NCBI RefSeq assembly: GCF_004959855.1 | Contig: NZ_SPNT01000010.1 | Span: 1-64,000, forward strand | Source of the DNA: Nitratireductor sp. XY-223 | Lineage (GTDB): Bacteria; Pseudomonadota; Alphaproteobacteria; Rhizobiales; Rhizobiaceae | DNA: 64,000 nt | Direction: 5' to 3' | Part shown: positions 1 to 64,000 of the stretch, one piece after another | Position numbering within the stretch: position 1 is the first letter of the stretch | Layout of the letters: the number at the start of each line of letters is the position of its first letter | Notes under the pieces: model-generated | The model's input: the letters and a program-made list of their open reading frames with translations, nothing else | Told to the model about the DNA's origin: nothing | Databases searched by the model: none | Translations under genes and position numbers: made by a program

Positions 1-18
1 TGTGCTAATCGTCTTCAT
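1..18 (-). CDS. Possible first codons of a gene running off the left edge
   Basis: Reading leftward, an ATG at 18-16 opens a frame of six codons (MKTIST) up to the window edge. A GGAAG purine run lies about 6 bases before it, which suits a ribosome binding site. Nothing can be said about the product. It would lie downstream of the broken GAPDH gene on the same strand. Confidence 0.3.
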
Positions 19-44
19 GGTGTTGCTTCCTTTCAGGTTCAATG

Positions 45-65
45 CCCTGAGCTTAATGCTCAGGG
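45..65. other. Perfect inverted repeat (8-bp stem, 5-base loop)
   Basis: CCCTGAGC at 45-52 and GCTCAGGG at 58-65 are exact reverse complements around the loop TTAAT. The repeat lies between the truncated GAPDH frame and the next minus-strand start codon at 18. There is no run of T after it on either strand, so it is not a standard Rho-independent terminator. It could be a processing or attenuation hairpin in a leader, or a scar of the rearrangement that cut GAPDH. Confidence 0.5.
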
Positions 66-96
66 GAAGCAACGCCACCCAATCCTCAGTTCTTTT

Positions 97-426
97 TCAA
101 CAGAGAACGGGACATCCCCCCCCGGAGCTGTCGACCACCACATCAACGCTCTCTCCCCTCCATGGCGCCTCATCGATGCTCGATGCACAGAAAACAGGCA
201 CGGTCGTGCCGTTGACCGAAATCGACGATTGACCTTCGGCCGTTGAAGCGGGCTCATGCAGCCGCCCGTAATGGGAGTCGTAGTTAAACAGATAGAGTAG
301 ATTTTCGATATCATCGACCGTGTCGTTAATCGCGGCGAGTTCCACGCGCTCATCGGCAAGCACCATTCGCGCCACGGTTCGACCAATTCGACCGAAGCCG
401 TTGATTCCGATGCGTATTTTATCCAC
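97..426 (-). pseudogene. Truncated type I glyceraldehyde-3-phosphate dehydrogenase (N-terminal fragment)
   Basis: The 109-residue frame starts with the NAD-binding signature of GAPDH (INGFGRIGR, residues 8-16) and continues with the family pattern NDT...NLLYLFNYDSHYGR. Homology stops near residue 101 (DVVVDSSG), just before a run of eight C bases at about 117-124, and a stop follows a few codons later. Full-length GAPDH is about 335 residues and carries the catalytic cysteine in its second half, so this product cannot be active. The shifted frame after the homopolymer does not resume GAPDH sequence, which points to a deletion or rearrangement, not a simple frameshift. GAPDH-like genes do occur in some polysaccharide clusters, so its original role may not have been glycolysis. 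Confidence 0.75.
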
Positions 427-793
427 TACCTCAGCTCCTCAGACTGATTTCGCCACCCATGCTACTCATATAAGAGATTCGGATTGAGTCTAGCGTTTTC
501 CGAACGCCGCAGAGTGTGGCTTCCCTCTTCGTTCACGGAAAACTTCGACACTACTGTTTAGCAAGTTCATCTGGAGTGAAAATGAAGCTATTAAGTTCCC
601 TTGGATTGAAGAAATCCGAGAAAAATAAGGTAAATACTTGCGCTTGATTGCGCCAGATCTATTAATTCACTTCACAAGTAGATTGGCTGCCGGCCCCCAT
701 CAAATTCTCCTTGATTGCATTCATCCGCTTTCAATTAATTTCGACGAAGGACGGCACGATTACCCAATCAGAATGCACGCTCAAAAACTGCGG
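427..793. other. Intergenic gap with one tiny candidate ORF
   Basis: No convincing gene lies here. A plus-strand frame at 582-647 would encode 21 residues (starting MKLLSSLGLKK) and has a GGAG motif about 7 bases before its ATG. It could be a real micropeptide or the stub of a lost gene. The stretch is AT-rich and lies between the GAPDH fragment and the 3' end of the FkbM methyltransferase gene, so it should hold a promoter for the GAPDH remnant on the minus strand. Confidence 0.3.
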
Positions 794-1720
794 TCAACGC
801 TCGGCGTACAAATTTGAAACAGCGGAAATTGGCCCTTCATACGGAGATATAACGCCCGTCCGGTCATCTACGATGCAAGTCTTATAGCCAAGGCGATCGA
901 GAAATGCTTTTACGTCCTTGGCCGTTTGCGGTGTGACCTCCACAAGCATAGTCGGCTGATCAGTGGCGAGCATTTCTGCCATCCCCTCAAGCGCCATGAC
1001 CTCAGCACCTTCAACATCAATTTTCAACAAATCCGGCCGCACGCCTTCGGATACACAAAAGTCATCGAGCGGAATGACTCCGACAACTTCTGTAACGTCA
1101 GTGACGGGTAACTGCTTCTCGACAATCGCAGCACCATTGCCGAGAATATTCTCACCACGGAACTGCATAAGCCGTAGTTCGGAAACTTCATTCGAAACAG
1201 CGTTGTTTATCGCACGAATGCGCTTTTGATATCCATTAATGTAGGCATTCAGCAAGAGCCGCCCATGGGTACGGCGCGAGGGCTCAAACGCCCATATGCA
1301 AGCATCCGGACATGCTGACGCCGCAACTAGAGAGTAGAGGCCTGAAAATGCGCCGACATCCAATACATTCTGGGCGTTTTTGGCGAGACGCAACCAAATG
1401 TCCAAAGACCCAGCCTCATATGAATTGGCGCCATGCCAGAAATAGGTCAGCGCAACGAGATCATCATTGCCGCAGTACATGACGATTTCAATATCGCCGA
1501 CAATGACAGGCACATGGCCATAAAATGGATAGCCGTTTTTGTATTTGTGAAACTCAGCATCGATCTCGCCGAAGCGGTCGGGATGCGCGCTTCGCCGAAA
1601 CGCGGCGACCTGCGCGCGTGCTTGTTCGTTACGTCGTTCCAAATCATCTAGCTTCATCTTAGCCCCATCGAACGCTGTTCGACCAAATAGATCAGACAGC
1701 GCCCTTATGGCGCCATCCAT
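794..1720 (-). CDS. FkbM-family SAM-dependent methyltransferase
   Basis: The 308-residue protein has the FkbM methyltransferase pattern: a SAM-binding glycine motif VLDVGAFSGLYS, the acidic end of the next strand (FEPS), and the conserved LLKIDVEGAE segment near residue 230. FkbM enzymes O-methylate sugars or polyketides, so in this locus methylation of a glycan residue is the likely role. The first 50 residues are charged and helix-forming and lie outside the catalytic fold. Its ATG at 1720 overlaps the end of the upstream sulfotransferase gene by 16 bases, so the two are probably translationally coupled and may act on the same glycan. The methyl acceptor cannot be read from sequence. Confidence 0.85.
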   Translation of the reverse strand: MDGAIRALSDLFGRTAFDGAKMKLDDLERRNEQARAQVAAFRRSAHPDRFGEIDAEFHKYKNGYPFYGHVPVIVGDIEIVMYCGNDDLVALTYFWHGANSYEAGSLDIWLRLAKNAQNVLDVGAFSGLYSLVAASACPDACIWAFEPSRRTHGRLLLNAYINGYQKRIRAINNAVSNEVSELRLMQFRGENILGNGAAIVEKQLPVTDVTEVVGVIPLDDFCVSEGVRPDLLKIDVEGAEVMALEGMAEMLATDQPTMLVEVTPQTAKDVKAFLDRLGYKTCIVDDRTGVISPYEGPISAVSNLYAER

Positions 1721-2499
1721 TCATGCGGCGTGCCCGCAAGCGCCGATTTCACCAATTCATAATTCTCGATTGACCGTTCCAAGTTGGCTGGCGCCTGCTT
1801 TACGAAACTCGGCGCGCGGTTTTTGAACGCGTCGACGCTAAAAGCCACAGCGATCACGTCCGTATGGATTTCCTTCACATCGCCGGCCGGTCCGAACATA
1901 TCTCCATAATCAATATGCACGAGCTTGTCATAACCACGCGTCCAGCGGGTCATGAGGTTTACCTCTTCTTCCATGCCGCGAATGTAATTGCACATCTGGC
2001 GAATATTGATGACAACGGATTTGACCTTTGCGGCATCCGGATCTGACGTGTGCCAGATTTCGTTGGCTTCGGCTAACCGTCCAGACACGAAGCTTTCCAA
2101 AAAATTCCTTCGTGTAAGGTGAATGATCGGCATTTTGCTCTGGCGCGCATAGCGGATCACCCATGGCATTTCTGAAAGTCCATGCCACCCTTGATTGAGA
2201 TGGTGCAGGCTGCGATATTTGATATCAATGACAATGTGCTTACCCGGAAAGCGCGCATTTTTTTGTTCGACGAATTCGTGGAAATTTTCCGCCAAACGCC
2301 ACGGCATGGCGCGATCGGGGTCATCCCGCACCAGATCGCGGAAGAAGGTAAAATAGTTACCGGCATCGCCTATATTGTCGGGGTGGAATATCTCGCCCAG
2401 GTATTTTAGTTGCGCATGCTGGTCAAGAACCGATCCCAAGGCGCCTGTTCCAGAGCGTTGCGTCGCCAACAACAGGCCAAACAGCGATAAATCCGACAT
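1705..2499 (-). CDS. Stf0-like sulfotransferase
   Basis: The 264-residue protein opens with LLATQRSGTGALGSVLD, the 5'-phosphosulfate-binding loop that binds PAPS. The pattern fits the Stf0 (trehalose 2-sulfotransferase-like) branch of the family. A second conserved stretch, IIHLTRRNFLESFVSGRLA, matches the 3'-phosphate-binding region. It would move sulfate from PAPS onto a hydroxyl of a sugar or glycolipid in the cytoplasm. The gene is upstream of and overlaps the FkbM methyltransferase gene, so both probably decorate one glycan. It is one of four sulfotransferase-family genes in this locus; the acceptor is unknown. Confidence 0.75.
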   Translation of the reverse strand: MSDLSLFGLLLATQRSGTGALGSVLDQHAQLKYLGEIFHPDNIGDAGNYFTFFRDLVRDDPDRAMPWRLAENFHEFVEQKNARFPGKHIVIDIKYRSLHHLNQGWHGLSEMPWVIRYARQSKMPIIHLTRRNFLESFVSGRLAEANEIWHTSDPDAAKVKSVVINIRQMCNYIRGMEEEVNLMTRWTRGYDKLVHIDYGDMFGPAGDVKEIHTDVIAVAFSVDAFKNRAPSFVKQAPANLERSIENYELVKSALAGTPHEWMAP

Positions 2500-2715
2500 C
2501 TGTTTCCTTTACATACGCCCTGGTTGCGTTTTGTCACCAGTTCAGCAGAACTCACATATAATTGCGTCAGCCAGCGCGCTTCGCCAATTCGACTCAGATA
2601 AACACCGACAGCACCGGGGGAGCGTTGATACTATTGAATGATCGCAGGCGCAACGCGGGCAGGAGGACGGAGTGCCCCGTATTGCGCTGGATTCCCTACA
2701 CAAGGTGTCCACCCC

Positions 2716-3942
2716 TCATGTAAATAGATTGTCCCCAATGAGATCATTTCGCATGCCTTCAGGAAACTCAACGAATATATTGTCACGAATACGCGCTTGC
2801 GCACCGGGATTGACAACAAACACCCGCCCACCGCGCCCTTCGGCGTAGAATGTGTTACCGCAGATGAGAGCCGCAGCTTTTTGATTCAGCACAATCCGCC
2901 CAAAATTCTTGTGGCAGACATTTCCATCAAAGTTCAATACACCGCCTGCATGGACAAGATCGCCGTGGCGTTCTCGCCCGCGCAGACTATGAAATATACT
3001 GTCCCGAACGCTGAGACTTGTCCCGGGCTTCGACATAATTGCACAACTTCCGCCGCCGCCGCCAAATAGGGCCATGTTGAACTTGGCATCGCCTTCATGG
3101 ATGGCCACCAACGGGTGGCCAAAGCCGGCATTGGTAAAACGCCCTCCCTGAATGCGGGCGCCCCGACTTCTATCTATCGCCTTGATTTTCAGCAAGGGGC
3201 GGTCTGCAGCGCGCTCAATAGGTAGCCAGCCGTGGAACATACAATCGTGCAATGTGATGATGCGCGGCCGCTCTTCGCCTAGCCCTGAACCTATTTCCAT
3301 TCCGGTACCATTCGGAAATATTACAAAAACCTTGTCGAATATAAGGTTGTTGCAGGCGTCACCCTCTTCTTGACGCTCGATTGAAATGGCCGCGCTATTC
3401 AATGCCCCACAATCCAGAAGGTGGATCTTTGTAAAAGTCGTTTCCATTACCGACGGGCCAAGGCGTATGGCAGGCCCATCGACAACGCGGTAGATATAGA
3501 GATTGGAAAAATCGCCCTCAATCAGGAACTCGACGGACAGCCCCTTGCCTTGGTTAAACCCATCAATGCGAAGATTTCGCAGGCTGATTCCATGGGTCCG
3601 ATTTTCCATCTCGCGCAGCCATGGATCAGCGTCGCGAATGATTTCGCGCCGCAACGGTGTGTTTGCATTCGCTTTCACCTCCACAGCGTATGTTCCCGCC
3701 GCCGGCACAAGACAGGTGCCGTAACCAGTTCCCTCTATGGTGACTTGCTTGTCGACAAGGATCGGACGGTCAAGATCAAACCTTCCCGCACCAAACTGGA
3801 TTTTCCCAGGATTGTCGCCCATTTCGGATAGCGCAAAGTCGACCGCGCTGGCGCACTGGCCAATTGGCGCCGAGAAGACGTTGCGCCCCTCGCAGTGAAC
3901 ATCGATACTTTGTTTTTCGCGGATGATCTTGAAGCTTGTCAT
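2716..3942 (-). CDS. Right-handed beta-helix (pectate-lyase-like) protein
   Basis: The 408-residue protein starts with a pectate-lyase superfamily pattern: a segment that forms the first coil (IQFGAGRFDLDRPILVDKQVTIEGTG), followed by repeated coil-like stretches rich in G, N and hydrophobic residues (GISLRNLRIDG, ARIQGGRFTNAGF, LNFDGNVCHKNF). No signal peptide is visible, so either it acts in the cytoplasm or it leaves by another route. The fold occurs in polysaccharide lyases, epimerases and acetyltransfer scaffolds, so the reaction cannot be assigned. It lies among glycosyltransferase and methyltransferase genes on the same strand and probably acts on the locus glycan. Confidence 0.65.
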   Translation of the reverse strand: MTSFKIIREKQSIDVHCEGRNVFSAPIGQCASAVDFALSEMGDNPGKIQFGAGRFDLDRPILVDKQVTIEGTGYGTCLVPAAGTYAVEVKANANTPLRREIIRDADPWLREMENRTHGISLRNLRIDGFNQGKGLSVEFLIEGDFSNLYIYRVVDGPAIRLGPSVMETTFTKIHLLDCGALNSAAISIERQEEGDACNNLIFDKVFVIFPNGTGMEIGSGLGEERPRIITLHDCMFHGWLPIERAADRPLLKIKAIDRSRGARIQGGRFTNAGFGHPLVAIHEGDAKFNMALFGGGGGSCAIMSKPGTSLSVRDSIFHSLRGRERHGDLVHAGGVLNFDGNVCHKNFGRIVLNQKAAALICGNTFYAEGRGGRVFVVNPGAQARIRDNIFVEFPEGMRNDLIGDNLFT

Positions 3943-3960
3943 TATCCGTTTCAGAATCGT

Positions 3961-4626
3961 TTAGCGAGCAGGCTCGGCGCGGACCATTTTTTGATTAGCC
4001 GGGTGCTCCCAATCGCCAACCAAGTGCACGCGCCAGCCCGTCCTATTTGCTATTTCCGAAATTTGAGAAAATTCATAGCGCCAGTTCTTGTTTGGATCGG
4101 ATCGCGTTTGCGACAACTGCTCTGCCGTCTGCGCACCTTCGAAAAAGGTAAAGTAAAATGCGCTGGCTTTATGCGCCTTGTCTTGCATTTTTGTGAGACA
4201 TTTTGCGATATCATCTGGAGTCAGATGCGTGAAAAGCGACTGAGCCATTGCAAAGTCGAATTTGGGCGCATCCTGAAAATCAAACTCCGAATTGAAAAAG
4301 AAGGATGGCTTCTTTTCAGCAATAACACGGCCGAAAAATTCGTTATCGAGCCCGGCCTGCACAAGTTCGGGCGCAAGGTCTATTCCAAAATATCGACCGG
4401 TCCCAAGATAAGGTATGAGATATTGCCCCAGTCGCAATGAACCGCAGGCAACGTCGTAGAACACATGCTCGCAACACAAGCCCTCACCAACCAAAAAATG
4501 GTATTGGAGTTTGCCGATTTTGTACCACAATTCATCCGTAAAGCCACCAACATAGGCCCTATGGCCGATTTCGCTGATCCGCTCCACGACTGACTTACTA
4601 AAATATCCGTCCGGCCAGCGGCTCAT
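3961..4626 (-). CDS. Class I SAM-dependent methyltransferase
   Basis: The protein has a class I methyltransferase core: motif I at FYDVACGSLRLGQYLIPYLG, an acidic strand-2 end (YFGIDLAPELV), and the strand-4 region FDFAMAQSLFTHL. The open frame extends to 4689, but an ATG at 4626 has an AAGGA motif about 7 bases before it and gives MSRWPDGYFSKS. The 21 extra residues look random, so I chose 4626 (221 residues). It lies directly downstream of a glycosyltransferase gene on the same strand and probably methylates a sugar. The acceptor is unknown. Confidence 0.72.
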   Translation of the reverse strand: MSRWPDGYFSKSVVERISEIGHRAYVGGFTDELWYKIGKLQYHFLVGEGLCCEHVFYDVACGSLRLGQYLIPYLGTGRYFGIDLAPELVQAGLDNEFFGRVIAEKKPSFFFNSEFDFQDAPKFDFAMAQSLFTHLTPDDIAKCLTKMQDKAHKASAFYFTFFEGAQTAEQLSQTRSDPNKNWRYEFSQISEIANRTGWRVHLVGDWEHPANQKMVRAEPAR

Positions 4627-4691
4627 AAGACATCCTTGCAGCAAATACCGTAGCCGCCCATCGGGAAACGAGCGGCCGGGATGCACCAATC

Positions 4692-5735
4692 CTACAGATT
4701 CAGAAATTCCCTATAGCTTCGGCGCATTTCCCTCACACACGCATTATAATGCTCTTCCATTATGCCTAAGATTGCATCCTCGTCGCGCTCCCACATTTCG
4801 AGAATGCCATTCGTTCGTTCTCGGATGGAATAAATATCATCGGGATAGCGCACTTCGGTCAGCCGACGATATTCGCTTTTTTCAAATCCCGGCAAAAACA
4901 GCGGTAAAGTCAGACAAGGTGTTCCGACAGCTAACGCTTCCAGCTGAGTCATCGGCTGGCATTCGATCAACGTGACATTTGAGACAAGCCCAACACTCGA
5001 CATATGCGCCAGCAGATCCGGCTTATTCATAAATCCCGTAATTTGAAGTTTTGCCGTATGAGATAGCAAATCAATAAAACTGGGATAATTAACCATCGAT
5101 ATGGCATCGATTCGGGGATTGCCCTCAAATGCAATAAAATTTGTATAGAGATTTTTTCGCCAGGTGTTTTCCAGTGGAATGAATACGCTGGACTGATTTC
5201 GGTAAATGCTTTTTCGAAAGGGCAAATTGCCGTTATTGTCAGGAATATTCGGCGGCGGATTTACAATAAGGACTTTGCTAAATTCGGAGTCAATAGCAGA
5301 AAATCCGGGTTTGACACTGCCAATACGCGTAATGACACCAAAACGTTTCAGCCGAATAAGGCGGGCTAGCATATCCATCTCAAAATGATTTTCGAACTGT
5401 GCCGGTGAAACATGCGTAACCACGTTGAGTGGCATGGCCGTACCCAGATTTTCATGCAGGTACATTGCGACCGCCTCTGCGGCGGCCGAAAATCCTTGAA
5501 ATACAACCGCCACGGCATCACCATTGGTAACAGCCGCTAGTATTTTTTCTAACGCGGCGCGCGGATAACTAACACGGTGATCTATTCCGATTTTGATTCC
5601 CGGACAGTAGCCCGAGGCAGCGCGAATGCCGTGCCAACCGAGATCAAAAATATGCACAACGCGCTGAAGCGTTTCATCATGGTGCATATACATCGTGTCT
5701 CGATTGGCGTTGATAGAAAGGTGTAATGTAGACAT
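4692..5735 (-). CDS. Glycosyltransferase, GT-B fold (GT4-like C-terminal half)
   Basis: In this 347-residue protein the C-terminal half carries the donor-binding pattern of GT4 enzymes: LIECQPMTQLEALAVGTPCLTLPLFLPGFE, with the E-x7-E arrangement softened. The N-terminal half lacks the usual glycine-rich acceptor loop, so the match is partial. It sits 12 bases downstream of the large 845-residue glycosyltransferase gene and just upstream of the methyltransferase gene, in one minus-strand run. A role in adding one sugar to the locus glycan is inferred from the fold and neighbours. Donor and linkage are unknown. Confidence 0.6.
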   Translation of the reverse strand: MSTLHLSINANRDTMYMHHDETLQRVVHIFDLGWHGIRAASGYCPGIKIGIDHRVSYPRAALEKILAAVTNGDAVAVVFQGFSAAAEAVAMYLHENLGTAMPLNVVTHVSPAQFENHFEMDMLARLIRLKRFGVITRIGSVKPGFSAIDSEFSKVLIVNPPPNIPDNNGNLPFRKSIYRNQSSVFIPLENTWRKNLYTNFIAFEGNPRIDAISMVNYPSFIDLLSHTAKLQITGFMNKPDLLAHMSSVGLVSNVTLIECQPMTQLEALAVGTPCLTLPLFLPGFEKSEYRRLTEVRYPDDIYSIRERTNGILEMWERDEDAILGIMEEHYNACVREMRRSYREFLNL

Positions 5736-5747
5736 ATTAGAAGCTTA

Positions 5748-8285
5748 TCAAGCAAAACAAAAATGATACCAGTATGCCCAGGCTAGGTGGGTATGTTGGC
5801 CTTTGTGGGCGCGCACGCCAAAATTCAAAGTCAACGGATTATTTAGTGTTTGGGGAAGGTTTAAAGTTATGCTGCTTTTTCGCATAGGTGCGATGGCATG
5901 CCACCCTGACCCCCCGCGTTCCACCCACATTTTGTCGTCGACACGATTTCTATACGCGCCCCTAATTGTTCGCCACATTTTCTTTAGTGCCCGGGTCGAA
6001 AGATCATCGGAAACGACATCAACTCCATCAGAAACGGATAATGCATAGTCCAACTCGCTGGCATCGGGATGGCACGTCATTACATAGGCCGTGATGGCTG
6101 AAACACCTGCAGGTACGCCATTTATGATGCGGCCAAATACCAATCCGAAATCTGTTGGGTGCGTCAGAATTCTCTGATTTTCATGATCGAATGAGAAGCA
6201 TTCAAATCCGAGATCAGGCGGCGGTGGAGTCCCCATTACAGCAGTAGACATTTTGGACCAAGGAACCCTTTGCAGTCCAATTGCGTGGTTGCTCTCAAGG
6301 ATCTCAGTTGACACTGCTGATCCATCGTTCGACCTTTTTGGAATGCGAACTGGAGCAGCATTTGTTAGCGGTACAAAACCGAGGCATTCCATGTAAGCCT
6401 TATTCAATCCGACGGAGCCAGAAACGTATGATTGATCGTCGCTGACGAGCCTACCTTTAGTTTTTACAAAATGGGGTAGCACAAAAACTTGAGCCCGTTT
6501 TGATGCAACATGAATACGAATGAAATTGCTCAGCCAGTCTTCGCCCCAAAAGTCATTCTGCTTATATGCCGCAAGGTATTGAGTTCCGACTACGCTGTAT
6601 TTATGTGGTGCATGACAACTAATGATTGCGAGTGTCTCGTCGTCCCCCGAAACAAATGATGGAATGCCATCCGCCACTATGTGACTGGTAACGACGCAGA
6701 GCTGCTCCTTATGATTATGCTCATTAAGGCAACGATGTGCCCGAGTATAAAGTTCGAAATCAATTTCAATGTCTCGGTCAACGACTGCAACGCCAGCCAA
6801 TTCATAATTGTTCGCAACGTGAAGAATATGTTCTGGGCATAGTTCCTCAAAGGAGGTCACAAGAAGCTCAATATCGTCAGGAATTATCTGCCTAAATTTC
6901 ACGGCATCGCCAGAATTACAGCACACAAATAACTGTATGTTGTCTTCCGTGCTGGCCGTGCGCAAAGTGTTGATGATATCCAAATCCTGAAGCTGGTTGA
7001 GAAAACAAATCAAGCCAATCTTCTTAAGATCTTGCGCCGGCGTGCCTGCTTCATCTGAATTCGATCGAAAATGAGCCTCATCCCAATAGGGGGTATCCGC
7101 AGCGACGCTAACCACCTCTAACGGATGCCAATTGCGGCTATCAATCATCATTTGCGCCAGGTCGGCAGCCGTGCCGTCAAATTTGAGGCAGTTTACTTGG
7201 TCAACCCAGGGCGTGTTTTCGCCAAATGCCTCACAACGTGCATTCAAAATAACCGGACGCCCAGCCAGTGCTGCTTCATAGGCAAAGAGACACAAACTCT
7301 CATATGTTGAAGGCAACACCACCGTCGATTTGGCGATTAATGCCAATCGATCTTCCGGACTTAAACCACGCTCAAGAACAATCTCGCCTTTGTAGTTAGC
7401 CGGGATTAAATCATTGAGTTGGGCAATATAGTCTGCATCCCATCCATAACTCGCTAGCACAAACCGCGAATTCTCGATGCCCATATCCAAGGCAATAATT
7501 GCAGCTTTGATAAAGATGTCTGGACGTTTGAATCGTTGAAACCGGGATGAAAACAAGAATATGGATTCGTCACTTGCACCGGCATCCTCAACCATTGAGA
7601 TTGATTGCGGAAAGACCGGTGGCGTTTCGATGACCACTTTATCGGCCCATTTGTCACTCAACCCATAAAGTCTGCGATTCGTTTCCGACACAAATGGCAG
7701 ATGTCCTACAACGATATCGGCATTTTTTAGCGCAAATTTTTCAAGCGCATACATGCGGCCCACCCATTCGGTCATTAGGTGGCCACCGCCCTCATGCAAA
7801 GCAATAATTGAAAATGTCGAATGCAGCCGAACGGCGATGCGCATATCTGCCAATAACCCGACCCGACGAGCCTCTATCGTGGCCGTCGCTAGGCCGCCAA
7901 AATCTACGAATTCAACAAGATCGAAGAAAATGCCTTTCTCTTGAAGTTTGAGAAGCCCCACCATGCACGCGAAAGAGCGAAGATAGTTGTCCTGGCCATC
8001 GTAAAACAAATCGCTCGCCTCAAGCCCAAACTGCGACAAATGATGTGCTGCCTTGGCGTCGTAGAAATGAAACTCAGCAACATTGCGGAGAGAAGCGAAT
8101 TCCTGAAACTTGCTATCTTCACCGTCGCCGAACGATCCAAGCGACAATCCGCAATCATCTGGCATCAAGATATGTATCGAGTTGCGGCCGTTACCGCCGA
8201 ATTCGCAAATAAATGAATGAATCAGTCGCCCGATTCCGCCAGGATGGAATGGAAAAAGCTCATTTGTTACGAAGCAGACCTGCAT
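5748..8285 (-). CDS. Large two-part GT4-type glycosyltransferase with uncharacterised C-terminal half
   Basis: Residues 1 to about 410 form a complete GT4 glycosyltransferase: the N-terminal acceptor loop FVTNELFPFHPGGIGRLIHSF, the mid-protein strand IFLFSSRFQRFKRPDIFIKAA, and the donor-site motif LPSTYESLCLFAYEAALAGRPVIL. Residues of about 430-845 are not accounted for by that fold. They start with IGLICFLNQLQDLDIINTL and include stretches that could form a second Rossmann-like or GT-A domain, but I see no clear DxD or other catalytic motif. At 845 residues it is about twice the usual GT4 length. The ATG at 8285 overlaps nothing upstream, so it may head the run of minus-strand genes to about 2716. 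Confidence 0.75.
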   Translation of the reverse strand: MQVCFVTNELFPFHPGGIGRLIHSFICEFGGNGRNSIHILMPDDCGLSLGSFGDGEDSKFQEFASLRNVAEFHFYDAKAAHHLSQFGLEASDLFYDGQDNYLRSFACMVGLLKLQEKGIFFDLVEFVDFGGLATATIEARRVGLLADMRIAVRLHSTFSIIALHEGGGHLMTEWVGRMYALEKFALKNADIVVGHLPFVSETNRRLYGLSDKWADKVVIETPPVFPQSISMVEDAGASDESIFLFSSRFQRFKRPDIFIKAAIIALDMGIENSRFVLASYGWDADYIAQLNDLIPANYKGEIVLERGLSPEDRLALIAKSTVVLPSTYESLCLFAYEAALAGRPVILNARCEAFGENTPWVDQVNCLKFDGTAADLAQMMIDSRNWHPLEVVSVAADTPYWDEAHFRSNSDEAGTPAQDLKKIGLICFLNQLQDLDIINTLRTASTEDNIQLFVCCNSGDAVKFRQIIPDDIELLVTSFEELCPEHILHVANNYELAGVAVVDRDIEIDFELYTRAHRCLNEHNHKEQLCVVTSHIVADGIPSFVSGDDETLAIISCHAPHKYSVVGTQYLAAYKQNDFWGEDWLSNFIRIHVASKRAQVFVLPHFVKTKGRLVSDDQSYVSGSVGLNKAYMECLGFVPLTNAAPVRIPKRSNDGSAVSTEILESNHAIGLQRVPWSKMSTAVMGTPPPPDLGFECFSFDHENQRILTHPTDFGLVFGRIINGVPAGVSAITAYVMTCHPDASELDYALSVSDGVDVVSDDLSTRALKKMWRTIRGAYRNRVDDKMWVERGGSGWHAIAPMRKSSITLNLPQTLNNPLTLNFGVRAHKGQHTHLAWAYWYHFCFA

Positions 8286-8689
8286 CTGAACTCCTATGAA
8301 TCTCTCGATCAGCCCGCAATCTATGAATAATCCTGCGTGGCCTGTCTAGGTCACGGCCTCATAATCCCATTGCCAATTCCTGACGGCAGCCAGTTTCGAC
8401 AGGCCCACGGTAATTTGCGCGCCTTTCGACGTATGTGACAACTATCCTAGAAGCCGTGATGTTGACACGTTGCGACATAGGTTTGGTGTTCGCCCAACCT
8501 TCAGGGTTGTGCGAAATCAATTGGAATCGCAGACAATGGCAGCCAGCAGAATTTGCTTCGGTTTCGATCGCCTCCATTGTAACCTGGGCGCTACGTCCTC
8601 ATGTGCCTGACCAGCTGTGATTTTAGAACGGCCACGCCTAGATCAAGCAATCCGAACGGTATATGGGCCTGCGCGATGGTAGGCTGAAC
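8286..8689. other. Gene-free stretch before an IS remnant
   Basis: No intact gene is visible. A minus-strand frame at 8359-8577 (72 residues, starting MEAIETEANSAGCHCLRF) faintly resembles part of an acetyltransferase fold, but it has no recognisable start context and is probably decayed sequence. The stretch must contain the promoter for the large glycosyltransferase gene that starts at 8285. No clear promoter boxes could be picked out. Confidence 0.3.
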
Positions 8690-9180
8690 AGCAACGAGCG
8701 AGAGGAGCTTTGGCGCCTTCGCAAAGAGAACTGACAATTGCGCCAGGAGCGCGACTCTCAAGGACCGCGGCTTGTTTGCAGAGAACCACGGGGCATCCTC
8801 AAGTCGAAGTCGTAACCACCAACCAGGCCGATTATTCCATTCAATTGATGACCGGGGCATCGGCACTTCACGAAGTGGTATCATGCCCATGTCGACGCCA
8901 ACGAACCGAACATGTTTCGGGTGGCTGACATAACACTAGTGCCGACCTGTGCCAGCTCTCTGAATCTGGCGGTCGTGTTGGATGCCTACAGCCGCAAGAT
9001 CGTCGGCTGGGCCAGGGGCAATGACCCAAGAGAACCAGTGAATGATCCAATGAACATGGCAAACATTTAACGAAGGTCGGACAATGTCATCTATCATTCA
9101 GACCCGGGCTCGCAAAGCACATCAGTTGCTTTCGGCCTCAGATGCAGGGAAGAGGGTGTTCTCTCGAGTTTTATAGGAGC
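8690..9180 (+). mobile_element. Degraded IS3-family insertion sequence (orfA and orfB fragments)
   Basis: Fragments of both IS3-family genes are readable in order. About 8690-8815 matches the end of orfA (EREELWRLRKEN, an in-frame stop, then after a frame change LKDRGLFAENHGASS). About 8860-9070 matches the orfB integrase core, with both first catalytic aspartates (VADITLVPT and LAVVLDAYSRKIVGW). After another break, 9085-9170 reads VIYHSDPGSQSTSVAFGLRCREEGV, the conserved segment before the third catalytic acid. Stops and frame changes make it inactive, and the region with the catalytic glutamate is gone. No terminal inverted repeats were identified. Confidence 0.8.
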
Positions 9181-9280
9181 CTGTATCGTCACACCCGAAC
9201 AATCAGGTATAGTGTCCTCAATTTATGAGCAGTGGTATTTGCCTAAGTCGCACACACACAACAATGCATCACGAAGAAAT

Positions 9281-10117
9281 ATGAAGGCGCTTGTTTTTGC
9301 CCATTTTTCGAAAACAGATTCGCTTTCGCCCGGAGTCTTACGGGCCATAGAAACTTACGCACGCCATGTCGATGTAATAGCCTTCGTGTCAACCAGCACC
9401 CTTCCAACAGATGCCCATGATTCTCTGTCAAGAGTTTGCAAACAGATTATCGTGCGAAACAACATTGGCTATGACTTCATGAGCTGGAAGATTGGTCTTG
9501 AAGCAATAAGACCCTATGATCATTTTCAAGAGATCATACTCACCAACGACAGCATAATAGGTCCTTTGGCGGATCCAACATCCTTGTTTGAGAGGCTTTC
9601 GGCAGATCCGCGCGACATTTGCGGCCTTACACTTAGTTGGGAATTTGGGCGTCATATTCAGTCGTATTTTGTTCGATACAAATCTGGTCCATTGCGATCG
9701 CGGGCTTTCGATGCATTTTGGAATGACATAGCACCTAATTCCGAAAAGCAGGAGATTATCCAGCGCTACGAAGTTGCATTGACCGCTTTCATGGAAAAAC
9801 ACGGTCATACAGTTGGCGCTTTGTATGAACCGCGGCGTGATTTTTCTACACCCCAACGCCTGTCTATTTGGGCAGCTAATTTGCGCCTCAACACTCTTGG
9901 CTCTGCCTTACGCAGTTTGCGACGCACGCTGCAAACTCCAAGCCTTAACCCAACACTTTATTTGTGGCGCGAGACGCTCAAAGCAGATCTGCCTTTTGTA
10001 AAAAAAGAGCTCGTGCGCGACAATCCAACCGATCAAAATCTATCGCTTCTTTTCAACGAATTGCAGATGCGATTTGGAATCGATGCCACAATCGTACGGC
10101 ACCTTGCACGACAATAG
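9281..10117 (+). CDS. RgpF-like (rhamnan synthesis protein F domain) glycan biosynthesis protein
   Basis: The protein has the RgpF/DUF616-like pattern: MKALVFAHFSKTDSLSPGVLRAIETY, then IIVRNNIGYDFMSWKIGLEAI, the ILTNDSIIGPL segment, and HIQSYFVRYKSGPLRS. RgpF-domain proteins take part in making rhamnose-containing polysaccharides, which fits the complete dTDP-rhamnose operon a few kilobases away. The frame is open from 9212, but the first 23 residues come from the edge of the IS remnant. I chose the ATG at 9281 (278 residues), where family similarity starts. It is the only plus-strand gene in this part of the locus. Confidence 0.72.
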   Translation: MKALVFAHFSKTDSLSPGVLRAIETYARHVDVIAFVSTSTLPTDAHDSLSRVCKQIIVRNNIGYDFMSWKIGLEAIRPYDHFQEIILTNDSIIGPLADPTSLFERLSADPRDICGLTLSWEFGRHIQSYFVRYKSGPLRSRAFDAFWNDIAPNSEKQEIIQRYEVALTAFMEKHGHTVGALYEPRRDFSTPQRLSIWAANLRLNTLGSALRSLRRTLQTPSLNPTLYLWRETLKADLPFVKKELVRDNPTDQNLSLLFNELQMRFGIDATIVRHLARQ

Positions 10118-10220
10118 CACCGTCGATGAACACTACAACGAGCAGTACGGCAATCAACAACACGCTCGGAATTCGGCAACAACGGCGCGGAAAAACGCCC
10201 GCCCATAGCAGCAATGCCGA

Positions 10221-11114
10221 TTATTCGACTGATCCAAAATTCTGGTAAAGTACAATTTCATCCGTCAGCGCATTTTCAAGGCGCGTGCGCACAGCCGGCG
10301 GAATATCGAGTGCCTCAGTAGAATTTATCTTAGCGGCAACGTTGACCGTCGAAAAATCAAATTCACTGACTCCCAGAAAATCGACTATTTTAGAGAGTTC
10401 ACGCTGCGGCTCTGCAACTACATCCTCAAAGCGGACAACCAAAAGATCCTCTTTCGAGAGATTTCGGCGCAGGCTGTTGATGACGGCACCATATCGTGCA
10501 TGCGCTGAACTGGTACTCTGCAAAAATTCATTGACAACGCTAAGTTCGCCATTGACGAGTTCATCACGTTTACCTGCCGACAATAACTCAAATTTGATAT
10601 GGGACCAGCATCGAGAGACCGGCTCGCGCAGAACGTACATGACTTTTAATTTTGTGCACTGCCGACGAACACCAGCCCATCCGCGATCGCTGAGCAGCGC
10701 ATTGTAATTGGAAAAGTCGGCACACCACCGATTTCCTGCGCCATCAAATATGTCATTTAGCCAGGCACCGTTGACAGGATTTGCCATGTAGCGGTCTACA
10801 TACCAACTCATGATTGAACGCAATGCATCGGCATTGTCCAGTTTAGCGTATCGCCGACGCAAAACGGCCGACAAGCGATGTCGTCGAAAGTTGTTGCTCA
10901 AAACCTGGCGCGGAAAAATTATGCGATTGAGCATGAAACGATTTGATTCCAGTGGCTGCTGTAGGCGCCATGACAACCACTCGGTATGTGCAAAATAGTG
11001 AAGCTCCTTTTCGTGTGAAAAGAATATATCGGGGTGCTTTCTCAATACATCGTATAGAAATGTGGTTCCGGCTTTCATGGCCCCGACCGACAAGAAAAGT
11101 CTTTCAATCGTCAT
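10221..11114 (-). CDS. PAPS-dependent sulfotransferase
   Basis: The 297-residue protein is a typical sulfotransferase-domain enzyme. The PAPS 5'-phosphosulfate loop is LSVGAMKAGTTFLYDVL near residue 10, and the 3'-phosphate site is VMYVLREPVSRCWSHIKFE near residue 165. A late RFEDVVAEPQREL segment is also typical. It would sulfate a carbohydrate in the cytoplasm. The gene lies 21 bases downstream of a GT4 glycosyltransferase gene on the same strand, so sulfation of the locus glycan is the likely role. This is the clearest of the four sulfotransferase-family genes here. Confidence 0.82.
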   Translation of the reverse strand: MTIERLFLSVGAMKAGTTFLYDVLRKHPDIFFSHEKELHYFAHTEWLSWRLQQPLESNRFMLNRIIFPRQVLSNNFRRHRLSAVLRRRYAKLDNADALRSIMSWYVDRYMANPVNGAWLNDIFDGAGNRWCADFSNYNALLSDRGWAGVRRQCTKLKVMYVLREPVSRCWSHIKFELLSAGKRDELVNGELSVVNEFLQSTSSAHARYGAVINSLRRNLSKEDLLVVRFEDVVAEPQRELSKIVDFLGVSEFDFSTVNVAAKINSTEALDIPPAVRTRLENALTDEIVLYQNFGSVE

Positions 11115-11135
11115 TGGCTTAAATAAATTGGCATC

Positions 11136-12404
11136 TCACGAGATTGCCAGCTTCTCCGAAAGCATTCCATCCTGGTCTATTATTTCGCACAACCAGTTTT
11201 CGACCTCTCTCGCCTGGTCATCAGATGACTTGATATTATTCACGTCAAAGCGGGGCGGCACGACCATATCAGCAAGCTCGGTAAGCGCCTCGATTACATT
11301 ATCCCGGTTAGGCGGGAAAGGAAGAATACGCCCGTTCTCGCCATCGACAATGTCTTCTGCCAATCCCCCGGCGTCGGACGCGATCACCCATTTTTTGCGA
11401 ACCAACGCTTCACGTACAACGAGCCCAAACGTTTCCTTCCATCGTGATGGGCAGATTACCGCATCAAATTGCGAGAACGCTTTGTCAATGTCGTTCGGAC
11501 TATACCCAGGAACAACTACCACCGGTAAGTCTGCGGTATTGTGCAGCAATTCCTCCCTCCATGACTGGCCAATATTGGCACCAGCGTCAACGGCGATAAT
11601 CTGTAGCCGCTTCCTGAGATTTGGAGCCCTGCGAAGGGCAGCCACAATTAGGTTCCACCCCTTTATCGCACCAGGCCCGCCCACGTAACCGACGCGGATT
11701 GGCTCTCCGACCCAATCCAATCGAGCCAGACCGACATCGTCCGGCGGTGGCACAACCCCGTTTTTGTTCACCCGTACGAGATCCTTGGAAAGCCCATTGG
11801 CTATCAACATGTCGCGGGCATAAGCACTTGGAGTCAATACCAAATTCGCCTTTGATAGCTGGTTCACTAGATAGTCTGTGCGCTGAACTGTGGCATTTGT
11901 GTCAGGCGAACACATAGAGCATCGTTTGACGTCGATCTTGCGTTGCGCACAAAACTCGCCAGTTACATCGATCATGAACTGGCGTTCACAAAAATACCAA
12001 AAGTCATGAACTGTTACTGCAAAGGGCGTACCCTCAGATTTCAATATATCAAAGAATGATGCACCCAGCTCCTGCACACAGTGAACATGAACAACATCAG
12101 GGCGAACAAAATCAAGAACTTGCTTAAGCGCGTCATCAAATTTGGAGTTTTTGGTGCGCTCCAACGGGCTTTCCGAGGTCCGGTTCTTCAATGAAACAAC
12201 AAAACCGTCGAAGCCGAAGCGCGTACGATAACGTATTGTTCGAGTGGTCGCTGGTGCACCAAACGCCGCTGAAAGTGCAGTAACGTCAAACCGCCCAGTA
12301 GAATTCATTCGTGCGGCCAATTGCTCAGCTACTACGGTCGCTCCCCCAAAAGAGGTCGGTTCAAAATATATGTTAATGACGAGAAGGCGCACAAGAATAT
12401 CCAA
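11136..12404 (-). CDS. GT4-family glycosyltransferase
   Basis: The protein (422 residues from the TTG at 12404) has a complete GT4 layout: acceptor loop INIYFEPTSFGGATVVAEQLA, nucleotide-binding strand IRVGYVGGPGAIKGWNLIVAAL, and donor motif CPSRWKETFGLVVREALVRKKWVIAS with the E-x7-E acids. A cysteine pair segment CERQFMI...CAQRKIDVKRCSMC resembles the insert seen in a subset of GT4 enzymes. The start is uncertain: neither the TTG at 12404 nor a GTG at 12392 has a good ribosome binding site. With TTG it overlaps the upstream glycosyltransferase gene by 32 bases. Confidence 0.85.
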   Translation of the reverse strand: MDILVRLLVINIYFEPTSFGGATVVAEQLAARMNSTGRFDVTALSAAFGAPATTRTIRYRTRFGFDGFVVSLKNRTSESPLERTKNSKFDDALKQVLDFVRPDVVHVHCVQELGASFFDILKSEGTPFAVTVHDFWYFCERQFMIDVTGEFCAQRKIDVKRCSMCSPDTNATVQRTDYLVNQLSKANLVLTPSAYARDMLIANGLSKDLVRVNKNGVVPPPDDVGLARLDWVGEPIRVGYVGGPGAIKGWNLIVAALRRAPNLRKRLQIIAVDAGANIGQSWREELLHNTADLPVVVVPGYSPNDIDKAFSQFDAVICPSRWKETFGLVVREALVRKKWVIASDAGGLAEDIVDGENGRILPFPPNRDNVIEALTELADMVVPPRFDVNNIKSSDDQAREVENWLCEIIDQDGMLSEKLAIS

Positions 12405-13743
12405 GGAGTGCTTTATTGAGACTTGCGCCTAAATCTGGGCGGTAAGATCCGACCGCATATTCTGATTCCACAAATGCGCGCGCGCGCAATCCCATTTGTT
12501 GTCGCTCAGACGCATCATCGCGGGCTTGCTCAAGCGCCGTCAACCACTCCTCTTCAGACACGAGCCATCCGGTTTCGCCATTTCGAACAAGGGCTGCGTA
12601 GTCCCCAACCCGCGACGCAATGACAGGAACTCGAACCAGTGCCGCGTCTATATACCGCACGATGCTTTTGCAACGATTGAACTCATTGTCGACCAGCGGC
12701 ACCACAACAAAATCACACCCCGCTATGGCATTTATATAATCGCTATAATCGGCTACCGCTGCGTTCGTAATCCGGCCACCAAGATCGTCAAATAAAGATC
12801 TTTCGTTTACGTGCCCAAACAACAGCAGGTTGACGTCCTCCCGCTCTTTCATGAAACGCGCTATAGCAGGCGCCGCGACATCAAAATCGGCTTCATGCGC
12901 AAGTGATCCGGAAAAATATCCGATGCGAACAGCACTCGATTGTTGTTCCGGATTAGCACAATAAATCTCGTCACCTAGCTCCAACGCCTCCTTATCAGCA
13001 ACATTTCGCCATACAAATGCGGGTTTTCCACCCGAGGCCAGACACATGATTTCCGCAAGAGCCGGGGTGCTCGCCAGCATGAAATCACAGCGCACCATTG
13101 CATCACGCGTGGCCGATGAATCGCGTAAGAGCGCTTCGCGCGTGTGTGGATCAATTGCACTAACATTTGCGTTTGCGATGATGATGTCGCGATCAAACAT
13201 TGGATCATCAATGTCATAAAGCGTTGGTACGCCCAGTCGAGCTGCTTCTGAACAATAGTTCATGAACGCGTCGTTCATGGACAAACGGTAAAAAATCACC
13301 GCACTAGAAAATTGAATCGCGTTAATCGCATTGGGAATATCTTCAGCGTGCACAAATGTTGCCCTTACCCCCAGTCCTCGCAAGAAAGCGATTTTGTTTT
13401 CAATACGATACCGGTGACACTGTTCTAGTGTCGTATCTGATATAATGACGACATTTGGAAAGCGCGCCGGTCGCGGTTTGGCGCGAGGGCCGAGAATCGA
13501 CAAATACTCGTTGTGCGATTCGATATATGTCAGGTTGTTCTTTTGTGTGGGAGCGACTTCAAGAAGACGCGCATGAAGCCGAAGAGACTGTTGGATCCGC
13601 CTCACAGCCTCGCGGATGCCCTTTGAACGGACAATATGGACTGTCTTGGCAAACGCGCCCGTTACACCGTTCATGTGTAATGAGCTTACGGCACCTCTGA
13701 TAAGCAATGGCCAAACAATTATTTGCCGAAAATCCAGCCTCAT
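12373..13743 (-). CDS. Glycosyltransferase, GT-B fold
   Basis: In this 456-residue protein the second half has the GT-B donor-binding pattern: VRIGYFSGSLAHEADFDVAAPAI, then ADYSDYINAIAGCDFVVVPLVDNEFNRCKS and VPVIASRVGDYAALVRNGETGWLV. The first 90 residues are basic with a hydrophobic stretch (IIVWPLLIRGAVSSL) that may sit on the membrane. The segment LEQCHRYRIENKIAFLRGLGV is typical of GT4-like enzymes that lack the usual GG loop. It lies between the rhamnose operon and another GT4 gene on the same strand. The sugar donor is unknown. Confidence 0.72.
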   Translation of the reverse strand: MRLDFRQIIVWPLLIRGAVSSLHMNGVTGAFAKTVHIVRSKGIREAVRRIQQSLRLHARLLEVAPTQKNNLTYIESHNEYLSILGPRAKPRPARFPNVVIISDTTLEQCHRYRIENKIAFLRGLGVRATFVHAEDIPNAINAIQFSSAVIFYRLSMNDAFMNYCSEAARLGVPTLYDIDDPMFDRDIIIANANVSAIDPHTREALLRDSSATRDAMVRCDFMLASTPALAEIMCLASGGKPAFVWRNVADKEALELGDEIYCANPEQQSSAVRIGYFSGSLAHEADFDVAAPAIARFMKEREDVNLLLFGHVNERSLFDDLGGRITNAAVADYSDYINAIAGCDFVVVPLVDNEFNRCKSIVRYIDAALVRVPVIASRVGDYAALVRNGETGWLVSEEEWLTALEQARDDASERQQMGLRARAFVESEYAVGSYRPDLGASLNKALLGYSCAPSRH

Positions 13744-13817
13744 CGGATTACAACATCAAGAGCATTCTAATATGGTTTGTTTGGTTAAGATATTGCGCTG
13801 AGTAAACAAGCACATGC

Positions 13818-14651
13818 TCACAACGTCAACGCACTATCCCCGCGCAACTTCTGTACACTTAGCCTTGAGTCTTTCGGCCTTGCCGCCTTTGTCTGATACT
13901 TAACCGACAATATCCGCCTGATTGTGGCAAAGGGCCCGCCTGCCGCCCTGCTCGCATCCATAATCTTCTCTGCGAAATCCGCCCAGCTCATCGAATCCGG
14001 GCTGGCAAGATGGAACACTCCGTAGCAGGACGGGTCACCACTGCCAAGCAGCCTCCCGGAGATATCCAGAATAGCATCCGCAATTTCATAAGCCGAAGTC
14101 GGGTTGCCGATCTGGTCGTCCACCACCGCGATCTCATCGCGGGTTTCGGCGAGCTTCAGCATGGTGTTCCTGAAATTCTTTCCGTAGGGGCTGTAGACCC
14201 ACGCCGTGCGCAGGATGACGTGCCGCGGATTGGCGGCGGCCACCGCCTTCTCGCCGGCGAGCTTGCTGGCGCCGTAGACGGTCTGCGGGTCCGGTTCATC
14301 GTCTTCCGTATAGGGCCGGTCGAGGTCTCCGGAAAAGACGTAGTCGGTCGAAAGATGGATGACCGGCGCGTCAATGGCCTTTGCCGCGGCGGCAACCGCG
14401 CCGGCGCCGGTTTCGTTGACAGCAAAGGCGATGTCCGCTTCGTCCTCCGCCCCGTCGACATCCGTATAGGCCGCCGCCGAGACAACAACATCCGGCGCGT
14501 GCGCCTCAACGATACGGCCAATTCCCTCCGGCTTCAGCAGATCGAGCTCGGGCCGGCCGACGGCGATGAGTTCCACGTCATCGCGAACCGCGGCCCTGTC
14601 CTGCAGACAGCGCGATACCTGCCCCTTTGTTCCGGTCACGAGAAGTTTCAC
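13818..14651 (-). CDS. rfbD: dTDP-4-dehydrorhamnose reductase
   Basis: RfbD carries out the last step to dTDP-L-rhamnose, reducing dTDP-4-dehydro-L-rhamnose with NAD(P)H. The nucleotide-binding motif (VTGTKGQVS) is at the N-terminus, and the SDR catalytic pair is in [23 protein letters not shown]-type sequence ([18 protein letters not shown]) is a hallmark of the family. The frame runs open to 14723, but a GTG at 14651 gives [10 protein letters not shown] and overlaps the stop of rfbB by four bases (GTGA), so I chose it (277 residues). It is the last gene of the GT2-rfbA-rfbC-rfbB-rfbD run. Confidence 0.92.
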
Positions 14652-15718
14652 GCCGCGCCCTTGTCCAAATCGCCAAGCCTTTCCCCGGAGTAGGCGCCTT
14701 CGCGGATCGGCCGCCACCACCATTCGTTTTGCAGGAACCAGTCAACGGTCCGCTCAAGCCCGCTCTCGAAGCTCTCGCGCGGGGCCCAGCCGAGTTCGCG
14801 CCGTGTCTTCGAAGCATCGATCGCATAGCGCCGGTCATGGCCCGGCCGGTCGGTCACGAAGGCAATCAGGTCGCGATGGCTGTCGCCGCCCCGGCGCGGG
14901 CGCACCGCGTCGAGAATATCGCAAATGGCTTCGACCACCTGCAGATTGGTGCGCTCCGCATCGCCGCCGATATTGTAGCTCTCGCCGACGGTTCCCCGGG
15001 CGAGCACGGCAGCCAGTGCCCGCGCGTGATCTTCCACATGCAGCCAGTCGCGCACATTCTCGCCCTTGCCGTAAACCGGCAGCGGCTTTTCGTCGAGCGC
15101 GTTCAAGATGATGAGCGGAATGAGTTTTTCCGGGAAATGGAACGGTCCGTAATTGTTCGAACAATTGGAAAGGACGACCGGGAGGCCGTAGGTCCCGCCC
15201 CAGGCGCGCACCAGGTGGTCCGATGCCGCCTTTGAAGCCGAATAGGGCGACGATGGCGCATAGGGCGTTTCCTCGGTGAACACGCCGCCGTCGAGGGGCA
15301 GGTCGCCGAAGACCTCATCTGTAGAGACATGATGAAAGCGGAACCGCGCCTGGCTCTCGTCGGGCAACAACCGCCAGTGGGTAAGCGCTGCGCTGAGCAG
15401 GTGATAGGTGCCGACGACATTGGTCTGAATGAAGGCGGCCGGTCCGTCGATCGACCGGTCGACATGGCTTTCCGCGGCTAGGTGCATGACGGCTTCGATG
15501 CGCTCCTGCTGCAGGATTTGCAGCACACGCGCCTCGTCGCAGATATCGGCCTTGACATGTTTGTAGTTTTGCCGGTTTTCGATGGACCGAAGCGAAGCGA
15601 GATTGCCGGCATAGGTCAGCTTGTCGAGATTGACGACGACATTGGCCGGATCATCCGCCAGGTGCCGGCAAACGGCAGATCCGATGAATCCCGCACCGCC
15701 CGTAACGAGAACCCGCAT
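14648..15718 (-). CDS. rfbB: dTDP-glucose 4,6-dehydratase
   Basis: RfbB converts dTDP-glucose to dTDP-4-keto-6-deoxyglucose using bound NAD. The 356-residue protein starts with the Rossmann motif [12 protein letters not shown], has the STDEVFGDL segment with the catalytic T-D-E set, and has the [15 protein letters not shown] active-site tyrosine and lysine. Length is normal for the family. It lies 17 bases after rfbC and overlaps rfbD by four bases, so the operon is translationally coupled. Confidence 0.95.
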
Positions 15719-15735
15719 TTTCCTCTCCGAACCCC

Positions 15736-16284
15736 CTAGAATGTCTCGGCGTCGGCCAGGAGCGGCGCCGCGCGATCCTTGTCCGACATAACGATATCAG
15801 CCCGCGCTACCGGCCATTCGATATTGATATCGGGATCGTCAAACCGAATTGCGCGGTCATGCTGCGGCGAATAGTAATCCGTCACCTTATAGACGACCTC
15901 GGTGTCATCCTCCAGTGTCAGAAAGCCGTGTGCGAAACCTTTTGGTATAAAAATCTGGTTCCAGGCATCGGCCGAGACGACCAGCGAGACCGAGGCGCCG
16001 AAACTGGGGGAGTTGCGGCGAATGTCGACGGCGACATCAAGGATTGATCCCCTCGAGACCCGCACGAGCTTGTCCTGCGCCGCGGGCGGAAGCTGATAGT
16101 GCAGCCCCCGCAACACCCCCTTGTGGCGCGAATAGGAAAAATTGTCCTGAACGAATTCAAGGCGGATTCCCGAATTTTCCAGCCGGGACCTGTTGTAGGT
16201 TTCGGAAAAGAAGCCGCGGCTGTCCCCGTGCCGATCCGGTCGGATTTCCAGGACGCCCCCAAGGCCGAGCTCGCGCATCTCCAT
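15736..16284 (-). CDS. rfbC: dTDP-4-dehydrorhamnose 3,5-epimerase
   Basis: RfbC epimerises C3 and C5 of dTDP-4-keto-6-deoxyglucose. The 182-residue cupin protein has [12 protein letters not shown] at residues of about 20-31, the histidine segment [13 protein letters not shown], and the [11 protein letters not shown] motif, all standard for the family. Its ATG shares one base with the TGA of rfbA (TGATG), so the two are translated together. Confidence 0.95.
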
Positions 16285-17159
16285 CAGGCCAGCTCCGCGG
16301 CGCGCCGCTTGAGATAATGGGCATAGGGCGTGTTGCCCAGCGCCTGCGCGTGTTTGACAACATCGTCCGGCTGGAGCCAGCCCATCACGAGGCCGATCTC
16401 TTCCGGGCAGGCAATCTTGATGCCCTGCCGGTGTTCGATCGTCCGCACGAAAGCAGAAGCCTCGTGCAGGCTGTCATGGGTTCCGGTGTCAAGCCAGGCA
16501 TAGCCGCGGCCCAGCTGGTGGACGAGCAGGTCTCCCCGCTCCAGGTAGATGTTGTTGACGGCCGTGATTTCCAGTTCGCCGCGGTCCGAAGGCGCGATCG
16601 ACTGCGCGATATCCAGCACGTCATTGTCGTAGAAATAGAGCCCGGTGACCGCCCAATTGGACTTCGGCACATCCGGCTTTTCCTCGATGCTGAGCGCCAC
16701 TTTCGAATGCGGATCGAATTCGACGACGCCATAGCGGTGCGGATCGTCCACATGATAGGCGAAAACGGATGCTCCTTTGTCGCGCGCCGCCGCCTGCTGG
16801 CACAGCCGCGAAAGTCCGTCGCCGAAATAGATATTGTCGCCCAGGATCATGGAAACGCTGTCCGTGCCGACGAACGCCCGCCCGATGATGAAAGCCTCCG
16901 CCAGCCCGTTCGGTTGCGGCTGTTCCGCATAGCTTAGACTAACGCCGTAGTTGCTTCCGTCGCCGAGCATCGCTTCGAAGACCGGCAGGTCCCGCGGCGT
17001 GGAAATGACCAGGATTTCCCGAATACCCGACAGCATCAGGACACTGAGCGGATAGTAGATCATCGGCTTGTCGTAAACCGGCAGCAACTGCTTTGAAACC
17101 GCAAGCGTAAGCGGGTAAAGGCGTGTTCCGCTGCCGCCCGCAAGGATTATGCCTTTCAT
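16284..17159 (-). CDS. rfbA: Glucose-1-phosphate thymidylyltransferase
   Basis: RfbA joins dTTP and glucose 1-phosphate to give dTDP-glucose, the first step of the dTDP-rhamnose pathway. The signature [11 protein letters not shown] is at residues 8-18, and the GDNIYFG, VEEKP-like ([21 protein letters not shown]) and [10 protein letters not shown] segments are all present. The open frame reaches 17198, but MKGIILAGG at 17159 is the family start, giving 291 residues, the normal length. It lies 25 bases downstream of the GT2 gene. Confidence 0.95.
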
Positions 17160-17184
17160 ACGATCCTCTATACCCGGTGAATGT

Positions 17185-18132
17185 TCAAAGCCTGTCAATT
17201 AACGCGGCGACATACAATCCAAAGTTGCCGTTCGCGGTCTGCCGGTATATGCCGGATTTGCGCAGACGCCGCAATCGGCCCGCCGTCGATTCCTCGGTCC
17301 TGATCGAGTGAAACTCGTCCACCACCGCGCGAGATTCCTCATTCAACAGGTCGTAACATGTCCGCAGGCCGTCAAGATTGCGATCGCTCCATGCAGCAAG
17401 CTGACCCCTGAACAACCGGCTCGCACGCGCAATACGTGATCGCCAACTGATGTTGTCGCCCACCAGATTGCCGCCATGCTGACGGTAACCGAGGCGCGGT
17501 TCCGGGTCATAGATGAACGTGCCGCCGCAACCTGTGACCATAATGTAGCACCACCAGTCGTGGCTTACGAAGGATGTTCTGCGCGCACTTTCGCTAAGCA
17601 CGTTCCAGGCCGCTCTGTTGGCCACCATGGTATTGCCGCCCGCAATGTTCTGCACAATGGCATTGCGAAAACCCGGGCTGCGCCGGAAATGCGGCGAAAG
17701 ACCTGTCTGGCGGCCGTTGTCGTCGACAATGCGCGTTCGGCTGCCGTAAAGTGCGGGTCGATCGGGACCGCACGATGACAGCGCCTGGATTGCCACTTCG
17801 AGCTTGTCTGCATCCCAGATATCGTCCTGGTCACTGAAAGCGACATAATCGGCATCAATCCCGTCGTTGCGCATCAGGCTTCTGAAATTCTCTGAAAATC
17901 CCTTTTGCGGCCCGTCGACGATATGAACTCCGCCCTTGGTCCACTGCGATGCGACGCTGTCCAGGATGGCCGGCGACTCATCCGACGAGCCATCGTCACT
18001 CACCCAAAGATCTATATGGTCGACAGTCTGGTTGCCGATTGTGCGGATCTGCTCGCGCAGAAAGCGCGCGCCATTGTAGACCCCCATCAATACAGCAACG
18101 GTATCTGTTTCAGCAGCAGGTTTGGCGTTCAC
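17185..18132 (-). CDS. GT2-family glycosyltransferase (rhamnosyltransferase-like)
   Basis: The 315-residue GT-A enzyme has [21 protein letters not shown] at the N-terminus, [13 protein letters not shown] for nucleotide binding, and [16 protein letters not shown] with the metal-binding acids. The later [10 protein letters not shown] and [11 protein letters not shown] segments match rhamnosyltransferase-like GT2 proteins. It heads the operon that makes dTDP-L-rhamnose, which supports, but does not prove, that it transfers rhamnose. It is transcribed divergently from the phosphoglycosyl transferase gene at 18297, so the 164 bases between them should hold both promoters. Confidence 0.85.
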
Positions 18133-18296
18133 GTCTTCATCCTGCTTCCACAGCCTCAGGGTGCATCAGGAGGCCACGGCAACGTACCAATTCGCTGCAC
18201 GGCCAAACATGAATGTGTGATGCCCCCATTCAGCGGATAGCAATGGGAATACAATTGTGTCAAATGGATGTTCGTCCCCACCGGCAGTCGCTGCAA

Positions 18297-18836
18297 ATGA
18301 AACGCCTCGTTGACATCCTCGTCGCCTTCCTCATTCTCGCCCTCCTGTGGCCGTTGATCCTGCTCCTCGCCTTCCTTATCCGCCTTGAAAGTCCCGGCAA
18401 TCCTTTCTTTGCCCAGACGCGCCTGGGATGCGGGGAAAGGCCGTTCACGATCTGGAAATTGCGCACAATGCGCGCCGGCACGCCGCATAGGGGCAGCCAT
18501 GAGGTGGGTGCGGAGTCGCACACGCGCCTCGGGGCTCTGCTGCGCGGCACGCGGCTCGACGAGTTGCCGCAGGCGCTCAATATTCTTGCCGGCCAGATGT
18601 CGCTGGTCGGACCCCGCCCCTGCCTGCCGAGCCAGGACGCGGTGATCGCCGAGCGCCGCCAGAACGGCGTCTTCGCGATCCGGCCGGGCGTCACCGGTCT
18701 GTCGCAGATCCGCGGCATCGACATGTCCCGCCCCGCAGACCTGGCGCAATGCGACCGCGAATATATGGAGCGCCAGTCGCTGGCGCTGGATCTGCGGATC
18801 TGTTTCAAGACCGTCGCCGCAGTGCTGGCCCCGTAA
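18297..18836 (+). CDS. Small polyprenyl-phosphate sugar phosphotransferase (phosphoglycosyl transferase)
   Basis: This monotopic phosphoglycosyl transferase would move a sugar 1-phosphate onto undecaprenyl phosphate and so start repeat-unit assembly on the inner membrane. It has one N-terminal hydrophobic helix (residues about 3-25), then RLGCGERPFTIWKLRTMR, LRGTRLDELPQALNILAGQMSLVGPRP with the catalytic D-E pair, and GVTGLSQIRG. The frame is open from 18213; MKRLVDIL at 18297 is the family start (179 residues). No strong ribosome binding site precedes either start. The C-terminus is a little shorter than in many relatives. Confidence 0.88.
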   Translation: MKRLVDILVAFLILALLWPLILLLAFLIRLESPGNPFFAQTRLGCGERPFTIWKLRTMRAGTPHRGSHEVGAESHTRLGALLRGTRLDELPQALNILAGQMSLVGPRPCLPSQDAVIAERRQNGVFAIRPGVTGLSQIRGIDMSRPADLAQCDREYMERQSLALDLRICFKTVAAVLAP

Positions 18837-19262
18837 TCGGCTTCAACCTGCGGCCGAATTTCTACGTTCAACTGCTTTCTATTCGGCCGGCATGCGCTGC
18901 ACACGCCTATGCATCGACCACAGACAATTTTGAAAGCGGCTGCTGCGCCGTCGCAGCGACCGACGTCCATATTGAGGCAGCCGCGAGGTCACCTCCGCAG
19001 CGGCATCCACTGACACCGTTGCATCATGGCTGACTTATGGGATCAAAAAAGCCGGCTATCTATCCCACGTTCTGAACGGGGCGATTGTTTGCTTTACCCG
19101 CGAAAGAGCCATAGAAACAATGTCGGCTCCGTCGATCGCAACAGGCTCGAAGACCGATCGTCGCGGCTTGATGAGTGGGCGGCGAGTGGAACCGGATTGC
19201 CTAGGCGGAAAGGCAATCCCGTACTTAAAATATTCAGATCTGACTAGAGTGACGGTTTTGAG
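18837..19262. other. Gene-free stretch between polysaccharide genes
   Basis: No recognisable gene. One plus-strand frame stays open from about 18975 to 19264 without a start codon near its left end (it includes WLTYGIKKAGYLSHVLNG); it may be the tail of a lost gene. The stretch separates the phosphoglycosyl transferase from the AT-richer GT4 gene at 19263 and probably marks the junction of two acquired segments. Confidence 0.3.
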
Positions 19263-20768
19263 ATGAGCGCGGCCAAAATAAAAATTCTGTCCGAGCTTCG
19301 TCCGGCCGCCGACGGCTTTGCGGGTATACCGCAGGAAACAAGGCTTATGTTCTTAAGCATGCTTGAGAACAACAATTTCGAATTGACCGGACTTCTCAAT
19401 TATAACAGGAGATGGCTCGAAAAATCGAAAACTATCGGCGGTAACAATGACAAAATATACTATAATTCCAGGATTATATTATCACTTAGCAATAGAAGCA
19501 GGAGTTATTTTCTCGAAAGAGCAAGCGAACGTTTAAGCAATTTGTGGCAGACCTCAAAATTGCTGACTTTCGGGAAATGGCTAAACACAATTAAGGTTCA
19601 CGATCTCAACACCGATGTTGTAGGCGAATTCGTGTGGCAAAACTACTTCACGGCATCTCTTCCTCCGACACGATACGATCTTATCAGTTCAGCCAAGTAC
19701 GCTGCTATTCGCCCACCCTGGTCGGCCATGCACAGCGCAGGCATGATTGCACCTTTCAAAGGACGCTACCCTGTCATTGACACAAGACCATATGATGTTT
19801 TCATCGCCCAGACACCCTGGCCGGGTGTGATTGGCCGTCAAACCCGATTGGTGGTTCGGTATCATGACGCGATACCGGTTTTATATCCTCAGACAATCCA
19901 AAATCCGCACATCCACCAAATCGCCCACTACTTTTCACTCTTGTCCAATTTGCGAAATGGAGCGCTTGTTGTCTGTAACTCCGAAAATAGCAGAAATGAT
20001 TTGCTGCAGATATTTCCCCAATTTGAAAAGCAGGCATCTGTAATTCCGTGTGCTGTTCCGGATAATCATGATTTTCAGTACCCGAGCCGCAAGCAGTTAT
20101 CTGATATAATACAATCCAATATCGAGCCGAGCACCGAACCGATATTCAGCGATGCAACAGTCGAAGACGCGTTTTATGCGCGCAATCTGGACGCAAGCGG
20201 CCTCAGATTTCTTGTAATGGTTTCAACAATCGAGCCGCGGAAGAACCATCGCCGGCTGATATCTGCGTGGAACCAGATACGTGCGAGCTACATGCCCGAC
20301 CTCAAGCTGGTCATCATCGGAAAGCCGGGTTGGAATGTCGAAAATACGCTCGAGACCATGAAGCCGCATCAACGAAAAGGGCAATTATTCCATCTAACCG
20401 GGGTTTCCTCGCCTGATCTGCACAAACTGTATAACGGCGCCGAGGCAGTGATATGTCCATCGATTGCGGAAGGATTTGATCTGAGTGGAGTCGAAGCCAT
20501 GCTGTGCGGGGGTAAAGTCGCGGCATCTGACATTCCCGTGCACCGGGAAATCTATGAGGATGCGTGCGAGTATTTCGATCCCTATTCGACGCAACAAGCA
20601 GTTGATGCGATCATGCGCATTATCTCGGAGGACGCAAATAACAACCGCAGCCGGCTTGTTGAAAGGGGCGCGGCCGTTGGAGCCAAATTTCAGATTAAGC
20701 AGGTCAAACCGTTGTGGGACGAGTTTCTGCTGAGCCTTTCAGGATCCACACGCAACGGAGCAGGTTGA
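19263..20768 (+). CDS. GT4-family glycosyltransferase
   Basis: In this 501-residue protein the C-terminal half is clearly GT4: FLVMVSTIEPRKNHRRLISAWNQI (nucleotide-binding strand), LKLVIIGKPGWNVENTL, LFHLTGVSSPDLHKLYNGAEAVICPSIAEGFDLSGVEAMLCGGKVAASDIPVHREIY with both donor-site acids. The N-terminal half has VVRYHDAIPVLYP, seen in mannosyl/rhamnosyl-type GT4 enzymes. It is about 100 residues longer than usual because of an N-terminal extension. Codon use is more AT-rich than that of the rfb operon. The donor sugar is unknown. Confidence 0.87.
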   Translation: MSAAKIKILSELRPAADGFAGIPQETRLMFLSMLENNNFELTGLLNYNRRWLEKSKTIGGNNDKIYYNSRIILSLSNRSRSYFLERASERLSNLWQTSKLLTFGKWLNTIKVHDLNTDVVGEFVWQNYFTASLPPTRYDLISSAKYAAIRPPWSAMHSAGMIAPFKGRYPVIDTRPYDVFIAQTPWPGVIGRQTRLVVRYHDAIPVLYPQTIQNPHIHQIAHYFSLLSNLRNGALVVCNSENSRNDLLQIFPQFEKQASVIPCAVPDNHDFQYPSRKQLSDIIQSNIEPSTEPIFSDATVEDAFYARNLDASGLRFLVMVSTIEPRKNHRRLISAWNQIRASYMPDLKLVIIGKPGWNVENTLETMKPHQRKGQLFHLTGVSSPDLHKLYNGAEAVICPSIAEGFDLSGVEAMLCGGKVAASDIPVHREIYEDACEYFDPYSTQQAVDAIMRIISEDANNNRSRLVERGAAVGAKFQIKQVKPLWDEFLLSLSGSTRNGAG

Positions 20769-20798
20769 GTTTGCGGCAGGGGTTGGAGATGAGTTGAA

Positions 20799-21689
20799 AT
20801 GGTCTTGTCGAGAGAAGAGGTGATTTGGGGCTATCGCTTCATTCTGGGAAGAAATCCCGAAAGCGACCGGGTAATCGATGATAAGATTCGTCACAACAAA
20901 ACCATTCACGAACTGCGCTCAACGTTGCTGGGCAGCCCCGAATTCCAAAAACACATACTCCCGAAGTTCATTGCCTCCGACACCACGGGGACACCGAAGG
21001 TTCTCATAGTCAATTCCCATAGAAGATCGGGGACCCATTTTCTCATCGACACACTATTCCGGAACTTCAATCTGCACGGAACGTTCCTCGAAATTCAGGA
21101 AGTACCGCGCCATAAGCTGCTCAACAAAAAGATTGTCGTCAAAAATCACGCACCCAATTCACGCGCCAAGCATATTAGAAATATCCTTGATGGATATGAG
21201 AAGCATGAATTGCCGATTAAGGAGTTGTACATACTCAGAAATCCCTACCATACACTGCGGTCCTTATATTATTTCGACCTGGCAGGCATGGAGCCGAAAT
21301 TTGCGGTGAAGTCAGGTATTGGATTTTACGATTACCTGACCGAAGCCTCACCTTATAAAGGGTCCGATGGAAAAAAGAGTCGTCTGGATTTTTACTTTCA
21401 CCACTACAAATATTGGTCAAAAAATAATAATTCTCTTACAATAAAATACGAACAACTAAAAGAAGATAAAGACGCTGTACTGCAAAGAATAGCGAAATAC
21501 ATTGACGAAAAGATAATAGTGAATGATTCACATGCTATCGATGACACCTCGATCGCAACCGGAATTACCAGCAAGACCGACACGGGTATCTGGACGAATG
21601 CCGTTTTGGATTTATTTGCCTCACCGGAATATGCCCGTCAGATAACGGAAATGGGATACGAAGTCGTTCGCTCGGCGGAAAACATATGA
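20799..21689 (+). CDS. Sulfotransferase-family protein with N-terminal DUF4214-like segment
   Basis: Residues 1 to about 55 (LSREEVIWGYRFILGRNPES...LRSTLLGSPEFQ) match the short DUF4214-like motif found on many glycan-modifying proteins. The rest is a sulfotransferase fold: KVLIVNSHRRSGTHFLIDTLF as the PAPS loop (SHRRSGTHF) and LYILRNPYHTLRSLYYFD as the 3'-phosphate site. A likely ribosome binding site (GGAG) precedes the ATG. It follows a GT4 gene by 30 bases on the same strand and should be co-transcribed. It would sulfate a glycan or glycosylated target; the acceptor is unknown. Confidence 0.75.
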   Translation: MVLSREEVIWGYRFILGRNPESDRVIDDKIRHNKTIHELRSTLLGSPEFQKHILPKFIASDTTGTPKVLIVNSHRRSGTHFLIDTLFRNFNLHGTFLEIQEVPRHKLLNKKIVVKNHAPNSRAKHIRNILDGYEKHELPIKELYILRNPYHTLRSLYYFDLAGMEPKFAVKSGIGFYDYLTEASPYKGSDGKKSRLDFYFHHYKYWSKNNNSLTIKYEQLKEDKDAVLQRIAKYIDEKIIVNDSHAIDDTSIATGITSKTDTGIWTNAVLDLFASPEYARQITEMGYEVVRSAENI

Positions 21690-21696
21690 AGCCAAC

Positions 21697-21755
21697 CCAC
21701 GCGAATGGCACCGCGTGGCCGTGAGTGGTTGCACCTTGGGGCAGATGGTTCTGCC
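21697..21755. terminator. Two hairpins between convergent sulfotransferase genes
   Basis: CCACGCG (21697-21703) pairs perfectly with CGCGTGG (21712-21718) around an 8-base loop, and GGCAG (21740-21744) pairs with CTGCC (21751-21755). They lie in the 92 bases between two genes that end head-on, where a bidirectional terminator is expected. Neither has a strong T run, so factor-independent termination is uncertain. Confidence 0.35.
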
Positions 21756-21781
21756 ACGCATCGTATGGGCGCAAGAACATG

Positions 21782-22468
21782 TCAGCAAACAGGCAGGTTA
21801 TCGCCGATTTTCTTTACGCGTATCCGGCGAACGCTGTGGTATAGCGCGTCGTCTTCGACAGTGATGTTGTCAATCAGTCGCTCCACATCAGAAGAGTAAT
21901 GGTGATCGAAATAGCCGTCTGCCTGACCGTTTTTTCGAGTGAGGGGAGTATTTGGCAACTCAAACGTTTCCGTAACCGCGTCAACAAAATCAGACAAGAA
22001 ATCGAAACACCCAACAATAAAGTCCTCGCTGTTCACTCTTGATGCCACCTGATTGGCGATTTTCGATCCGCCCACGTATCGGCACTGTCCGTTTGTTGAA
22101 GCATTCCTGAACTTGGTGTCCGAACTCAAAGCGCTTTCCAACGATTTGTCACAGTGTAGCGGGTGTTCGGGGCGACGGGAGGCCCATTCAAAACGCGAGA
22201 TCACTTGATCCAGCGGCCGTCGGACGACAGCACAACGAACAAGTGGCCCGCTTAATGACCCGATCACCGGAGATCTGTATGGAAAATGTCCTCCGATCAC
22301 CTCGAATCGATCTAGGTACGAGGGGCCGTTGCGCTCAATCAGTTGCCGCAATTCCAATGCGTTGCCCCATAAAACACTATGGTCCCCGAACGCCTCCCGC
22401 AACCACGCCTGCACTGAAGTGCCTGCTGTCTTCGGAACGTGATGAAAAATGAGCTTTGGGCGCGCCAA
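21782..22468 (-). CDS. Sulfotransferase-family protein
   Basis: The 228-residue protein starts LIFHHVPKTAGTSVQAWLREAFG, the PAPS-binding loop in the form (HVPKTAGTS) typical of carbohydrate sulfotransferases of the heparan 2-O/chondroitin type. VRCAVVRRPLDQVISRFEWAS is the 3'-phosphate site. A FIVGCFDFLSDFVDAV segment near the C-terminus is also family-like. It converges with the other sulfotransferase gene at 21689. Its size is near the small end of the family. It probably sulfates the locus glycan. Confidence 0.78.
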   Translation of the reverse strand: MARPKLIFHHVPKTAGTSVQAWLREAFGDHSVLWGNALELRQLIERNGPSYLDRFEVIGGHFPYRSPVIGSLSGPLVRCAVVRRPLDQVISRFEWASRRPEHPLHCDKSLESALSSDTKFRNASTNGQCRYVGGSKIANQVASRVNSEDFIVGCFDFLSDFVDAVTETFELPNTPLTRKNGQADGYFDHHYSSDVERLIDNITVEDDALYHSVRRIRVKKIGDNLPVC

Positions 22469-23018
22469 AATACCAGCCCCTTAAAATTTGATGCCCTCAG
22501 CGGGCACCATCACGTCGCAAAAGACGTACAAGGGCCTTGCGTGGATCATTGCAGTAAGTCATGCCTTTTCCCGGCAACAGTTACATCATGTGAAGACCTG
22601 ATGCCAACCCCATCTGAAGGAACTGTGTATCTTTGGAGCATTTCATTGCCCAATCGGAGTATTGCGCGGCCAACTCGAGTGCAAAATCTGCCATTTGTTT
22701 TGAGCAGTCGCTCCCTATCTGGCCCCGGGTTTGCTCGCCATGGCTTAACCAGGCAGAAAATTGCAAACTTATACAATCCATGCGGATTGGATTCAAAAGA
22801 GATCGCTACCCGAACCGACTTCTTGAATACTCTGCGGGAACAATTCTATTCAGAACCTGAATTTTGCTATTCGGTCTGACTACAGCTAAAAGTCAAACTG
22901 ACAGATAGTGGGTGGGGAATTCAATTCGCGGATCAACAAACGTGCCGTCCGAACCGGTTGGCGATTTCACGAATTGTGTGCTCTCGGCAGTGGCTCAAGC
23001 ATCGCAAAGTCAATTGTC
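22469..23018. other. Stretch without a confident gene; possible small minus-strand frame
   Basis: The best candidate is a minus-strand frame ending at 22581 (71 residues from a TTG at 22796, or 66 from the ATG at 22781). It is helix-forming and looks coding in composition (ADFALELAAQYSDWAMKCSKDTQFLQ), loosely like phasin-type helices. It lacks a ribosome binding site and may be a remnant. A frame upstream of the GT4 gene (22908-23018) is open but resembles no family. Confidence 0.25.
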
Positions 23019-24149
23019 ATGCGCGTAGTTTCAGACATCAAGGATCCGTTGGTGCACAAGAGCGGCATAGCTCGTGCGACTTCGGAAATCACAAAGAGGA
23101 TATGCCGGAGCGATGCGACAATCACTCCCCGCCAGCCAAAGGTCCGCAGCCAGTTGCCTGGCGGGCCCGGCGCTGGCCCAAATGTTTTCGTCGCGCATAT
23201 GAGTGCTATCGGCCACTTGACCTGGCTCTCCACAAAACGCGCTAGACAGCTGGACAGATCACAGATCGATATTTTTTGGGGGCCCGCCCATCGTCTTCCA
23301 ATGGGACTGGGCAGGTCTGTACCCTGTGTTGTCACGATCCATGATCTCGTCTGGGCAAAATATCCCCAAACAATGCGACGCACGAGATTGTTGGCAGAAC
23401 GTATTCTGTCGCCACATGCGATGAGGCGGGCCGATGCGATTATCGCAATTTCCAATGCAACTCGGGACGATGTCATCGAGCGCTTTCCGCACTTTGCCGA
23501 CAAGATTCGGGTGATCTATCCAGGCGCTTCGCGATTAGCAGAATTGAGCAGCGGCAAGGTGGCTAAGCCCGCGCAGCGGCGAAGGGCGGACTATGCTCTG
23601 TTCGTCGGCACGATTGAGCCGCGCAAGAACATCGGCAACCTGTTGCACGCCATTGCCATCACAAAAGCCAAAGGAATTGAGACCGGGAAACTGATCATTG
23701 TTGGCGCACATGGCTGGAGACACGAAGAAATCGGCGCGCTGATCGACAGATTCGGACTCTCGGATTGTGTGAGTGCCCTTGGATATGTCAGCGATGCCGG
23801 CCTCGCTGAGCTTTACCAGGGAGCACGTTTTCTCGCAATGCCGTCTCTTTGTGAGGGTTTCGGCCTTCCCATAATAGAGGCCGGATCATATGGCGTGCCG
23901 GCGCTGACCAGCAATGTCTCATCCATGCCGGAAGCGGCCGGTAAAGCCGGTTTGTTTGTCGATCCGCTGGATCCCCATGACATAGCCCGAGGATGGCAAC
24001 GTCTGTGGCATGATGATGCTCAGTACAAAAAATTGCGCAGCCTCGCAGTGAGCAACGCCGCCCGCTTCTCGTGGTCAAGAACCGCCGAGGAAATGCTGGC
24101 ACTTTTTCAGGAGGTGATCGATCGGCATCGGAAACGCTGCACGCGGTAA
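23019..24149 (+). CDS. GT4-family glycosyltransferase
   Basis: GT4 layout: VPCVVTIHDLVWAKYPQTMRRTRLL in the N-terminal half, ADAIIAISNATRDDVIERF, then YALFVGTIEPRKNIGNLLHAIAIT, KLIIVGAHGWRHEEI and LAMPSLCEGFGLPIIEAGSYGVPALTSNVSSMPEAAG with the donor-site acids. The frame opens at 22908, but sequence resembling the family begins at MRVVSDIKDPLVHKSGIARATSEI, so I chose the ATG at 23019 (376 residues, a usual length). It is followed by another GT4 gene on the same strand. Confidence 0.87.
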   Translation: MRVVSDIKDPLVHKSGIARATSEITKRICRSDATITPRQPKVRSQLPGGPGAGPNVFVAHMSAIGHLTWLSTKRARQLDRSQIDIFWGPAHRLPMGLGRSVPCVVTIHDLVWAKYPQTMRRTRLLAERILSPHAMRRADAIIAISNATRDDVIERFPHFADKIRVIYPGASRLAELSSGKVAKPAQRRRADYALFVGTIEPRKNIGNLLHAIAITKAKGIETGKLIIVGAHGWRHEEIGALIDRFGLSDCVSALGYVSDAGLAELYQGARFLAMPSLCEGFGLPIIEAGSYGVPALTSNVSSMPEAAGKAGLFVDPLDPHDIARGWQRLWHDDAQYKKLRSLAVSNAARFSWSRTAEEMLALFQEVIDRHRKRCTR

Positions 24150-24242
24150 TTCACTTTATCCGTAGCGACAATCCAGGAAGGCCAGTAGCCGGTTCAGGTA
24201 AGCCTTCTATTGGGGAATGCCATCATATGTCCCAAGACCACC

Positions 24243-25352
24243 ATGCGCATCCTGCACTTCTACAAGACCTATTGGCCGGACACATTTGGCGGAACCGAGC
24301 GGACGATTAATGCCCTCGCCGAGAACACGCATCCACTCGGGGCCGAGCACCATGTTCTTTCGCTGAGCGCGTCGCCGTCGCAGCATGTACGGCGGCATGG
24401 CAGCCAGACGATTCATCAGGCAAAGCGGCTATTTTCAATCGCGTCCACAGATATCTCGGTTGACAGCATCGGCAAGTTTCGGCGATTGGCCAAACAGTCC
24501 GACATCATTCACCTTCACTTTCCTTGGCCCTTTATGGATCCGGTTTATTTGGCCTTTGCGTCCGGCAAACCGGCGGTATTGACTTATCATTCGGATGCAC
24601 TCGGCAGCCGCCTGCTGCAAGCGGTGTATGCACCGATGCAACATGTACTGCTATCCCGTGTTGACGCCATCGTACCAACATCTCAGAACTATCTCGAAAC
24701 GAGCCCGACATTGCAGCGGTATCGAAGCAAGACAACGGTCATTCCGCTTGGGATTGACGCCGCGGCCTATCCATCCCCTTCCAGGGAAACTCTTGAAAAA
24801 TGGCGCCGGGTTATTGATGTGCCGTTCTTTTTGTTCACCGGGGTTCTCAGACATTACAAGGGACTGAACAATCTGCTGCAGGCGGCGCGCGCTCTCGATT
24901 TGCATGTCGTTATTGCCGGATCGGGCAAATGCAAGGATGGGCTGCTTGCTGCGAAAAAAAAGATGGGGCTGGAGAATGTGCACTTGATTGGCGCGGTAGG
25001 CGAGTTGGACAAGATCGCACTGCTTAAGTTGTCGGTCGGGTTTGTATTTCCGTCTAATATTCGTTCGGAAGCATTCGGTCTTGCCTTGGTGGAGGCTGCG
25101 ATGATGGGCAAACCGTTGATTAGCTGTGAAATAGGAACAGGGACAAGTTATGTAAATATCAACGGCGAAACAGGGTTTATCGTGCCGCCAAACGATCCTG
25201 CTGCCTTAGCCAACGCAATGCTCACGCTTGCGGAGAATCCCGAGTTGTGCAGGGCATTCGGCAAAGCTGCCAAACAACGGTACGAAACGCTATTTCGCGC
25301 GCAGACGATGAGCCAGCGCTATTTCGAGCTCTACAAGAAGATTCTCCACTAA
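24243..25352 (+). CDS. GT4-family glycosyltransferase
   Basis: GT4 enzyme of 369 residues from the ATG at 24243: acceptor loop HFYKTYWPDTFGGTERTINALAE, VDAIVPTSQNYLE, FFLFTGVLRHYKGLNNLLQAARAL, and donor motif VFPSNIRSEAFGLALVEAAMMGKPLISCEIGTGTSYV. The form of the N-terminal loop and of GVLRHYKG is typical of mannosyl- and rhamnosyltransferases of bacterial surface glycans. The frame is open from 24210, but the family start is at MRILHFYKTYWPD. It is the last plus-strand glycosyltransferase of the locus. Confidence 0.9.
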   Translation: MRILHFYKTYWPDTFGGTERTINALAENTHPLGAEHHVLSLSASPSQHVRRHGSQTIHQAKRLFSIASTDISVDSIGKFRRLAKQSDIIHLHFPWPFMDPVYLAFASGKPAVLTYHSDALGSRLLQAVYAPMQHVLLSRVDAIVPTSQNYLETSPTLQRYRSKTTVIPLGIDAAAYPSPSRETLEKWRRVIDVPFFLFTGVLRHYKGLNNLLQAARALDLHVVIAGSGKCKDGLLAAKKKMGLENVHLIGAVGELDKIALLKLSVGFVFPSNIRSEAFGLALVEAAMMGKPLISCEIGTGTSYVNINGETGFIVPPNDPAALANAMLTLAENPELCRAFGKAAKQRYETLFRAQTMSQRYFELYKKILH

Positions 25353-25590
25353 ACGCCGTCGATAGGATGCACGAAGGCTATGGCCTTTAATTCTCTGTCC
25401 TCTCGGTTGAGCACGGCTTCACCGCCAACCTCCGGAAGCGGGGCCGAACGATCGGCGGCACGAAGTCGCGTGCGTTGAGCTCCAAACTCAATGCCTGTCA
25501 TGGGTAAGTGAATCTGAAGCTCGAAGAGCCTCGCAAGGCCGACCGGTCATCGCCGCTCATGCGGCGCGCGAGCGAAAATTCATGCGCACC

Positions 25591-26871
25591 CTACGCTGCC
25601 TGCGCCCCGCCGTCCGGTATCCGTGCCAGGGAGCAGAGCACCGCGACAAGCGAGATGAAATAAAGCGTCGAAACGTCGTGGTAGAACAGCAGGTTGGTCA
25701 TGCCGTAGAGCGCATAAGATGTCGTGACGCAGAAAATCCCGCCGAAGACGACCGGTTGCGCGTTGCGCAAAACGAAAAGCGGCACAAAAAGCACGGCGAG
25801 CAGCGACAGAGGGCCGAGAACACCCGTTGCGACAAGATCGGTGAGATAGCCGTTGTGCAAGTGCGAATAATCAAAATCCTCGCCGTTTTTAGGATCTTTT
25901 GCGATCGCGGCGCGCATCACTTCATGGCGTCCGTGACCGGTCAAAGGCCGCTCCTGGAACGCCGCCAGCCCGGCCCGGTAGAGGAGCAGGCGCATGGAAA
26001 TGCTCTCCTCCCTGATCTGCCCGTCTGCGGGATTCCCCAGCCGCTCCGCGGCCAGCTCGATGCGATGCGTCAGTTCCGGATCGGCCTTGATGACGCCGAA
26101 GCTGAGCACGCCGATCGCCAGGGCGGCGAGAAGCCCGCGTTTCGCCATATAGGCGAGGCCGAAATGGCGGTGCCCCATGACCAATGCGTAGGCCACCAGC
26201 ACTATGCAGTAGGAAAGCAGCGGGCCACGGCTTCCCGAGCTCAAAAGCGCAAACAGCGCGGCCAGCGCCCCGGCGGCCAGCAGCCAGCGCATCGCCCCCC
26301 TGAAAAAGAGCAGCCCATGAATGCACAACAGGCCCGATACCATCGCGCCGAGCGCCAGGATCAGCGGATTGCCGCTGAAGGCCGAGCGCAGATATTCATG
26401 CGAGAACTGGCCGGCAACAATCACGATCAGTGCCGCAAGGATTGCGCCGCCGGCCGTCCCGGCAAAGAACATGTCGATCCAGTAGGGCCGTACGGCTCGT
26501 CTCAACACGGGCAGCACGGGTGCGAACAGCAAAAACAGCACATTACCGTAAACCGCGCCGAATCCCGACATGGATCCGTTCCGAATGGCGTGGCCGACGG
26601 CAAATGCCGCCATGATGAGAAAATAGGCGGAAAACGCCGCAATAACGGGCTTTTCGATGGCGTCGAACCGGCGGCATCGCGGATCGAAGATCCAGTAAAG
26701 CACGGCGAACGGCCAGAACCCGATGGCAACAACGGAGCCGCCGCTGCCGATGCCCGGAAACAGCAGGAATCCCAGAAATATGCCCAGCGCCCAGCGCAGC
26801 GACGCGCTCGCATCGCTGCGGTGGAAATGAACCCAGAATAAGCGGCTGAGCGTGCCGGACGGTTCTGCCAA
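25591..26871 (-). CDS. O-antigen ligase / polymerase-like membrane protein (Wzy/WaaL type)
   Basis: A polytopic membrane protein with about ten to twelve hydrophobic segments and a large periplasmic loop ending in the family motif (RPLTGHGRHEVM...DYSHLHNGYLTDLVATGVLGPL), which is the O-antigen ligase/Wzy signature with the H-x-x-H-N-G pattern. It would polymerise glycan repeat units or ligate them to lipid. The frame is open to 27165, but that part is antisense to the acyl-CoA dehydrogenase. A TTG at 26871 with GGGAG about 8 bases upstream gives 426 residues, the usual length. It closes the polysaccharide locus. Confidence 0.82.
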   Translation of the reverse strand: MAEPSGTLSRLFWVHFHRSDASASLRWALGIFLGFLLFPGIGSGGSVVAIGFWPFAVLYWIFDPRCRRFDAIEKPVIAAFSAYFLIMAAFAVGHAIRNGSMSGFGAVYGNVLFLLFAPVLPVLRRAVRPYWIDMFFAGTAGGAILAALIVIVAGQFSHEYLRSAFSGNPLILALGAMVSGLLCIHGLLFFRGAMRWLLAAGALAALFALLSSGSRGPLLSYCIVLVAYALVMGHRHFGLAYMAKRGLLAALAIGVLSFGVIKADPELTHRIELAAERLGNPADGQIREESISMRLLLYRAGLAAFQERPLTGHGRHEVMRAAIAKDPKNGEDFDYSHLHNGYLTDLVATGVLGPLSLLAVLFVPLFVLRNAQPVVFGGIFCVTTSYALYGMTNLLFYHDVSTLYFISLVAVLCSLARIPDGGAQAA

Positions 26872-26959
26872 TTGTTCACTCCCGGGGCGATGATTCCCCC
26901 GCTCAAGAGCGTTAGGAGAACCGCCGGTCCATTGCAAGCACGGCTGGAGAAAGTAAAGG

Positions 26960-28750
26960 TCAGAGTGCCTCCGCGGGTGCCTCCAGGCAGGTCGTATCCA
27001 ACCGCGCAAGAAGCGCGCATTGCGACTCGATAGCCGGCAATTCGTAGCGGAAGAAATAGCGGCACGCCGTAATTTTGCCCGCGTCCGGCGCGTTTTCCCC
27101 GCCGCGGGTCCGGTTTGTCTGCGCCACCAGCGCCTGGCGCAGCCAGATCCAGGCGACGACGACATGGCCGAGCATGTCCAGATAGATCGTGGCGTTGGCG
27201 AGATACGCCTCCTGTCCGAGCTGTTCGGCCTTGCCGGTCATCGAGAGCGTTGTTTCAGCGGCCAGGCTGATCGCCCTTTCGAGGTCCGCCGCCATGTCCG
27301 CGAACTCCGGCACGGCGCCGGCCTCGCGCACCGTGTCCTGCATCTCGCCGATCAGCGTGCGCAGCGGCGCGCCGCCGTTCATCGGCACCTTGCGTCCCAG
27401 CAGGTCCAGCCCCTGGATGCCGCGGGTTCCCTCGTGGATATGATTGAGGCGGTTGTCGCGGTAGAACCGTTCGACCGGATAGTCGCGTGTATAGCCCGCC
27501 CCGCCGAACACCTGGATGGCGATCTCGTTGGCGCGCAGGCCGAACTCCGAGGGCCAGGATTTGACGATCGGCGTCAGGATATCGAGCAAGGCGGTCGCCT
27601 TTTCCTGTGCCGCCGGATCGCCGGCACGCTTTTCGTCGGCAAGACGCGCTGCGTAAAAACACAGCGCCAGCGCGCCTTCCGCATAGGCCTTCTGCTGCAA
27701 CAGCATGCGCTTGACATCGGCATGCTCGATGATCGGCACCATCGGCGTTTGCGGGTCGCGGTCGGAGAGTTTGCGGCCCTGCGTGCGGTCCTTCGCATAG
27801 GCCAGCGCGTGCAGATAACCGGTCTCGGCAAGCGCCGCGGCGCTGAGACCAACCCCGATGCGCATCTCGTTCATCATCGAGAACATGTACTGCAGGCCGC
27901 AATTCGGTTCGCCGACGAGGTATCCGACCGCGCCGTCTCGATCGCCGAAATTGAGCACGCAATTGACAGTTCCGCGGCAACCCATCTTGTGGTTGAGACC
28001 GGCCAGGCGCACGTCGTTGCGCGGCCCGCGTGTGTCGTCGTCGTTGACGATATAACGCGGCACGATGAACAGCGAGATCCCCTTGACGCCGGGCGGTCCG
28101 CCCGGAATTTTCGCCAGCACCAGGTTGATGATGTTCTCCGACATTTCATGGTCCGCGCCGGAGATCCACATCTTGTTGCCGAACAGGCGGTAGCTGCCGT
28201 CGTCCTGCGGCTCGGCCCGGGTACGGATATCGCCGACAGACGATCCGGCATGCGGTTCGGACAGCGCCATCGTCCCGAAATAGCGGCCTTCGATCATCGG
28301 CCGCAGATAGCGCTCCTTCTGCTCCTCGCTGGCATGCTCGGCGAGCAGATTGCCGGCCGCGACCGTCAGGCCGGTATAGCCGCTGGTGCCCCAATTGGCG
28401 GCGGAGAACCAGGCCGAAATGGCAGTTTGCAAAAGATAGGGGAGCTGCAGGCCGCCATGCTCGGCATCGAAGCTGGCGCCCATCAGCCCCGCCTCTGTGA
28501 AGGCGTCGAGCGCCTGCTTGACCTCCGGAATGATCTCCACCTTTTCGCCGTCAAAAGCCGGCTCGTTGGCGTCGAGCTTCTGGGCGTGTGGCTGGTATCG
28601 CTCCTCGGCAATCTTTTCGACACTGTCGAGGATGGCGTCATAGACGCTGCGATCCGCATCGGCGAAATGCGGCAGCGCGCTCAGCCCCTCCAGATCGAGG
28701 AAATCGTACAACAGGAACGCAATATCCTCCCGCCGCAAGATATTGGGCAT
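26960..28750 (-). CDS. Acyl-CoA dehydrogenase, DmdC-like
   Basis: This flavoenzyme of 596 residues oxidises an acyl-CoA to the enoyl-CoA. The FAD/substrate segments MALSEPHAGSSVGDI (about 161-175) and FGNKMWISGADHE are present, and the catalytic glutamate fits E440 in HIHEGTRGIQGLDLLGRK. The length and this motif form match the branch that includes DmdC (3-methylmercaptopropionyl-CoA dehydrogenase of DMSP demethylation) and related long-form enzymes. Without other dmd genes in the window, the substrate is not settled. It is single, with a LysR gene upstream on the same strand. Confidence 0.88.
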   Translation of the reverse strand: MPNILRREDIAFLLYDFLDLEGLSALPHFADADRSVYDAILDSVEKIAEERYQPHAQKLDANEPAFDGEKVEIIPEVKQALDAFTEAGLMGASFDAEHGGLQLPYLLQTAISAWFSAANWGTSGYTGLTVAAGNLLAEHASEEQKERYLRPMIEGRYFGTMALSEPHAGSSVGDIRTRAEPQDDGSYRLFGNKMWISGADHEMSENIINLVLAKIPGGPPGVKGISLFIVPRYIVNDDDTRGPRNDVRLAGLNHKMGCRGTVNCVLNFGDRDGAVGYLVGEPNCGLQYMFSMMNEMRIGVGLSAAALAETGYLHALAYAKDRTQGRKLSDRDPQTPMVPIIEHADVKRMLLQQKAYAEGALALCFYAARLADEKRAGDPAAQEKATALLDILTPIVKSWPSEFGLRANEIAIQVFGGAGYTRDYPVERFYRDNRLNHIHEGTRGIQGLDLLGRKVPMNGGAPLRTLIGEMQDTVREAGAVPEFADMAADLERAISLAAETTLSMTGKAEQLGQEAYLANATIYLDMLGHVVVAWIWLRQALVAQTNRTRGGENAPDAGKITACRYFFRYELPAIESQCALLARLDTTCLEAPAEAL

Positions 28751-28868
28751 GATGTTCTCCCTTGAATAGGGCTGACCTGCCGCCGCCCGATTTTGTTCAT
28801 CCTTGACCTAACCTATCCCGCCGCCGGTCGGCTGGCAAAGGAATAAGCGCGAGTAAACGGGTGCCGGA

Positions 28869-29774
28869 CTATGCCTGGCGAAAACTGTCCAGAAGCCACT
28901 CGGTAAAGAGCAGCACTTCCGGCGCGTGCTGGCTGCCCGGACGGCGCAGCACGTAATGCGCCTGCTCGTTGGGCAGACGCGCATCCACCGGTCGTACCAG
29001 TCGGCCGGAATCGAGATAGGGCTGGGCGAATGCGTCGAGCACCAGCAGCGCACCCAGGCCGCTTGCAGCATATTCGAGCGCCACCAGGGACGTATCCGAT
29101 TTGACGCCGGCCATCGGTTTGCGTTCCTCCAGCCCGTGCTGCCGCATGAGGTCGTTCCACATGCCTTCGCATCCCATGATTTCGATGAGGCTGCCCGAGC
29201 CAAGCTCCGCGAGGCCGGCATCGGCGCCTAGCTCGCCGGCGTAACGATGGCTGCACACAACGATCGACGACTCGTCGCTTATCTTCTCGGCAAAGCCGCC
29301 CTGGCCATGCTGATCCGCCCATTTGCCGTCGCCGTAACGGATATCGATATCCACCGACTCCGTGTTGAGCCCGTCGCCCCAAACGGTCGTGCACAACTGC
29401 AGCTCGATGCCCGGATAGGCATTCCGGAATTCCGGCAGCCTGGGAACAAGAACGAGCGAGGCGTAGGAGATCGGCACGCGAATGCGCAGAGTCTTGTCGC
29501 CGAGCGACCCGAAGATGCCCATCGTTGCGAGCGAAAGATCCTCGAACGCCTTGCGCACTGCCGGTACATAGGCGGCCCCCATATCGGTGAGTCGCACGCC
29601 GCGCGGCAGCCGCTCGAACAGGCCGAAGCCCAGCCGCTTTTCCAGCGACCTGATCTGGTGGCTGATGGCGGCCGATGTCATGTTGAGCTCGTTGGCGGCG
29701 GCAACGAAACTGGAATGCCGGGCCGCCGCCTCAAAGGCCCGCAGCCACGCCACGGGCGGAAGTTGGTAACTCAT
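28869..29774 (-). CDS. LysR-family transcriptional regulator (GcvA-like)
   Basis: The 301-residue regulator has an N-terminal winged helix-turn-helix (LPPVAWLRAFEAAARHSSFVAAANELNMTSAAISHQIRSLEKRLG), followed by the LysR effector-binding domain. The form of the helix-turn-helix is that of the GcvA group. It is divergent from the GMC oxidoreductase operon across about 110 bases, the classic arrangement for a LysR protein controlling its neighbour, so it probably senses a substrate or intermediate of that pathway. Confidence 0.9.
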   Translation of the reverse strand: MSYQLPPVAWLRAFEAAARHSSFVAAANELNMTSAAISHQIRSLEKRLGFGLFERLPRGVRLTDMGAAYVPAVRKAFEDLSLATMGIFGSLGDKTLRIRVPISYASLVLVPRLPEFRNAYPGIELQLCTTVWGDGLNTESVDIDIRYGDGKWADQHGQGGFAEKISDESSIVVCSHRYAGELGADAGLAELGSGSLIEIMGCEGMWNDLMRQHGLEERKPMAGVKSDTSLVALEYAASGLGALLVLDAFAQPYLDSGRLVRPVDARLPNEQAHYVLRRPGSQHAPEVLLFTEWLLDSFRQA

Positions 29775-29831
29775 TCGGATTGCTCCCGCATCAACAAATA
29801 TTCTTGGGTCTTTGACCGATAAAGCTTCGTT

Positions 29832-29848
29832 TGATTATAGTCATATCA
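29832..29848. promoter_or_regulatory. Candidate operator dyad between lysR and the GMC gene
   Basis: TGAT (29832-29835) and ATCA (29845-29848) form an inverted repeat with a 9-base AT-rich centre (TGATtatagtcatATCA), located in the divergent promoter region. LysR proteins bind such dyads, usually with a T-N11-A core, which this only approximates. It is a candidate only. Confidence 0.35.
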
Positions 29849-29884
29849 CCAACAAGACTGGCGCGAAATCAAGACGGTATCGCC

Positions 29885-31513
29885 ATGTCCACATTGGAAT
29901 TCGATTTTATCGTTGTTGGTGCGGGATCGGCCGGATGCGTTCTGGCCGAACGCCTGACCCGTGACGGCCGCAACACCGTCCTTCTTGTCGAGGCCGGCGG
30001 CACCGACCGCAAGTTGCGCATCCGGGTCCCGATCGGCTACGGCTTCACCTTCATGGATCCCTCCGTCAACTGGTGTTACGGCGCCGAGCCGGATCCGGAG
30101 CTTGGCGGCCGTCAGGCCTACTGGCCGCGCGGCAAGGTGGTCGGCGGTTCGAGCTCAATCAATGCCATGGTTTACATTCGCGGCCTGCCGCACGACTTCG
30201 ACGACTGGGCCGAAAGCGGTGCGACCGGCTGGGACTGGAAGAACGTGCGGCCGGTCTTCGAGCGCACCGAGAAGAAGGCGTGGCGCGAGAACGGCAGGCT
30301 GCGCACCAGCGGCACTGGCCCGCTCTGGGTGACGGACGAGGCCGACCAGGCGCATCCGGTTACCGGCCGATTTCTCGATGCCGCGCGCGAGGCCGGTTGG
30401 CCGACAACGGCCGATATCAATGGCGTCGAGCGCGAGGGCCTCGGCATTTTCCACAACACCACCCGCAGGGGCTGGCGCTGTTCTTCGGCCGACGCGTTTC
30501 TTCTGCCGGCCCTGCGGCGCGGCAACCTCAACATGACGTCGAATGCGCTGGTCGAGCGGATCGTCTTCGACGGCAACCGCGCCGTCGGCATAAGCTATCG
30601 TCAGGGCGATCGGACAATGGAGGCGCGCGCGCGACGCGAGGTGATTGTCAGCGGCGGGGCCGTCAACTCTCCCAAGCTGCTGCAGCAATCCGGTGTCGGG
30701 CCTGCGGAACAGCTGGCTGCCCACGGCATCGACGTGCAGACCGACCTGCCGGAGGTCGGGGGCGGTCTTCAGGACCACCTGGCCATCAACTATTACTACC
30801 GGTCCACGGTGCCGACACTCAACAATCAGCTCCAGCCCTGGCCGAGCCGCGTATACGCGGCCCTGCAATACGCGCTGACGCGCCGAGGCATGCTCAGCCT
30901 CGGCATCAACCAGTGCGGCGGCTTCATCCGGTCGTCGCCGGACACACCCCGCGCCGACATTCAGATCTACTGCAATCCGGCGACGTACTCGACCGGCGAC
31001 GGGACGAAACCGCAGATCGATCCCGAGCCCGGCTTTCTCCTGGCGTTCCAGCAGTGCCGGCCGACGAGCCGCGGCCGCATTGACATTGCTTCGAGCGACC
31101 CGGCCGATCCACCGGCGATAAAACCCAACTCGCTGACCACCAACGAGGACCGTGACGCGGTGGTTCGCGGCGCGCGTCTCTTGAGGCAGCTGGTCGAAAC
31201 ACCGACCATGAAGCGCCTGATCCGTGCGCCGAAGCAGCCCGATCTGGCCGTTCTCAGCGATGATGGGGCGCTGGAGGATTTCAAGGCGCGCGCCGCGACC
31301 GTCTACCATCCGTGCTGCACCTGCCGCATGGGCACCAGTGCCCGGAACTCGGTTCTCGACGCGCGGTTACGCGTCCACGGCATCGACCGTCTGCGGGTGG
31401 TCGACGCTTCGGCCTTTCCAAACGTCACGTCCGGCAACACCAACGCGCCGACCATCATGCTGGCGCAAAAGGGCGCGGACATTATTCTCGAAGACACCCG
31501 GGCGGCGGGTTAG
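29885..31513 (+). CDS. GMC-family FAD oxidoreductase (choline dehydrogenase-like)
   Basis: The 542-residue flavoprotein has the FAD-binding motif IVVGAGSAGCVLAERL at the N-terminus, the GMC signature around RGKVVGGSSSINAMVYIRG, and the C-terminal active-site region YHPCCTCRMG with SGNTNAPTIMLAQKGADII (histidine-asparagine pair). It oxidises an alcohol to an aldehyde or ketone. The frame opens at 29831; MSTLEFDFIVVGAGSAG at 29885 is the natural start. It is first in an operon with two enolase-superfamily enzymes, so it probably works on a sugar-derived or polyol substrate; this is inference. Confidence 0.9.
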   Translation: MSTLEFDFIVVGAGSAGCVLAERLTRDGRNTVLLVEAGGTDRKLRIRVPIGYGFTFMDPSVNWCYGAEPDPELGGRQAYWPRGKVVGGSSSINAMVYIRGLPHDFDDWAESGATGWDWKNVRPVFERTEKKAWRENGRLRTSGTGPLWVTDEADQAHPVTGRFLDAAREAGWPTTADINGVEREGLGIFHNTTRRGWRCSSADAFLLPALRRGNLNMTSNALVERIVFDGNRAVGISYRQGDRTMEARARREVIVSGGAVNSPKLLQQSGVGPAEQLAAHGIDVQTDLPEVGGGLQDHLAINYYYRSTVPTLNNQLQPWPSRVYAALQYALTRRGMLSLGINQCGGFIRSSPDTPRADIQIYCNPATYSTGDGTKPQIDPEPGFLLAFQQCRPTSRGRIDIASSDPADPPAIKPNSLTTNEDRDAVVRGARLLRQLVETPTMKRLIRAPKQPDLAVLSDDGALEDFKARAATVYHPCCTCRMGTSARNSVLDARLRVHGIDRLRVVDASAFPNVTSGNTNAPTIMLAQKGADIILEDTRAAG

Positions 31514-31519
31514 AACGCG

Positions 31520-32623
31520 ATGAAGATCAAACGTCTGGAAACCTTCAGCAACGAATTCGTCGGCTTTGTCAGGCTCACAGCCGAGGATGGCAGTGTCGGC
31601 TGGGGCCAGGTCTCGACCTACAACACGGATATCACGGCCCAGGTCTTCCACCGGCAGGTCGCACCATGGGCGCTGGGGGAAGATATTCTCAATATCGATG
31701 CGCTCGTCGACCGCATTGTCGAAAAGGAGCACAAATTTCCCGGCTCCTATCTGCGCCGTGCGATCGCCGGCCTGGATACGGCAATCTGGGATATCCGCGG
31801 CAAGCAGCAGCAAAAGCCGGTATGCGCGCTGATCGGCGGCAGCCCCGGCCGGCTGCGCTGCTATGCCTCCAGCATGCGCCGCGACATCGAACCGCACGCC
31901 GAGGCACGGAGGCTCGCGGACCTGCGCGACCGGTTCGGCTTCGACGCCTTCAAGTTCCGGGTGGCCAGCGAATGCGGACGCGACCGCGACGAGTGGCCCG
32001 GACGCACGGGGGAAATCGTTCCGGCCGTACGTTCAGCGCTGGGTGACGACGCGGCTCTGCTTGTCGACGCCAACAGCGGCTACAGCGCGCAAAGGGCCAT
32101 CGAGGTCGGCGCCATGCTCGAGGACAACGGCGTGGTCCACTTTGAAGAGCCCTGCCCCTATTGGGACCTGGAGGCGACAAAAAAGGTCAGCGATGCCCTG
32201 TCGCTCGACGTGACCGGCGGCGAACAGGATTGCGATCTGACCATCTGGCGGCAGATGATCGCCATGCGCGCGGTCGATATCGTCCAGCCGGATATCTGCT
32301 ACATCGGCGGCATCGCGCGGGCGATGCGCGTTGCCAAGATGGCGGCCGATGCGGGCTTGCCCTGTACGCCCCACTCGGCCAACCTTTCCATGGTCACGCT
32401 CTTTACGATGCATTTCCTGCGGGCCATTCCCAATGCCGGGTCTTATCTGGAATTCTCAATCGAGGGCGCCGACTACTACCCCTGGCAGCAGAACCTCTTC
32501 GTTAACGACCCGTTCGTTGTCACCGACGGCGGTGTTACGGTATCGGACGCGCCCGGCTGGGGCGTTGAAATCAATCCGCAGTGGCTGGATCGGGCACAGT
32601 ACCAGATCAGCGAACTCGGCTAG
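31520..32623 (+). CDS. Mandelate racemase/muconate-lactonizing-type enolase-superfamily enzyme
   Basis: The 367-residue protein has the barrel residues of the mandelate racemase group. Metal ligands fit D183 (LVDANSGY), E209 (HFEEP) and E235 (GGEQD). The catalytic pair would be K145 of the FKFRV motif, with R147 two residues on, and H285 (PHSAN). Such enzymes abstract a proton next to a carboxylate, as in sugar-acid dehydratases. It starts 6 bases after the GMC gene and is followed by a second member of the superfamily. The substrate is unknown. Confidence 0.87.
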
Positions 32624-32645
32624 GACAGAAAGGCCGCATCGCATC

Positions 32646-33854
32646 ATGAGGCTGCAATCCATCGAAACCTTCGTCGTCGGCAACCCGCCGCCCTCCCGTG
32701 GCGGGCGCTACTTCATCTTCGTTCAGCTCCGCACGGCCTGCGGCGTCGTCGGCGTCGGCGAGATCTACAACGCCACCTTCAGCCCCCACCTCGTCGCCGA
32801 TATGGCGAAGGACATGTTCGCACGGGTCTTCGAGGGCAACGACCCGCACCATGTGGAGCGGCATTGGCGCAACGCCTACGGCGCAGGCTACACGTTGCGC
32901 CCGGACGTGACCGTCATGGGCGTGCTGAGCGCTCTTGAAATGGCCTGCTGGGACATTGTCGGCAAGGCGGCGGACAAGCCTGTTTACGAGCTGCTCGGCG
33001 GCCGGGTGCACGAAGCGCTGCGCAGCTACACCTATCTCTATCCCCCCGGCGACGAGCACGTGTACCCGGATCCGGACACGGCGAACGTCTACAATGACCC
33101 GGACATCGCCGCGCAGATCGCCCTCGATCTGGTCGATCAGGGATTTACCGCCGTCAAGTTCGACCCGGCCGGACCCTACACCGTCTATGACGGGCACCAG
33201 CCGAGCCTCGAGGATCTCGAACGCTCGGAACTGTTCTGCAAGCGCATCCGCGAGGCCGTCGGAACACGCGCCGATCTTTTGTTCGGCACCCATGGCCAGT
33301 TCACGGTCTCCGGCGCCAAGCGCATGGCCCGACGACTTGAGCCGTACGAACCACTGTGGTTCGAGGAGCCGACACCGCCGGAAATGCCGGAACAGATGGC
33401 CGAAGTGGCGCGCGCGACATCGATCCCGATCGCCACCGGTGAGCGGCTGTGCACGAAATATGAGTTCGCCCGCGTCCTCGACACCGGCGCCGCGTCGATC
33501 CTGCAGATGGATCTCGGGCGCGTCGGCGGCCTGCTGGAGGCCAAGAAGATCGCCGCGATGGCCGAGACCCGCTACGCCCAGATCGCGCCGCATCTCTATT
33601 GCGGGCCGGTCGTCGGCGCCGCCAACATCCAGTTTGCCGCCTGCATTCCCAATTTCCTGATCCTGGAAAGCATCCTGAAATGGGAGGGCTTCCACGCCGA
33701 ACTGCTGAAGACCCCGATCCGCTGGGAAGACGGCCACGTGATCCCGCCGGACACACCCGGTCTCGGCGTCGAGCTCGACGAGGAGGTAGCCCGGGCGCAT
33801 CCCTACGAGGGCGACGAACTGCATCTGACGATGGACACACGGCCGCTTCGCTAG
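32646..33854 (+). CDS. Mandelate racemase-type enolase-superfamily enzyme (second copy)
   Basis: The 402-residue enzyme is of the galactonate/mannonate dehydratase-like branch. It has SALEMACWDIVGKAADKPVYELLGG near residue 95, K171 in VKFDPAGPY, and metal ligands E240 (WFEEP) and E266 (GERLCT). Where the third ligand aspartate is expected (as in the D-F-H-G motif of galactonate dehydratase) it has GTHGQ, so the aspartate is replaced by glycine (G214). This may be a feature of its subgroup or a change in metal binding. It starts 22 bases after the first enolase-type gene. The likely substrate class is sugar acids. Confidence 0.85.
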   Translation: MRLQSIETFVVGNPPPSRGGRYFIFVQLRTACGVVGVGEIYNATFSPHLVADMAKDMFARVFEGNDPHHVERHWRNAYGAGYTLRPDVTVMGVLSALEMACWDIVGKAADKPVYELLGGRVHEALRSYTYLYPPGDEHVYPDPDTANVYNDPDIAAQIALDLVDQGFTAVKFDPAGPYTVYDGHQPSLEDLERSELFCKRIREAVGTRADLLFGTHGQFTVSGAKRMARRLEPYEPLWFEEPTPPEMPEQMAEVARATSIPIATGERLCTKYEFARVLDTGAASILQMDLGRVGGLLEAKKIAAMAETRYAQIAPHLYCGPVVGAANIQFAACIPNFLILESILKWEGFHAELLKTPIRWEDGHVIPPDTPGLGVELDEEVARAHPYEGDELHLTMDTRPLR

Positions 33855-33884
33855 GCTCGCGGATTTTCTGAAATGGAGGACGGA

Positions 33885-34850
33885 ATGAAGGTTGGCTTTA
33901 TCGGGCTCGGCAATGTCGGCGGCAAGCTGTCCGGCAGCCTTCTGCGCAACGGCTTCGACCTGACGGTGCGTGATCTGGACGGTTCGATCGCGGAACCGTT
34001 CCTCGAAAGGGGCGCGCACTGGGCCGAAAGCCCGCGGGAAATGGCGGAGCGCTGCGACGTGGTGATCACCTGCCTGCCGAGCCCGGCGGCCTCGGCAGCG
34101 GTCATGGAGGCCGAGGACGGGATCCTCGCGGGCCTTTCGCCCGGCAAGATCTGGGCGGAGATGTCGACCACCGACGAGGCCGAGGTCAGACGGCTCGGCG
34201 CACTCGTATCCGCGGCCGGGGGCACGCCGGTCGACTGTCCGGTGTCCGGCGGCTGCCACCGCGCCGCCACCGGCAATATCGCCATATTCGCGGGCTGCGA
34301 CCGCGGGACCTTCGATCGCATGCTCCCGGTCTTGAAGGCGATGGGGCGGCGCATCCTCCACACCGGGCCGCTGGGCTCGGCCTCGATCCTGAAGGTGGTG
34401 ACCAACTACCTTGCCACCGCCAACCTCATCACGCTCTGCGAGGCACTGGTAACGTCCAAGGCGGCCGGCATGGATCTCAACACCGCCTACGAGGCGATCC
34501 GCATTTCCTCCGGCAACTCCTTCGTCCACGAGACAGAGAGCCAGGTGATCCTCAACGGCTCGCGCGACATCAATTTCACCATGGATCTCGTCTCCAAGGA
34601 CATCGGCCTGTTCCAGCAGGTCGCCGACCGGGCGGGCGTTCCGCTCGAGATGAACCCGATCATGATCGACATTTTCAGGGATGGCGAAAAGCGTTTCGGT
34701 TCAAGGGAATACTCGCCGAATATCATCAGAAGGCTGGAGGAAGCGACCGGCATCGAGATCCTGGCCCCCGGATTCCCGCCCGAGATGACCGACGACGAAC
34801 CGGAAGAACCGGGCTACGAGGTGGTGCCGAAGGGAGTCGAGCGGCTTTAG
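33885..34850 (+). CDS. 3-hydroxyisobutyrate-dehydrogenase-family NAD(P) oxidoreductase
   Basis: The protein has the beta-hydroxyacid dehydrogenase layout: MKVGFIGLGNVGGKLSGSLL (nucleotide-binding), DCPVSGGCHRAATG (substrate-binding, S121-G-G), and the catalytic lysine K170 in GSASILKVVTNYL. I chose the ATG at 33885 because a GGAGGA motif lies 5-7 bases before it; a start at 33873 would put that site inside the gene. The length is 321 residues. In the operon it would oxidise or reduce a beta-hydroxy acid produced downstream of the dehydratases, such as tartronate semialdehyde or a relative; the exact compound is unknown. Confidence 0.88.
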   Translation: MKVGFIGLGNVGGKLSGSLLRNGFDLTVRDLDGSIAEPFLERGAHWAESPREMAERCDVVITCLPSPAASAAVMEAEDGILAGLSPGKIWAEMSTTDEAEVRRLGALVSAAGGTPVDCPVSGGCHRAATGNIAIFAGCDRGTFDRMLPVLKAMGRRILHTGPLGSASILKVVTNYLATANLITLCEALVTSKAAGMDLNTAYEAIRISSGNSFVHETESQVILNGSRDINFTMDLVSKDIGLFQQVADRAGVPLEMNPIMIDIFRDGEKRFGSREYSPNIIRRLEEATGIEILAPGFPPEMTDDEPEEPGYEVVPKGVERL

Positions 34851-34934
34851 CTGCGGAATTTCACACAAATGCCGTGGACCTTGATTGTCGGCTGGTTCAC
34901 TATGGCGCGGGGTTTCTTGTTGAGGGTGCCGAAC

Positions 34935-35798
34935 GTGCTGAAATTCATCCACCTGACGGATATTCACCTGATCAGCGGCGGGCGCCGCCTCTATGGCGTC
35001 TCACCGGAGCGCCGGCTGCATGCCGCCGTCGACAGCATTCTTGAGGAGCACGGCGACGCGGATTTTATCGTCTTTACCGGCGATCAGGCCCATTGGGGCG
35101 ACGACGCCAGCTATGGTGTGCTGGCCGATGCGATTGCCCGTGTCGACATGCCCGTCAAGGTGCTGATGGGCAACCATGACCACCGCGACGCGCTTGCGCG
35201 GGTCGTCCCCGGTGTTGACTCTGACGCAGATGGCTTCATCCAGTCGACGCTCGATACCGAAGCCGGCCGCTGCCTGTTTCTGGACACCAAGAAGGACACG
35301 GTGACGGACGCCGGCGAATATTGTGAAAAGCGTCGCGATTGGCTGCGCGCGCGGCTCGAGGAGAGCGACGAACCGGCGATGATCTTCATGCATCACCCGC
35401 CGCTGAAGCTCGGCCTCAAGGGCATGGACGTCATCGATCTCCTCGATTCGGAAGCTTTCTTTGATGTGCTGAAGCCGCATATCGGCAAGATAAGGCACAT
35501 CTTCTTCGGTCATGTTCACCGGCCGGTTTCCGGCAATTGGCGCGGCATCGGTTTTACCTGCATTCGCGGGCTCAATCATCAGCTGGCACTGGACCTTCGG
35601 GCTCCACAGACGAGCGTGCCCGGCAACTTCGAGCCGCCCGTCTACGGCGTCGTACTGGCCGACAGGGACCAGATTGTCGCCCATCTCCATGAATTCATGG
35701 ACCGTTCGCCGCACTTCGAGTTGGTGACACCGGACGGCCAGGACGGTAAGGAATACAGTCTGAACATGCGGCACGGCGACTGGGACCGCATGACCTGA
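34935..35798 (+). CDS. Calcineurin-like metallophosphoesterase
   Basis: The five metal-binding blocks of the family are present in order: LTDIHL, FTGDQ, GNHDH, MHHPP and GHVHRP. The pattern fits cyclic-nucleotide or glycerophosphodiester phosphodiesterases (CpdA/GpdQ branch). The open frame starts at 34869, but the GTG at 34935 (VLKFIHLTDIHL) has GAGGGTG about 7 bases upstream and matches the family start, giving 287 residues. It is the last gene in the catabolic run; a phosphodiester substrate is likely but not defined. Confidence 0.82.
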   Translation: MLKFIHLTDIHLISGGRRLYGVSPERRLHAAVDSILEEHGDADFIVFTGDQAHWGDDASYGVLADAIARVDMPVKVLMGNHDHRDALARVVPGVDSDADGFIQSTLDTEAGRCLFLDTKKDTVTDAGEYCEKRRDWLRARLEESDEPAMIFMHHPPLKLGLKGMDVIDLLDSEAFFDVLKPHIGKIRHIFFGHVHRPVSGNWRGIGFTCIRGLNHQLALDLRAPQTSVPGNFEPPVYGVVLADRDQIVAHLHEFMDRSPHFELVTPDGQDGKEYSLNMRHGDWDRMT

Positions 35799-35825
35799 TC
35801 TTCAATCGGGGACGCGTTCGGCCTG

Positions 35826-36929
35826 ATGAAAATGCCAGTGATTTTCTGCCGGGTTTTACCGGCCATCTTCGCCGTCACGATTGGCCTTTGGGCAACCGCT
35901 GAGCCCGCCCGGGCAGGCGAAACGATGCCTGTCACGCCGGTAAGCAATGCCATCGCCCGGTTCGTTCTTCCGGCGTATGAAAATTTCAGCAAGCGGAGCG
36001 GCGACCTGAGCGAGCGGATCGGCGCGCTCTGTGCATCCCCGTCGCCGGAAGGGCTCGACGAAGTCAGGTCGGCATTCAGCAACACCGTGGTGGCGATGGC
36101 CGCAGTCAGTATCGTGCGTATCGGACCAATCCTCGAGGATAACCGGCTCGAAAGGCTCCTATTCTGGCCGGACCGGCGCGGCATTGGGCTGCGGCAGATC
36201 CAGGTGATCATCGCCAAGCAGGATCCGACCGCAACGGATCCCGGCGGCCTTGCCGGCAAGAGCGTCGCGGTCCAGGGGCTCACGGCGCTGGAATTCGTGC
36301 TGTTCGGTGAAGGCGCGGAGACACTGGAGCAGATCCCGAACGGCTACCGTTGCCGCCTGGCGCGGTCCATCGGCACCAATGTCAGCGGGATCGCCAAGGC
36401 GGTCCTCGAAGAATGGCAGGCGCCTGCGGGCTTCGCACATGGGTGGCAGAACCCTGGGCCGGAGAATTCCGCGTTCCGCGATGAGAAGGAATCGCTGAGC
36501 GCATTGGTCAGCCTGTTCGCCAACGGACTGGAATATTATGACACCATCGAGCTCGGGTCTTTCCTTGGTGTGACGCCCGAAAAGGACCGCCCCCGCCGAG
36601 CGCTCTTTCACCGGTCCGGCAATACGCTCCGCTTCCTGCAGGCGGGACTGAAGGATTTCCGGGAACTCTATAGGACGTCTGAACTGGCTGCGCTGCTTCC
36701 CGATGGATCGGCCTGGATCGACGAGGCGGTCGTCTTCGGCTTTCGCCATGGCATTGCAGGCCTTGAATCGCTCAGCGGCTCCGCGGCGGACCTGATCGAG
36801 AGCCCACAGCAACGCTCCAAGCTCGTCTTCGTGCGCACGGTCGTTCGCGGGCTCGGCGAGAATTTCGGCATCGACATGACCGCTGCACTCGACCTGACCG
36901 CCAATTTCTCAAGCCTCGACGGAGACTGA
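35826..36929 (+). CDS. Imelysin-like periplasmic protein (iron-associated M75 family)
   Basis: The 367-residue protein has an N-terminal signal peptide ending near residue 30 (AEPARA) and the imelysin fold. The hallmark motif G-x-H-x-x-E appears as GLTALE (151-156), so the histidine is threonine; the glutamate is kept. The segment FWPDRRGIGLRQIQ is typical of the imelysin paralogue that pairs with DUF1513 proteins, as in the Pseudomonas aeruginosa PA4370-PA4374 region. The family is linked to iron uptake. The next gene is DUF1513, three bases away. No di-heme partner gene is present here. Confidence 0.82.
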   Translation: MKMPVIFCRVLPAIFAVTIGLWATAEPARAGETMPVTPVSNAIARFVLPAYENFSKRSGDLSERIGALCASPSPEGLDEVRSAFSNTVVAMAAVSIVRIGPILEDNRLERLLFWPDRRGIGLRQIQVIIAKQDPTATDPGGLAGKSVAVQGLTALEFVLFGEGAETLEQIPNGYRCRLARSIGTNVSGIAKAVLEEWQAPAGFAHGWQNPGPENSAFRDEKESLSALVSLFANGLEYYDTIELGSFLGVTPEKDRPRRALFHRSGNTLRFLQAGLKDFRELYRTSELAALLPDGSAWIDEAVVFGFRHGIAGLESLSGSAADLIESPQQRSKLVFVRTVVRGLGENFGIDMTAALDLTANFSSLDGD

Positions 36930-36931
36930 CC

Positions 36932-38032
36932 GTGGCAAGGCAGCTTTTGGACAGGCGCGCATTTCTGGCGACATCCGGTGCGGCCTTCGTCGCCTCGCTC
37001 GCGCCGGCGCGTGCCGAAGCGCTTGAGCGTGCGGGTGCGGTTTTCGCCTCGGCATACGCCGACGGTCGCGGCGGGTTCGGGGCAGCCCTTTTGACCGAGC
37101 GTGGCGATCTTCTCGCCACCGTTCCCCTGCCCTCGCGCGGTCATGACATTGCCTGTCACAAGGCCTCAGGGCGGGCATTCGCCTTTGCGCGTCGGCCCGG
37201 CACGATCGCCGTGGCATTCGACCGCGACGGCAGGACCGCACCGCAGTCGATTGTCGCGCCTTCCGGGCGGCACTTTTACGGTCACGGCGTTTATTCGCCG
37301 GACGGCAAGCTGCTTTATGCCAGCGAGAACAACTTTGACGGCGCGGCCGGCGTCGTTGGCGTCTACGATGTCGAAGCCGGCTACAGCAGGATCGGTGAGT
37401 TTTCCTCCGGCGGCGTCGGCCCGCACGACATGCTGCTCCTAGGCGACGGCCGCACCCTGGCCATTGCCAATGGCGGCATCGAAACCCATCCGGATTTCGG
37501 CCGCGCGAAGCTCAACCTCGCGACGATGGCGCCGTCACTGTGCTTTGTCGACCGGATTGACGGATCGCTCATCGAACGTCAGGCATTGCCCGCCGAACTG
37601 CACCGGCTGTCGATCCGCCACCTGGCACGGGATGGCCGGAACGGGGTCTATTTTGCCTGCCAGTTCGAGGGATCGCCGACGGAACGCCCGCCGCTTTGCG
37701 GTCGCGCGGTCCCGGGCCAGGATATCCGCCTGTTCGAAATGGAACCGCAGATCAGCGCGAAACTGAAGAACTATGTCGGATCGATCGCAGCCAACCGGCA
37801 GGCAGGAACCGTCGCGATCAGCTCGCCGCGCGGCAATTGCATGATGGTGCTCGACGGCCGCACCGGTCGCGTGATCGGGCAGCGGCACATGCACAATGTC
37901 TGCGGCGTTGCCGAGATGGCTGACGGCTACATTGCCTCGACCGGTGACGGTGTGCTTTTCAGCACATCCGGCGGCAATGTCGATGGCGGTATGCTGCACT
38001 GGGACAATCACATGCTGCGGGTTGCCGGATGA
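36932..38032 (+). CDS. DUF1513 beta-propeller-like exported protein
   Basis: The 366-residue protein starts with a twin-arginine type leader (DRRAFLATSGAAFVASLAPARA) and continues as the DUF1513 repeat-rich fold (HGVYSPDGKLLYASENNFDGAAGVVGVYDVE, GVGPHDMLLLGDGRTLAIANGGIETHPD). Start is GTG at 36932, with GGAGA about 6 bases upstream. The protein follows the imelysin gene by two bases, and the pair is widespread in proteobacteria in iron-related clusters. Its biochemical function is not known. Confidence 0.85.
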   Translation: MARQLLDRRAFLATSGAAFVASLAPARAEALERAGAVFASAYADGRGGFGAALLTERGDLLATVPLPSRGHDIACHKASGRAFAFARRPGTIAVAFDRDGRTAPQSIVAPSGRHFYGHGVYSPDGKLLYASENNFDGAAGVVGVYDVEAGYSRIGEFSSGGVGPHDMLLLGDGRTLAIANGGIETHPDFGRAKLNLATMAPSLCFVDRIDGSLIERQALPAELHRLSIRHLARDGRNGVYFACQFEGSPTERPPLCGRAVPGQDIRLFEMEPQISAKLKNYVGSIAANRQAGTVAISSPRGNCMMVLDGRTGRVIGQRHMHNVCGVAEMADGYIASTGDGVLFSTSGGNVDGGMLHWDNHMLRVAG

Positions 38033-38056
38033 CCCGTTAGCGGCAGGAGCTTGCAC

Positions 38057-39472
38057 ATGACCAACCAGCGTGAACTGATCGACCTCAGCGCCTGCCGCAT
38101 GGTGGAACTCCTCGACGCCGGCACCATTTCCGCGGCCGATGCGCTGGACGCTCTCGAAAGCCGCATTGCCGAGGTCGACCCGCTGGTCAACGCGCTGCCG
38201 ACACTGTGTTTCGAGCGCGCCCGCGACGCGGCGCGGCGGCTGCAGGACCTGCCCGTCGATGAACGCGGTTTGCTGCGCGGCCTTCCGGTGCCGATCAAGG
38301 ACCTCACCCAGGTCGCCGGTGTGCGCACCACATCCGGCTCCCTCCTGTTCGAGGATCACGTATCGGAAACGACCGGGCTGCCCGCCCGTGTCCTCGAAAG
38401 GAACGGCGCGGTCGTCTACGCGAAATCCAATACGCCGGAATTCGGCACCGGCGGGCACACGCGCAACAAGGTCTTCGGCATCACCCGCAATCCGCGCGAC
38501 CGGTCGCGCTCCGCCGGCGGGTCTTCCGGCGGCGCCGCCGCCGCGCTGGCGACCGGCATGGCCTGGATCGCCCACGGCTCCGATATGGCCGGTTCGCTGC
38601 GAACGCCGGCCAGCTTTTGCGGTGTTGCCAGCCTGCGCCCTTCGCCCGGACTGATCGCGGGAGACCAACCGAGACTGCCGTTCCAGGTCCTCGGCCAGGA
38701 AGGGCCGATGGCGCGCAACGTCGAGGACGTTGCCCTGATGACCGACGCCATGAGCGGTCTTTCGTTCGAAGCCGGGCTGACGAAACCCGCGCCGGAATCC
38801 TCGTTTCTGGACGCGGCACGCACGCCGAAAAGACCGCCGCGCATTGCCGTCAGCACGGATCTCGGCGTGACCGAGGTCGCGGCCGAGGTCCGCGATACGT
38901 TCAATGCCGCCATGGAGACACTGGCGGGTGCGGGCCTTGCACTCGAAGACGGCCATCCGGACTTTTCCGACGCTGTAGAGGCGTTCACCGTGCAGCGCGC
39001 GCTGATATACGCCGTCAAGCTCGGCGACGCGCTCGCTGATGCGCGCGGTCTTTTCAACCCCGAGGTCGTCTGGAATATCGAAAAGGGTCTCGACGCCGAC
39101 GGACCGTCCATCCGCAGCGCCATTGCGGCGCAGGGCCGGCTGTTTCAGAAGGCCGTGCAGTTCATGCAGGAATACGACCTGTTGATCTGCCCGGCCACGG
39201 TCATGCAGCCCTTCCCCGCGGACGAAACCTATCCGGGATCGTCCGCCGGGACCCCCGTGAGCGACTACTTTGACTGGCTGAAAATCGTCTATGTGGTGTC
39301 CGCCGCGACGCTTCCGGTCGTCACCGTTCCCTGCGGCTTCACCGAGGGCGGGCTACCGCTCGCGATTCAGCTCATCGGCCGGCCGCACGGCGAACACGAG
39401 CTGTTCCGTTTTGCCAGGTACATCGAGGATATCCTCGGCTGGGACGCAGCACCGATAGACCCCGTCGAATAG
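38057..39472 (+). CDS. Amidase (amidase signature family)
   Basis: The 471-residue protein has the Ser-cisSer-Lys triad of the amidase signature family: K81 in PVPIKD, S156 in RSAGGSSGGAAAALATGM, and nucleophile S180 in GSDMAGSLRTPASFCG. It hydrolyses a carboxylic amide; the substrate is not evident. The ATG at 38057 has AGGAG about 7 bases before it. It is 24 bases after the DUF1513 gene; a functional link is not obvious. Confidence 0.88.
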   Translation: MTNQRELIDLSACRMVELLDAGTISAADALDALESRIAEVDPLVNALPTLCFERARDAARRLQDLPVDERGLLRGLPVPIKDLTQVAGVRTTSGSLLFEDHVSETTGLPARVLERNGAVVYAKSNTPEFGTGGHTRNKVFGITRNPRDRSRSAGGSSGGAAAALATGMAWIAHGSDMAGSLRTPASFCGVASLRPSPGLIAGDQPRLPFQVLGQEGPMARNVEDVALMTDAMSGLSFEAGLTKPAPESSFLDAARTPKRPPRIAVSTDLGVTEVAAEVRDTFNAAMETLAGAGLALEDGHPDFSDAVEAFTVQRALIYAVKLGDALADARGLFNPEVVWNIEKGLDADGPSIRSAIAAQGRLFQKAVQFMQEYDLLICPATVMQPFPADETYPGSSAGTPVSDYFDWLKIVYVVSAATLPVVTVPCGFTEGGLPLAIQLIGRPHGEHELFRFARYIEDILGWDAAPIDPVE

Positions 39473-39503
39473 GGCAATTCCTTAACGCGCACACGCCGAT
39501 ACG

Positions 39504-39518
39504 GGTTAATCCTTAACC
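39504..39518. promoter_or_regulatory. Inverted repeat GGTTAA-TCC-TTAACC upstream of the M15-like lipoprotein gene
   Basis: A perfect 6-bp inverted repeat with a 3-base centre lies about 75 bases before the ATG at 39593. It includes TTAACCAT, which in alphaproteobacteria matches a half site of the cell-cycle regulator CtrA. The full CtrA pattern (TTAA-N7-TTAA) is not present. The downstream genes act on the cell wall, so cell-cycle control is plausible but unproved. Confidence 0.3.
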
Positions 39519-39592
39519 ATATCCTTCATGACAATTTTAAGGGTTCGCCTGCATGCTCACAACCAGTTCAGTATGTTCCTCGGTGCTGCGTG

Positions 39593-39994
39593 ATGCGCAA
39601 GACAGTCTTTTCCATACTCATCGTGGCCATGGCCGGCCTGCCGCTGTCCGGCTGCGCCAGTTTCTTCGGCATCGGCTCCTACTCGTCGAAGGTGAGCTAC
39701 AACGACACCAAATGGTGCGTGCCGCGCAAGCTCAAGCGCGTGCTCGGACGCGTCTCGCGCAAATACGGCACCGTCACCGTCCACTCGACCAAGCGCTGGT
39801 GGTTCGAGAACTGGCGCAAGGGCGGCGCCCGCAACTCGTACCACCTGAACTGCCAGGCGGTTGACTTTACCGTGCGCGGCGATCCGGCTTCCGTCCTTGC
39901 CTATCTGCGCTCCCAGCGCGAGGTCGGCGGCTACAGCTACTACGCCCGCACCGGCCACTATCACATCGACACCGGCCCGCGGCGGACCTGGTAG
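39593..39994 (+). CDS. M15-like (DUF882/YcbK type) peptidoglycan-related lipoprotein
   Basis: This 133-residue protein has a lipoprotein signal with lipobox LSGC (cysteine 21). The rest matches the compact D,D-peptidase M15/DUF882 fold, with the metal-binding pattern SYHLNCQAVDF (H and D) and the C-terminal GHYHIDTGPRRTW. It probably acts on peptidoglycan in the periplasm, anchored to a membrane. The start is ATG 39593 or GTG 39590. A cell-wall L,D-transpeptidase gene and an OmpA-domain lipoprotein gene follow on the same strand. Confidence 0.8.
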   Translation: MRKTVFSILIVAMAGLPLSGCASFFGIGSYSSKVSYNDTKWCVPRKLKRVLGRVSRKYGTVTVHSTKRWWFENWRKGGARNSYHLNCQAVDFTVRGDPASVLAYLRSQREVGGYSYYARTGHYHIDTGPRRTW

Positions 39995-40117
39995 GTCTGG
40001 TTTTGCCCGGCGGTTGACGCAAAACGCCTTTTACGCATTTAATAGCCTCCATGTGACGAACGGCCGCACCGGGCGGAGATGCGGCGTGCCGGCAATGACC
40101 GGCGCAGGGAGGATCAA

Positions 40118-40756
40118 ATGGAAAGGCGCAGCCTTTTAAAAGGCGCCCTGGCGGCAGCAGCCGGCTTGAGCGTACCCTTTGTCTGGACCAGCAGTGTCCA
40201 GGCCCAGTCGTCGAAATACTTCAAGGGCGCGACGAAGGACGGCGAGTACACCTACCCGAACACCAATTTCAAGTCGATCGACCCGCGCTGGCACCGCCAG
40301 ATGGTCAAGTACTTCTCCGACGAGCCGGAAGGCACGGTCGTTGTCGATACGCGCAACCACTATCTCTACTGGATCTGGGAAAACAACACCGCGATGCGCT
40401 ACGGCGTCGGCGTCGGGCGCGAGGGCTTCCAGTGGTTCGGGCGCGCCAACATTGCGCGCAAGGCCCGCTGGCCGCGCTGGGTTCCGCCGGAGGCAATGAA
40501 GCAGCGCCAGCCCGACCTGCCCGACTCCATGGATGGCGGCCCGAGGAACCCGCTGGGCGCGCGGGCGCTTTATCTGCACGGCAAGGGCGGCGACACAGGC
40601 TATCGCCTGCACGGCACGGCCGAGCCCTGGTCCATCGGATCCGATGTCTCGTCCGGCTGCATTCGCATGTTCAACGAGGACATCATCGACCTTTACCGGC
40701 GCGCGCCGATCGGCACCGCCGTTCTCGTTCTGGAGCACATCTCCGACAGGGCATGA
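40118..40756 (+). CDS. L,D-transpeptidase (YkuD/ErfK family)
   Basis: The enzyme makes 3-3 cross-links in peptidoglycan or anchors proteins to it. It has a Tat-like leader (MERRSLLKGALAAAAG), the YkuD domain with H165 in the HGTAEPWSIG motif, and the catalytic cysteine C181 in SSGCIRM. I chose the ATG at 40118 because AGGGAGGA lies about 6 bases upstream; the frame is open from 40079 but without a signal start there. The length is 212 residues, normal for the alphaproteobacterial group. Confidence 0.92.
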   Translation: MERRSLLKGALAAAAGLSVPFVWTSSVQAQSSKYFKGATKDGEYTYPNTNFKSIDPRWHRQMVKYFSDEPEGTVVVDTRNHYLYWIWENNTAMRYGVGVGREGFQWFGRANIARKARWPRWVPPEAMKQRQPDLPDSMDGGPRNPLGARALYLHGKGGDTGYRLHGTAEPWSIGSDVSSGCIRMFNEDIIDLYRRAPIGTAVLVLEHISDRA

Positions 40757-40804
40757 TTTGAAAAATGCGCGCGACGGGGAGCGCGCAACACGGGGGAAAT
40801 GAGT

Positions 40805-41353
40805 ATGAAGAGTATTCTCCATCTGGTGGCGGTCATCGCGCTGCTTTTATCCGGCGTGGCGCTGTCCGGCTGCAATGCGACGCGCGCGGCGCTGGGCGAT
40901 CCCAATTCCGGGCAGACGGACGACGCCGCCGTCGGCTTTGCCGACATCAGCACCGGCAGCGAGGAAAACTTCATCATGACCGCCGGACGGCGGGTCTATT
41001 TCACCTCCGGTTCGGCCGAGCTTGACGATGTGGCGCGCGAGACGCTCGACCTTCAGGCGGCCTGGCTGACGCAGCACCGAAGGTGGCTCGTCAAGCTGCA
41101 GGGCTTCGCCGACGATCCGGGTTCCGGCGCGGCAAATGTCAAACTGTCGGACCGGCGGGCCAAGGCCGTGATGGACTACCTTGCATCCAAGGGCGTCAGC
41201 CCGCAGCGCATGTGGGCCAAGGGCTACGGCAAGGAACGCCTGGTCCGCAACTGCCCGGACATTTCCTGCAAGGCACAGAACCGGCGTGTCGTCGTCAATC
41301 TGCGCGAGGAATTCGACGCCGCGGCGCCGCAATACAGGGGCAACCAGAGCTAA
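40805..41353 (+). CDS. OmpA-domain lipoprotein (Pal-like)
   Basis: The protein has a lipoprotein signal ending at LSGC (cysteine 23) and a C-terminal OmpA domain that binds peptidoglycan (VYFTSGSAELDDVARETLDLQAAWL, LQGFADDPGSGAANVKLSDRRAKAVMDYL, QNRRVVVNL). It should tether the outer membrane to the cell wall. Two ATGs are close together (40799 and 40805); the GGGGG motif is better spaced for the second, giving 182 residues. It is the last of three cell-envelope genes in a row. Confidence 0.87.
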   Translation: MKSILHLVAVIALLLSGVALSGCNATRAALGDPNSGQTDDAAVGFADISTGSEENFIMTAGRRVYFTSGSAELDDVARETLDLQAAWLTQHRRWLVKLQGFADDPGSGAANVKLSDRRAKAVMDYLASKGVSPQRMWAKGYGKERLVRNCPDISCKAQNRRVVVNLREEFDAAAPQYRGNQS

Positions 41354-41372
41354 ACGCGATCGGTCCGGGGCG

Positions 41373-41627
41373 TCAGGCGTTTTTCGTAACGTAACCGATG
41401 ATCAGATTGATCGTGCCGAAATTCTCGATGGTCAAATCATCGTCGGGAATCGAAATCCGGTAGGTCTGTTCCAGCCACATGATCAGTTCCATCGTGGCGG
41501 CGGAATCAAGGATATCCAGCTGCGGGATGAAGGCGTCGTCGCCGAGACCGTCCGCCTCGTTGCCGATTGCCTCCGCAAGCGCGACTATTTTGTCGCGGAT
41601 TTGCTGTCGTGCCGTATCCGGGTCCAT
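41373..41627 (-). CDS. Acyl carrier protein
   Basis: This 84-residue protein has the phosphopantetheine site S42 in the ILDSAATMELI segment, matching the D-S-x-x-x-x-E-L rule. The usual downstream helix (FGTINLIIGYV) is present. It is the last gene of an operon with a 2-oxoacid dehydrogenase E2 and fused E1 and a methyltransferase gene, and is 14 bases from E2. It is divergent in sequence from the fatty-acid AcpP, so it is probably a dedicated carrier for an acyl group made by E1 and E2. No phosphopantetheinyl transferase gene is nearby. Confidence 0.88.
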   Translation of the reverse strand: MDPDTARQQIRDKIVALAEAIGNEADGLGDDAFIPQLDILDSAATMELIMWLEQTYRISIPDDDLTIENFGTINLIIGYVTKNA

Positions 41628-41641
41628 GGATTCCCCTAAAG

Positions 41642-42760
41642 CTATTCTTTAGCAATTGCGTTTTCGTTAGGCGACGTCAGGTGATTGAGCGCCTGGAACG
41701 CGGCGGCGCCGTCAAGCACCCGGTGATCGTAGGTCGCGCCGAGGATCGACCGGCCGTCCCGGGCCGCGCTGTGGGCGACCATCAGCGAAACAAAGGGCGG
41801 CAGGATCGGCATGTGCCGGAGCACCGGCCAGCGCGCCATGCTCGAAATGGCGACCGTGGCGCCGCTCATTTCGGCGGGCTGCAGTTTGCCGCGCATGGCC
41901 GAGCGGTGCAGCCGGGCAAACGCATCAACGAATTCCCTGCCATCCATGCCGTCGGCCTCGTGGACTACGGGCAGGAAGAGCTTGCCGCCGATATGGACGG
42001 TGAAACCGAGATTGACGCAGTCATAGACGTATTTCCGGCCGTTATGGACCGTGGTGTTGAGGTCCGGGTTGTCCGCTGCATGACGGACGAGCTGGTAGGC
42101 CATGAGCGGCACCAGCGGACTGCTCAGAAGGCCGTGCGTGTCGCGGAAATTCTGGGCGAATGCCTGCCAGTCCGCCTCGTCATAGTCCGCCTCAAGATAG
42201 GTGGCGGCTGCGTCATTTGCGTGCCACGAAACCGAATTGAGCATCGCCGCCTCATAGGCACTGAATTCGACGCTCTTTCCGTCGGCATCCGGCGCGCCGG
42301 TCTGCGCGACCGCAGCCTTTGCCGGTTCGGCGTTTGGCGCGTTTGCGGCGATGAAGGCCTCGACATCCGAGACCTTCATGCGCGCGCCCGAGACGGGAAT
42401 GTCCCCGGCGGACATACCGTGCTCTTTCATCAATGCCAGGGCACCCGCCGTCGGCCGGTCGCTCGCGGACAGGGCCGCCGCGTCCTGCTTCGCCGGTTGC
42501 TCCTCCGGCACCGCCTCGTCGGGCGTCGCGCCGATCCACATCAGCACCGCGCCGACATCGAGCATCTCGCCCTCGGCGCCCGACGCCTCGAGAACAAAGC
42601 CGTCCGCCTCGGCCTCGACGACCACGGTCGCCTTCTCGGACTCGATCTCCGCCACCGCCTGTCCGGATGTCACCGCCTCTCCCGGCGAAACCAGGACGGC
42701 GATAAGCCTGACCTCATCGTCATTGTTGTTGATGCGCGGCACGAAAACGGGTTGGGGCAT
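41642..42760 (-). CDS. 2-oxoacid dehydrogenase E2 (dihydrolipoyl acyltransferase)
   Basis: The 372-residue E2 has a lipoyl domain at 1-80 with the modified lysine K43 in ESEKATVVVEA, a weak E1/E3-binding domain near 100-135 (TAGALALMKEHGMSAGDIPVSGARMKVSDVEAFI), an Ala/Pro-rich linker, and the catalytic domain with H346 and D350 in YDHRVLDGAAA. It would take an acyl group made by E1 and transfer it to CoA or, given the adjacent gene, to a carrier protein. It is small, with only one lipoyl domain. It is seven bases from the E1 gene. Confidence 0.88.
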   Translation of the reverse strand: MPQPVFVPRINNNDDEVRLIAVLVSPGEAVTSGQAVAEIESEKATVVVEAEADGFVLEASGAEGEMLDVGAVLMWIGATPDEAVPEEQPAKQDAAALSASDRPTAGALALMKEHGMSAGDIPVSGARMKVSDVEAFIAANAPNAEPAKAAVAQTGAPDADGKSVEFSAYEAAMLNSVSWHANDAAATYLEADYDEADWQAFAQNFRDTHGLLSSPLVPLMAYQLVRHAADNPDLNTTVHNGRKYVYDCVNLGFTVHIGGKLFLPVVHEADGMDGREFVDAFARLHRSAMRGKLQPAEMSGATVAISSMARWPVLRHMPILPPFVSLMVAHSAARDGRSILGATYDHRVLDGAAAFQALNHLTSPNENAIAKE

Positions 42761-42767
42761 GTCTGGC

Positions 42768-44762
42768 TCAGAACAACTCGAGGATTTCGGCGATCAGCCG
42801 GTCGCGGCCCGGCAGAACCTGCTCTTCCAGCGAACGGGCCGACGGGATCGGTACGGAAGGTGCGCCGACCCGCCGCAATAGCCCGACATAGCCGCTTTCG
42901 GCAAGGGTCGCGGCGATCTCGGCGCCGACCCCGAACTCGGTCGGCGATTCCTCGGCGATGATGATGCGTGATCGGCCGGCCAGCGCATCCGATAGTGTTT
43001 GGCGCGGCAACGGCGCGATCAGCGACGGAAGCACGATCTCGACCGCGATCTCCTCCTCACGCTCCAGTTCCTCGGCCACCTCTTCGACGAGCGGCGCCAT
43101 GCCGCCATAGGCGACGATCGTGACGTCCGGCTCGGCCCTGTCGTTGTGCAACGTCGGAAAGAGCTGCGCCGCTGGGTCGGCCGCGTTGGCTGGCAGGACC
43201 GTGTATCCGCCCGGCTCGTTCGGCCGGCTGTAGAGCAGCTTGTGTTCGAAAAAGACCGTCGGGTGCCTCCAGTCGTGCACCGCATTTTCCAGAAGGCGAC
43301 CCATATCGTGGCGGTGGCTGCCATAGACCACGGTCAGGCCGGGGACCGATGCGCAAAGGCTCTCCGGCGTCTGGCTGTGCGTGGCGCCGTATCCGCGCCC
43401 GCCGCCGCAGGCGGCGCGGATCACCAGCGGTATCGCGACCTCCTCGAAGAGCGGCGGGAACTTGACCGCGTGGTTGTAGATCTGGTCCATGCCGAGGCTG
43501 AGGAAATCGGCGAACATGATCTCCACGACCGGCAGCCGGCCCGCCATGGCAAGGCCGATCCCGGATCCGACGACGCCGGCCTCGCTGATCGGCGTCGACA
43601 GGACACGGTCCGGATATTCGCTTGTCATGCGTTCCGTGACCTTGAACGCTCCGCCATAGGGATCGTGCAGGTCCTCCCCGAGAACGATTGCTTCGGGACA
43701 CGCCTCGAGGATCGCGTGAAGCGCGGCATTGAGCGCCTGGCGCACCTTGCCGCCATAGCGTTCGTCTCCGGCGGGCACCGGCGCATTGTGTCCGAACGGA
43801 TGGCGCGGCACGCTGTCGAAACGTGCCGGCGGCGACTGCATCGCACGCTCGGTCGCCGCCTTCAGGAACGCGGCATTGCGTTCCTCGATCGCCCGGCGGT
43901 CGGATGCCGGCAAACACTCGCCGAGCCGCATCAGTGGATCGCGGGCACGGATCGCATCCATCTCGTCGTCGGCGCGCAGATCGTCTCCCTTGCTGTGCGG
44001 GCCGAGCCGCATGGTGTCGATGACCAGGAAACCCGGCGAGCCGCTTTTCCGGACAGCGCCCACCACCTCTTCGGCCCGTTCGAAAAAGTCCGGCGCATCG
44101 TCGCTGAGCCGCCATGTCGGCATGCCGAAAGCCTCGCCCCGGGCGGTCAGCGATCCGGCCGTGGTGCCGGCCGTCGGTGTGGTCTGGGCGATACCGTTGT
44201 TTTCAACCACAAACAGGATCGGAACGTCCCACACGGCCGCGAGGTTGAGCGATTCGTAGACAAGCCCCTGCCCCAGGGTTCCGTCGCCGATGATCGCCAC
44301 GACGATGCCGCCCTTGCCATCCAGCTTGCGGGCCAGCGCATGGCCGACTGCAATCGCCGTCATGCCGCCCTGGACGCCACTGCTGTGGAACCCCCGGTAC
44401 GCAAGATGCTGGCTGCCGCCCCGGCCGCCGCATACGCCTGCCTCGCGTCCCATGACTTCCGCAAGGAGCCCCTCGAAATCGCCGCTATAGGTCAGGAAAT
44501 GACCGTGGTTGCGATGGTTGGAGAACACCGCGTCATTGTCGTGGTCCAGCGCCCTAACGATGCCCATCTGGCAAAGTTCCTGCCCGAGGCAGGTGTGGGT
44601 GGTGCCGGAAAGCTGGCCCTTGCTGAAGAGATCGAGCAGTGTTTCCTCGGCCCCGCGGATCAGGTGGCCGAACCCGTAGAGAATCGCGGGATCGAGCGGA
44701 AGCGCCGGTTTCGTCCCCCCGTCAAGGGCGAGCCCGGCGACGGGCTTCGGTTCAGACGCCAT
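42768..44762 (-). CDS. Fused E1 alpha-beta 2-oxoacid dehydrogenase (thiamine diphosphate-dependent)
   Basis: In this 664-residue protein residues 20-330 are E1 alpha, with thiamine diphosphate motif GDG...NN (GDGTLGQG at 159-166 to VVENN at 185-189) and the GRGGSQH segment. Residues of about 345-664 are E1 beta (EAIVLGEDLHDPYGG, ISEAGVVGSGIGLAMAGRLPVVEIMFADF, and RAACGGGRGYGATHSQ). In most pyruvate and branched-chain complexes these are two genes. It would decarboxylate a 2-oxo acid and pass the acyl group to E2. No dihydrolipoamide dehydrogenase (E3) gene is in the cluster, so one from elsewhere in the genome must complete the cycle. It overlaps the upstream methyltransferase gene by 11 bases. 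Confidence 0.9.
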   Translation of the reverse strand: MASEPKPVAGLALDGGTKPALPLDPAILYGFGHLIRGAEETLLDLFSKGQLSGTTHTCLGQELCQMGIVRALDHDNDAVFSNHRNHGHFLTYSGDFEGLLAEVMGREAGVCGGRGGSQHLAYRGFHSSGVQGGMTAIAVGHALARKLDGKGGIVVAIIGDGTLGQGLVYESLNLAAVWDVPILFVVENNGIAQTTPTAGTTAGSLTARGEAFGMPTWRLSDDAPDFFERAEEVVGAVRKSGSPGFLVIDTMRLGPHSKGDDLRADDEMDAIRARDPLMRLGECLPASDRRAIEERNAAFLKAATERAMQSPPARFDSVPRHPFGHNAPVPAGDERYGGKVRQALNAALHAILEACPEAIVLGEDLHDPYGGAFKVTERMTSEYPDRVLSTPISEAGVVGSGIGLAMAGRLPVVEIMFADFLSLGMDQIYNHAVKFPPLFEEVAIPLVIRAACGGGRGYGATHSQTPESLCASVPGLTVVYGSHRHDMGRLLENAVHDWRHPTVFFEHKLLYSRPNEPGGYTVLPANAADPAAQLFPTLHNDRAEPDVTIVAYGGMAPLVEEVAEELEREEEIAVEIVLPSLIAPLPRQTLSDALAGRSRIIIAEESPTEFGVGAEIAATLAESGYVGLLRRVGAPSVPIPSARSLEEQVLPGRDRLIAEILELF

Positions 44763-45690
44763 GTCCGACCACCATGGCGGTGACTTCGGGCGGGTTTTCG
44801 TCGTCGGCCCTGCTCGGATGCCGGACCGTCAGGTGCGCATGCACGTCTAGCCCGCCCTCTTCGACCAGCCGGAGCAGTTCGTCCTCGCTTCGGAACAGGA
44901 AGATATGGTCCGGCTGTGGCGCGTTGATCGCGCCGGTGAGGAACGCCAGCCCGCCCGGCTGCAGGCTCTCCTTGATGCGCCCAACCAGCGCCTTCGGATC
45001 CGGCACGTGTTCAAGCAGTTCCCCGCACACGATGCGGCTTGCCTGCGGCAGCGACGGCACGGCAAGCACGTCCTCCAGCCGCGTTTCCACCCGCTCGCCC
45101 GCGCCGCTGGCGCCGAGCACGGCCTCGCTGAACTGCAGGCTCTGCGGGCTGAGATCGATCAGCAGCGATGGGCTGTCCGCCCACCTGCCGAGCGCCTCGA
45201 CGCTGAGCAGGCCGTGGCCCGGCCCCCATTCCATGACGAGCCCCTGCGGATCGTGCGGCGGCGACAAAAACGCTTCCCGGTAGAATTTCAGCAGCCGGTA
45301 GTGATGCGGCCACAGGAAATAGGTGCAGTAGAGCCCGACGAGGTAATAACCCTCCATGACCTCGGGATTGCTGTAGAAATCGTCTTTAAGTGCCTGAAGT
45401 TCCTCAACACTTGCGGAGTACTGACCCGTCTGCTTGAAGGCCACCTCCTCGCGCAGGATGGTGCTTCCCAGGCGCTGGAAGCCGCGCACCGCCCAGGTCG
45501 GAAAGTCCTTGTCCGGGAACGCCCTTTGCAAGAGGCCAAGGCTGTTTTCGAAGTCCGCCAGATAGGCATCGCCGTAGTCGGTGTGGAGGCCCTCCACAGC
45601 CGAGGCGGAGGAGCCGAAGAGCGTCTTGTTCAGGCCATCCTGGAGGGCGGACACCAGGGGAAACGAACCGGTCGTCAGGTCATGCTTCAT
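44752..45690 (-). CDS. Class I SAM-dependent methyltransferase
   Basis: The 312-residue protein has the SAM site at LVMEWGPGHGLLSVEALGRW, a strand-2 acid in LLIDLSPQSLQFSE, and a strand-4 segment IVCGELLEHVPDPKALVGRI. The first 130 residues are family-specific and contain no other known domain. It is the first gene of the operon with E1, E2 and the carrier protein and overlaps E1 by 11 bases, so it probably methylates an intermediate of that pathway. The acceptor is not known. Confidence 0.8.
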   Translation of the reverse strand: MKHDLTTGSFPLVSALQDGLNKTLFGSSASAVEGLHTDYGDAYLADFENSLGLLQRAFPDKDFPTWAVRGFQRLGSTILREEVAFKQTGQYSASVEELQALKDDFYSNPEVMEGYYLVGLYCTYFLWPHHYRLLKFYREAFLSPPHDPQGLVMEWGPGHGLLSVEALGRWADSPSLLIDLSPQSLQFSEAVLGASGAGERVETRLEDVLAVPSLPQASRIVCGELLEHVPDPKALVGRIKESLQPGGLAFLTGAINAPQPDHIFLFRSEDELLRLVEEGGLDVHAHLTVRHPSRADDENPPEVTAMVVGHGV

Positions 45691-45799
45691 ATTGCGCGCA
45701 ATCGATCCGTTCGCTGACTGGGATTGGTTGGACGGGATATCATTCCCCTTGTAAAACGCAAAATAGGCGAATTGGATTGAAATCGAAAGGCATAATCGG

Positions 45800-46858
45800 A
45801 TGGTCGAAATTCGAACCTATGACGGCGACGGAAGCGACTTTGCCGAATTGTGTCTGCGCATCCGCGGGCAGGAGGGCGAAGCGGAAAAATGGTCGCCGCT
45901 GTGGGACGCCGACTATCTGCGCGGCCAGATCGAGGCCCCTGCCGCCGATCGCGAGTTGATGGTCGCCGCCTATGACGGAGGGCGCCTGATCGGATCGTTC
46001 TTCGCGGTACCCTATAGGTTCAATCTGCGCGGTGAATCCCTTCGGGGAACCTATTCGACCTGCCTGATGATCGACCCCGCCTTTCGCGGCCTGACACCCT
46101 ACGTGATCGAGAAACTCCGACGCCGTCACCGAGACAACGGCTACGCCCTTTCGCTCGGCTTCGTCATGGGCGGGCCGGGTTCCGGCCCCCATCAGTGCTG
46201 GACCAGCTACGCCAGGGCCTATCCGAAGAACTGCCGCTTCGTTGCCGACGCCGGATACTGGATCAGGGCCTTCGATCCTTCCGTGCTCGACGCGGAAAGC
46301 CGCGCCGGGCAGGCCCGCGCCGACGAACAACTCGCCGGCCGGCTGTCAGGGGGCGAAGTTGACCCGCCGCCGGACACCGAACTCAGGGCCTGCCGTGAAG
46401 ACGATATCGATGCGTGCCTGGAACTGCTCAGGGCTCAGGCCGCCAGGGCGGACTGCTCGATGGACTGGGACCGCCAAAGCCTCGGCAGGCATCTGATCGG
46501 TTCCGCCAACACGGATGCGCTGGTCGCCGATCGCGACGGGTCGGCCATCGGCCTTGTCGCCATGCACCGGCTGCCCGTCTGGAACGAAAGGCCCGTCCAC
46601 GGCGTTGTCATCGACATGCTTGCCGCCGATGCCCGCGACGATCAGACCAGGCGGCTCCTCCTGAACGGCGCCTGCGCGAAAGCACGCGAGGCGGGTGCGC
46701 AGATCGCAACCGCCCTTCGCTCATCCATGTTCCGCGCACGCGTCATGATCCCGGCAGGTTTCCTGCCGGCCCCCGATCCGGGCCGGCTTGTGGTGCTGTT
46801 CGCGGACGAGACAATCGAGGCCTCGGCCGCCGACGATTTCGAGCTGATGTTGCGCTGA
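45800..46858 (+). CDS. Tandem GNAT acyltransferase
   Basis: The 352-residue protein appears to contain two GNAT-like halves. The first (about 1-150) has RELMVAAYDGGRLIGSFFAVPYRFN followed by TYSTCLMIDPAFRGLTPYVIEKLRRRH, the usual acyl-CoA binding helix region. The second (about 195-345) has ELRACREDDIDACLELL and GVVIDMLAADARDDQTRRLLLNGACAKAREAG. GNAT proteins move an acyl group to an amine. It faces away from the methyltransferase-E1-E2-ACP operon and converges with the aminotransferase. A role in acylating an amine made by that aminotransferase, with the donor from the carrier protein, is inferred. Confidence 0.72.
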   Translation: MVEIRTYDGDGSDFAELCLRIRGQEGEAEKWSPLWDADYLRGQIEAPAADRELMVAAYDGGRLIGSFFAVPYRFNLRGESLRGTYSTCLMIDPAFRGLTPYVIEKLRRRHRDNGYALSLGFVMGGPGSGPHQCWTSYARAYPKNCRFVADAGYWIRAFDPSVLDAESRAGQARADEQLAGRLSGGEVDPPPDTELRACREDDIDACLELLRAQAARADCSMDWDRQSLGRHLIGSANTDALVADRDGSAIGLVAMHRLPVWNERPVHGVVIDMLAADARDDQTRRLLLNGACAKAREAGAQIATALRSSMFRARVMIPAGFLPAPDPGRLVVLFADETIEASAADDFELMLR

Positions 46859-46864
46859 GCGGCG

Positions 46865-48226
46865 TCAAATCCAGTTTGGAACTCTTGAGAGGATGCGCTT
46901 GAGGCCCGCGAACGCCTCGTCGAAATGCGCGTCCTCGAGGATGAACGGCGGCAGCAGCAGGATCCGGCTGCCGGCGATATGCACCCATAGTCCGCGCGCG
47001 AAACAGGCCTTCGCCACCATGTCCATGGCCTCGGCGTCAAGCGGCTCGCGCCCGGTGCCGTCGCGCACCAGGTCGATGGCAAAAAGCATCCCGATGCCGC
47101 GGGCATTGTCGACGACCTGCAGTTCCTTCAGTTCCTGGAGCCGTTCGAGGAACGCCGCGCCCCGCGCCGCCGCATCCGCGATCAGGTTGTCCCGCGTTAA
47201 TATATCGATGGCCGCAAGGCCCGCCGCACAGGCCCCCGGGTGACCCGCATTGGTCGAGCCGTGGTTGAAGCGCATGTCATCCGTTTCGGCGAGGAAAGTA
47301 TCCCAGATCTCGTCGGTCGCGACCGCCGCCCCGAGCGGGAAATAGCCGCCGCTGATCGCCTTGCCGAGGCACATGACATCCGGATCGAGATTGAACCGCT
47401 CGGAGGCGAACAGTGTCCCGGTGCGGCCGAAACCGGTCGTCACCTCGTCGACCACCAGCTTGATGTCGTGGCGCTTGCAGGTCTCGCTGATGATGTCGAA
47501 ATAGGCTTGTCCGGGCACGATGGCACCGCCCATGCCCTGCACCGGCTCCATGATGAACATGGCGACCGTCTCGGGGCCTTCGGCGAGAATGGCCTTTTCA
47601 AGCTGCTCGGCGCAGGCGACCTCGAAGGCCTCCCGTTCGGCCTCGGTCTGGCTGTCACGGTTGAAGGGCTGCGCGATCTTGATGAATCCCTCCGGCATCG
47701 GGCCGAAGCCCTGCTGGTCGTCAGCGAACCCGGATGCCGCCAGCGCCCCGTAGGAAACGCCGTGATAGGCGTTTTCAAGCGAGATGACCTTGTATTTGCC
47801 CGATCCCTTGCGATGAAAATACTGCCGTACCATCTTGATGGCCGTTTCCACCGATTCCGAGCCGTTGGATGTCAGGAATACGCGATTGAGGCGGCCCGGC
47901 GCGATCTCGGCAACCTTGCGCGCAAGGTCGATGGCCGGCCGGTGCGCCGTCCGGAACAGCGCCGCGAAACTCAGCTCGTTGAGCTGCGTGTTGATGGCCT
48001 CGATAATGTCCTTCCGCCCGAGGCCCAGCGGCGCGTTCCAAAGGCACGAGGTCAGGTTGAGGTAGCGCTTGCCGTTCTGGTCGAAGAGATACGGTCCCTC
48101 GCCGCTTTCGACGACGATGTTCTGCGCACCGAGGATCTTCTGCATCTGGCTGAACGGATGCCACAGGTGGTAGTCCGCTCCGGCGTCAGGTTCCTGCCCG
48201 GCGATCTGCTGTTCGGATTGGCTCAT
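46865..48226 (-). CDS. Class III (PLP-dependent) aminotransferase
   Basis: The 453-residue protein is an omega-amino acid/class III transaminase, with D260 in VVDEVTTGFGRTG and the PLP-lysine K289 in CLGKAISGGYFPLGA. VFLTSNGSESVETAIKMVRQY also fits. The open frame is much longer (to 48691), but the ATG at 48226 overlaps the stop of the SDR gene by four bases (ATGA), so the two are coupled. It would replace a carbonyl by an amine, most simply the carbonyl made by the SDR. The substrate is unknown. Confidence 0.92.
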   Translation of the reverse strand: MSQSEQQIAGQEPDAGADYHLWHPFSQMQKILGAQNIVVESGEGPYLFDQNGKRYLNLTSCLWNAPLGLGRKDIIEAINTQLNELSFAALFRTAHRPAIDLARKVAEIAPGRLNRVFLTSNGSESVETAIKMVRQYFHRKGSGKYKVISLENAYHGVSYGALAASGFADDQQGFGPMPEGFIKIAQPFNRDSQTEAEREAFEVACAEQLEKAILAEGPETVAMFIMEPVQGMGGAIVPGQAYFDIISETCKRHDIKLVVDEVTTGFGRTGTLFASERFNLDPDVMCLGKAISGGYFPLGAAVATDEIWDTFLAETDDMRFNHGSTNAGHPGACAAGLAAIDILTRDNLIADAAARGAAFLERLQELKELQVVDNARGIGMLFAIDLVRDGTGREPLDAEAMDMVAKACFARGLWVHIAGSRILLLPPFILEDAHFDEAFAGLKRILSRVPNWI

Positions 48227-49008
48227 GACTGCTGTTTCTCCGATGAAACCATGGGAAGCGGAATGGTCTGGGTCCAGCCCAGCGGCAATGTGCTGCCGGT
48301 GATCCAACCGGCATCGCTGGATGCCAGAAACGCAACGGCATTGGCGATATCGTGACGCGACCCGGTGCCGAGCGGATGGCAGGCATTGACCTGCTCCCAG
48401 GCCTCCGGCGTGAAGTCTTTCGCGAAATCGTGCAGCATGGGCGTGTGAGCCAGCGCCGGCGCAATGCACACGGCGCGGATTTTCTTCGGCGCCACTTCCA
48501 GCGCCAGCGAGTTCGTCAGCGCAATCACCGCGGCCTTGCTGGCACCGTACGCCGCGTTGCCGGCACAGGCATTCTCGGCCAGCACCGATGCGACGTTGAT
48601 GATCACGCCGCCCGGCGACGTCATATGCGGCAACGCTTCGCGGGTGACCCGAACCGTACCCTTGACGTTGACGTCGAACGTGAACTCCCACTGCTCGTCG
48701 GTCAGGTCCTCGAACAGGCCGAAACAGCTGACCCCGGCACAGTTGACGACCGCGTCGATGCGGCCGAATTCGGAGGCGGTCTCGGCGACCATCTGTCTGA
48801 CGAAACCCAGGTCCGTTATGTCGCCCTCGTACCAGCGCACCGGCGCGCCGCGCCGCTCGAGCCGTCCCAGCAGACGCTTTGGCGCAACCCGGTCGGTAAG
48901 CACCAGCGTTGCGCCTTCCTCGGCGAACTTCTCGGCAATGGCGCCGCCGAATCCGCGGTCGTTGGCACCGGTCACAAGGACAATGGAATTCTCGAAACGT
49001 TGCGACAT
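48223..49008 (-). CDS. Short-chain dehydrogenase/reductase
   Basis: The 261-residue SDR has the nucleotide-binding region VTGANDRGFGGAIA, the NCAG segment at 89-92, and the active site S141, Y154 and K158 (YGASK). The glycine motif has one more residue than the usual TGxxxGxG form. It would oxidise or reduce an alcohol-carbonyl pair. The coupled aminotransferase suggests that it supplies the carbonyl that is aminated. The gene lies 183 bases from the end of the HlyD gene on the same strand. Confidence 0.88.
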   Translation of the reverse strand: MSQRFENSIVLVTGANDRGFGGAIAEKFAEEGATLVLTDRVAPKRLLGRLERRGAPVRWYEGDITDLGFVRQMVAETASEFGRIDAVVNCAGVSCFGLFEDLTDEQWEFTFDVNVKGTVRVTREALPHMTSPGGVIINVASVLAENACAGNAAYGASKAAVIALTNSLALEVAPKKIRAVCIAPALAHTPMLHDFAKDFTPEAWEQVNACHPLGTGSRHDIANAVAFLASSDAGWITGSTLPLGWTQTIPLPMVSSEKQQS

Positions 49009-49191
49009 GTTAGAACCGGCACCTCCACCACTTCATCGCTGCTGGGATCGCTCGACAAGGCGGCATAGTAGCGACGCGCAGGCCCGGCGGAAACGCTTTT
49101 TTTAAAGAGACGACGAATTGCCTATTCCTGATGTGAAAGGCCTGTTTTCGAAGCGGTAATCAGGTCGACAGACGGGTCCGAGACCGTATCT

Positions 49192-50535
49192 TCACGACTC
49201 CCGGAAAGCGCGCCTGATCTGGTCGGACAGGGGTTTCAAGGCGTAATTCAGCACCGAACGCCGGCGCGTCTGAATGAACACCTCGACGGGCATTCCGGCA
49301 ATGAGATCCAGCCCCTCCAGGGTCGCGAGTTCTTCCTCAGCCACGTCAACATACACGGTGTAGTAAGGCGCGCCGCCGCCTGGTTCGTGAAGAACGTCCG
49401 CGGACACCCGGGTCACCGTGCCGACAAGCTCCGGTGTCGTGCGCAGGTTGAAGGCCGAAAACCGGACCTGCGCCGATTGCCCCGCGAATACCTCGTCGAT
49501 GGAGCCGGGTTCTATGCGGGTCTCGATCTCGAACCGTTTGTCCTGCGGAACGATCTTCATCAACGTTTCGGCGGCGCCGACGACGCCGCCTATGGTGAAG
49601 ACATTCAGATCATGGACGATGCCCGACGCCGGCGCCGTGATCTCGACGCGCCGCATCCTTTCCTGCGTGGATTTCAGAAGCTGGGACACCTCGTCATATT
49701 CGCCCGCGGCCTGCCGCAGCGTGGCGAGCACCTCTTCCCGGAAGTCGTGGTCGATCTGCAGGATCTGCAGTTCCGTCTCGCTGATTGCGTTCTCCGTACG
49801 CGCGATGGCCGCTTCAAGCTCTCCGATCCGGCCGGTCAGCGTTTCGCGTTGCCGCTCCAGGTTCAGGACCCGCGATGCGGTCGCCAGTCCCTTTTCCCGC
49901 AACTGGCGGACCCCGGTCAGTTCCTGGTCGAGCGAGGCGATCTGCCTTCCGTTCGACCGGATGACAGTCAACGTTCCCTTCACCTGGTTCTCGAACTGCG
50001 CGATTTTCTCGCGAAGGCGCGACACCTGGCCATTGCGGGACTGGCGCCGCGCCTCGAACAACCGCTCTTGGCCGTGTCGCACGGCAGGATCGGATATGAT
50101 CCGGTTGATATCCAGCAGGTCATCCCGCCACCGGATGGCGTCAAGGCCGTCACGCTCCGCCTCCAGCCGCGCCAGCCGGGCGACCGCTTCTCGCAGCCGC
50201 GCCGCGTGGACCTTGAATTCCGCCCGCAACAGCGTGTCGTCGAGCCTGATCAGGGGTTCGCCCTGCTCAACCCGCTCCCCATCGGCAACACGGATCTCGG
50301 CGATCAACCCGCCATCGGCATGCTGGACATCCTTCGGCCGGCCGGCCACCGAGACCTTGCCCTGCGACACCACCGCGCCGGACAAGCGGGCAAAACTTGC
50401 CCAGCCGCCGCCGACGACGAACAGAAGGACCATCAAGGCGAGCCCGAGACGGATTGTCCTGCGCGCCGATGTCCGCACGCTTGGTCCATCGGGCGGAGCG
50501 GCCGGTTGTGGCTGTCGATCGATTGATAGCCTCAT
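49192..50535 (-). CDS. HlyD-family type I secretion periplasmic adaptor
   Basis: The adaptor of 447 residues has one transmembrane helix (LGLALMVLLFVVGGGWASFA, about 29-48), a lipoyl-like half domain (DGGLIAEIRVADGERVEQGEPLIRLDDT), long coiled coils (about 110-310) that reach toward an outer-membrane TolC-type channel, and a C-terminal beta barrel (MPVEVFIQTRRRSVLNYALKPLSDQIRRAFRE). The start at 50535 overlaps the stop of the exporter gene by four bases (ATGA). It works with the ABC exporter encoded upstream. No TolC gene is in the window. Confidence 0.92.
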   Translation of the reverse strand: MRLSIDRQPQPAAPPDGPSVRTSARRTIRLGLALMVLLFVVGGGWASFARLSGAVVSQGKVSVAGRPKDVQHADGGLIAEIRVADGERVEQGEPLIRLDDTLLRAEFKVHAARLREAVARLARLEAERDGLDAIRWRDDLLDINRIISDPAVRHGQERLFEARRQSRNGQVSRLREKIAQFENQVKGTLTVIRSNGRQIASLDQELTGVRQLREKGLATASRVLNLERQRETLTGRIGELEAAIARTENAISETELQILQIDHDFREEVLATLRQAAGEYDEVSQLLKSTQERMRRVEITAPASGIVHDLNVFTIGGVVGAAETLMKIVPQDKRFEIETRIEPGSIDEVFAGQSAQVRFSAFNLRTTPELVGTVTRVSADVLHEPGGGAPYYTVYVDVAEEELATLEGLDLIAGMPVEVFIQTRRRSVLNYALKPLSDQIRRAFRES

Positions 50536-52280
50536 CTGGAAGTCCTGTGCGATGCCAGCGCGATATTGCGGCCCGGAACGGCGCGGGTCAGCTTGCGCAG
50601 TACCTCGACCTTTTCGCCGAACTGGACCTGCTGACCGTTTTTCAGGAACAGGATCCTGTTGACCGCCGCGATGGCGCTTGGCCGGTGCGCCATGACGACG
50701 ACGCAGGACCCGCGTTGCCTGAGCACCTTTATCGCGTTGATCAACGCCGCCTCCCCGTCGGCGTCGAGGCTCGCATTCGGCTCGTCGAGCACCACCAGCC
50801 TGGGACAGCGCAATACGGCACGCGCCAGGGCGACGCGCTGGGCCTGCCCACCCGACAGGATCGATTTGCCCCTGGCTAGATCGGTGCTGTAGCCGTCGGG
50901 AAGCGTCAGGATCAGTTCGTGAACGCCTGCAAGCGTTGCAGCCTCGACAATCTGCGCATCCGTCACGGTCGGGTCGAAACGGGCAATGTTCTGCCGGATC
51001 GTAGCGGCCATAAGATCGACGGACTGGGGCAGGTAACCGACATGGCGTCCAAGGGCATCCCTGTCCCACTGCTCGAAGGTGCCGCCGTCCAGCCGGACTG
51101 TGCCGCGATCCGGCGCCCACAGGCCGATCAGCAGTCTGGCGAGGCTCGACTTGCCGGAACCGCTCGCGCCGATGACGCCGAGACCGTCGCCCGGTTGCAG
51201 CTCGAACTGAATGCCGTTGAGAATCGGCCGGCGGCGCCCCTGCCGGTCGGCCTCGGCAACTTTGACAACACCGTTCACCGTCAAACAGCCCTTGGGCGCC
51301 GGCAGGGCAAACGGAGTGAAGCCGGACGGCTGGCCCTCGAGCACCTGCAGAAGGCGCTTGTACGCCTGGCGCGACACGATCAGGTTTTTCCAGTTGGCGA
51401 CCGCCGCGTCGATCGGCGCAAGTGCCCGGCCGGCGAGGATCGAGGCAGCGATCATCGATCCGGCGGAAATTTCCTGGAAGATTGCGAGGCAGGCACCGAG
51501 CGCCAGGATGCCGGACTGGATGAACAACCGCATCGCCTTGGTGAACGACTGAGCAACTTCCGAGCGGCCGCCCGCTGTTTGGGCTTCAGCCAGTCCATCA
51601 TGGCGTATCAACTGCCAGTGCCTGCACACATCGGCAACCATGCCCATAGCCACGATCGCTTCGGCATCCCGCTTCGCCGCCTCGGAGAAGTTCGTGTCGC
51701 GAATATCCTCAGCCGCCGAGCGCGCAATGGGACCGCGTGTCATCCACTCATTGACCAGGGTCGCGGCAACGACGGCCAATGCCCCGACGGTGGCCAGGAG
51801 ACCCAGCCAGACATGCAGGAGATAGACGATGCCGAGATAGATCGGCACCCAGGGCAGGTCGAACAGGGCCGGCAGGCCGTTCGAGCACAGGAACCGCCTG
51901 ATCGCCGAGAGATCGCCGACCGGGCGCACCGGTTCCGCGCCTGTTCGGGTTCCGGACCCGATGAACGCCGCCTGTGCCGGTGTCATCAACTCTATGTCGA
52001 GGCGATATCCGGCGCGCGAAAGCACGCGGGCGCGGACGAAATCGAACATGCCCAGAAACGCATAGAGGACCGCGACCATCGCAAACAGGGCGACCAGTGT
52101 GGGAATGGAGCGGCTCACCAGGACACGATCGTAGACCTGCAGCATGAAGAGCGGTCCGGTGAGCATCAATACGTTAATGGCGAAGGAGAAGGCGCCGACA
52201 TACAGGAACGAGTCCCGCAGCGATCCGATCGCGCGGGACAGTGGATTCGTTGTAGTCGCCGGATTTTGAAGAACTGCCAA
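50532..52280 (-). CDS. Type I secretion ABC exporter (permease-ATPase, PrtD/PrsD type)
   Basis: The 582-residue exporter has an N-terminal membrane domain of about 300 residues and one ATPase domain: Walker A GASGSGKS (371-378), signature LSGGQ (475-479), Walker B with D499-E500 (LVVLDEPNASLD). The layout is the PrtD/HlyB form without a peptidase domain, which exports RTX proteins by their C-terminal signal. It lies downstream of the RTX heme peroxidase gene, its likely cargo, and upstream of the HlyD adaptor. Confidence 0.93.
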   Translation of the reverse strand: MAVLQNPATTTNPLSRAIGSLRDSFLYVGAFSFAINVLMLTGPLFMLQVYDRVLVSRSIPTLVALFAMVAVLYAFLGMFDFVRARVLSRAGYRLDIELMTPAQAAFIGSGTRTGAEPVRPVGDLSAIRRFLCSNGLPALFDLPWVPIYLGIVYLLHVWLGLLATVGALAVVAATLVNEWMTRGPIARSAAEDIRDTNFSEAAKRDAEAIVAMGMVADVCRHWQLIRHDGLAEAQTAGGRSEVAQSFTKAMRLFIQSGILALGACLAIFQEISAGSMIAASILAGRALAPIDAAVANWKNLIVSRQAYKRLLQVLEGQPSGFTPFALPAPKGCLTVNGVVKVAEADRQGRRRPILNGIQFELQPGDGLGVIGASGSGKSSLARLLIGLWAPDRGTVRLDGGTFEQWDRDALGRHVGYLPQSVDLMAATIRQNIARFDPTVTDAQIVEAATLAGVHELILTLPDGYSTDLARGKSILSGGQAQRVALARAVLRCPRLVVLDEPNASLDADGEAALINAIKVLRQRGSCVVVMAHRPSAIAAVNRILFLKNGQQVQFGEKVEVLRKLTRAVPGRNIALASHRTSR

Positions 52281-52317
52281 TGCTCACCCGTGATTGTCAA
52301 ATTTGCGGAATTCTATG

Positions 52318-52352
52318 ATCGGGCCCGCACGTTGTTCCTGCGCGGACCCGAT
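52318..52352 (-). other. Intercistronic hairpin between peroxidase and exporter genes
   Basis: ATCGGGcCCGC (52318-52328) and GCGGaCCCGAT (52342-52352) pair over 11 positions with one mismatch, around a 13-base loop. It lies 15 bases after the stop of the peroxidase gene and 37 bases before the exporter start. There is no T run, so it may stabilise the peroxidase end of the mRNA or partly stop transcription, giving more cargo than exporter. Function is inferred. Confidence 0.5.
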
Positions 52353-52367
52353 GGATGCCCTGATCAA

Positions 52368-54404
52368 TCAGCCGATCAGCACATCGTCCTGTCGCAGGTT
52401 TGCAAGGTCGACATCCTCGAGCACAAGGGAGCCCTGATCGCCCGCGTCGATAACCACGTTTCGGCCGTCCTGGATGGCGGCATCGAACAGGGCCTCCGTC
52501 GTCTCGAACAGGTCGCTGTCGAAAACCAGCGTGTCAGATTTCCTGCCCGTATTGAAATCGGTGATCGTATCGTCGCCGAAAATGCCTTCGAAGATGAAGG
52601 TGTCGTAGCCGGCGCCGCCGGACATGAGGTCATTGCCCTCGCCGCCATTGAGTGTGTCGTCGCCCCTTCCCCCCTGCAGGTTGTCGTCTCCGGAACCGCC
52701 GGCCAGATTGTCGGCACCTTCGCCGCCCTCCAACTGGTCCTTGCCCTCGAGACCCTCGAGGACGTCATCGCCGGCCATGCCGAGCAGCAAGTCGCTGGCA
52801 TCCGATCCGCTCATCTGCTCGTCATCGTCGGTACCGCCGGTCCGGTCGTAGGAAATCAGGGCATTGTCCTGGATGAATTCGATGTCTGTATTCGCCTCGA
52901 TCACGTCGGCCAGCGTCGTGTCCCACAATGCATCGAGTTCCCTTTGCGGCAGTTCCGAGCCTTCGCTCCAGAACGGATCACCGTCGCGCAGCCTGAGGAA
53001 CTGATCCGTGATCACCGTTGCGAACAACTCACCGACCATCCCGCTGCCATGCGGATCCTCCGCAAGGCCGCCGATCCAGGCATCGACGGCATCCACGTCT
53101 CCGTAGAGCTCCTCGAGCCGGGCGGCGAGATCGGCGTCCGACGTGATGTCGCTGAAGTCCTGCGCCCGCTCGAGACCGAGCGCTTCGCGCAGATCGTTAT
53201 AGGCGGCGACACCCAGGTCGCGTCCGCGCTGGATGTTGAGGGAAGCAAGGTCGAGACCGCCGGAGCCCGGCGCGCCGAACAGGAAGGAACGGACATCCTC
53301 GATCACCTGTACGTCGAGTTCCTGGGCAGTGCTGTCGGCAAGACCGCGAAGAATGGGATCGATGCCGCCGAATTCGGCGATCAGGTACGGTGAGAAATAC
53401 GCGTCGCGCAGTTCGAGATTGCCCGCCTCAATGACCGAACCGTCTTCATTCAGCCGCTGTATCTGGGATGACAGCAGGCTATGGCCGAACCGGTATGCCG
53501 CGGTCGAGAACTCGACGGTGATGCCGGGATTGACGTTCGGGTCATAGCCCTCATATTCGGTGATCGCGTCCTCGCCGAGCAGCACGGGAAGGAACTCGTT
53601 GAAGGTGATCGCCTGGATTTCCGCCTCGACGCGCTGGCGCGCCGCGTTAAAGAGGTCGTCGTCGCTGAGACCGGGATCCGCCGCCGCGAGTTCGTCGACA
53701 ATGCGGTTGTGCTCGCGGGCAAACAGCGTGTGAAGCGAAGTCAGGGCAACATTTTCAGCAGCCCTTATGTCGCCCGCCAGGACCGAATTCTCACTCGGCT
53801 GGACAAGCAGGTCCTGTGCGTCGAGGAGCAGTGTGCCGCCTTCGCCCCTGAGCGAGGCCGCAGTTTCCGCGTCGGAACCGTAGACCATCGAGGCATCCAG
53901 AAAGGCCGTGATCGCGTTTTCGTACTGGCGCGGCGTCGTCTCGCCCGTGCCTTCGACCGGATCGGCCCGGAAGAAATCAATCGTCGCCTCACCCGTGCCG
54001 TCGGGGTCGAACAGGGGATCGCCGGTCGGAACGGAGATGGGAAAGGCCTCCGAGTCGCCGGCCTCGGTCAGGTCCAGATCATGGTCGATGAACTGGCCCC
54101 ACGCCCAGAACAGATCGCTGACGCCGAAGCTGTTTGGTTCATCGCCGGTCTGCTGGGCCACCGCATTGCTGATCTCGCGCGCGCTCGGCAACCCCTCCAC
54201 CGGCGTGCCGATGCCGTCCTCGAAACGCACATCGGCGAGGCGCAGCAGGGTCTGCCCGGCCGCTCCCCAGTCTGTGTTTTCCTCGACAGTGCCGGTGCCG
54301 TCGATGGGACGAACGGCCGTGACCAGGATGTCGGGTTCGTTCGGATCATCGTCTCTTCGTCTCCGGTTCTGGGAATCCCGTTCGCCTTGACCCCTGTGTC
54401 GCAT
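52368..54404 (-). CDS. Secreted animal-type heme peroxidase with RTX calcium-binding repeats
   Basis: In this 678-residue protein the N-terminal 540 residues are an animal-type heme peroxidase: FIDHDLDLTE with the distal histidine H108 and the heme-linked aspartate D107, the LHTLFAREHNRI segment (R230, E231), and YRFGHS with the proximal histidine H308. Residues of about 545-615 are RTX nonapeptide repeats (GGxGxDxLx), followed by a C-terminal tail ending DVLIG, the type I secretion signal form. There is no N-terminal signal peptide, as expected for that route. It should be exported by the next two gene products. An ATG with GAGGAG upstream starts it at 54404. Confidence 0.92.
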   Translation of the reverse strand: MRHRGQGERDSQNRRRRDDDPNEPDILVTAVRPIDGTGTVEENTDWGAAGQTLLRLADVRFEDGIGTPVEGLPSAREISNAVAQQTGDEPNSFGVSDLFWAWGQFIDHDLDLTEAGDSEAFPISVPTGDPLFDPDGTGEATIDFFRADPVEGTGETTPRQYENAITAFLDASMVYGSDAETAASLRGEGGTLLLDAQDLLVQPSENSVLAGDIRAAENVALTSLHTLFAREHNRIVDELAAADPGLSDDDLFNAARQRVEAEIQAITFNEFLPVLLGEDAITEYEGYDPNVNPGITVEFSTAAYRFGHSLLSSQIQRLNEDGSVIEAGNLELRDAYFSPYLIAEFGGIDPILRGLADSTAQELDVQVIEDVRSFLFGAPGSGGLDLASLNIQRGRDLGVAAYNDLREALGLERAQDFSDITSDADLAARLEELYGDVDAVDAWIGGLAEDPHGSGMVGELFATVITDQFLRLRDGDPFWSEGSELPQRELDALWDTTLADVIEANTDIEFIQDNALISYDRTGGTDDDEQMSGSDASDLLLGMAGDDVLEGLEGKDQLEGGEGADNLAGGSGDDNLQGGRGDDTLNGGEGNDLMSGGAGYDTFIFEGIFGDDTITDFNTGRKSDTLVFDSDLFETTEALFDAAIQDGRNVVIDAGDQGSLVLEDVDLANLRQDDVLIG

Positions 54405-54490
54405 CTTTTTTCTCCTCGAATTTGCTTTCGAATGGATTGGTTTGCGGGGTTCAGATGCGGATGGCCGGCTGAAACAAAGCTGAAGCCGAT

Positions 54491-54507
54491 CTTAAGGTTT
54501 CCTTAAG
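54491..54507. promoter_or_regulatory. PmrA/QseB-type response-regulator box (CTTAAG-N5-CTTAAG)
   Basis: CTTAAG (54491-54496), five bases GTTTC, then CTTAAG (54502-54507) fits the published PmrA-box pattern YTTAAK-N5-YTTAAK exactly, with an 11-base period. Since CTTAAG is its own reverse complement, the site reads on both strands. It lies 87-103 bases upstream of the peroxidase ATG. The response-regulator gene at 54677 belongs to the same PmrA/QseB group, which makes it the likely binder. Confidence 0.6.
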
Positions 54508-54676
54508 GTTCAATCAGAGGAGGAAGCACCTTCCCCGCATTGATCGGAAAGCGCGAAAAATTACGCATAATCAATAGGTTAAATGATCGCACGGCAAAAG
54601 CAGCGCGCCGGGGTGGCGCACCATGCAGGTGTCTCAAACCGATGCCCGCCCTTGGGCGTCATCCGTCAATCGCGCA

Positions 54677-55351
54677 TCACGGTTCCGGGCTTTCACCGCT
54701 TCCGATCGTATATCCGCGCCCGCGTATCGTGCGGATGAACCGGTGATCGATCTTGTTGCGCAGGTGGGCAACATATACTTCGACTGTGTTGGAATCGCGT
54801 TCTTCGAAATAGCCGTAGATTTGCTCGGCCAGTTCCGACTTGCTGTGCACCTTGTCCGGCCGCAGCATCATCGCCCTCAGCAGCTTCAGTTCATTGCCGG
54901 TCAGATCGACCGGCTCGCTTCCGCGATAAACCCGCCCTGTCAATACGTTAAGCGAAACATTGCCGTACCGTATATCGGCCTGCGCCAGGCCGGCGGAGCG
55001 CCGGATCAGGGCATGCAGCCGGGCGACCAGCTCTTCCATCTGAAACGGCTTTGCGAGGAAATCGTCGCCGCCCGCATTCAGGGCGCCGACGCTGTCCTGC
55101 CAGCCTGTACGTTCCGTCACGGTGAGAACCGGTGTTCGAACGTCTTTCGACCGCCAGTGGCGCAGCACGGAGATTCCGTCCTTCGCCGGCAGTTCCAGAT
55201 CGAGAATGATGGCGTCGTATCGCTCCGTTTCTCCCAGAAACTGACCGTCCACGCCATTGGCCGCAAAATCGACCGTAAACCCCTCACGCACCAATTCAAA
55301 CTGTATTTGTTTTTGTAGTGCGATAGCGTCTTCCACTACGAGAATTTTCAT
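54677..55351 (-). CDS. OmpR/PmrA-QseB-type response regulator (no kinase gene beside it)
   Basis: The 224-residue regulator has a receiver domain with E7-D8, the phospho-acceptor D51 (ILDLELPAKDG), T77 and K101 (LAKPF). Then comes a winged-helix DNA-binding domain ending SNTVEVYVAHLRNKIDHRFIRTIRGRGY. This matches the PmrA/QseB/PhoP group. The frame extends to 55465, but MKILVVEDA at 55351 is the family start. No histidine kinase gene lies beside it, which is unusual for this group. It is directly upstream of the peroxidase gene and its PmrA-type box, on the same strand. Confidence 0.88.
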   Translation of the reverse strand: MKILVVEDAIALQKQIQFELVREGFTVDFAANGVDGQFLGETERYDAIILDLELPAKDGISVLRHWRSKDVRTPVLTVTERTGWQDSVGALNAGGDDFLAKPFQMEELVARLHALIRRSAGLAQADIRYGNVSLNVLTGRVYRGSEPVDLTGNELKLLRAMMLRPDKVHSKSELAEQIYGYFEERDSNTVEVYVAHLRNKIDHRFIRTIRGRGYTIGSGESPEP

Positions 55352-55835
55352 GTCCAGGACCCGATTTTTCCCACCCGGCCGCAACGGATGCGCCTGTGTG
55401 CTCGCCCATCCGCTTGCCGGAACATGTAATCGGCTGTCGTATCCGCGGTCACAATCGCCCATCAAACCGCACTTTTTACTGCCTATACGTCGCCCACTTT
55501 TATTCGCCGACCCGATTTTCCCTGCGACATGCGCCGCAAAGGCGATCCCAATTGATCACCAGGTCGGACAGCGGGATTTTGAGCGAGCAATGGGGCGTCA
55601 ATTAGTCGGCACATTCTCCTCCCCACCGCAGCGGACCGTGATCGGCCCGGCGGCGGTTCAGGCCGCAGCAGCGCCGGTTGCGGCCGTCCTTTCCATTTTT
55701 TCTCGACGCGGCGAGGGCTGATGTGCAATCTAACGGAAAACCGCCGGTTCTGCGGATCGGTCGCGGGTGGCGCCGCGGCATTTGTTCCCTGGAACCGGGC
55801 AAAAACTGGTAGCAGGCCTACAGCAGGGAACCACG
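55352..55835. other. Divergent promoter region between response regulator and potF-like gene
   Basis: No gene was recognised in these 484 bases. It should carry the promoters of the minus-strand response regulator and of the plus-strand transporter operon. I saw no clear boxes or long inverted repeats, and no second copy of the CTTAAG-type repeat. Confidence 0.4.
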
Positions 55836-56921
55836 ATGGAACTGAAAACAATCGCCGTCGCACTGACATTGTCTCTCGGCGCCAGTGCGGTACTGGCCGA
55901 GGAAGTGCGCGTCTACAACTGGTCCGACTATATCGACGAAGAGCTTTTGAAGAAATTCGAGGACGAGACCGGCGTCAAGCTGATCTATGACGTCTTTGAT
56001 TCAAACGACGTATTGGAAACCAAGCTGCTGGCGGGCAGTTCCGGCTATGACGTCGTCGTGCCTTCTGCCAGTTTCCTGCAGCGGCAGATCCAGGCCGGCG
56101 TGTTCCAGCCGCTCGACCAGGACAAGCTGCCGAACAGCAAGCATTTGTGGGATCTGATCAAGCAGCGCACGGCACCCTACGACCCGGACAATGCCTATTC
56201 GGTGAATTACATGTGGGGCACCACCGGCATCGGCATCAATGTCGACAAGGTCAAGGAAGTGCTCGGCGGTGATGCGCCCGTCGATTCACTGGAACTCGTT
56301 TTCAATCCACAGTACATGGAAAAGCTCGCCGCTTGCGGCGTCCATTTCCTCGATGCGTCGGCCGAGATGATCCCCGCGGCCCTGACCTATATCGGTGAGG
56401 ATCCCAACACCCAGGACACCGATATCATCGCCAGGACCGAGCCTGTGCTGATGGCCATCAGGCCCTATGTCACGAAGTTCCACAGTTCCGAGTACATAAA
56501 CGCGCTCGCCAACGGCGATATCTGCGTCGCCTTCGGCTATTCGGGCGACATCCTGCAGGCACGCGACCGCGCCGACGAGGCCGACAACGGCGTGACCATC
56601 GCCTACAATGCGCCCAAGGAGGGCGCCGTCATGTGGTTCGATCAGATGGCGGTTCCGGCCGACGCGCCCAACCCGGACGCGGCGCATAAATTCCTCAATT
56701 TCATGATGGACCCGAACAACATGGCGGCGGCGTCCAACTATGTCTACTACGCCAACGGCAATCTCGCCTCGCAGGAATTCCTGGAGGAGGATGTGATCAA
56801 CGACACGGCGATCTATCCCAACGATGAAACGCTGAAATCGCTTTATACGACGATCGCCTGGGTACCGCGCACGCAACGCTACGTGACGCGCCTGTGGACC
56901 AAGATCAAGTCCGGAACCTGA
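55836..56921 (+). CDS. Polyamine ABC transporter substrate-binding protein (PotF-like)
   Basis: The 361-residue protein has a signal peptide (MELKTIAVALTLSLGASAVLA) and the PotD/PotF fold: EEVRVYNWSDYIDEELLKKFEDETGVKLIYDVFDSNDVLETKLLAGSSGYDVVVPS is standard for putrescine/spermidine binding proteins. The start at 55836 has a CAGGGA motif about 8 bases upstream; the open frame begins earlier without signal. It delivers polyamine to the permease encoded by the next three genes. Binding specificity (putrescine or spermidine) cannot be told from sequence alone. Confidence 0.9.
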   Translation: MELKTIAVALTLSLGASAVLAEEVRVYNWSDYIDEELLKKFEDETGVKLIYDVFDSNDVLETKLLAGSSGYDVVVPSASFLQRQIQAGVFQPLDQDKLPNSKHLWDLIKQRTAPYDPDNAYSVNYMWGTTGIGINVDKVKEVLGGDAPVDSLELVFNPQYMEKLAACGVHFLDASAEMIPAALTYIGEDPNTQDTDIIARTEPVLMAIRPYVTKFHSSEYINALANGDICVAFGYSGDILQARDRADEADNGVTIAYNAPKEGAVMWFDQMAVPADAPNPDAAHKFLNFMMDPNNMAAASNYVYYANGNLASQEFLEEDVINDTAIYPNDETLKSLYTTIAWVPRTQRYVTRLWTKIKSGT

Positions 56922-56966
56922 CCAGAGCCTGCCGCCGCGGGGGCGGCAGGTGCTCATGCGGGGGAC

Positions 56967-58109
56967 ATGATGCAACAGACGGCAACCGGCGGCAGCTTCT
57001 CGCCCTGGGACGACCCGAACGAGGAACCGCTCATCCGTTTCGAGCAGGTCACCAAGCGGTTCGGCGCCTTCACCGCGGTTGACCGGCTGGATGTCGAAAT
57101 CTTCAAGGGCGAGTTCTTTGCCCTGCTTGGCCCGTCGGGCTGCGGCAAGACAACACTCATGCGCATGCTCGCCGGTTTCGAAAAGCCGACCGAAGGCCGC
57201 ATCCTGCTGGACGGGCGCGATATCGGCCCCGTGCCGCCGAACCGGCGCGCCGTCAACATGATGTTCCAGTCCTATGCGCTGTTCCCGCATCTGACCGTCG
57301 CCGAGAACATTGCCTTCGGGCTCAAGCGCTCCGATATGCCGAAGGCCGACATTCCGGCCCGCGTCAACGAGATGCTGAACCTCGTTCAGCTGAGGGATTT
57401 CGCCGGCCGCAAACCGCACCAGATTTCCGGCGGACAGCGCCAGCGCGTTGCCCTCGCCCGCTCGCTCGCCAAGGCGCCGAAGCTGCTGCTGCTCGATGAG
57501 CCGCTCGGCGCGCTCGATAAGAAACTGCGTCAGCAGACCCAGTTCGAGTTGGTCGACATCCAGGAAAAGACGGGCACAACCTTCGTCATCGTCACCCACG
57601 ACCAGGAAGAGGCGATGACCGTGGCGAGCCGTGTCGCGGTCATGGATCACGGGCGACTGGTCCAGGTGGATACGCCCGACCGCATTTACGAGACGCCGAA
57701 CTCGGTCTACGTCGCCGACTTCATCGGCGACGTCAACCTGATCGAGGGCAATGTCGCCTCTGTGGATGGCGAGCGTATCGAAATCAGCTGGGCGGAAGGG
57801 CAATCGCCGATCATCGGATGCTCCGCCTCTCCCCCGGCGGCGGGAACCCGCTGCTCCTTCGCCATCCGCCCGGAAAAGGTCGCGATTTCGGCCGAACGGC
57901 CACCCGACGCCGCCAACGCGATCAGGGGACACATCCACGACATTGCCTATCTGGGCAACATCTCGACCTATCACGTGCGGCTGGCTTCGGGCCACATCGT
58001 GAAGGCCCAGGCGGCCAACAGCCGGCGCGTCGGGCGCCGCGACTTCACCTGGGAGGACGCGGTCTGGCTGTCGTGGACCGAGACCGCCGGGATCGTGCTG
58101 ACGGGATGA
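56967..58109 (+). CDS. Polyamine ABC transporter ATPase (PotG/PotA-like)
   Basis: The 380-residue ATPase has Walker A GPSGCGKTT (55-63), signature ISGGQRQRVALARSLA, Walker B LLLLDEPLGALD, the switch histidine in VTHDQEEAM, and a C-terminal TOBE regulatory domain (about 290-375). It powers import by the two permeases. It lies 45 bases after the binding-protein gene and 4 bases before the first permease gene. Confidence 0.93.
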   Translation: MMQQTATGGSFSPWDDPNEEPLIRFEQVTKRFGAFTAVDRLDVEIFKGEFFALLGPSGCGKTTLMRMLAGFEKPTEGRILLDGRDIGPVPPNRRAVNMMFQSYALFPHLTVAENIAFGLKRSDMPKADIPARVNEMLNLVQLRDFAGRKPHQISGGQRQRVALARSLAKAPKLLLLDEPLGALDKKLRQQTQFELVDIQEKTGTTFVIVTHDQEEAMTVASRVAVMDHGRLVQVDTPDRIYETPNSVYVADFIGDVNLIEGNVASVDGERIEISWAEGQSPIIGCSASPPAAGTRCSFAIRPEKVAISAERPPDAANAIRGHIHDIAYLGNISTYHVRLASGHIVKAQAANSRRVGRRDFTWEDAVWLSWTETAGIVLTG

Positions 58110-58113
58110 ACGG

Positions 58114-59010
58114 ATGAACCTGCGCCGTCTCATACTGATCGCCATTCCCTATCTGTGGCTGCTGCTGTTCTTCCTCATTCCCTTCGGCATCGTCCTGAAG
58201 ATTTCGCTGTCCGAGACGGCGATCGCCATCCCGCCCTATACGCCAACGCTCGACCTTTCTGCCGGATGGCAGGGGCTGACCGCCTATCTCGGCGAACTCG
58301 ATTTCGACAATTTCCGCTTCCTTGCCGAAGACGATCTCTACTGGAAAGCCTTCCTTTCCAGCCTGACGATCTCGTTCGTCGCGACGCTGCTCGCGCTCGT
58401 GGTCGGCTTCCCTATCGCCTACGGCATGGCCAACGCGCCGGAGGAGTGGCGGCCGAGCCTCATGGTGCTCGTCATCCTGCCTTTCTGGACCAGCTTTCTC
58501 ATCCGGGTCTACGCGTGGATGGGGATCTTGAGCCAGGGCGGGCTGCTCAACCAGTTGCTGATGTGGATCGGGCTGATCGATGCGCCGCTGACGATCCTCA
58601 ACACAAACACCGCCGTCTATATCGGCATCGTCTATACCTATCTGCCGTTCATGGTGCTGCCGATCTACGCGACACTCGAAAAGCTCGACAATTCGCTTCT
58701 CGAGGCCGCGGAGGATCTCGGCTGCTCGCGCATTCAAGCCTTCTGGCTGGTGACCGCGCCGCTTTCGCGGCCCGGCGTGATCGCCGGCTGTTTCCTGGTC
58801 TTTATCCCGGTCCTCGGCGAATTCGTCATTCCGTCGCTGCTCGGCGGGTCGGGAACGCTGATGATCGGCAAGGTGCTGTGGGAAGAATTCTTCACCAATC
58901 GCGACTGGCCGGTCGCCTCGGCCGTGGCCGTGGTGCTCCTGATCATCCTCATCGTCCCGATTACCCTGTTCCAGCGCAACCAGCAGGCCCAGCGGGAGGC
59001 AGACGAATGA
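58114..59010 (+). CDS. Polyamine ABC transporter permease (PotH-like)
   Basis: The 298-residue permease has about six membrane segments and the EAA loop (LEAAEDLGCSRIQAFWLVTAPLSRPGVIAG) that contacts the ATPase. FLIRVYAWMGILSQGG is typical of PotB/PotH. It is read with the partner permease by a four-base overlap (ATGA at 59007-59010). Confidence 0.92.
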   Translation: MNLRRLILIAIPYLWLLLFFLIPFGIVLKISLSETAIAIPPYTPTLDLSAGWQGLTAYLGELDFDNFRFLAEDDLYWKAFLSSLTISFVATLLALVVGFPIAYGMANAPEEWRPSLMVLVILPFWTSFLIRVYAWMGILSQGGLLNQLLMWIGLIDAPLTILNTNTAVYIGIVYTYLPFMVLPIYATLEKLDNSLLEAAEDLGCSRIQAFWLVTAPLSRPGVIAGCFLVFIPVLGEFVIPSLLGGSGTLMIGKVLWEEFFTNRDWPVASAVAVVLLIILIVPITLFQRNQQAQREADE

Positions 59011-59822
59011 GACGCCTGACCTGGTTCAACGTGACGTCGCTGACGCTCGGTTTCGCCTTCCTCTACATCCCGATCGTCATTCTCGTCATCTACAGTTTCA
59101 ACGCCTCGAAACTGGTGACGGTATGGGCCGGCTTCTCGACCAGGTGGTATTTCGAGCTGATGCGCAACGAGGCGTTCCTCAGCGCCGCCTGGGTCACGCT
59201 CAAGGTGGCCCTCGCATCCTCGACGGCGGCCACCGTGCTCGGCACCATGGCCGCCTATGTCATGGTGCGCGGCGGCCGCTTCTTCGGCCGCACGCTGTTT
59301 TCCGGCATGATCTACGCGCCGCTCGTCATGCCCGAGGTGATCACCGGCCTGTCGCTGCTGCTGCTGTTCATCGCCGTCGGACTGGAACGCGGCGTGTTCA
59401 CCGTCGTCCTCGCCCACACCACCTTTTCCATGTGCTACGTGTCGATCGTCGTTTCCTCGCGTCTTGCCACGTTCGACCGGTCGATCGAGGAAGCCGCGCT
59501 CGATCTCGGCTGCACGCCATTCGATGCGTTCCGCAGCGTGACCTTGCCGATCATCGCGCCGGCGGTGATCTCCGGCTGGCTGCTCGCCTTCACCCTGTCG
59601 CTCGACGATCTCGTCATCGCCTCCTTCACGACCGGGCCAGCGTCGACGACGCTGCCGATCAGGATATTCGGCTCCATCCGGCTCGGGGTCAGCCCGGAGA
59701 TCAACGCGCTGTCGACGATCCTGATCGCCATTGTCACCATCGGCGTCATCACCGCTTCGCTGGTTTCCAAACGCGCCATCGCGCGCCGGCGAGCCGAGGA
59801 ACGGCGGGCGGCGGGCGCTTGA
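59007..59822 (+). CDS. Polyamine ABC transporter permease (PotI-like)
   Basis: The 271-residue permease has about six membrane segments, the EAA loop (EEAALDLGCTPFDAFRSVTLPIIAPAVISG), and the FTLSLDDLVIASFTTGP segment seen in PotC/PotI. The start ATG at 59007 overlaps the stop of the partner permease gene. It is the last gene of the four-gene importer operon. Confidence 0.92.
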   Translation: MRRLTWFNVTSLTLGFAFLYIPIVILVIYSFNASKLVTVWAGFSTRWYFELMRNEAFLSAAWVTLKVALASSTAATVLGTMAAYVMVRGGRFFGRTLFSGMIYAPLVMPEVITGLSLLLLFIAVGLERGVFTVVLAHTTFSMCYVSIVVSSRLATFDRSIEEAALDLGCTPFDAFRSVTLPIIAPAVISGWLLAFTLSLDDLVIASFTTGPASTTLPIRIFGSIRLGVSPEINALSTILIAIVTIGVITASLVSKRAIARRRAEERRAAGA

Positions 59823-60012
59823 ATCAGAATGTGAGGAAGTCGCCGCAGGATACTTGCGGTATTGCACGTACATAATTGTTATTTCAGCATAAACGGATGA
59901 GCGCTCTGCATCTCCGTATCAATGTGTCACGTGACCCGCCCGACCGCCGGCCCGGCAACGGGGCACAACGGTCGGGATGACGAGCACGCGTGTTCGCGCC
60001 GTCAGGTTCGGC

Positions 60013-60693
60013 TTACGGCCTGACCGGGCGTTGCCTTATGTGGGTATTGCCGGCCGGTCCGGTCCGCCTGACCGTGCAGTTCGGATCGCCCCGGCGGCAG
60101 GTGACCGTTTTGCTGGCCGAATTGCCGGTAGGCGTTGTCACGGTTTGCCTGGTGGCACAGCCGTTTCCGACGCAGCCACCGCTCTGTCGCAGGGTATTGC
60201 CCTGCGAACCGGTCGTCGTGCGGGTCGCGCCGCAGGCGTTTCCGATACAGCCCGAGCCGCCGGTGACGGAGCCTGGCGGAGGCGGTGGGGGCGGCGGCGG
60301 CCGATAGTAGACATTCCACTGCCCGTACCAGGGATAGGTCGAATAGTAGTTGTCCCAATAGGCACGGCTGTAAGCCACGGTGGCAATGCCGACCGTCGCC
60401 GCTACGGCAGGGGTGACGACGGTCTGCGTCCCGCCGCTGGAAACGCGGATGTAGTTGGCGGATGCCCAACCCCTCTGCGATCCATAGGCGATGTCGCACC
60501 AGGTCACGTTGGCGTTGCATCCGTACATGGTGACCGGTGCGGATTGCGGCACAACGGTAACGACTGGGTATTGTGTTGACGGCCCGGCGCGAAGGTTGAG
60601 ATCAACCGTCACGGATGCCGTACTCGCTGCCCGGGCCGGCGATGCGATGACGACGACCGCAGCCAGGAACGGTAAGATTGTTTTGAGGTTCAT
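60013..60693 (-). CDS. Secreted SH3-domain protein with polyproline and Cys-repeat tail
   Basis: The 226-residue protein has a signal peptide (about 1-23) and a bacterial SH3 domain (about 24-85; LNLRAGPSTQYPVVTVVPQ, WCDIAYGSQRGWASANYI), which often binds cell wall. Next comes a Tyr/Trp-rich stretch (AYWDNYYSTYPWYGQWNVYY), nine prolines in a row (132-140), and a Gly/Thr-rich tail with two copies of a GCxGNxC motif (149-154 and 173-179) plus CRRGDPNC. The tail could be crosslinked or bind a surface. The ATG at 60693 has GGAGTG upstream; the open frame begins earlier. No function is assigned. Confidence 0.75.
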   Translation of the reverse strand: MNLKTILPFLAAVVVIASPARAASTASVTVDLNLRAGPSTQYPVVTVVPQSAPVTMYGCNANVTWCDIAYGSQRGWASANYIRVSSGGTQTVVTPAVAATVGIATVAYSRAYWDNYYSTYPWYGQWNVYYRPPPPPPPPPGSVTGGSGCIGNACGATRTTTGSQGNTLRQSGGCVGNGCATRQTVTTPTGNSASKTVTCRRGDPNCTVRRTGPAGNTHIRQRPVRP

Positions 60694-60858
60694 GAAAATC
60701 ACTCCGTGAAAGATCGTGAGATCCGCCGGACAGGCTGCCGGGGCGACGGCAGTTTGCCTGTCCTGGCGGGTGGAGTGGTGCGATGGCCCCTCGATCGGAA
60801 TGCAGCGCCCGAATGGAGAAAGGCGCGGCAAAACCGTCGGGACATCATACCGTCCACA

Positions 60859-61128
60859 TCACGATTGCAGTTTCTGCAGGCATTTTCCGGCGGACATTGC
60901 GTTGGCCTGCGCGACCTGGCGGGTCATTTGACCCGAAAGGACCAAGTCGCGCGCCTGGGCGCGGACAATGTTTTGCAGATCGGATGTCGGCGTCACATGC
61001 GGTGCGCTGGCGTCGTAGATCTGTTTTGCCGGTGCATTGAGCGCCGCGGCGCAGGTATTTGCTTCGGACTGTCCCGCCAGGGCCGAGACCGGTAGAAGGA
61101 CAAGTGCCAATACGATAATATGTTTCAT
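60859..61128 (-). CDS. Small secreted protein of unknown function
   Basis: This 89-residue protein has a clear signal peptide (MKHIIVLALVLLPVSALA) and a mature part of about 70 residues with two cysteines (C26 and C83) that might form a disulfide. I recognise no family. It is upstream of the SH3-domain protein on the same strand; the 165 bases between them could hold a second promoter. Confidence 0.6.
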   Translation of the reverse strand: MKHIIVLALVLLPVSALAGQSEANTCAAALNAPAKQIYDASAPHVTPTSDLQNIVRAQARDLVLSGQMTRQVAQANAMSAGKCLQKLQS

Positions 61129-61223
61129 AGCTTTCTCCGAAATTGTTGCTCTGTCCGATTTAGATATGTTCGATTTGGAGCGCGCACTACTCGGTTTTCG
61201 GAGACACGGGTCGCGAAGGAATC

Positions 61224-61850
61224 ATGCCGCAACCAATTGAAAAAAAGAGGAAATTTCCGCACCAGAAACGGGCGCACAAAACCATTGACGAGATTTTGGA
61301 AGCAACTGCTCAGCTTTTGGAACGCGGCGGAAAGGCCGGATTTACCACCAATCACATCGCACGGCGCGCCGGTTATTCAATCGGAACGCTCTATCGCTAT
61401 TTCCCCCACAAGCTGGCGATCATGAGGGAAATGGCGGATTCGGAGCTGAGGCAGCAGGAGGCGGCCGCACGAACCCTGCTTGAAGGAACCGGCGCCTTGG
61501 ACGCAGATGAGCTCATACGCGGTGTCGTGCGCTCCATCCTGCAGCGCTTCAGCCGCAGCCGGGCCCGCAAGAGCATACTCTCGGCGCTGATCGACGACGC
61601 CGAGCTGGTGGCAAGAACGAACGAAACCCATCGTCGCATCATGCACATGTTTCACACGCGCCTCGTGGAGATCGACCCCGCGCGCTTCCGCCGGCCGACG
61701 GAGATATCGTGTCTTGCGCTGTCCGGCGCCCTGCTCGGCAGTATACGATCGACACTGTTTTACGAGCCGCAAAGCCTCAAGGACCCGGAATACGAGCGCG
61801 AACTGGTGGCGATGGTCACGCATTTCGTCAGCGCCAGGGAACCGACCTGA
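61224..61850 (+). CDS. TetR-family transcriptional regulator
   Basis: The 208-residue regulator has an N-terminal TetR helix-turn-helix (TTNHIARRAGYSIGTLYRYFPHKLAIM, about 39-65) and a helical ligand-binding half with no family assignment. It is preceded by a basic stretch (IEKKRKFPHQKRAHKT). It is divergent from the small secreted protein and upstream of the flavin monooxygenase gene at 62581, which could be its target. Confidence 0.88.
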   Translation: MPQPIEKKRKFPHQKRAHKTIDEILEATAQLLERGGKAGFTTNHIARRAGYSIGTLYRYFPHKLAIMREMADSELRQQEAAARTLLEGTGALDADELIRGVVRSILQRFSRSRARKSILSALIDDAELVARTNETHRRIMHMFHTRLVEIDPARFRRPTEISCLALSGALLGSIRSTLFYEPQSLKDPEYERELVAMVTHFVSAREPT

Positions 61851-62580
61851 TTGTCCCTGCCCTGAGGCACACCGCAGGTTCTGTTCGGTCGCAATGAAAT
61901 GGGCCCGCCGGACGATGGCCGGAATGGGGCGACAGTCCGGCCAGGGGTTTGGTTGTCCGGCAGGCCCAAGGCAAGGAATCCCCTGCCATCTCGCTACCGT
62001 TTGCAGGCATTGGCGGCAGCCGGCGCAACCGCGCCGCCTGCGGCGGTAAATCGGTCTTTGTTTACGTTTGATGCCCTCTCCGGCGCCGCCTTGCCGATGG
62101 CCCGCTACACAAACCGATCGGGCGGAAGCCGAGGCACCGCATGACGCAAAACTAATTAAATATTTATTTGTATTGTGTTCGACGGGTAGGCGCTCGGCAG
62201 AAAATTGTCAAGCAGACGAAATCGTCACAAAACCCCTGAGATTGCAGGGTGTTGCATTCGCATCACACTGGCCGATTCGACACCGGATAAGTGGATTTTC
62301 ACGGTCAAGATGATCCACCGGATTGATGCAAATCTGGGGGATAATTATTGACCGTTCGGCAACAATCGGCGATGCCCGGGCGCCGGGTCCGGGCCGGCAT
62401 TTGTCCGTATAGCGGACACTCGATCCGCATGGTCTCCTGAGGCCACTCGAACCGGACTACGCTTCACCAACTGCAATCCGGCTCGAATATGCAACGGACA
62501 AATTGATGGCCGACAAGACACTGGACATTCGGCGCACCCATCCTGAAAGGCCGGCCATCGCCGGTGCGGGCGTATAGGTC
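61851..62580. other. Intergenic region of about 730 bases without a recognised gene
   Basis: No gene was recognised. An AT-rich patch near 62145-62175 could be part of a promoter for the monooxygenase gene, and a small imperfect hairpin (CCCTG/CAGGG) lies near 62238. The plus-strand frame at 61899-62144 has no family match and no ribosome binding site. Confidence 0.35.
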
Positions 62581-64000
62581 ATGGAACGCTTCGACGTCGC
62601 CATCATCGGTTACGGACCGACCGGCGCAACACTCGCGCACCTTCTTGGCCAGTGCGGCGTCAAGGTCCTTGTGCTCGAGCGCGAGGCCAGTGCCTATCAT
62701 CTTCCCCGCGCCGTGCATCTCGACGCCGAGGTCATGCGTGTCATGCAATGGGTCGGAATCGCCGACGCGCTTGAACCCAAGACCGCCCGCCATCCCGGCA
62801 TGCGCTTTGTCGGCCCCGACGGCAGCCTGCTGCTCGACTGGCCGCGCCCGCAGGGCCCCGGGCCGCAGGGCTGGCGCGCCAACTACCGCTTTCACCAGCC
62901 GGATCTCGAAAAACTGCTGCGCGATCACATGGCCGAGCGTGAATCGGTGACGGTCCGCACACGCTGCGAGGTGTTTTCGATCCAGGACGGGGAAGACGAG
63001 GCCGAACTGCGCTACGAGGATATGCGCGACGGCAAGGTCCGGAGGGTTGCCGCACAGTATGTGGTCGGATGCGACGGCGCGCGTTCGCTCGTCCGCCGCT
63101 TCATCGAGAGCGATATGGAGGATTTCGGCTTCCATGAGCGCTGGCTTGTGGTCGACGTCATTCTCAACGGCGAAAAACCGGAACTGGGCGATCATTCCGT
63201 TCAGTACTGCGTTCCCGAACGGCCGGCCACCTATGTGCGCTGCCCCGGTCAGCGGCGACGCTGGGAGATAACCGTCTTGCCCGAGGAGGATTCCGTCGAA
63301 ATCGTCAGGCCGCAGCGTGTATGGGAGTTGCTCTCGCCGTGGCTGAAGCCGCAGGAAGCGGTGCTGGAGCGCGCGGCGGTCTACGTGTTTCACTCATTGG
63401 TGGCGAAGACCTGGCGCAAGGGACGGCTGGTCCTGGCCGGTGACGCCTGCCACCAGACCCCGCCCTTCATGGGCCAGGGCATGTGCGCCGGCATACGCGA
63501 CGCCGCCAATCTTTACTGGAAGCTCGCGCTTGTCTGCCGGGGCTTGGTCACCGGCACGTCGGCCGAGCGGCTGCTTGGCACTTACGAATCCGAACGTCGG
63601 CCGAATGCACGCGAATACATTGAAACGGCCGTCCGGCTTGGCGGACTGATCAACACCTGCGGCACTGAAGAGGCGCTGCGGGCGGCGCTGCGCACCGAGG
63701 ACGGCACCGCCCGGATGGAGTCCATCGCGCCGCCGCTCGGGCCGGGCCTCGGAACGGGCGGAGGGGCCGGACGGCTCTTCGGCCAGCCGGTCCTGGCGGA
63801 CGGTGAACGCCTGGACGCTGCCTATCCCCATCAATTCGTCGTCGTTTCGGAGCCGGATCTCATCGACGGCATGGCGCCGCCCGAAGGGGCTGCATTCATA
63901 TCGACTGCCGCATCGCCGGACGCGGCGGAGCACCTGCAGCGCACCGGTGCCCGCGCCGCGGTTCTGCGCCCGGACCGTTACACACTGGGCACGGCCGAGA
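62581..64000 (+). CDS. FAD-dependent aromatic monooxygenase (MhpA-like), truncated by window end
   Basis: An ATG at 62581 opens a frame that reaches the window edge with no stop; at least 473 residues are present. The FAD motif is IIGYGPTGATLAHLL at residues 8-22 and the DG motif is VVGCDGARS. The GD motif is LVLAGDACHQTPPFMGQGMCAGIRDAANLYWKL. This is the pattern of group A flavin hydroxylases; the closest family is the 3-(3-hydroxyphenyl)propionate hydroxylase type (MhpA). It would hydroxylate an aromatic acid using NADH and oxygen. The substrate and further pathway genes lie beyond the window. Confidence 0.9.
   Translation, partial: MERFDVAIIGYGPTGATLAHLLGQCGVKVLVLEREASAYHLPRAVHLDAEVMRVMQWVGIADALEPKTARHPGMRFVGPDGSLLLDWPRPQGPGPQGWRANYRFHQPDLEKLLRDHMAERESVTVRTRCEVFSIQDGEDEAELRYEDMRDGKVRRVAAQYVVGCDGARSLVRRFIESDMEDFGFHERWLVVDVILNGEKPELGDHSVQYCVPERPATYVRCPGQRRRWEITVLPEEDSVEIVRPQRVWELLSPWLKPQEAVLERAAVYVFHSLVAKTWRKGRLVLAGDACHQTPPFMGQGMCAGIRDAANLYWKLALVCRGLVTGTSAERLLGTYESERRPNAREYIETAVRLGGLINTCGTEEALRAALRTEDGTARMESIAPPLGPGLGTGGGAGRLFGQPVLADGERLDAAYPHQFVVVSEPDLIDGMAPPEGAAFISTAASPDAAEHLQRTGARAAVLRPDRYTLGTAE

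Follow-up and report, generated by a model that had tools for sequence, protein, structure and literature searches.

Seven neighbouring genes at 41373–49008 of the window, by which we mean the whole 64,000-nucleotide stretch of the marine bacterium Nitratireductor sp. XY-223 that was analysed, encode carrier-protein, dehydrogenase-like, methyltransferase, acyltransferase, aminotransferase and oxidoreductase functions. They raise the question of whether the set is a single pathway, as an initial annotation had proposed, or several units that share a place in the genome.

Gene organization of the locus

All seven ORFs are present, as the initial annotation had it. Four of them form an operon on the minus strand: a SAM methyltransferase (MT) with a helical N-terminal domain and Pfam methyltransferase domains (312 aa, 44752–45690), a fused E1 alpha/beta ThDP enzyme (664 aa, 42768–44762; PF00676 E1_dh, PF02779 Transket_pyr and PF02780 Transketolase_C), an E2-like lipoyl acyltransferase (372 aa, 41642–42760; PF00364 lipoyl and PF00198 2-oxoacid_dh) and an acyl carrier protein (ACP; 84 aa, 41373–41627; PF00550, E = 4.9e-6, above the cut-off). 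MT and E1 overlap by 11 bp, and the following gaps are 7 bp (E1/E2) and 14 bp (E2/ACP). An intergenic region at 45691–45799, probably a shared promoter region, separates MT from the divergent GNAT-type N-acyltransferase, termed tandem (352 aa, 45800–46858, plus strand; Acetyltransf_9, PF13527). Beyond it, on the minus strand, lie a class III aminotransferase (AT; 456 aa, 46865–48235; PF00202) and an SDR oxidoreductase (261 aa, 48223–49008; PF13561), which overlap by 13 bp. There is no NRPS among the ORFs in or adjoining the insert described below and no KASIII within it, and the MT-E1-E2-ACP operon has no E3 gene, whereas the PDH and BKD clusters of the same genome each contain a dihydrolipoyl dehydrogenase that scores above the cut-off.

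Hoeflea poritis carries all seven genes in the same order with 76–94% amino-acid identity, which rules out chance clustering. In the MT-GNAT intergenic region, 99 of 109 aligned bases are identical between the two genomes, compared with 4476 of 5486 over the entire insert. The single, weak sigma-70-like match in this region (45714–45743) is no evidence taken alone.

The seven-gene set is known from two genomes, the window's and that of H. poritis. In one of eight genomes of the genus (G006), 12 bp separate the SDR-AT pair from an OmpA-like gene that converges on it tail-to-tail, and both SDR and the adjoining AT are 83% identical to their window counterparts; ACP, E2, E1, MT and GNAT are missing there. 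In the window and in H. poritis these five genes occupy that gap, as an insert between the convergent ends of the OmpA-like gene and AT (41354–46864 in the window). Conversely, loci of Magnetococcales combine E1/E2 with ACP and MT, with no SDR-AT matches within the stretches seen. The seven genes are thus two units, a five-gene module and an older SDR-AT pair outside the insert. This comparison does not support the claim of one conserved pathway: the separation of ACP-E2-E1 from the SDR, aminotransferase and GNAT genes in relatives, named beforehand as the result that would speak against it, is largely what Magnetococcales and G006 display. SDR-AT need not be part of the five-gene cassette, and its role there is putative. 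The closest solved chains to AT include amine and putrescine/polyamine transaminases; its matches in plasmids all fall below 60% identity.

E1, E2 and ACP

The serine of the window ACP lies in the motif LDSAATMEL and is aligned in all eight ACPs compared. This ACP is 90% identical in H. poritis and 43% identical in the Magnetococcales loci L039 and L032. E2 shows an N-terminal NNND signature, a lipoyl lysine (Lys43) and DHRVLDG as its DHRxxDG motif, the Asp of which is kept in the window and H. poritis proteins and lost in seven of nine carrier-type E2 rows. Because the window E2 retains this Asp, it may also deliver to CoA.

In the E1 tree, the window protein falls into a clade of eight rows (support 100/100) with RenH of the renieramycin system and NRPS/PKS-linked E1s, while the 11 rows outside include PDH and BKD of the same genome. 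The carrier-type E2 clade, to which the window E2 belongs, comprises nine of 17 rows (support 96/98) in a tree with very long branches; for both trees the label 'carrier' was assigned from gene context. RenH/RenI and an SclQ-like Streptomyces cassette share these E1 and E2 clades with the window proteins. The E1 tree was made without L039, whose E1 is cut, and without L051, which lacks E1 and has a cut E2; L051 is also absent from the E2 tree. The E1 row of Nonomuraea is incomplete, and the Mycetohabitans region was not used. In neither tree do the window proteins group with the canonical 2-oxo acid dehydrogenase rows, and their placement rules out a simple PDH duplicate. By sequence, neither E1 nor E2 is an ordinary dehydrogenase component.

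Because the window E2 matched plasmids at just 25–29% identity in tblastn (among the matches listed, 40 of 98), the plasmid search relied on E1, for which RenH was the top-ranked match at 39.8%. Arg456 and Lys258 of E1 are present in all eight carrier rows and in none of the 11 others; these are two of 12 columns with a carrier-only pattern, selected afterwards, and they would suit a phosphorylated donor, which is suggestive. The E1 alpha motif HRxHGH is common to the window protein and E1s of acetoin type, among them the Sinorhizobium row.

The methyltransferase family and its neighbourhoods

The AF2 model of MT has a mean pLDDT of 93.9. Among the 50 fold-search matches listed, generic class I methyltransferases appear with TM-scores of about 0.4–0.6, and these do not separate O- from C-methylation.

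Relatives of MT were collected from 33 regions, an effective sample that is smaller because near-copies (four Oxalobacteraceae and three Geodermatophilaceae loci) were retained. After the first 23 loci, a second search found at least 15 places, two of them known already (L057, L039) and the other 13 within 12 regions, the two MT copies of L115 counting as one; L114 and L123 were set aside because their contigs match those of L052 and L051 in length and were taken to be identical with them, which left 10. Neighbours were called by profile at E ≤ 1e-4 for the 23 loci and E ≤ 1e-5 for the 10 further regions. E1/E2 matched in 5 of the 23 and 1 of the 10 (6/33 overall), with L038, L039, L052 and L057 matching by construction, as the profile was partly built from them. 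FkbH matched in 16 and 6, respectively (22/33), L043, L049, L054, L056 and L058–L060 again by construction. Both occurred together in none of the 23 or the 10 (0/33), and neither in five of 33, two of which (L040, L124) are at contig ends. An ACP match was found in all 23 loci and in seven further regions, that is in 30 of 33 and absent from three, where L039, L042, L043, L051 and L052 supplied part of the profile and match by construction; an acyltransferase match (GNAT or MBOAT) in 19 of the 23 loci and five of the 10 further regions, or 24 of 33 and absent from nine, with L040 and L042 as by-construction matches to the GNAT profile.

E1/E2 and FkbH stand in for each other near one MT family. 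These counts agree with the initial annotation in placing MT in the same module as E1/E2/ACP, and they show an acyltransferase as a frequent companion. FkbH exceeded the curated NCBIfam cut-off in all 18 regions checked of the 22 (L045, L046, L047 and L050 lie outside that check), and the Rim-like GNAT exceeded the Pfam cut-off in all three checked of 13. When five ACPs of MT loci were compared with Pfam, those of L051 and L052 were above the cut-off, that of L060 barely so (20.9 vs 20.8), and those of L058 and L059 below it. No FkbH was seen by eye among the window ORFs at 36000–55000, and the FkbH profile matched nothing in the H. poritis locus (L038, 20.9 kb).

Streptomyces NBC_01136 has an ACP-E1a-E1b-E2 cassette in the vicinity of a PKS and of a protein with a condensation domain. 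Because this cassette is followed by a member of the FkbH family that lacks the HAD core, the E1/E2 loader and FkbH relatives can co-occur.

Genes of glycan type accompany some MT relatives, namely FdtA with a DegT aminotransferase (Pfam, L043) and MBOAT. A resemblance to Campylobacter Cj1300–1302 is presumed. A published account names cj1302 as an fkbH-domain gene. By eye, nucleotide-sugar and LPS-precursor-like ORFs also lie near MT relatives. An ORF beside the Magnetococcales loci that was read by eye as a 'polysaccharide deacetylase' had no Pfam match.

The GNAT protein

The name 'tandem' GNAT has thin support. The window protein has a single Pfam GNAT domain (Acetyltransf_9), at 25.3 bits vs a cut-off of 25. 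For the putative second half, a profile built from four sequences (two from Deinococcus) matched N-myristoyltransferase chains with E = 1.7e-6 over residues 35–131 and weakly, with E = 0.026, over 148–260, and the AlphaFold2 model from two sequences has a mean pLDDT of 44.8, too poor for structure search. The Pfam NMT match (E = 0.051) concerns one Deinococcus relative. Searches of 385 genomes of the class and 349 drawn from the phylum found the protein in one genome each, both times the window's own.

Two Deinococcus plasmids encode GNAT relatives, 28% identical to the window protein, that come after a class III aminotransferase; the clusters also contain PKS genes, ACP and KASIII. Duganella-type loci have an MT-GNAT-ACP block that shares its locus with a sugar aminotransferase of the DegT family. 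In the Magnetococcales E1/E2 loci, the GNATs are 287 aa long and were below the Pfam cut-off in both cases (E = 0.0023 and 0.0038).

Proposed route and alternatives

We propose that ACP-E2-E1-MT and the divergent GNAT act as one self-contained module. E1 would draw a short unit, probably C2 hydroxyethyl, most likely from a ketose phosphate or hydroxypyruvate over an ordinary 2-oxo acid, and hand it to the lipoyl arm of E2, which would shift the resulting acyl group, probably glycolyl, onto the dedicated ACP. MT would then probably O-methylate the carrier-bound hydroxyacyl group, in the glycolyl case yielding methoxyacetyl-ACP, and the tandem GNAT would move the acyl group to an amine to give an amide; the acceptor amine may or may not come from the neighbouring SDR-AT. 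We infer the donor, the identity of the acyl group, the site of methylation, the acceptor and the final product, and methylation by MT could instead fall on the acceptor or on the end product. The core of this proposal, a five-gene module that makes a short hydroxyacyl-ACP, probably O-methylated, for transfer by GNAT to an amine, seems to us about evenly poised between right and wrong. The MT regions that lack a loader, ACP or acyltransferase match, the Magnetococcales GNATs below the Pfam cut-off and the Asp retained in E2 weigh against it, and the missing ACP matches and these GNATs lowered our confidence slightly. The proposal preserves part of the idea first put forward, since the carrier-type clade and the ACP matches near MT point to E1/E2/ACP as an acyl-ACP maker; a single pathway of seven genes that starts from a 2-oxo acid lacks such support. 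The 2-oxo acid itself fits poorly with an E1 that groups with RenH and NRPS-linked E1s, as the described systems of this kind reportedly use a ketose phosphate.

That all seven genes act jointly, with acyl-ACP made from a plain 2-oxo acid, an amine from SDR and AT, their joining by GNAT and one methylation by MT, appears unlikely to us. The genes do occur together in both genomes known to have the insert, the Deinococcus GNAT relatives likewise follow a class III aminotransferase, and the Duganella-type block shares its locus with a sugar aminotransferase; but G006 keeps SDR-AT without the other five genes, Magnetococcales have E1/E2-ACP-MT with no SDR-AT matches, E1 lies outside the canonical clade, the Deinococcus GNATs share only 28% identity with the window protein, and the aminotransferases before them are putative counterparts of AT. 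Less probable still is that E1 and E2 form a dehydrogenase of hydroxyketone or 2-oxo acid catabolism that delivers to CoA, with ACP and GNAT as unrelated passengers. Such an enzyme would agree with the complete catalytic motif of E2 and with HRxHGH in E1, but the tightness of the operon, the frequency of ACP near MT, the absence of E3 from an operon whose PDH and BKD counterparts have it close by, and the tree positions of E1 and E2 all argue against it.

A somewhat better, though doubtful, alternative is that the module decorates a surface glycan, with GNAT acylating an amino sugar in a polysaccharide whose biosynthetic genes lie at another place in the genome. MT relatives adjoin FdtA, the DegT aminotransferase, MBOAT and the nucleotide-sugar and LPS-precursor-like ORFs, the last seen by eye, and the window holds a glycosyltransferase/rhamnose-like region. 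Against this, the insert contains no sugar-nucleotide gene, over 15 kb separate it from the rhamnose-like region, and the window tandem GNAT differs from those encoded in the glycan-type loci. The rhamnose-like region was noted by eye at about 1–25 kb of the window.

Returning to the five-gene module, a wider reading that we offer tentatively is that one MT/ACP/acyltransferase chassis across several bacterial classes makes O-methylated hydroxyacyl groups with one of two loaders that are unrelated to each other: FkbH, which supplies glyceryl from 1,3-bisphosphoglycerate, or a carrier-type E1/E2, which supplies glycolyl from ketose phosphate. The Hoeflea E1/E2 version, freed from NRPS and glycan assembly, would drive an N-myristoyltransferase-like tandem GNAT to convert a small amine into its methoxyacetyl amide or a similar one. 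This suggests that pyruvate-dehydrogenase-like enzymes have perhaps been recruited as interchangeable carrier protein loaders outside the few described antibiotic clusters. The simple five-gene system lacks large assembly-line enzymes, so that donor, methylation and N-acyl transfer are separately testable in vitro, and the MT family marking such loci could help to locate unusual acyl groups on glycans and amines.

Comparison with known systems

Our literature searches found no described cluster with the exact seven-gene set, in keeping with the initial annotation, but relatives of the E1/E2/ACP core have been described. QncN/L/M (quinocarcin), NapB/C/D (naphthyridinomycin) and SclQ1–4 (scleric acid) reportedly supply a glycolyl/hydroxyethyl unit on ACP, and QncN/L, NapB/D and SclQ reportedly draw the C2 unit from a ketose phosphate. 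Like the window, these systems encode E1-type ThDP parts, a lipoyl acyltransferase and a dedicated ACP together; the kinship runs via RenH/RenI, which we infer make glycolyl-ACP, and the SclQ-like NBC_01136 cassette. This cassette has the same parts as those reported for SclQ1–4, in which SclQ2 and SclQ3 are separate, whereas E1 alpha and beta are fused in the window; QncL reportedly joins pyrimidine-binding and lipoyl/acyltransferase parts, and here too the window differs. Qnc-type systems deliver to an NRPS in the described cases, whereas the insert is without one and its module, unlike Qnc/Nap/Scl, is coupled to a methyltransferase and the tandem GNAT.

FkbH/ACP/O-methyltransferase modules (methoxymalonyl-ACP; 2-O-methylglyceryl) share with the window an associated methyltransferase and, on the route proposed here, a short hydroxyacyl-ACP. 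The MT family is the same, lying near FkbH in two thirds of the regions (22 of 33), and the window loader is E1/E2; MT is set beside these modules by family context. For suomilide and varlaxin, FkbH and a methyltransferase have been proposed to yield O-methylated glyceric acid. With PDH, BKD and acetoin dehydrogenase complexes, the window shares domain composition, ThDP and lipoyl chemistry and DHRxxDG in E2, and it differs from them in tree place, an NxND-like E2 N-terminus, ACP and MT in the operon and the lack of E3. The window GNAT resembles eukaryotic N-myristoyltransferase by profile, below family level, and its donor would probably be acyl-ACP.

Two separable gene units

The initial annotation called seven open reading frames, and all of them were found at the positions claimed. 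A SAM methyltransferase (MT), a fused alpha/beta ThDP enzyme (E1), a lipoyl acyltransferase (E2) and an acyl carrier protein (ACP) run from 45690 down to 41373 on the minus strand, followed by a divergent GNAT gene at 45800-46858 on the plus strand and by an oxidoreductase (SDR) and a class III aminotransferase (AT), which run from 49008 down to 46865 on the minus strand. The MT and E1 reading frames share 11 bp, and those of SDR and AT share 13 bp; 6 bp separate the ends of GNAT and AT, and 19 bp those of ACP and an OmpA-like gene.

By the refuting condition that the initial annotation itself set, the proposal that these genes form one pathway largely fell when the genomes were compared, because they sort into two units. 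Among the eight genomes of the genus, E2 and MT are present in two, the window genome and G007, taken as Hoeflea poritis E7-10, the SDR-AT pair is present in three, including G006, which has no insert, and the OmpA-like gene is present in all eight. Because AT and the OmpA-like gene lie tail-to-tail in G006, with a 12 bp gap and no gene between them, ACP-E2-E1-MT with its GNAT (41354..46864) is a self-contained unit sited exactly between two convergent gene ends. Identity to H. poritis amounts to 4476 of 5486 aligned bases for the whole insert, compared with 99 of 109 in the 109-bp region between MT and GNAT.

In G006, SDR and a transporter locus are transcribed divergently; the transporter's binding protein best matches PotF (E=6e-133, under the curated cut-off), and an ABC permease lies behind it. 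The protein encoded at the corresponding place in H. poritis is likewise solute-binding and belongs to the same Pfam families. Amine and putrescine/polyamine transaminases are among the solved chains closest to AT. In the window, the place that a PotF-like transporter gene has beside SDR-AT in G006 and H. poritis is occupied (49192-54404) by genes for an ABC transporter protein, an HlyD-like protein and an animal-haem-peroxidase protein that carries RTX repeats. Further away, 11 of 13 blocks within 1-26000 have a G+C content of ~47-55%, against ~62-66% at 28-52 kb, and ORFs there resemble, by eye, glycosyltransferase, sulfotransferase and rhamnose-synthesis genes.

Kinship of E1 and E2

PDH and BKD complexes, each with an E3, are encoded elsewhere in the same genome. 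A tree of 19 E1s places that of the window in an eight-row clade (support 100/100) apart from the 11 others. The clade also holds the E1s of H. poritis and two Magnetococcales, RenH of the renieramycin plasmid, and the E1s of a Nonomuraea locus, of a PKS locus in S. cattleyicolor and of a Streptomyces cassette (ACP-E1a-E1b-E2) that lies near genes for a PKS and a condensation-domain protein. The label "carrier" was assigned to these rows from gene context, by eye for Nonomuraea and S. cattleyicolor. The E2 tree, some branches of which are very long, contains a matching clade of nine of 17 rows (support 96/98).

Near the N-terminus, seven of the nine carrier-type E2s have the motif N-x-N-D, which is absent from the other eight rows; the same position reads N-V-N-E in locus L057 and S-S-N-D in RenI, the renieramycin E2. 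Arg456 and Lys258 of E1, two of 12 columns so patterned, occur in 8/8 carrier rows and 0/11 others; they may bind a phosphorylated donor. The Asp of DHRxxDG is gone from seven of the nine carrier E2s and retained in those of the window and H. poritis, which counts against the carrier-type reading. On an Azospirillum ramasamyi plasmid (L082:5971-9324), E1 alpha and beta genes without an annotated E2 adjoin a DegT aminotransferase gene and lie near HAD hydrolase and sulfotransferase genes.

The methyltransferase as a locus marker

The MT alignment, scanned against 84,980 species genomes, yielded 23 loci, whose neighbours were censused with profiles. All 23 have an ACP match; 16 have FkbH and five have E1/E2 (L038 of H. 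poritis, L039 of Magnetococcales, L051, L052 and L057, with E2 only at the contig edge in L051), never both, and two have neither (L042 and L040, where the contig ends early). GNAT matches were found in 16 loci (13 Rim-like, one tandem and two of a 287-aa kind that scores under Pfam's cut-off), MBOAT in three and neither in four. A separate search of 48 genomes from one Magnetococcales order found MT in 12 and added ten regions: one with E1/E2, six with FkbH, none with both and three with neither (L116, L122, L124), with ACP matches in seven (none in L119, L121, L124) and GNAT or MBOAT in five. For all 33 regions, near-copies included, the counts are six for E1/E2, 22 for FkbH, zero for both, five for neither, 30 for ACP and 24 for an acyltransferase. 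FkbH can be as far as about 5 kb from MT; in all 18 cases tested it scores above the curated cut-off.

In one genome (G545), an E1/E2-MT locus and a locus with FkbH and MT sit on separate contigs. E1/E2-linked MTs occupy two places in the MT tree and fall on one side of a branch in 0/200 bootstrap trees, but a single change is all that the starred branches require, and the tree has several very long branches. Repeated exchange of E1/E2 and FkbH near MT is thus likely, not proven. On a plasmid of Streptomyces NBC_01136, the gene immediately after the ACP-E1a-E1b-E2 cassette (L062:11928-13472) encodes an FkbH-family protein that lacks the central HAD stretch, which counts against strict exclusivity. 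In the accessible portions of openly licensed papers, we found no report of E1/E2-FkbH alternation near one MT family.

A conserved cluster in L043, L041 and relatives has the order MT-GNAT-ACP-SDR-MBL-KASIII-SDR-FkbH-ACP-AMP ligase, with FdtA/DegT-aminotransferase genes in most loci; its hosts are Beta-, Alpha- and Gammaproteobacteria and Actinomycetota (Duganella, Modestobacter, Blastococcus and others). Parts of the cluster were checked in L043; it may be an unusual pathway to an N-acyl amino sugar.

Related loaders and a proposed route

According to the passages available from the cited papers, SclQ1-4 are homologous to QncN/L/M, for which the making and attachment of a C2 glycolyl unit had been shown; scleric acid fell to a residual level when sclQ1-4 were deleted and was restored by glycolic acid feeding (PMC6335953); the glycolyl role is restated in PMC13307308. 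DinS/T/U, homologues of NapD/C/B, yield a hydroxyethyl unit on ACP (PMC7570522). Glycerate loaded by FkbH is then methylated to 2-O-methylglyceric acid (PMC10143770), glyceryl-ACP and methoxymalonyl-ACP are described in PMC7489565, and Campylobacter has di-O-methylglyceric acid on flagellin (PMC3958885) and an fkbH-domain gene (PMC7099621), again according to available passages. These systems are context and no test of the window genes. The loader is of an already described kind, like that of glycolyl-ACP systems; the insert adds an MT of this family and a putative tandem GNAT and has no NRPS, a combination for which we found no report in the accessible text of openly licensed papers.

The route that we consider most likely would begin with E1 taking a C2 (hydroxyethyl) unit, which the lipoyl arm of E2 would carry, so that a short hydroxyacyl group would be delivered to ACP. 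MT would methylate this carrier-bound group, as proposed for FkbH/OMT systems, and GNAT would then use it to acylate an amine; every identity in this route is putative, from the donor and the acyl group to the methyl position, the acceptor and the product.

The GNAT profile matches N-myristoyltransferase (E=1.7e-6), an N-acyltransferase built of two GNAT folds. Two distant GNAT relatives (28%) lie on Deinococcus plasmids in PKS-containing clusters, and because they follow a class III aminotransferase, the SDR-AT product is a possible acceptor; on one plasmid, a short ORF between the two genes also matches aminotransferase. Besides the PKS, the class III aminotransferase and the tandem GNAT, these plasmid loci (L029, L030) encode a thioester reductase, an ACP, a KASIII and a radical SAM protein, whose annotation in L030 is coproporphyrinogen III oxidase-like.
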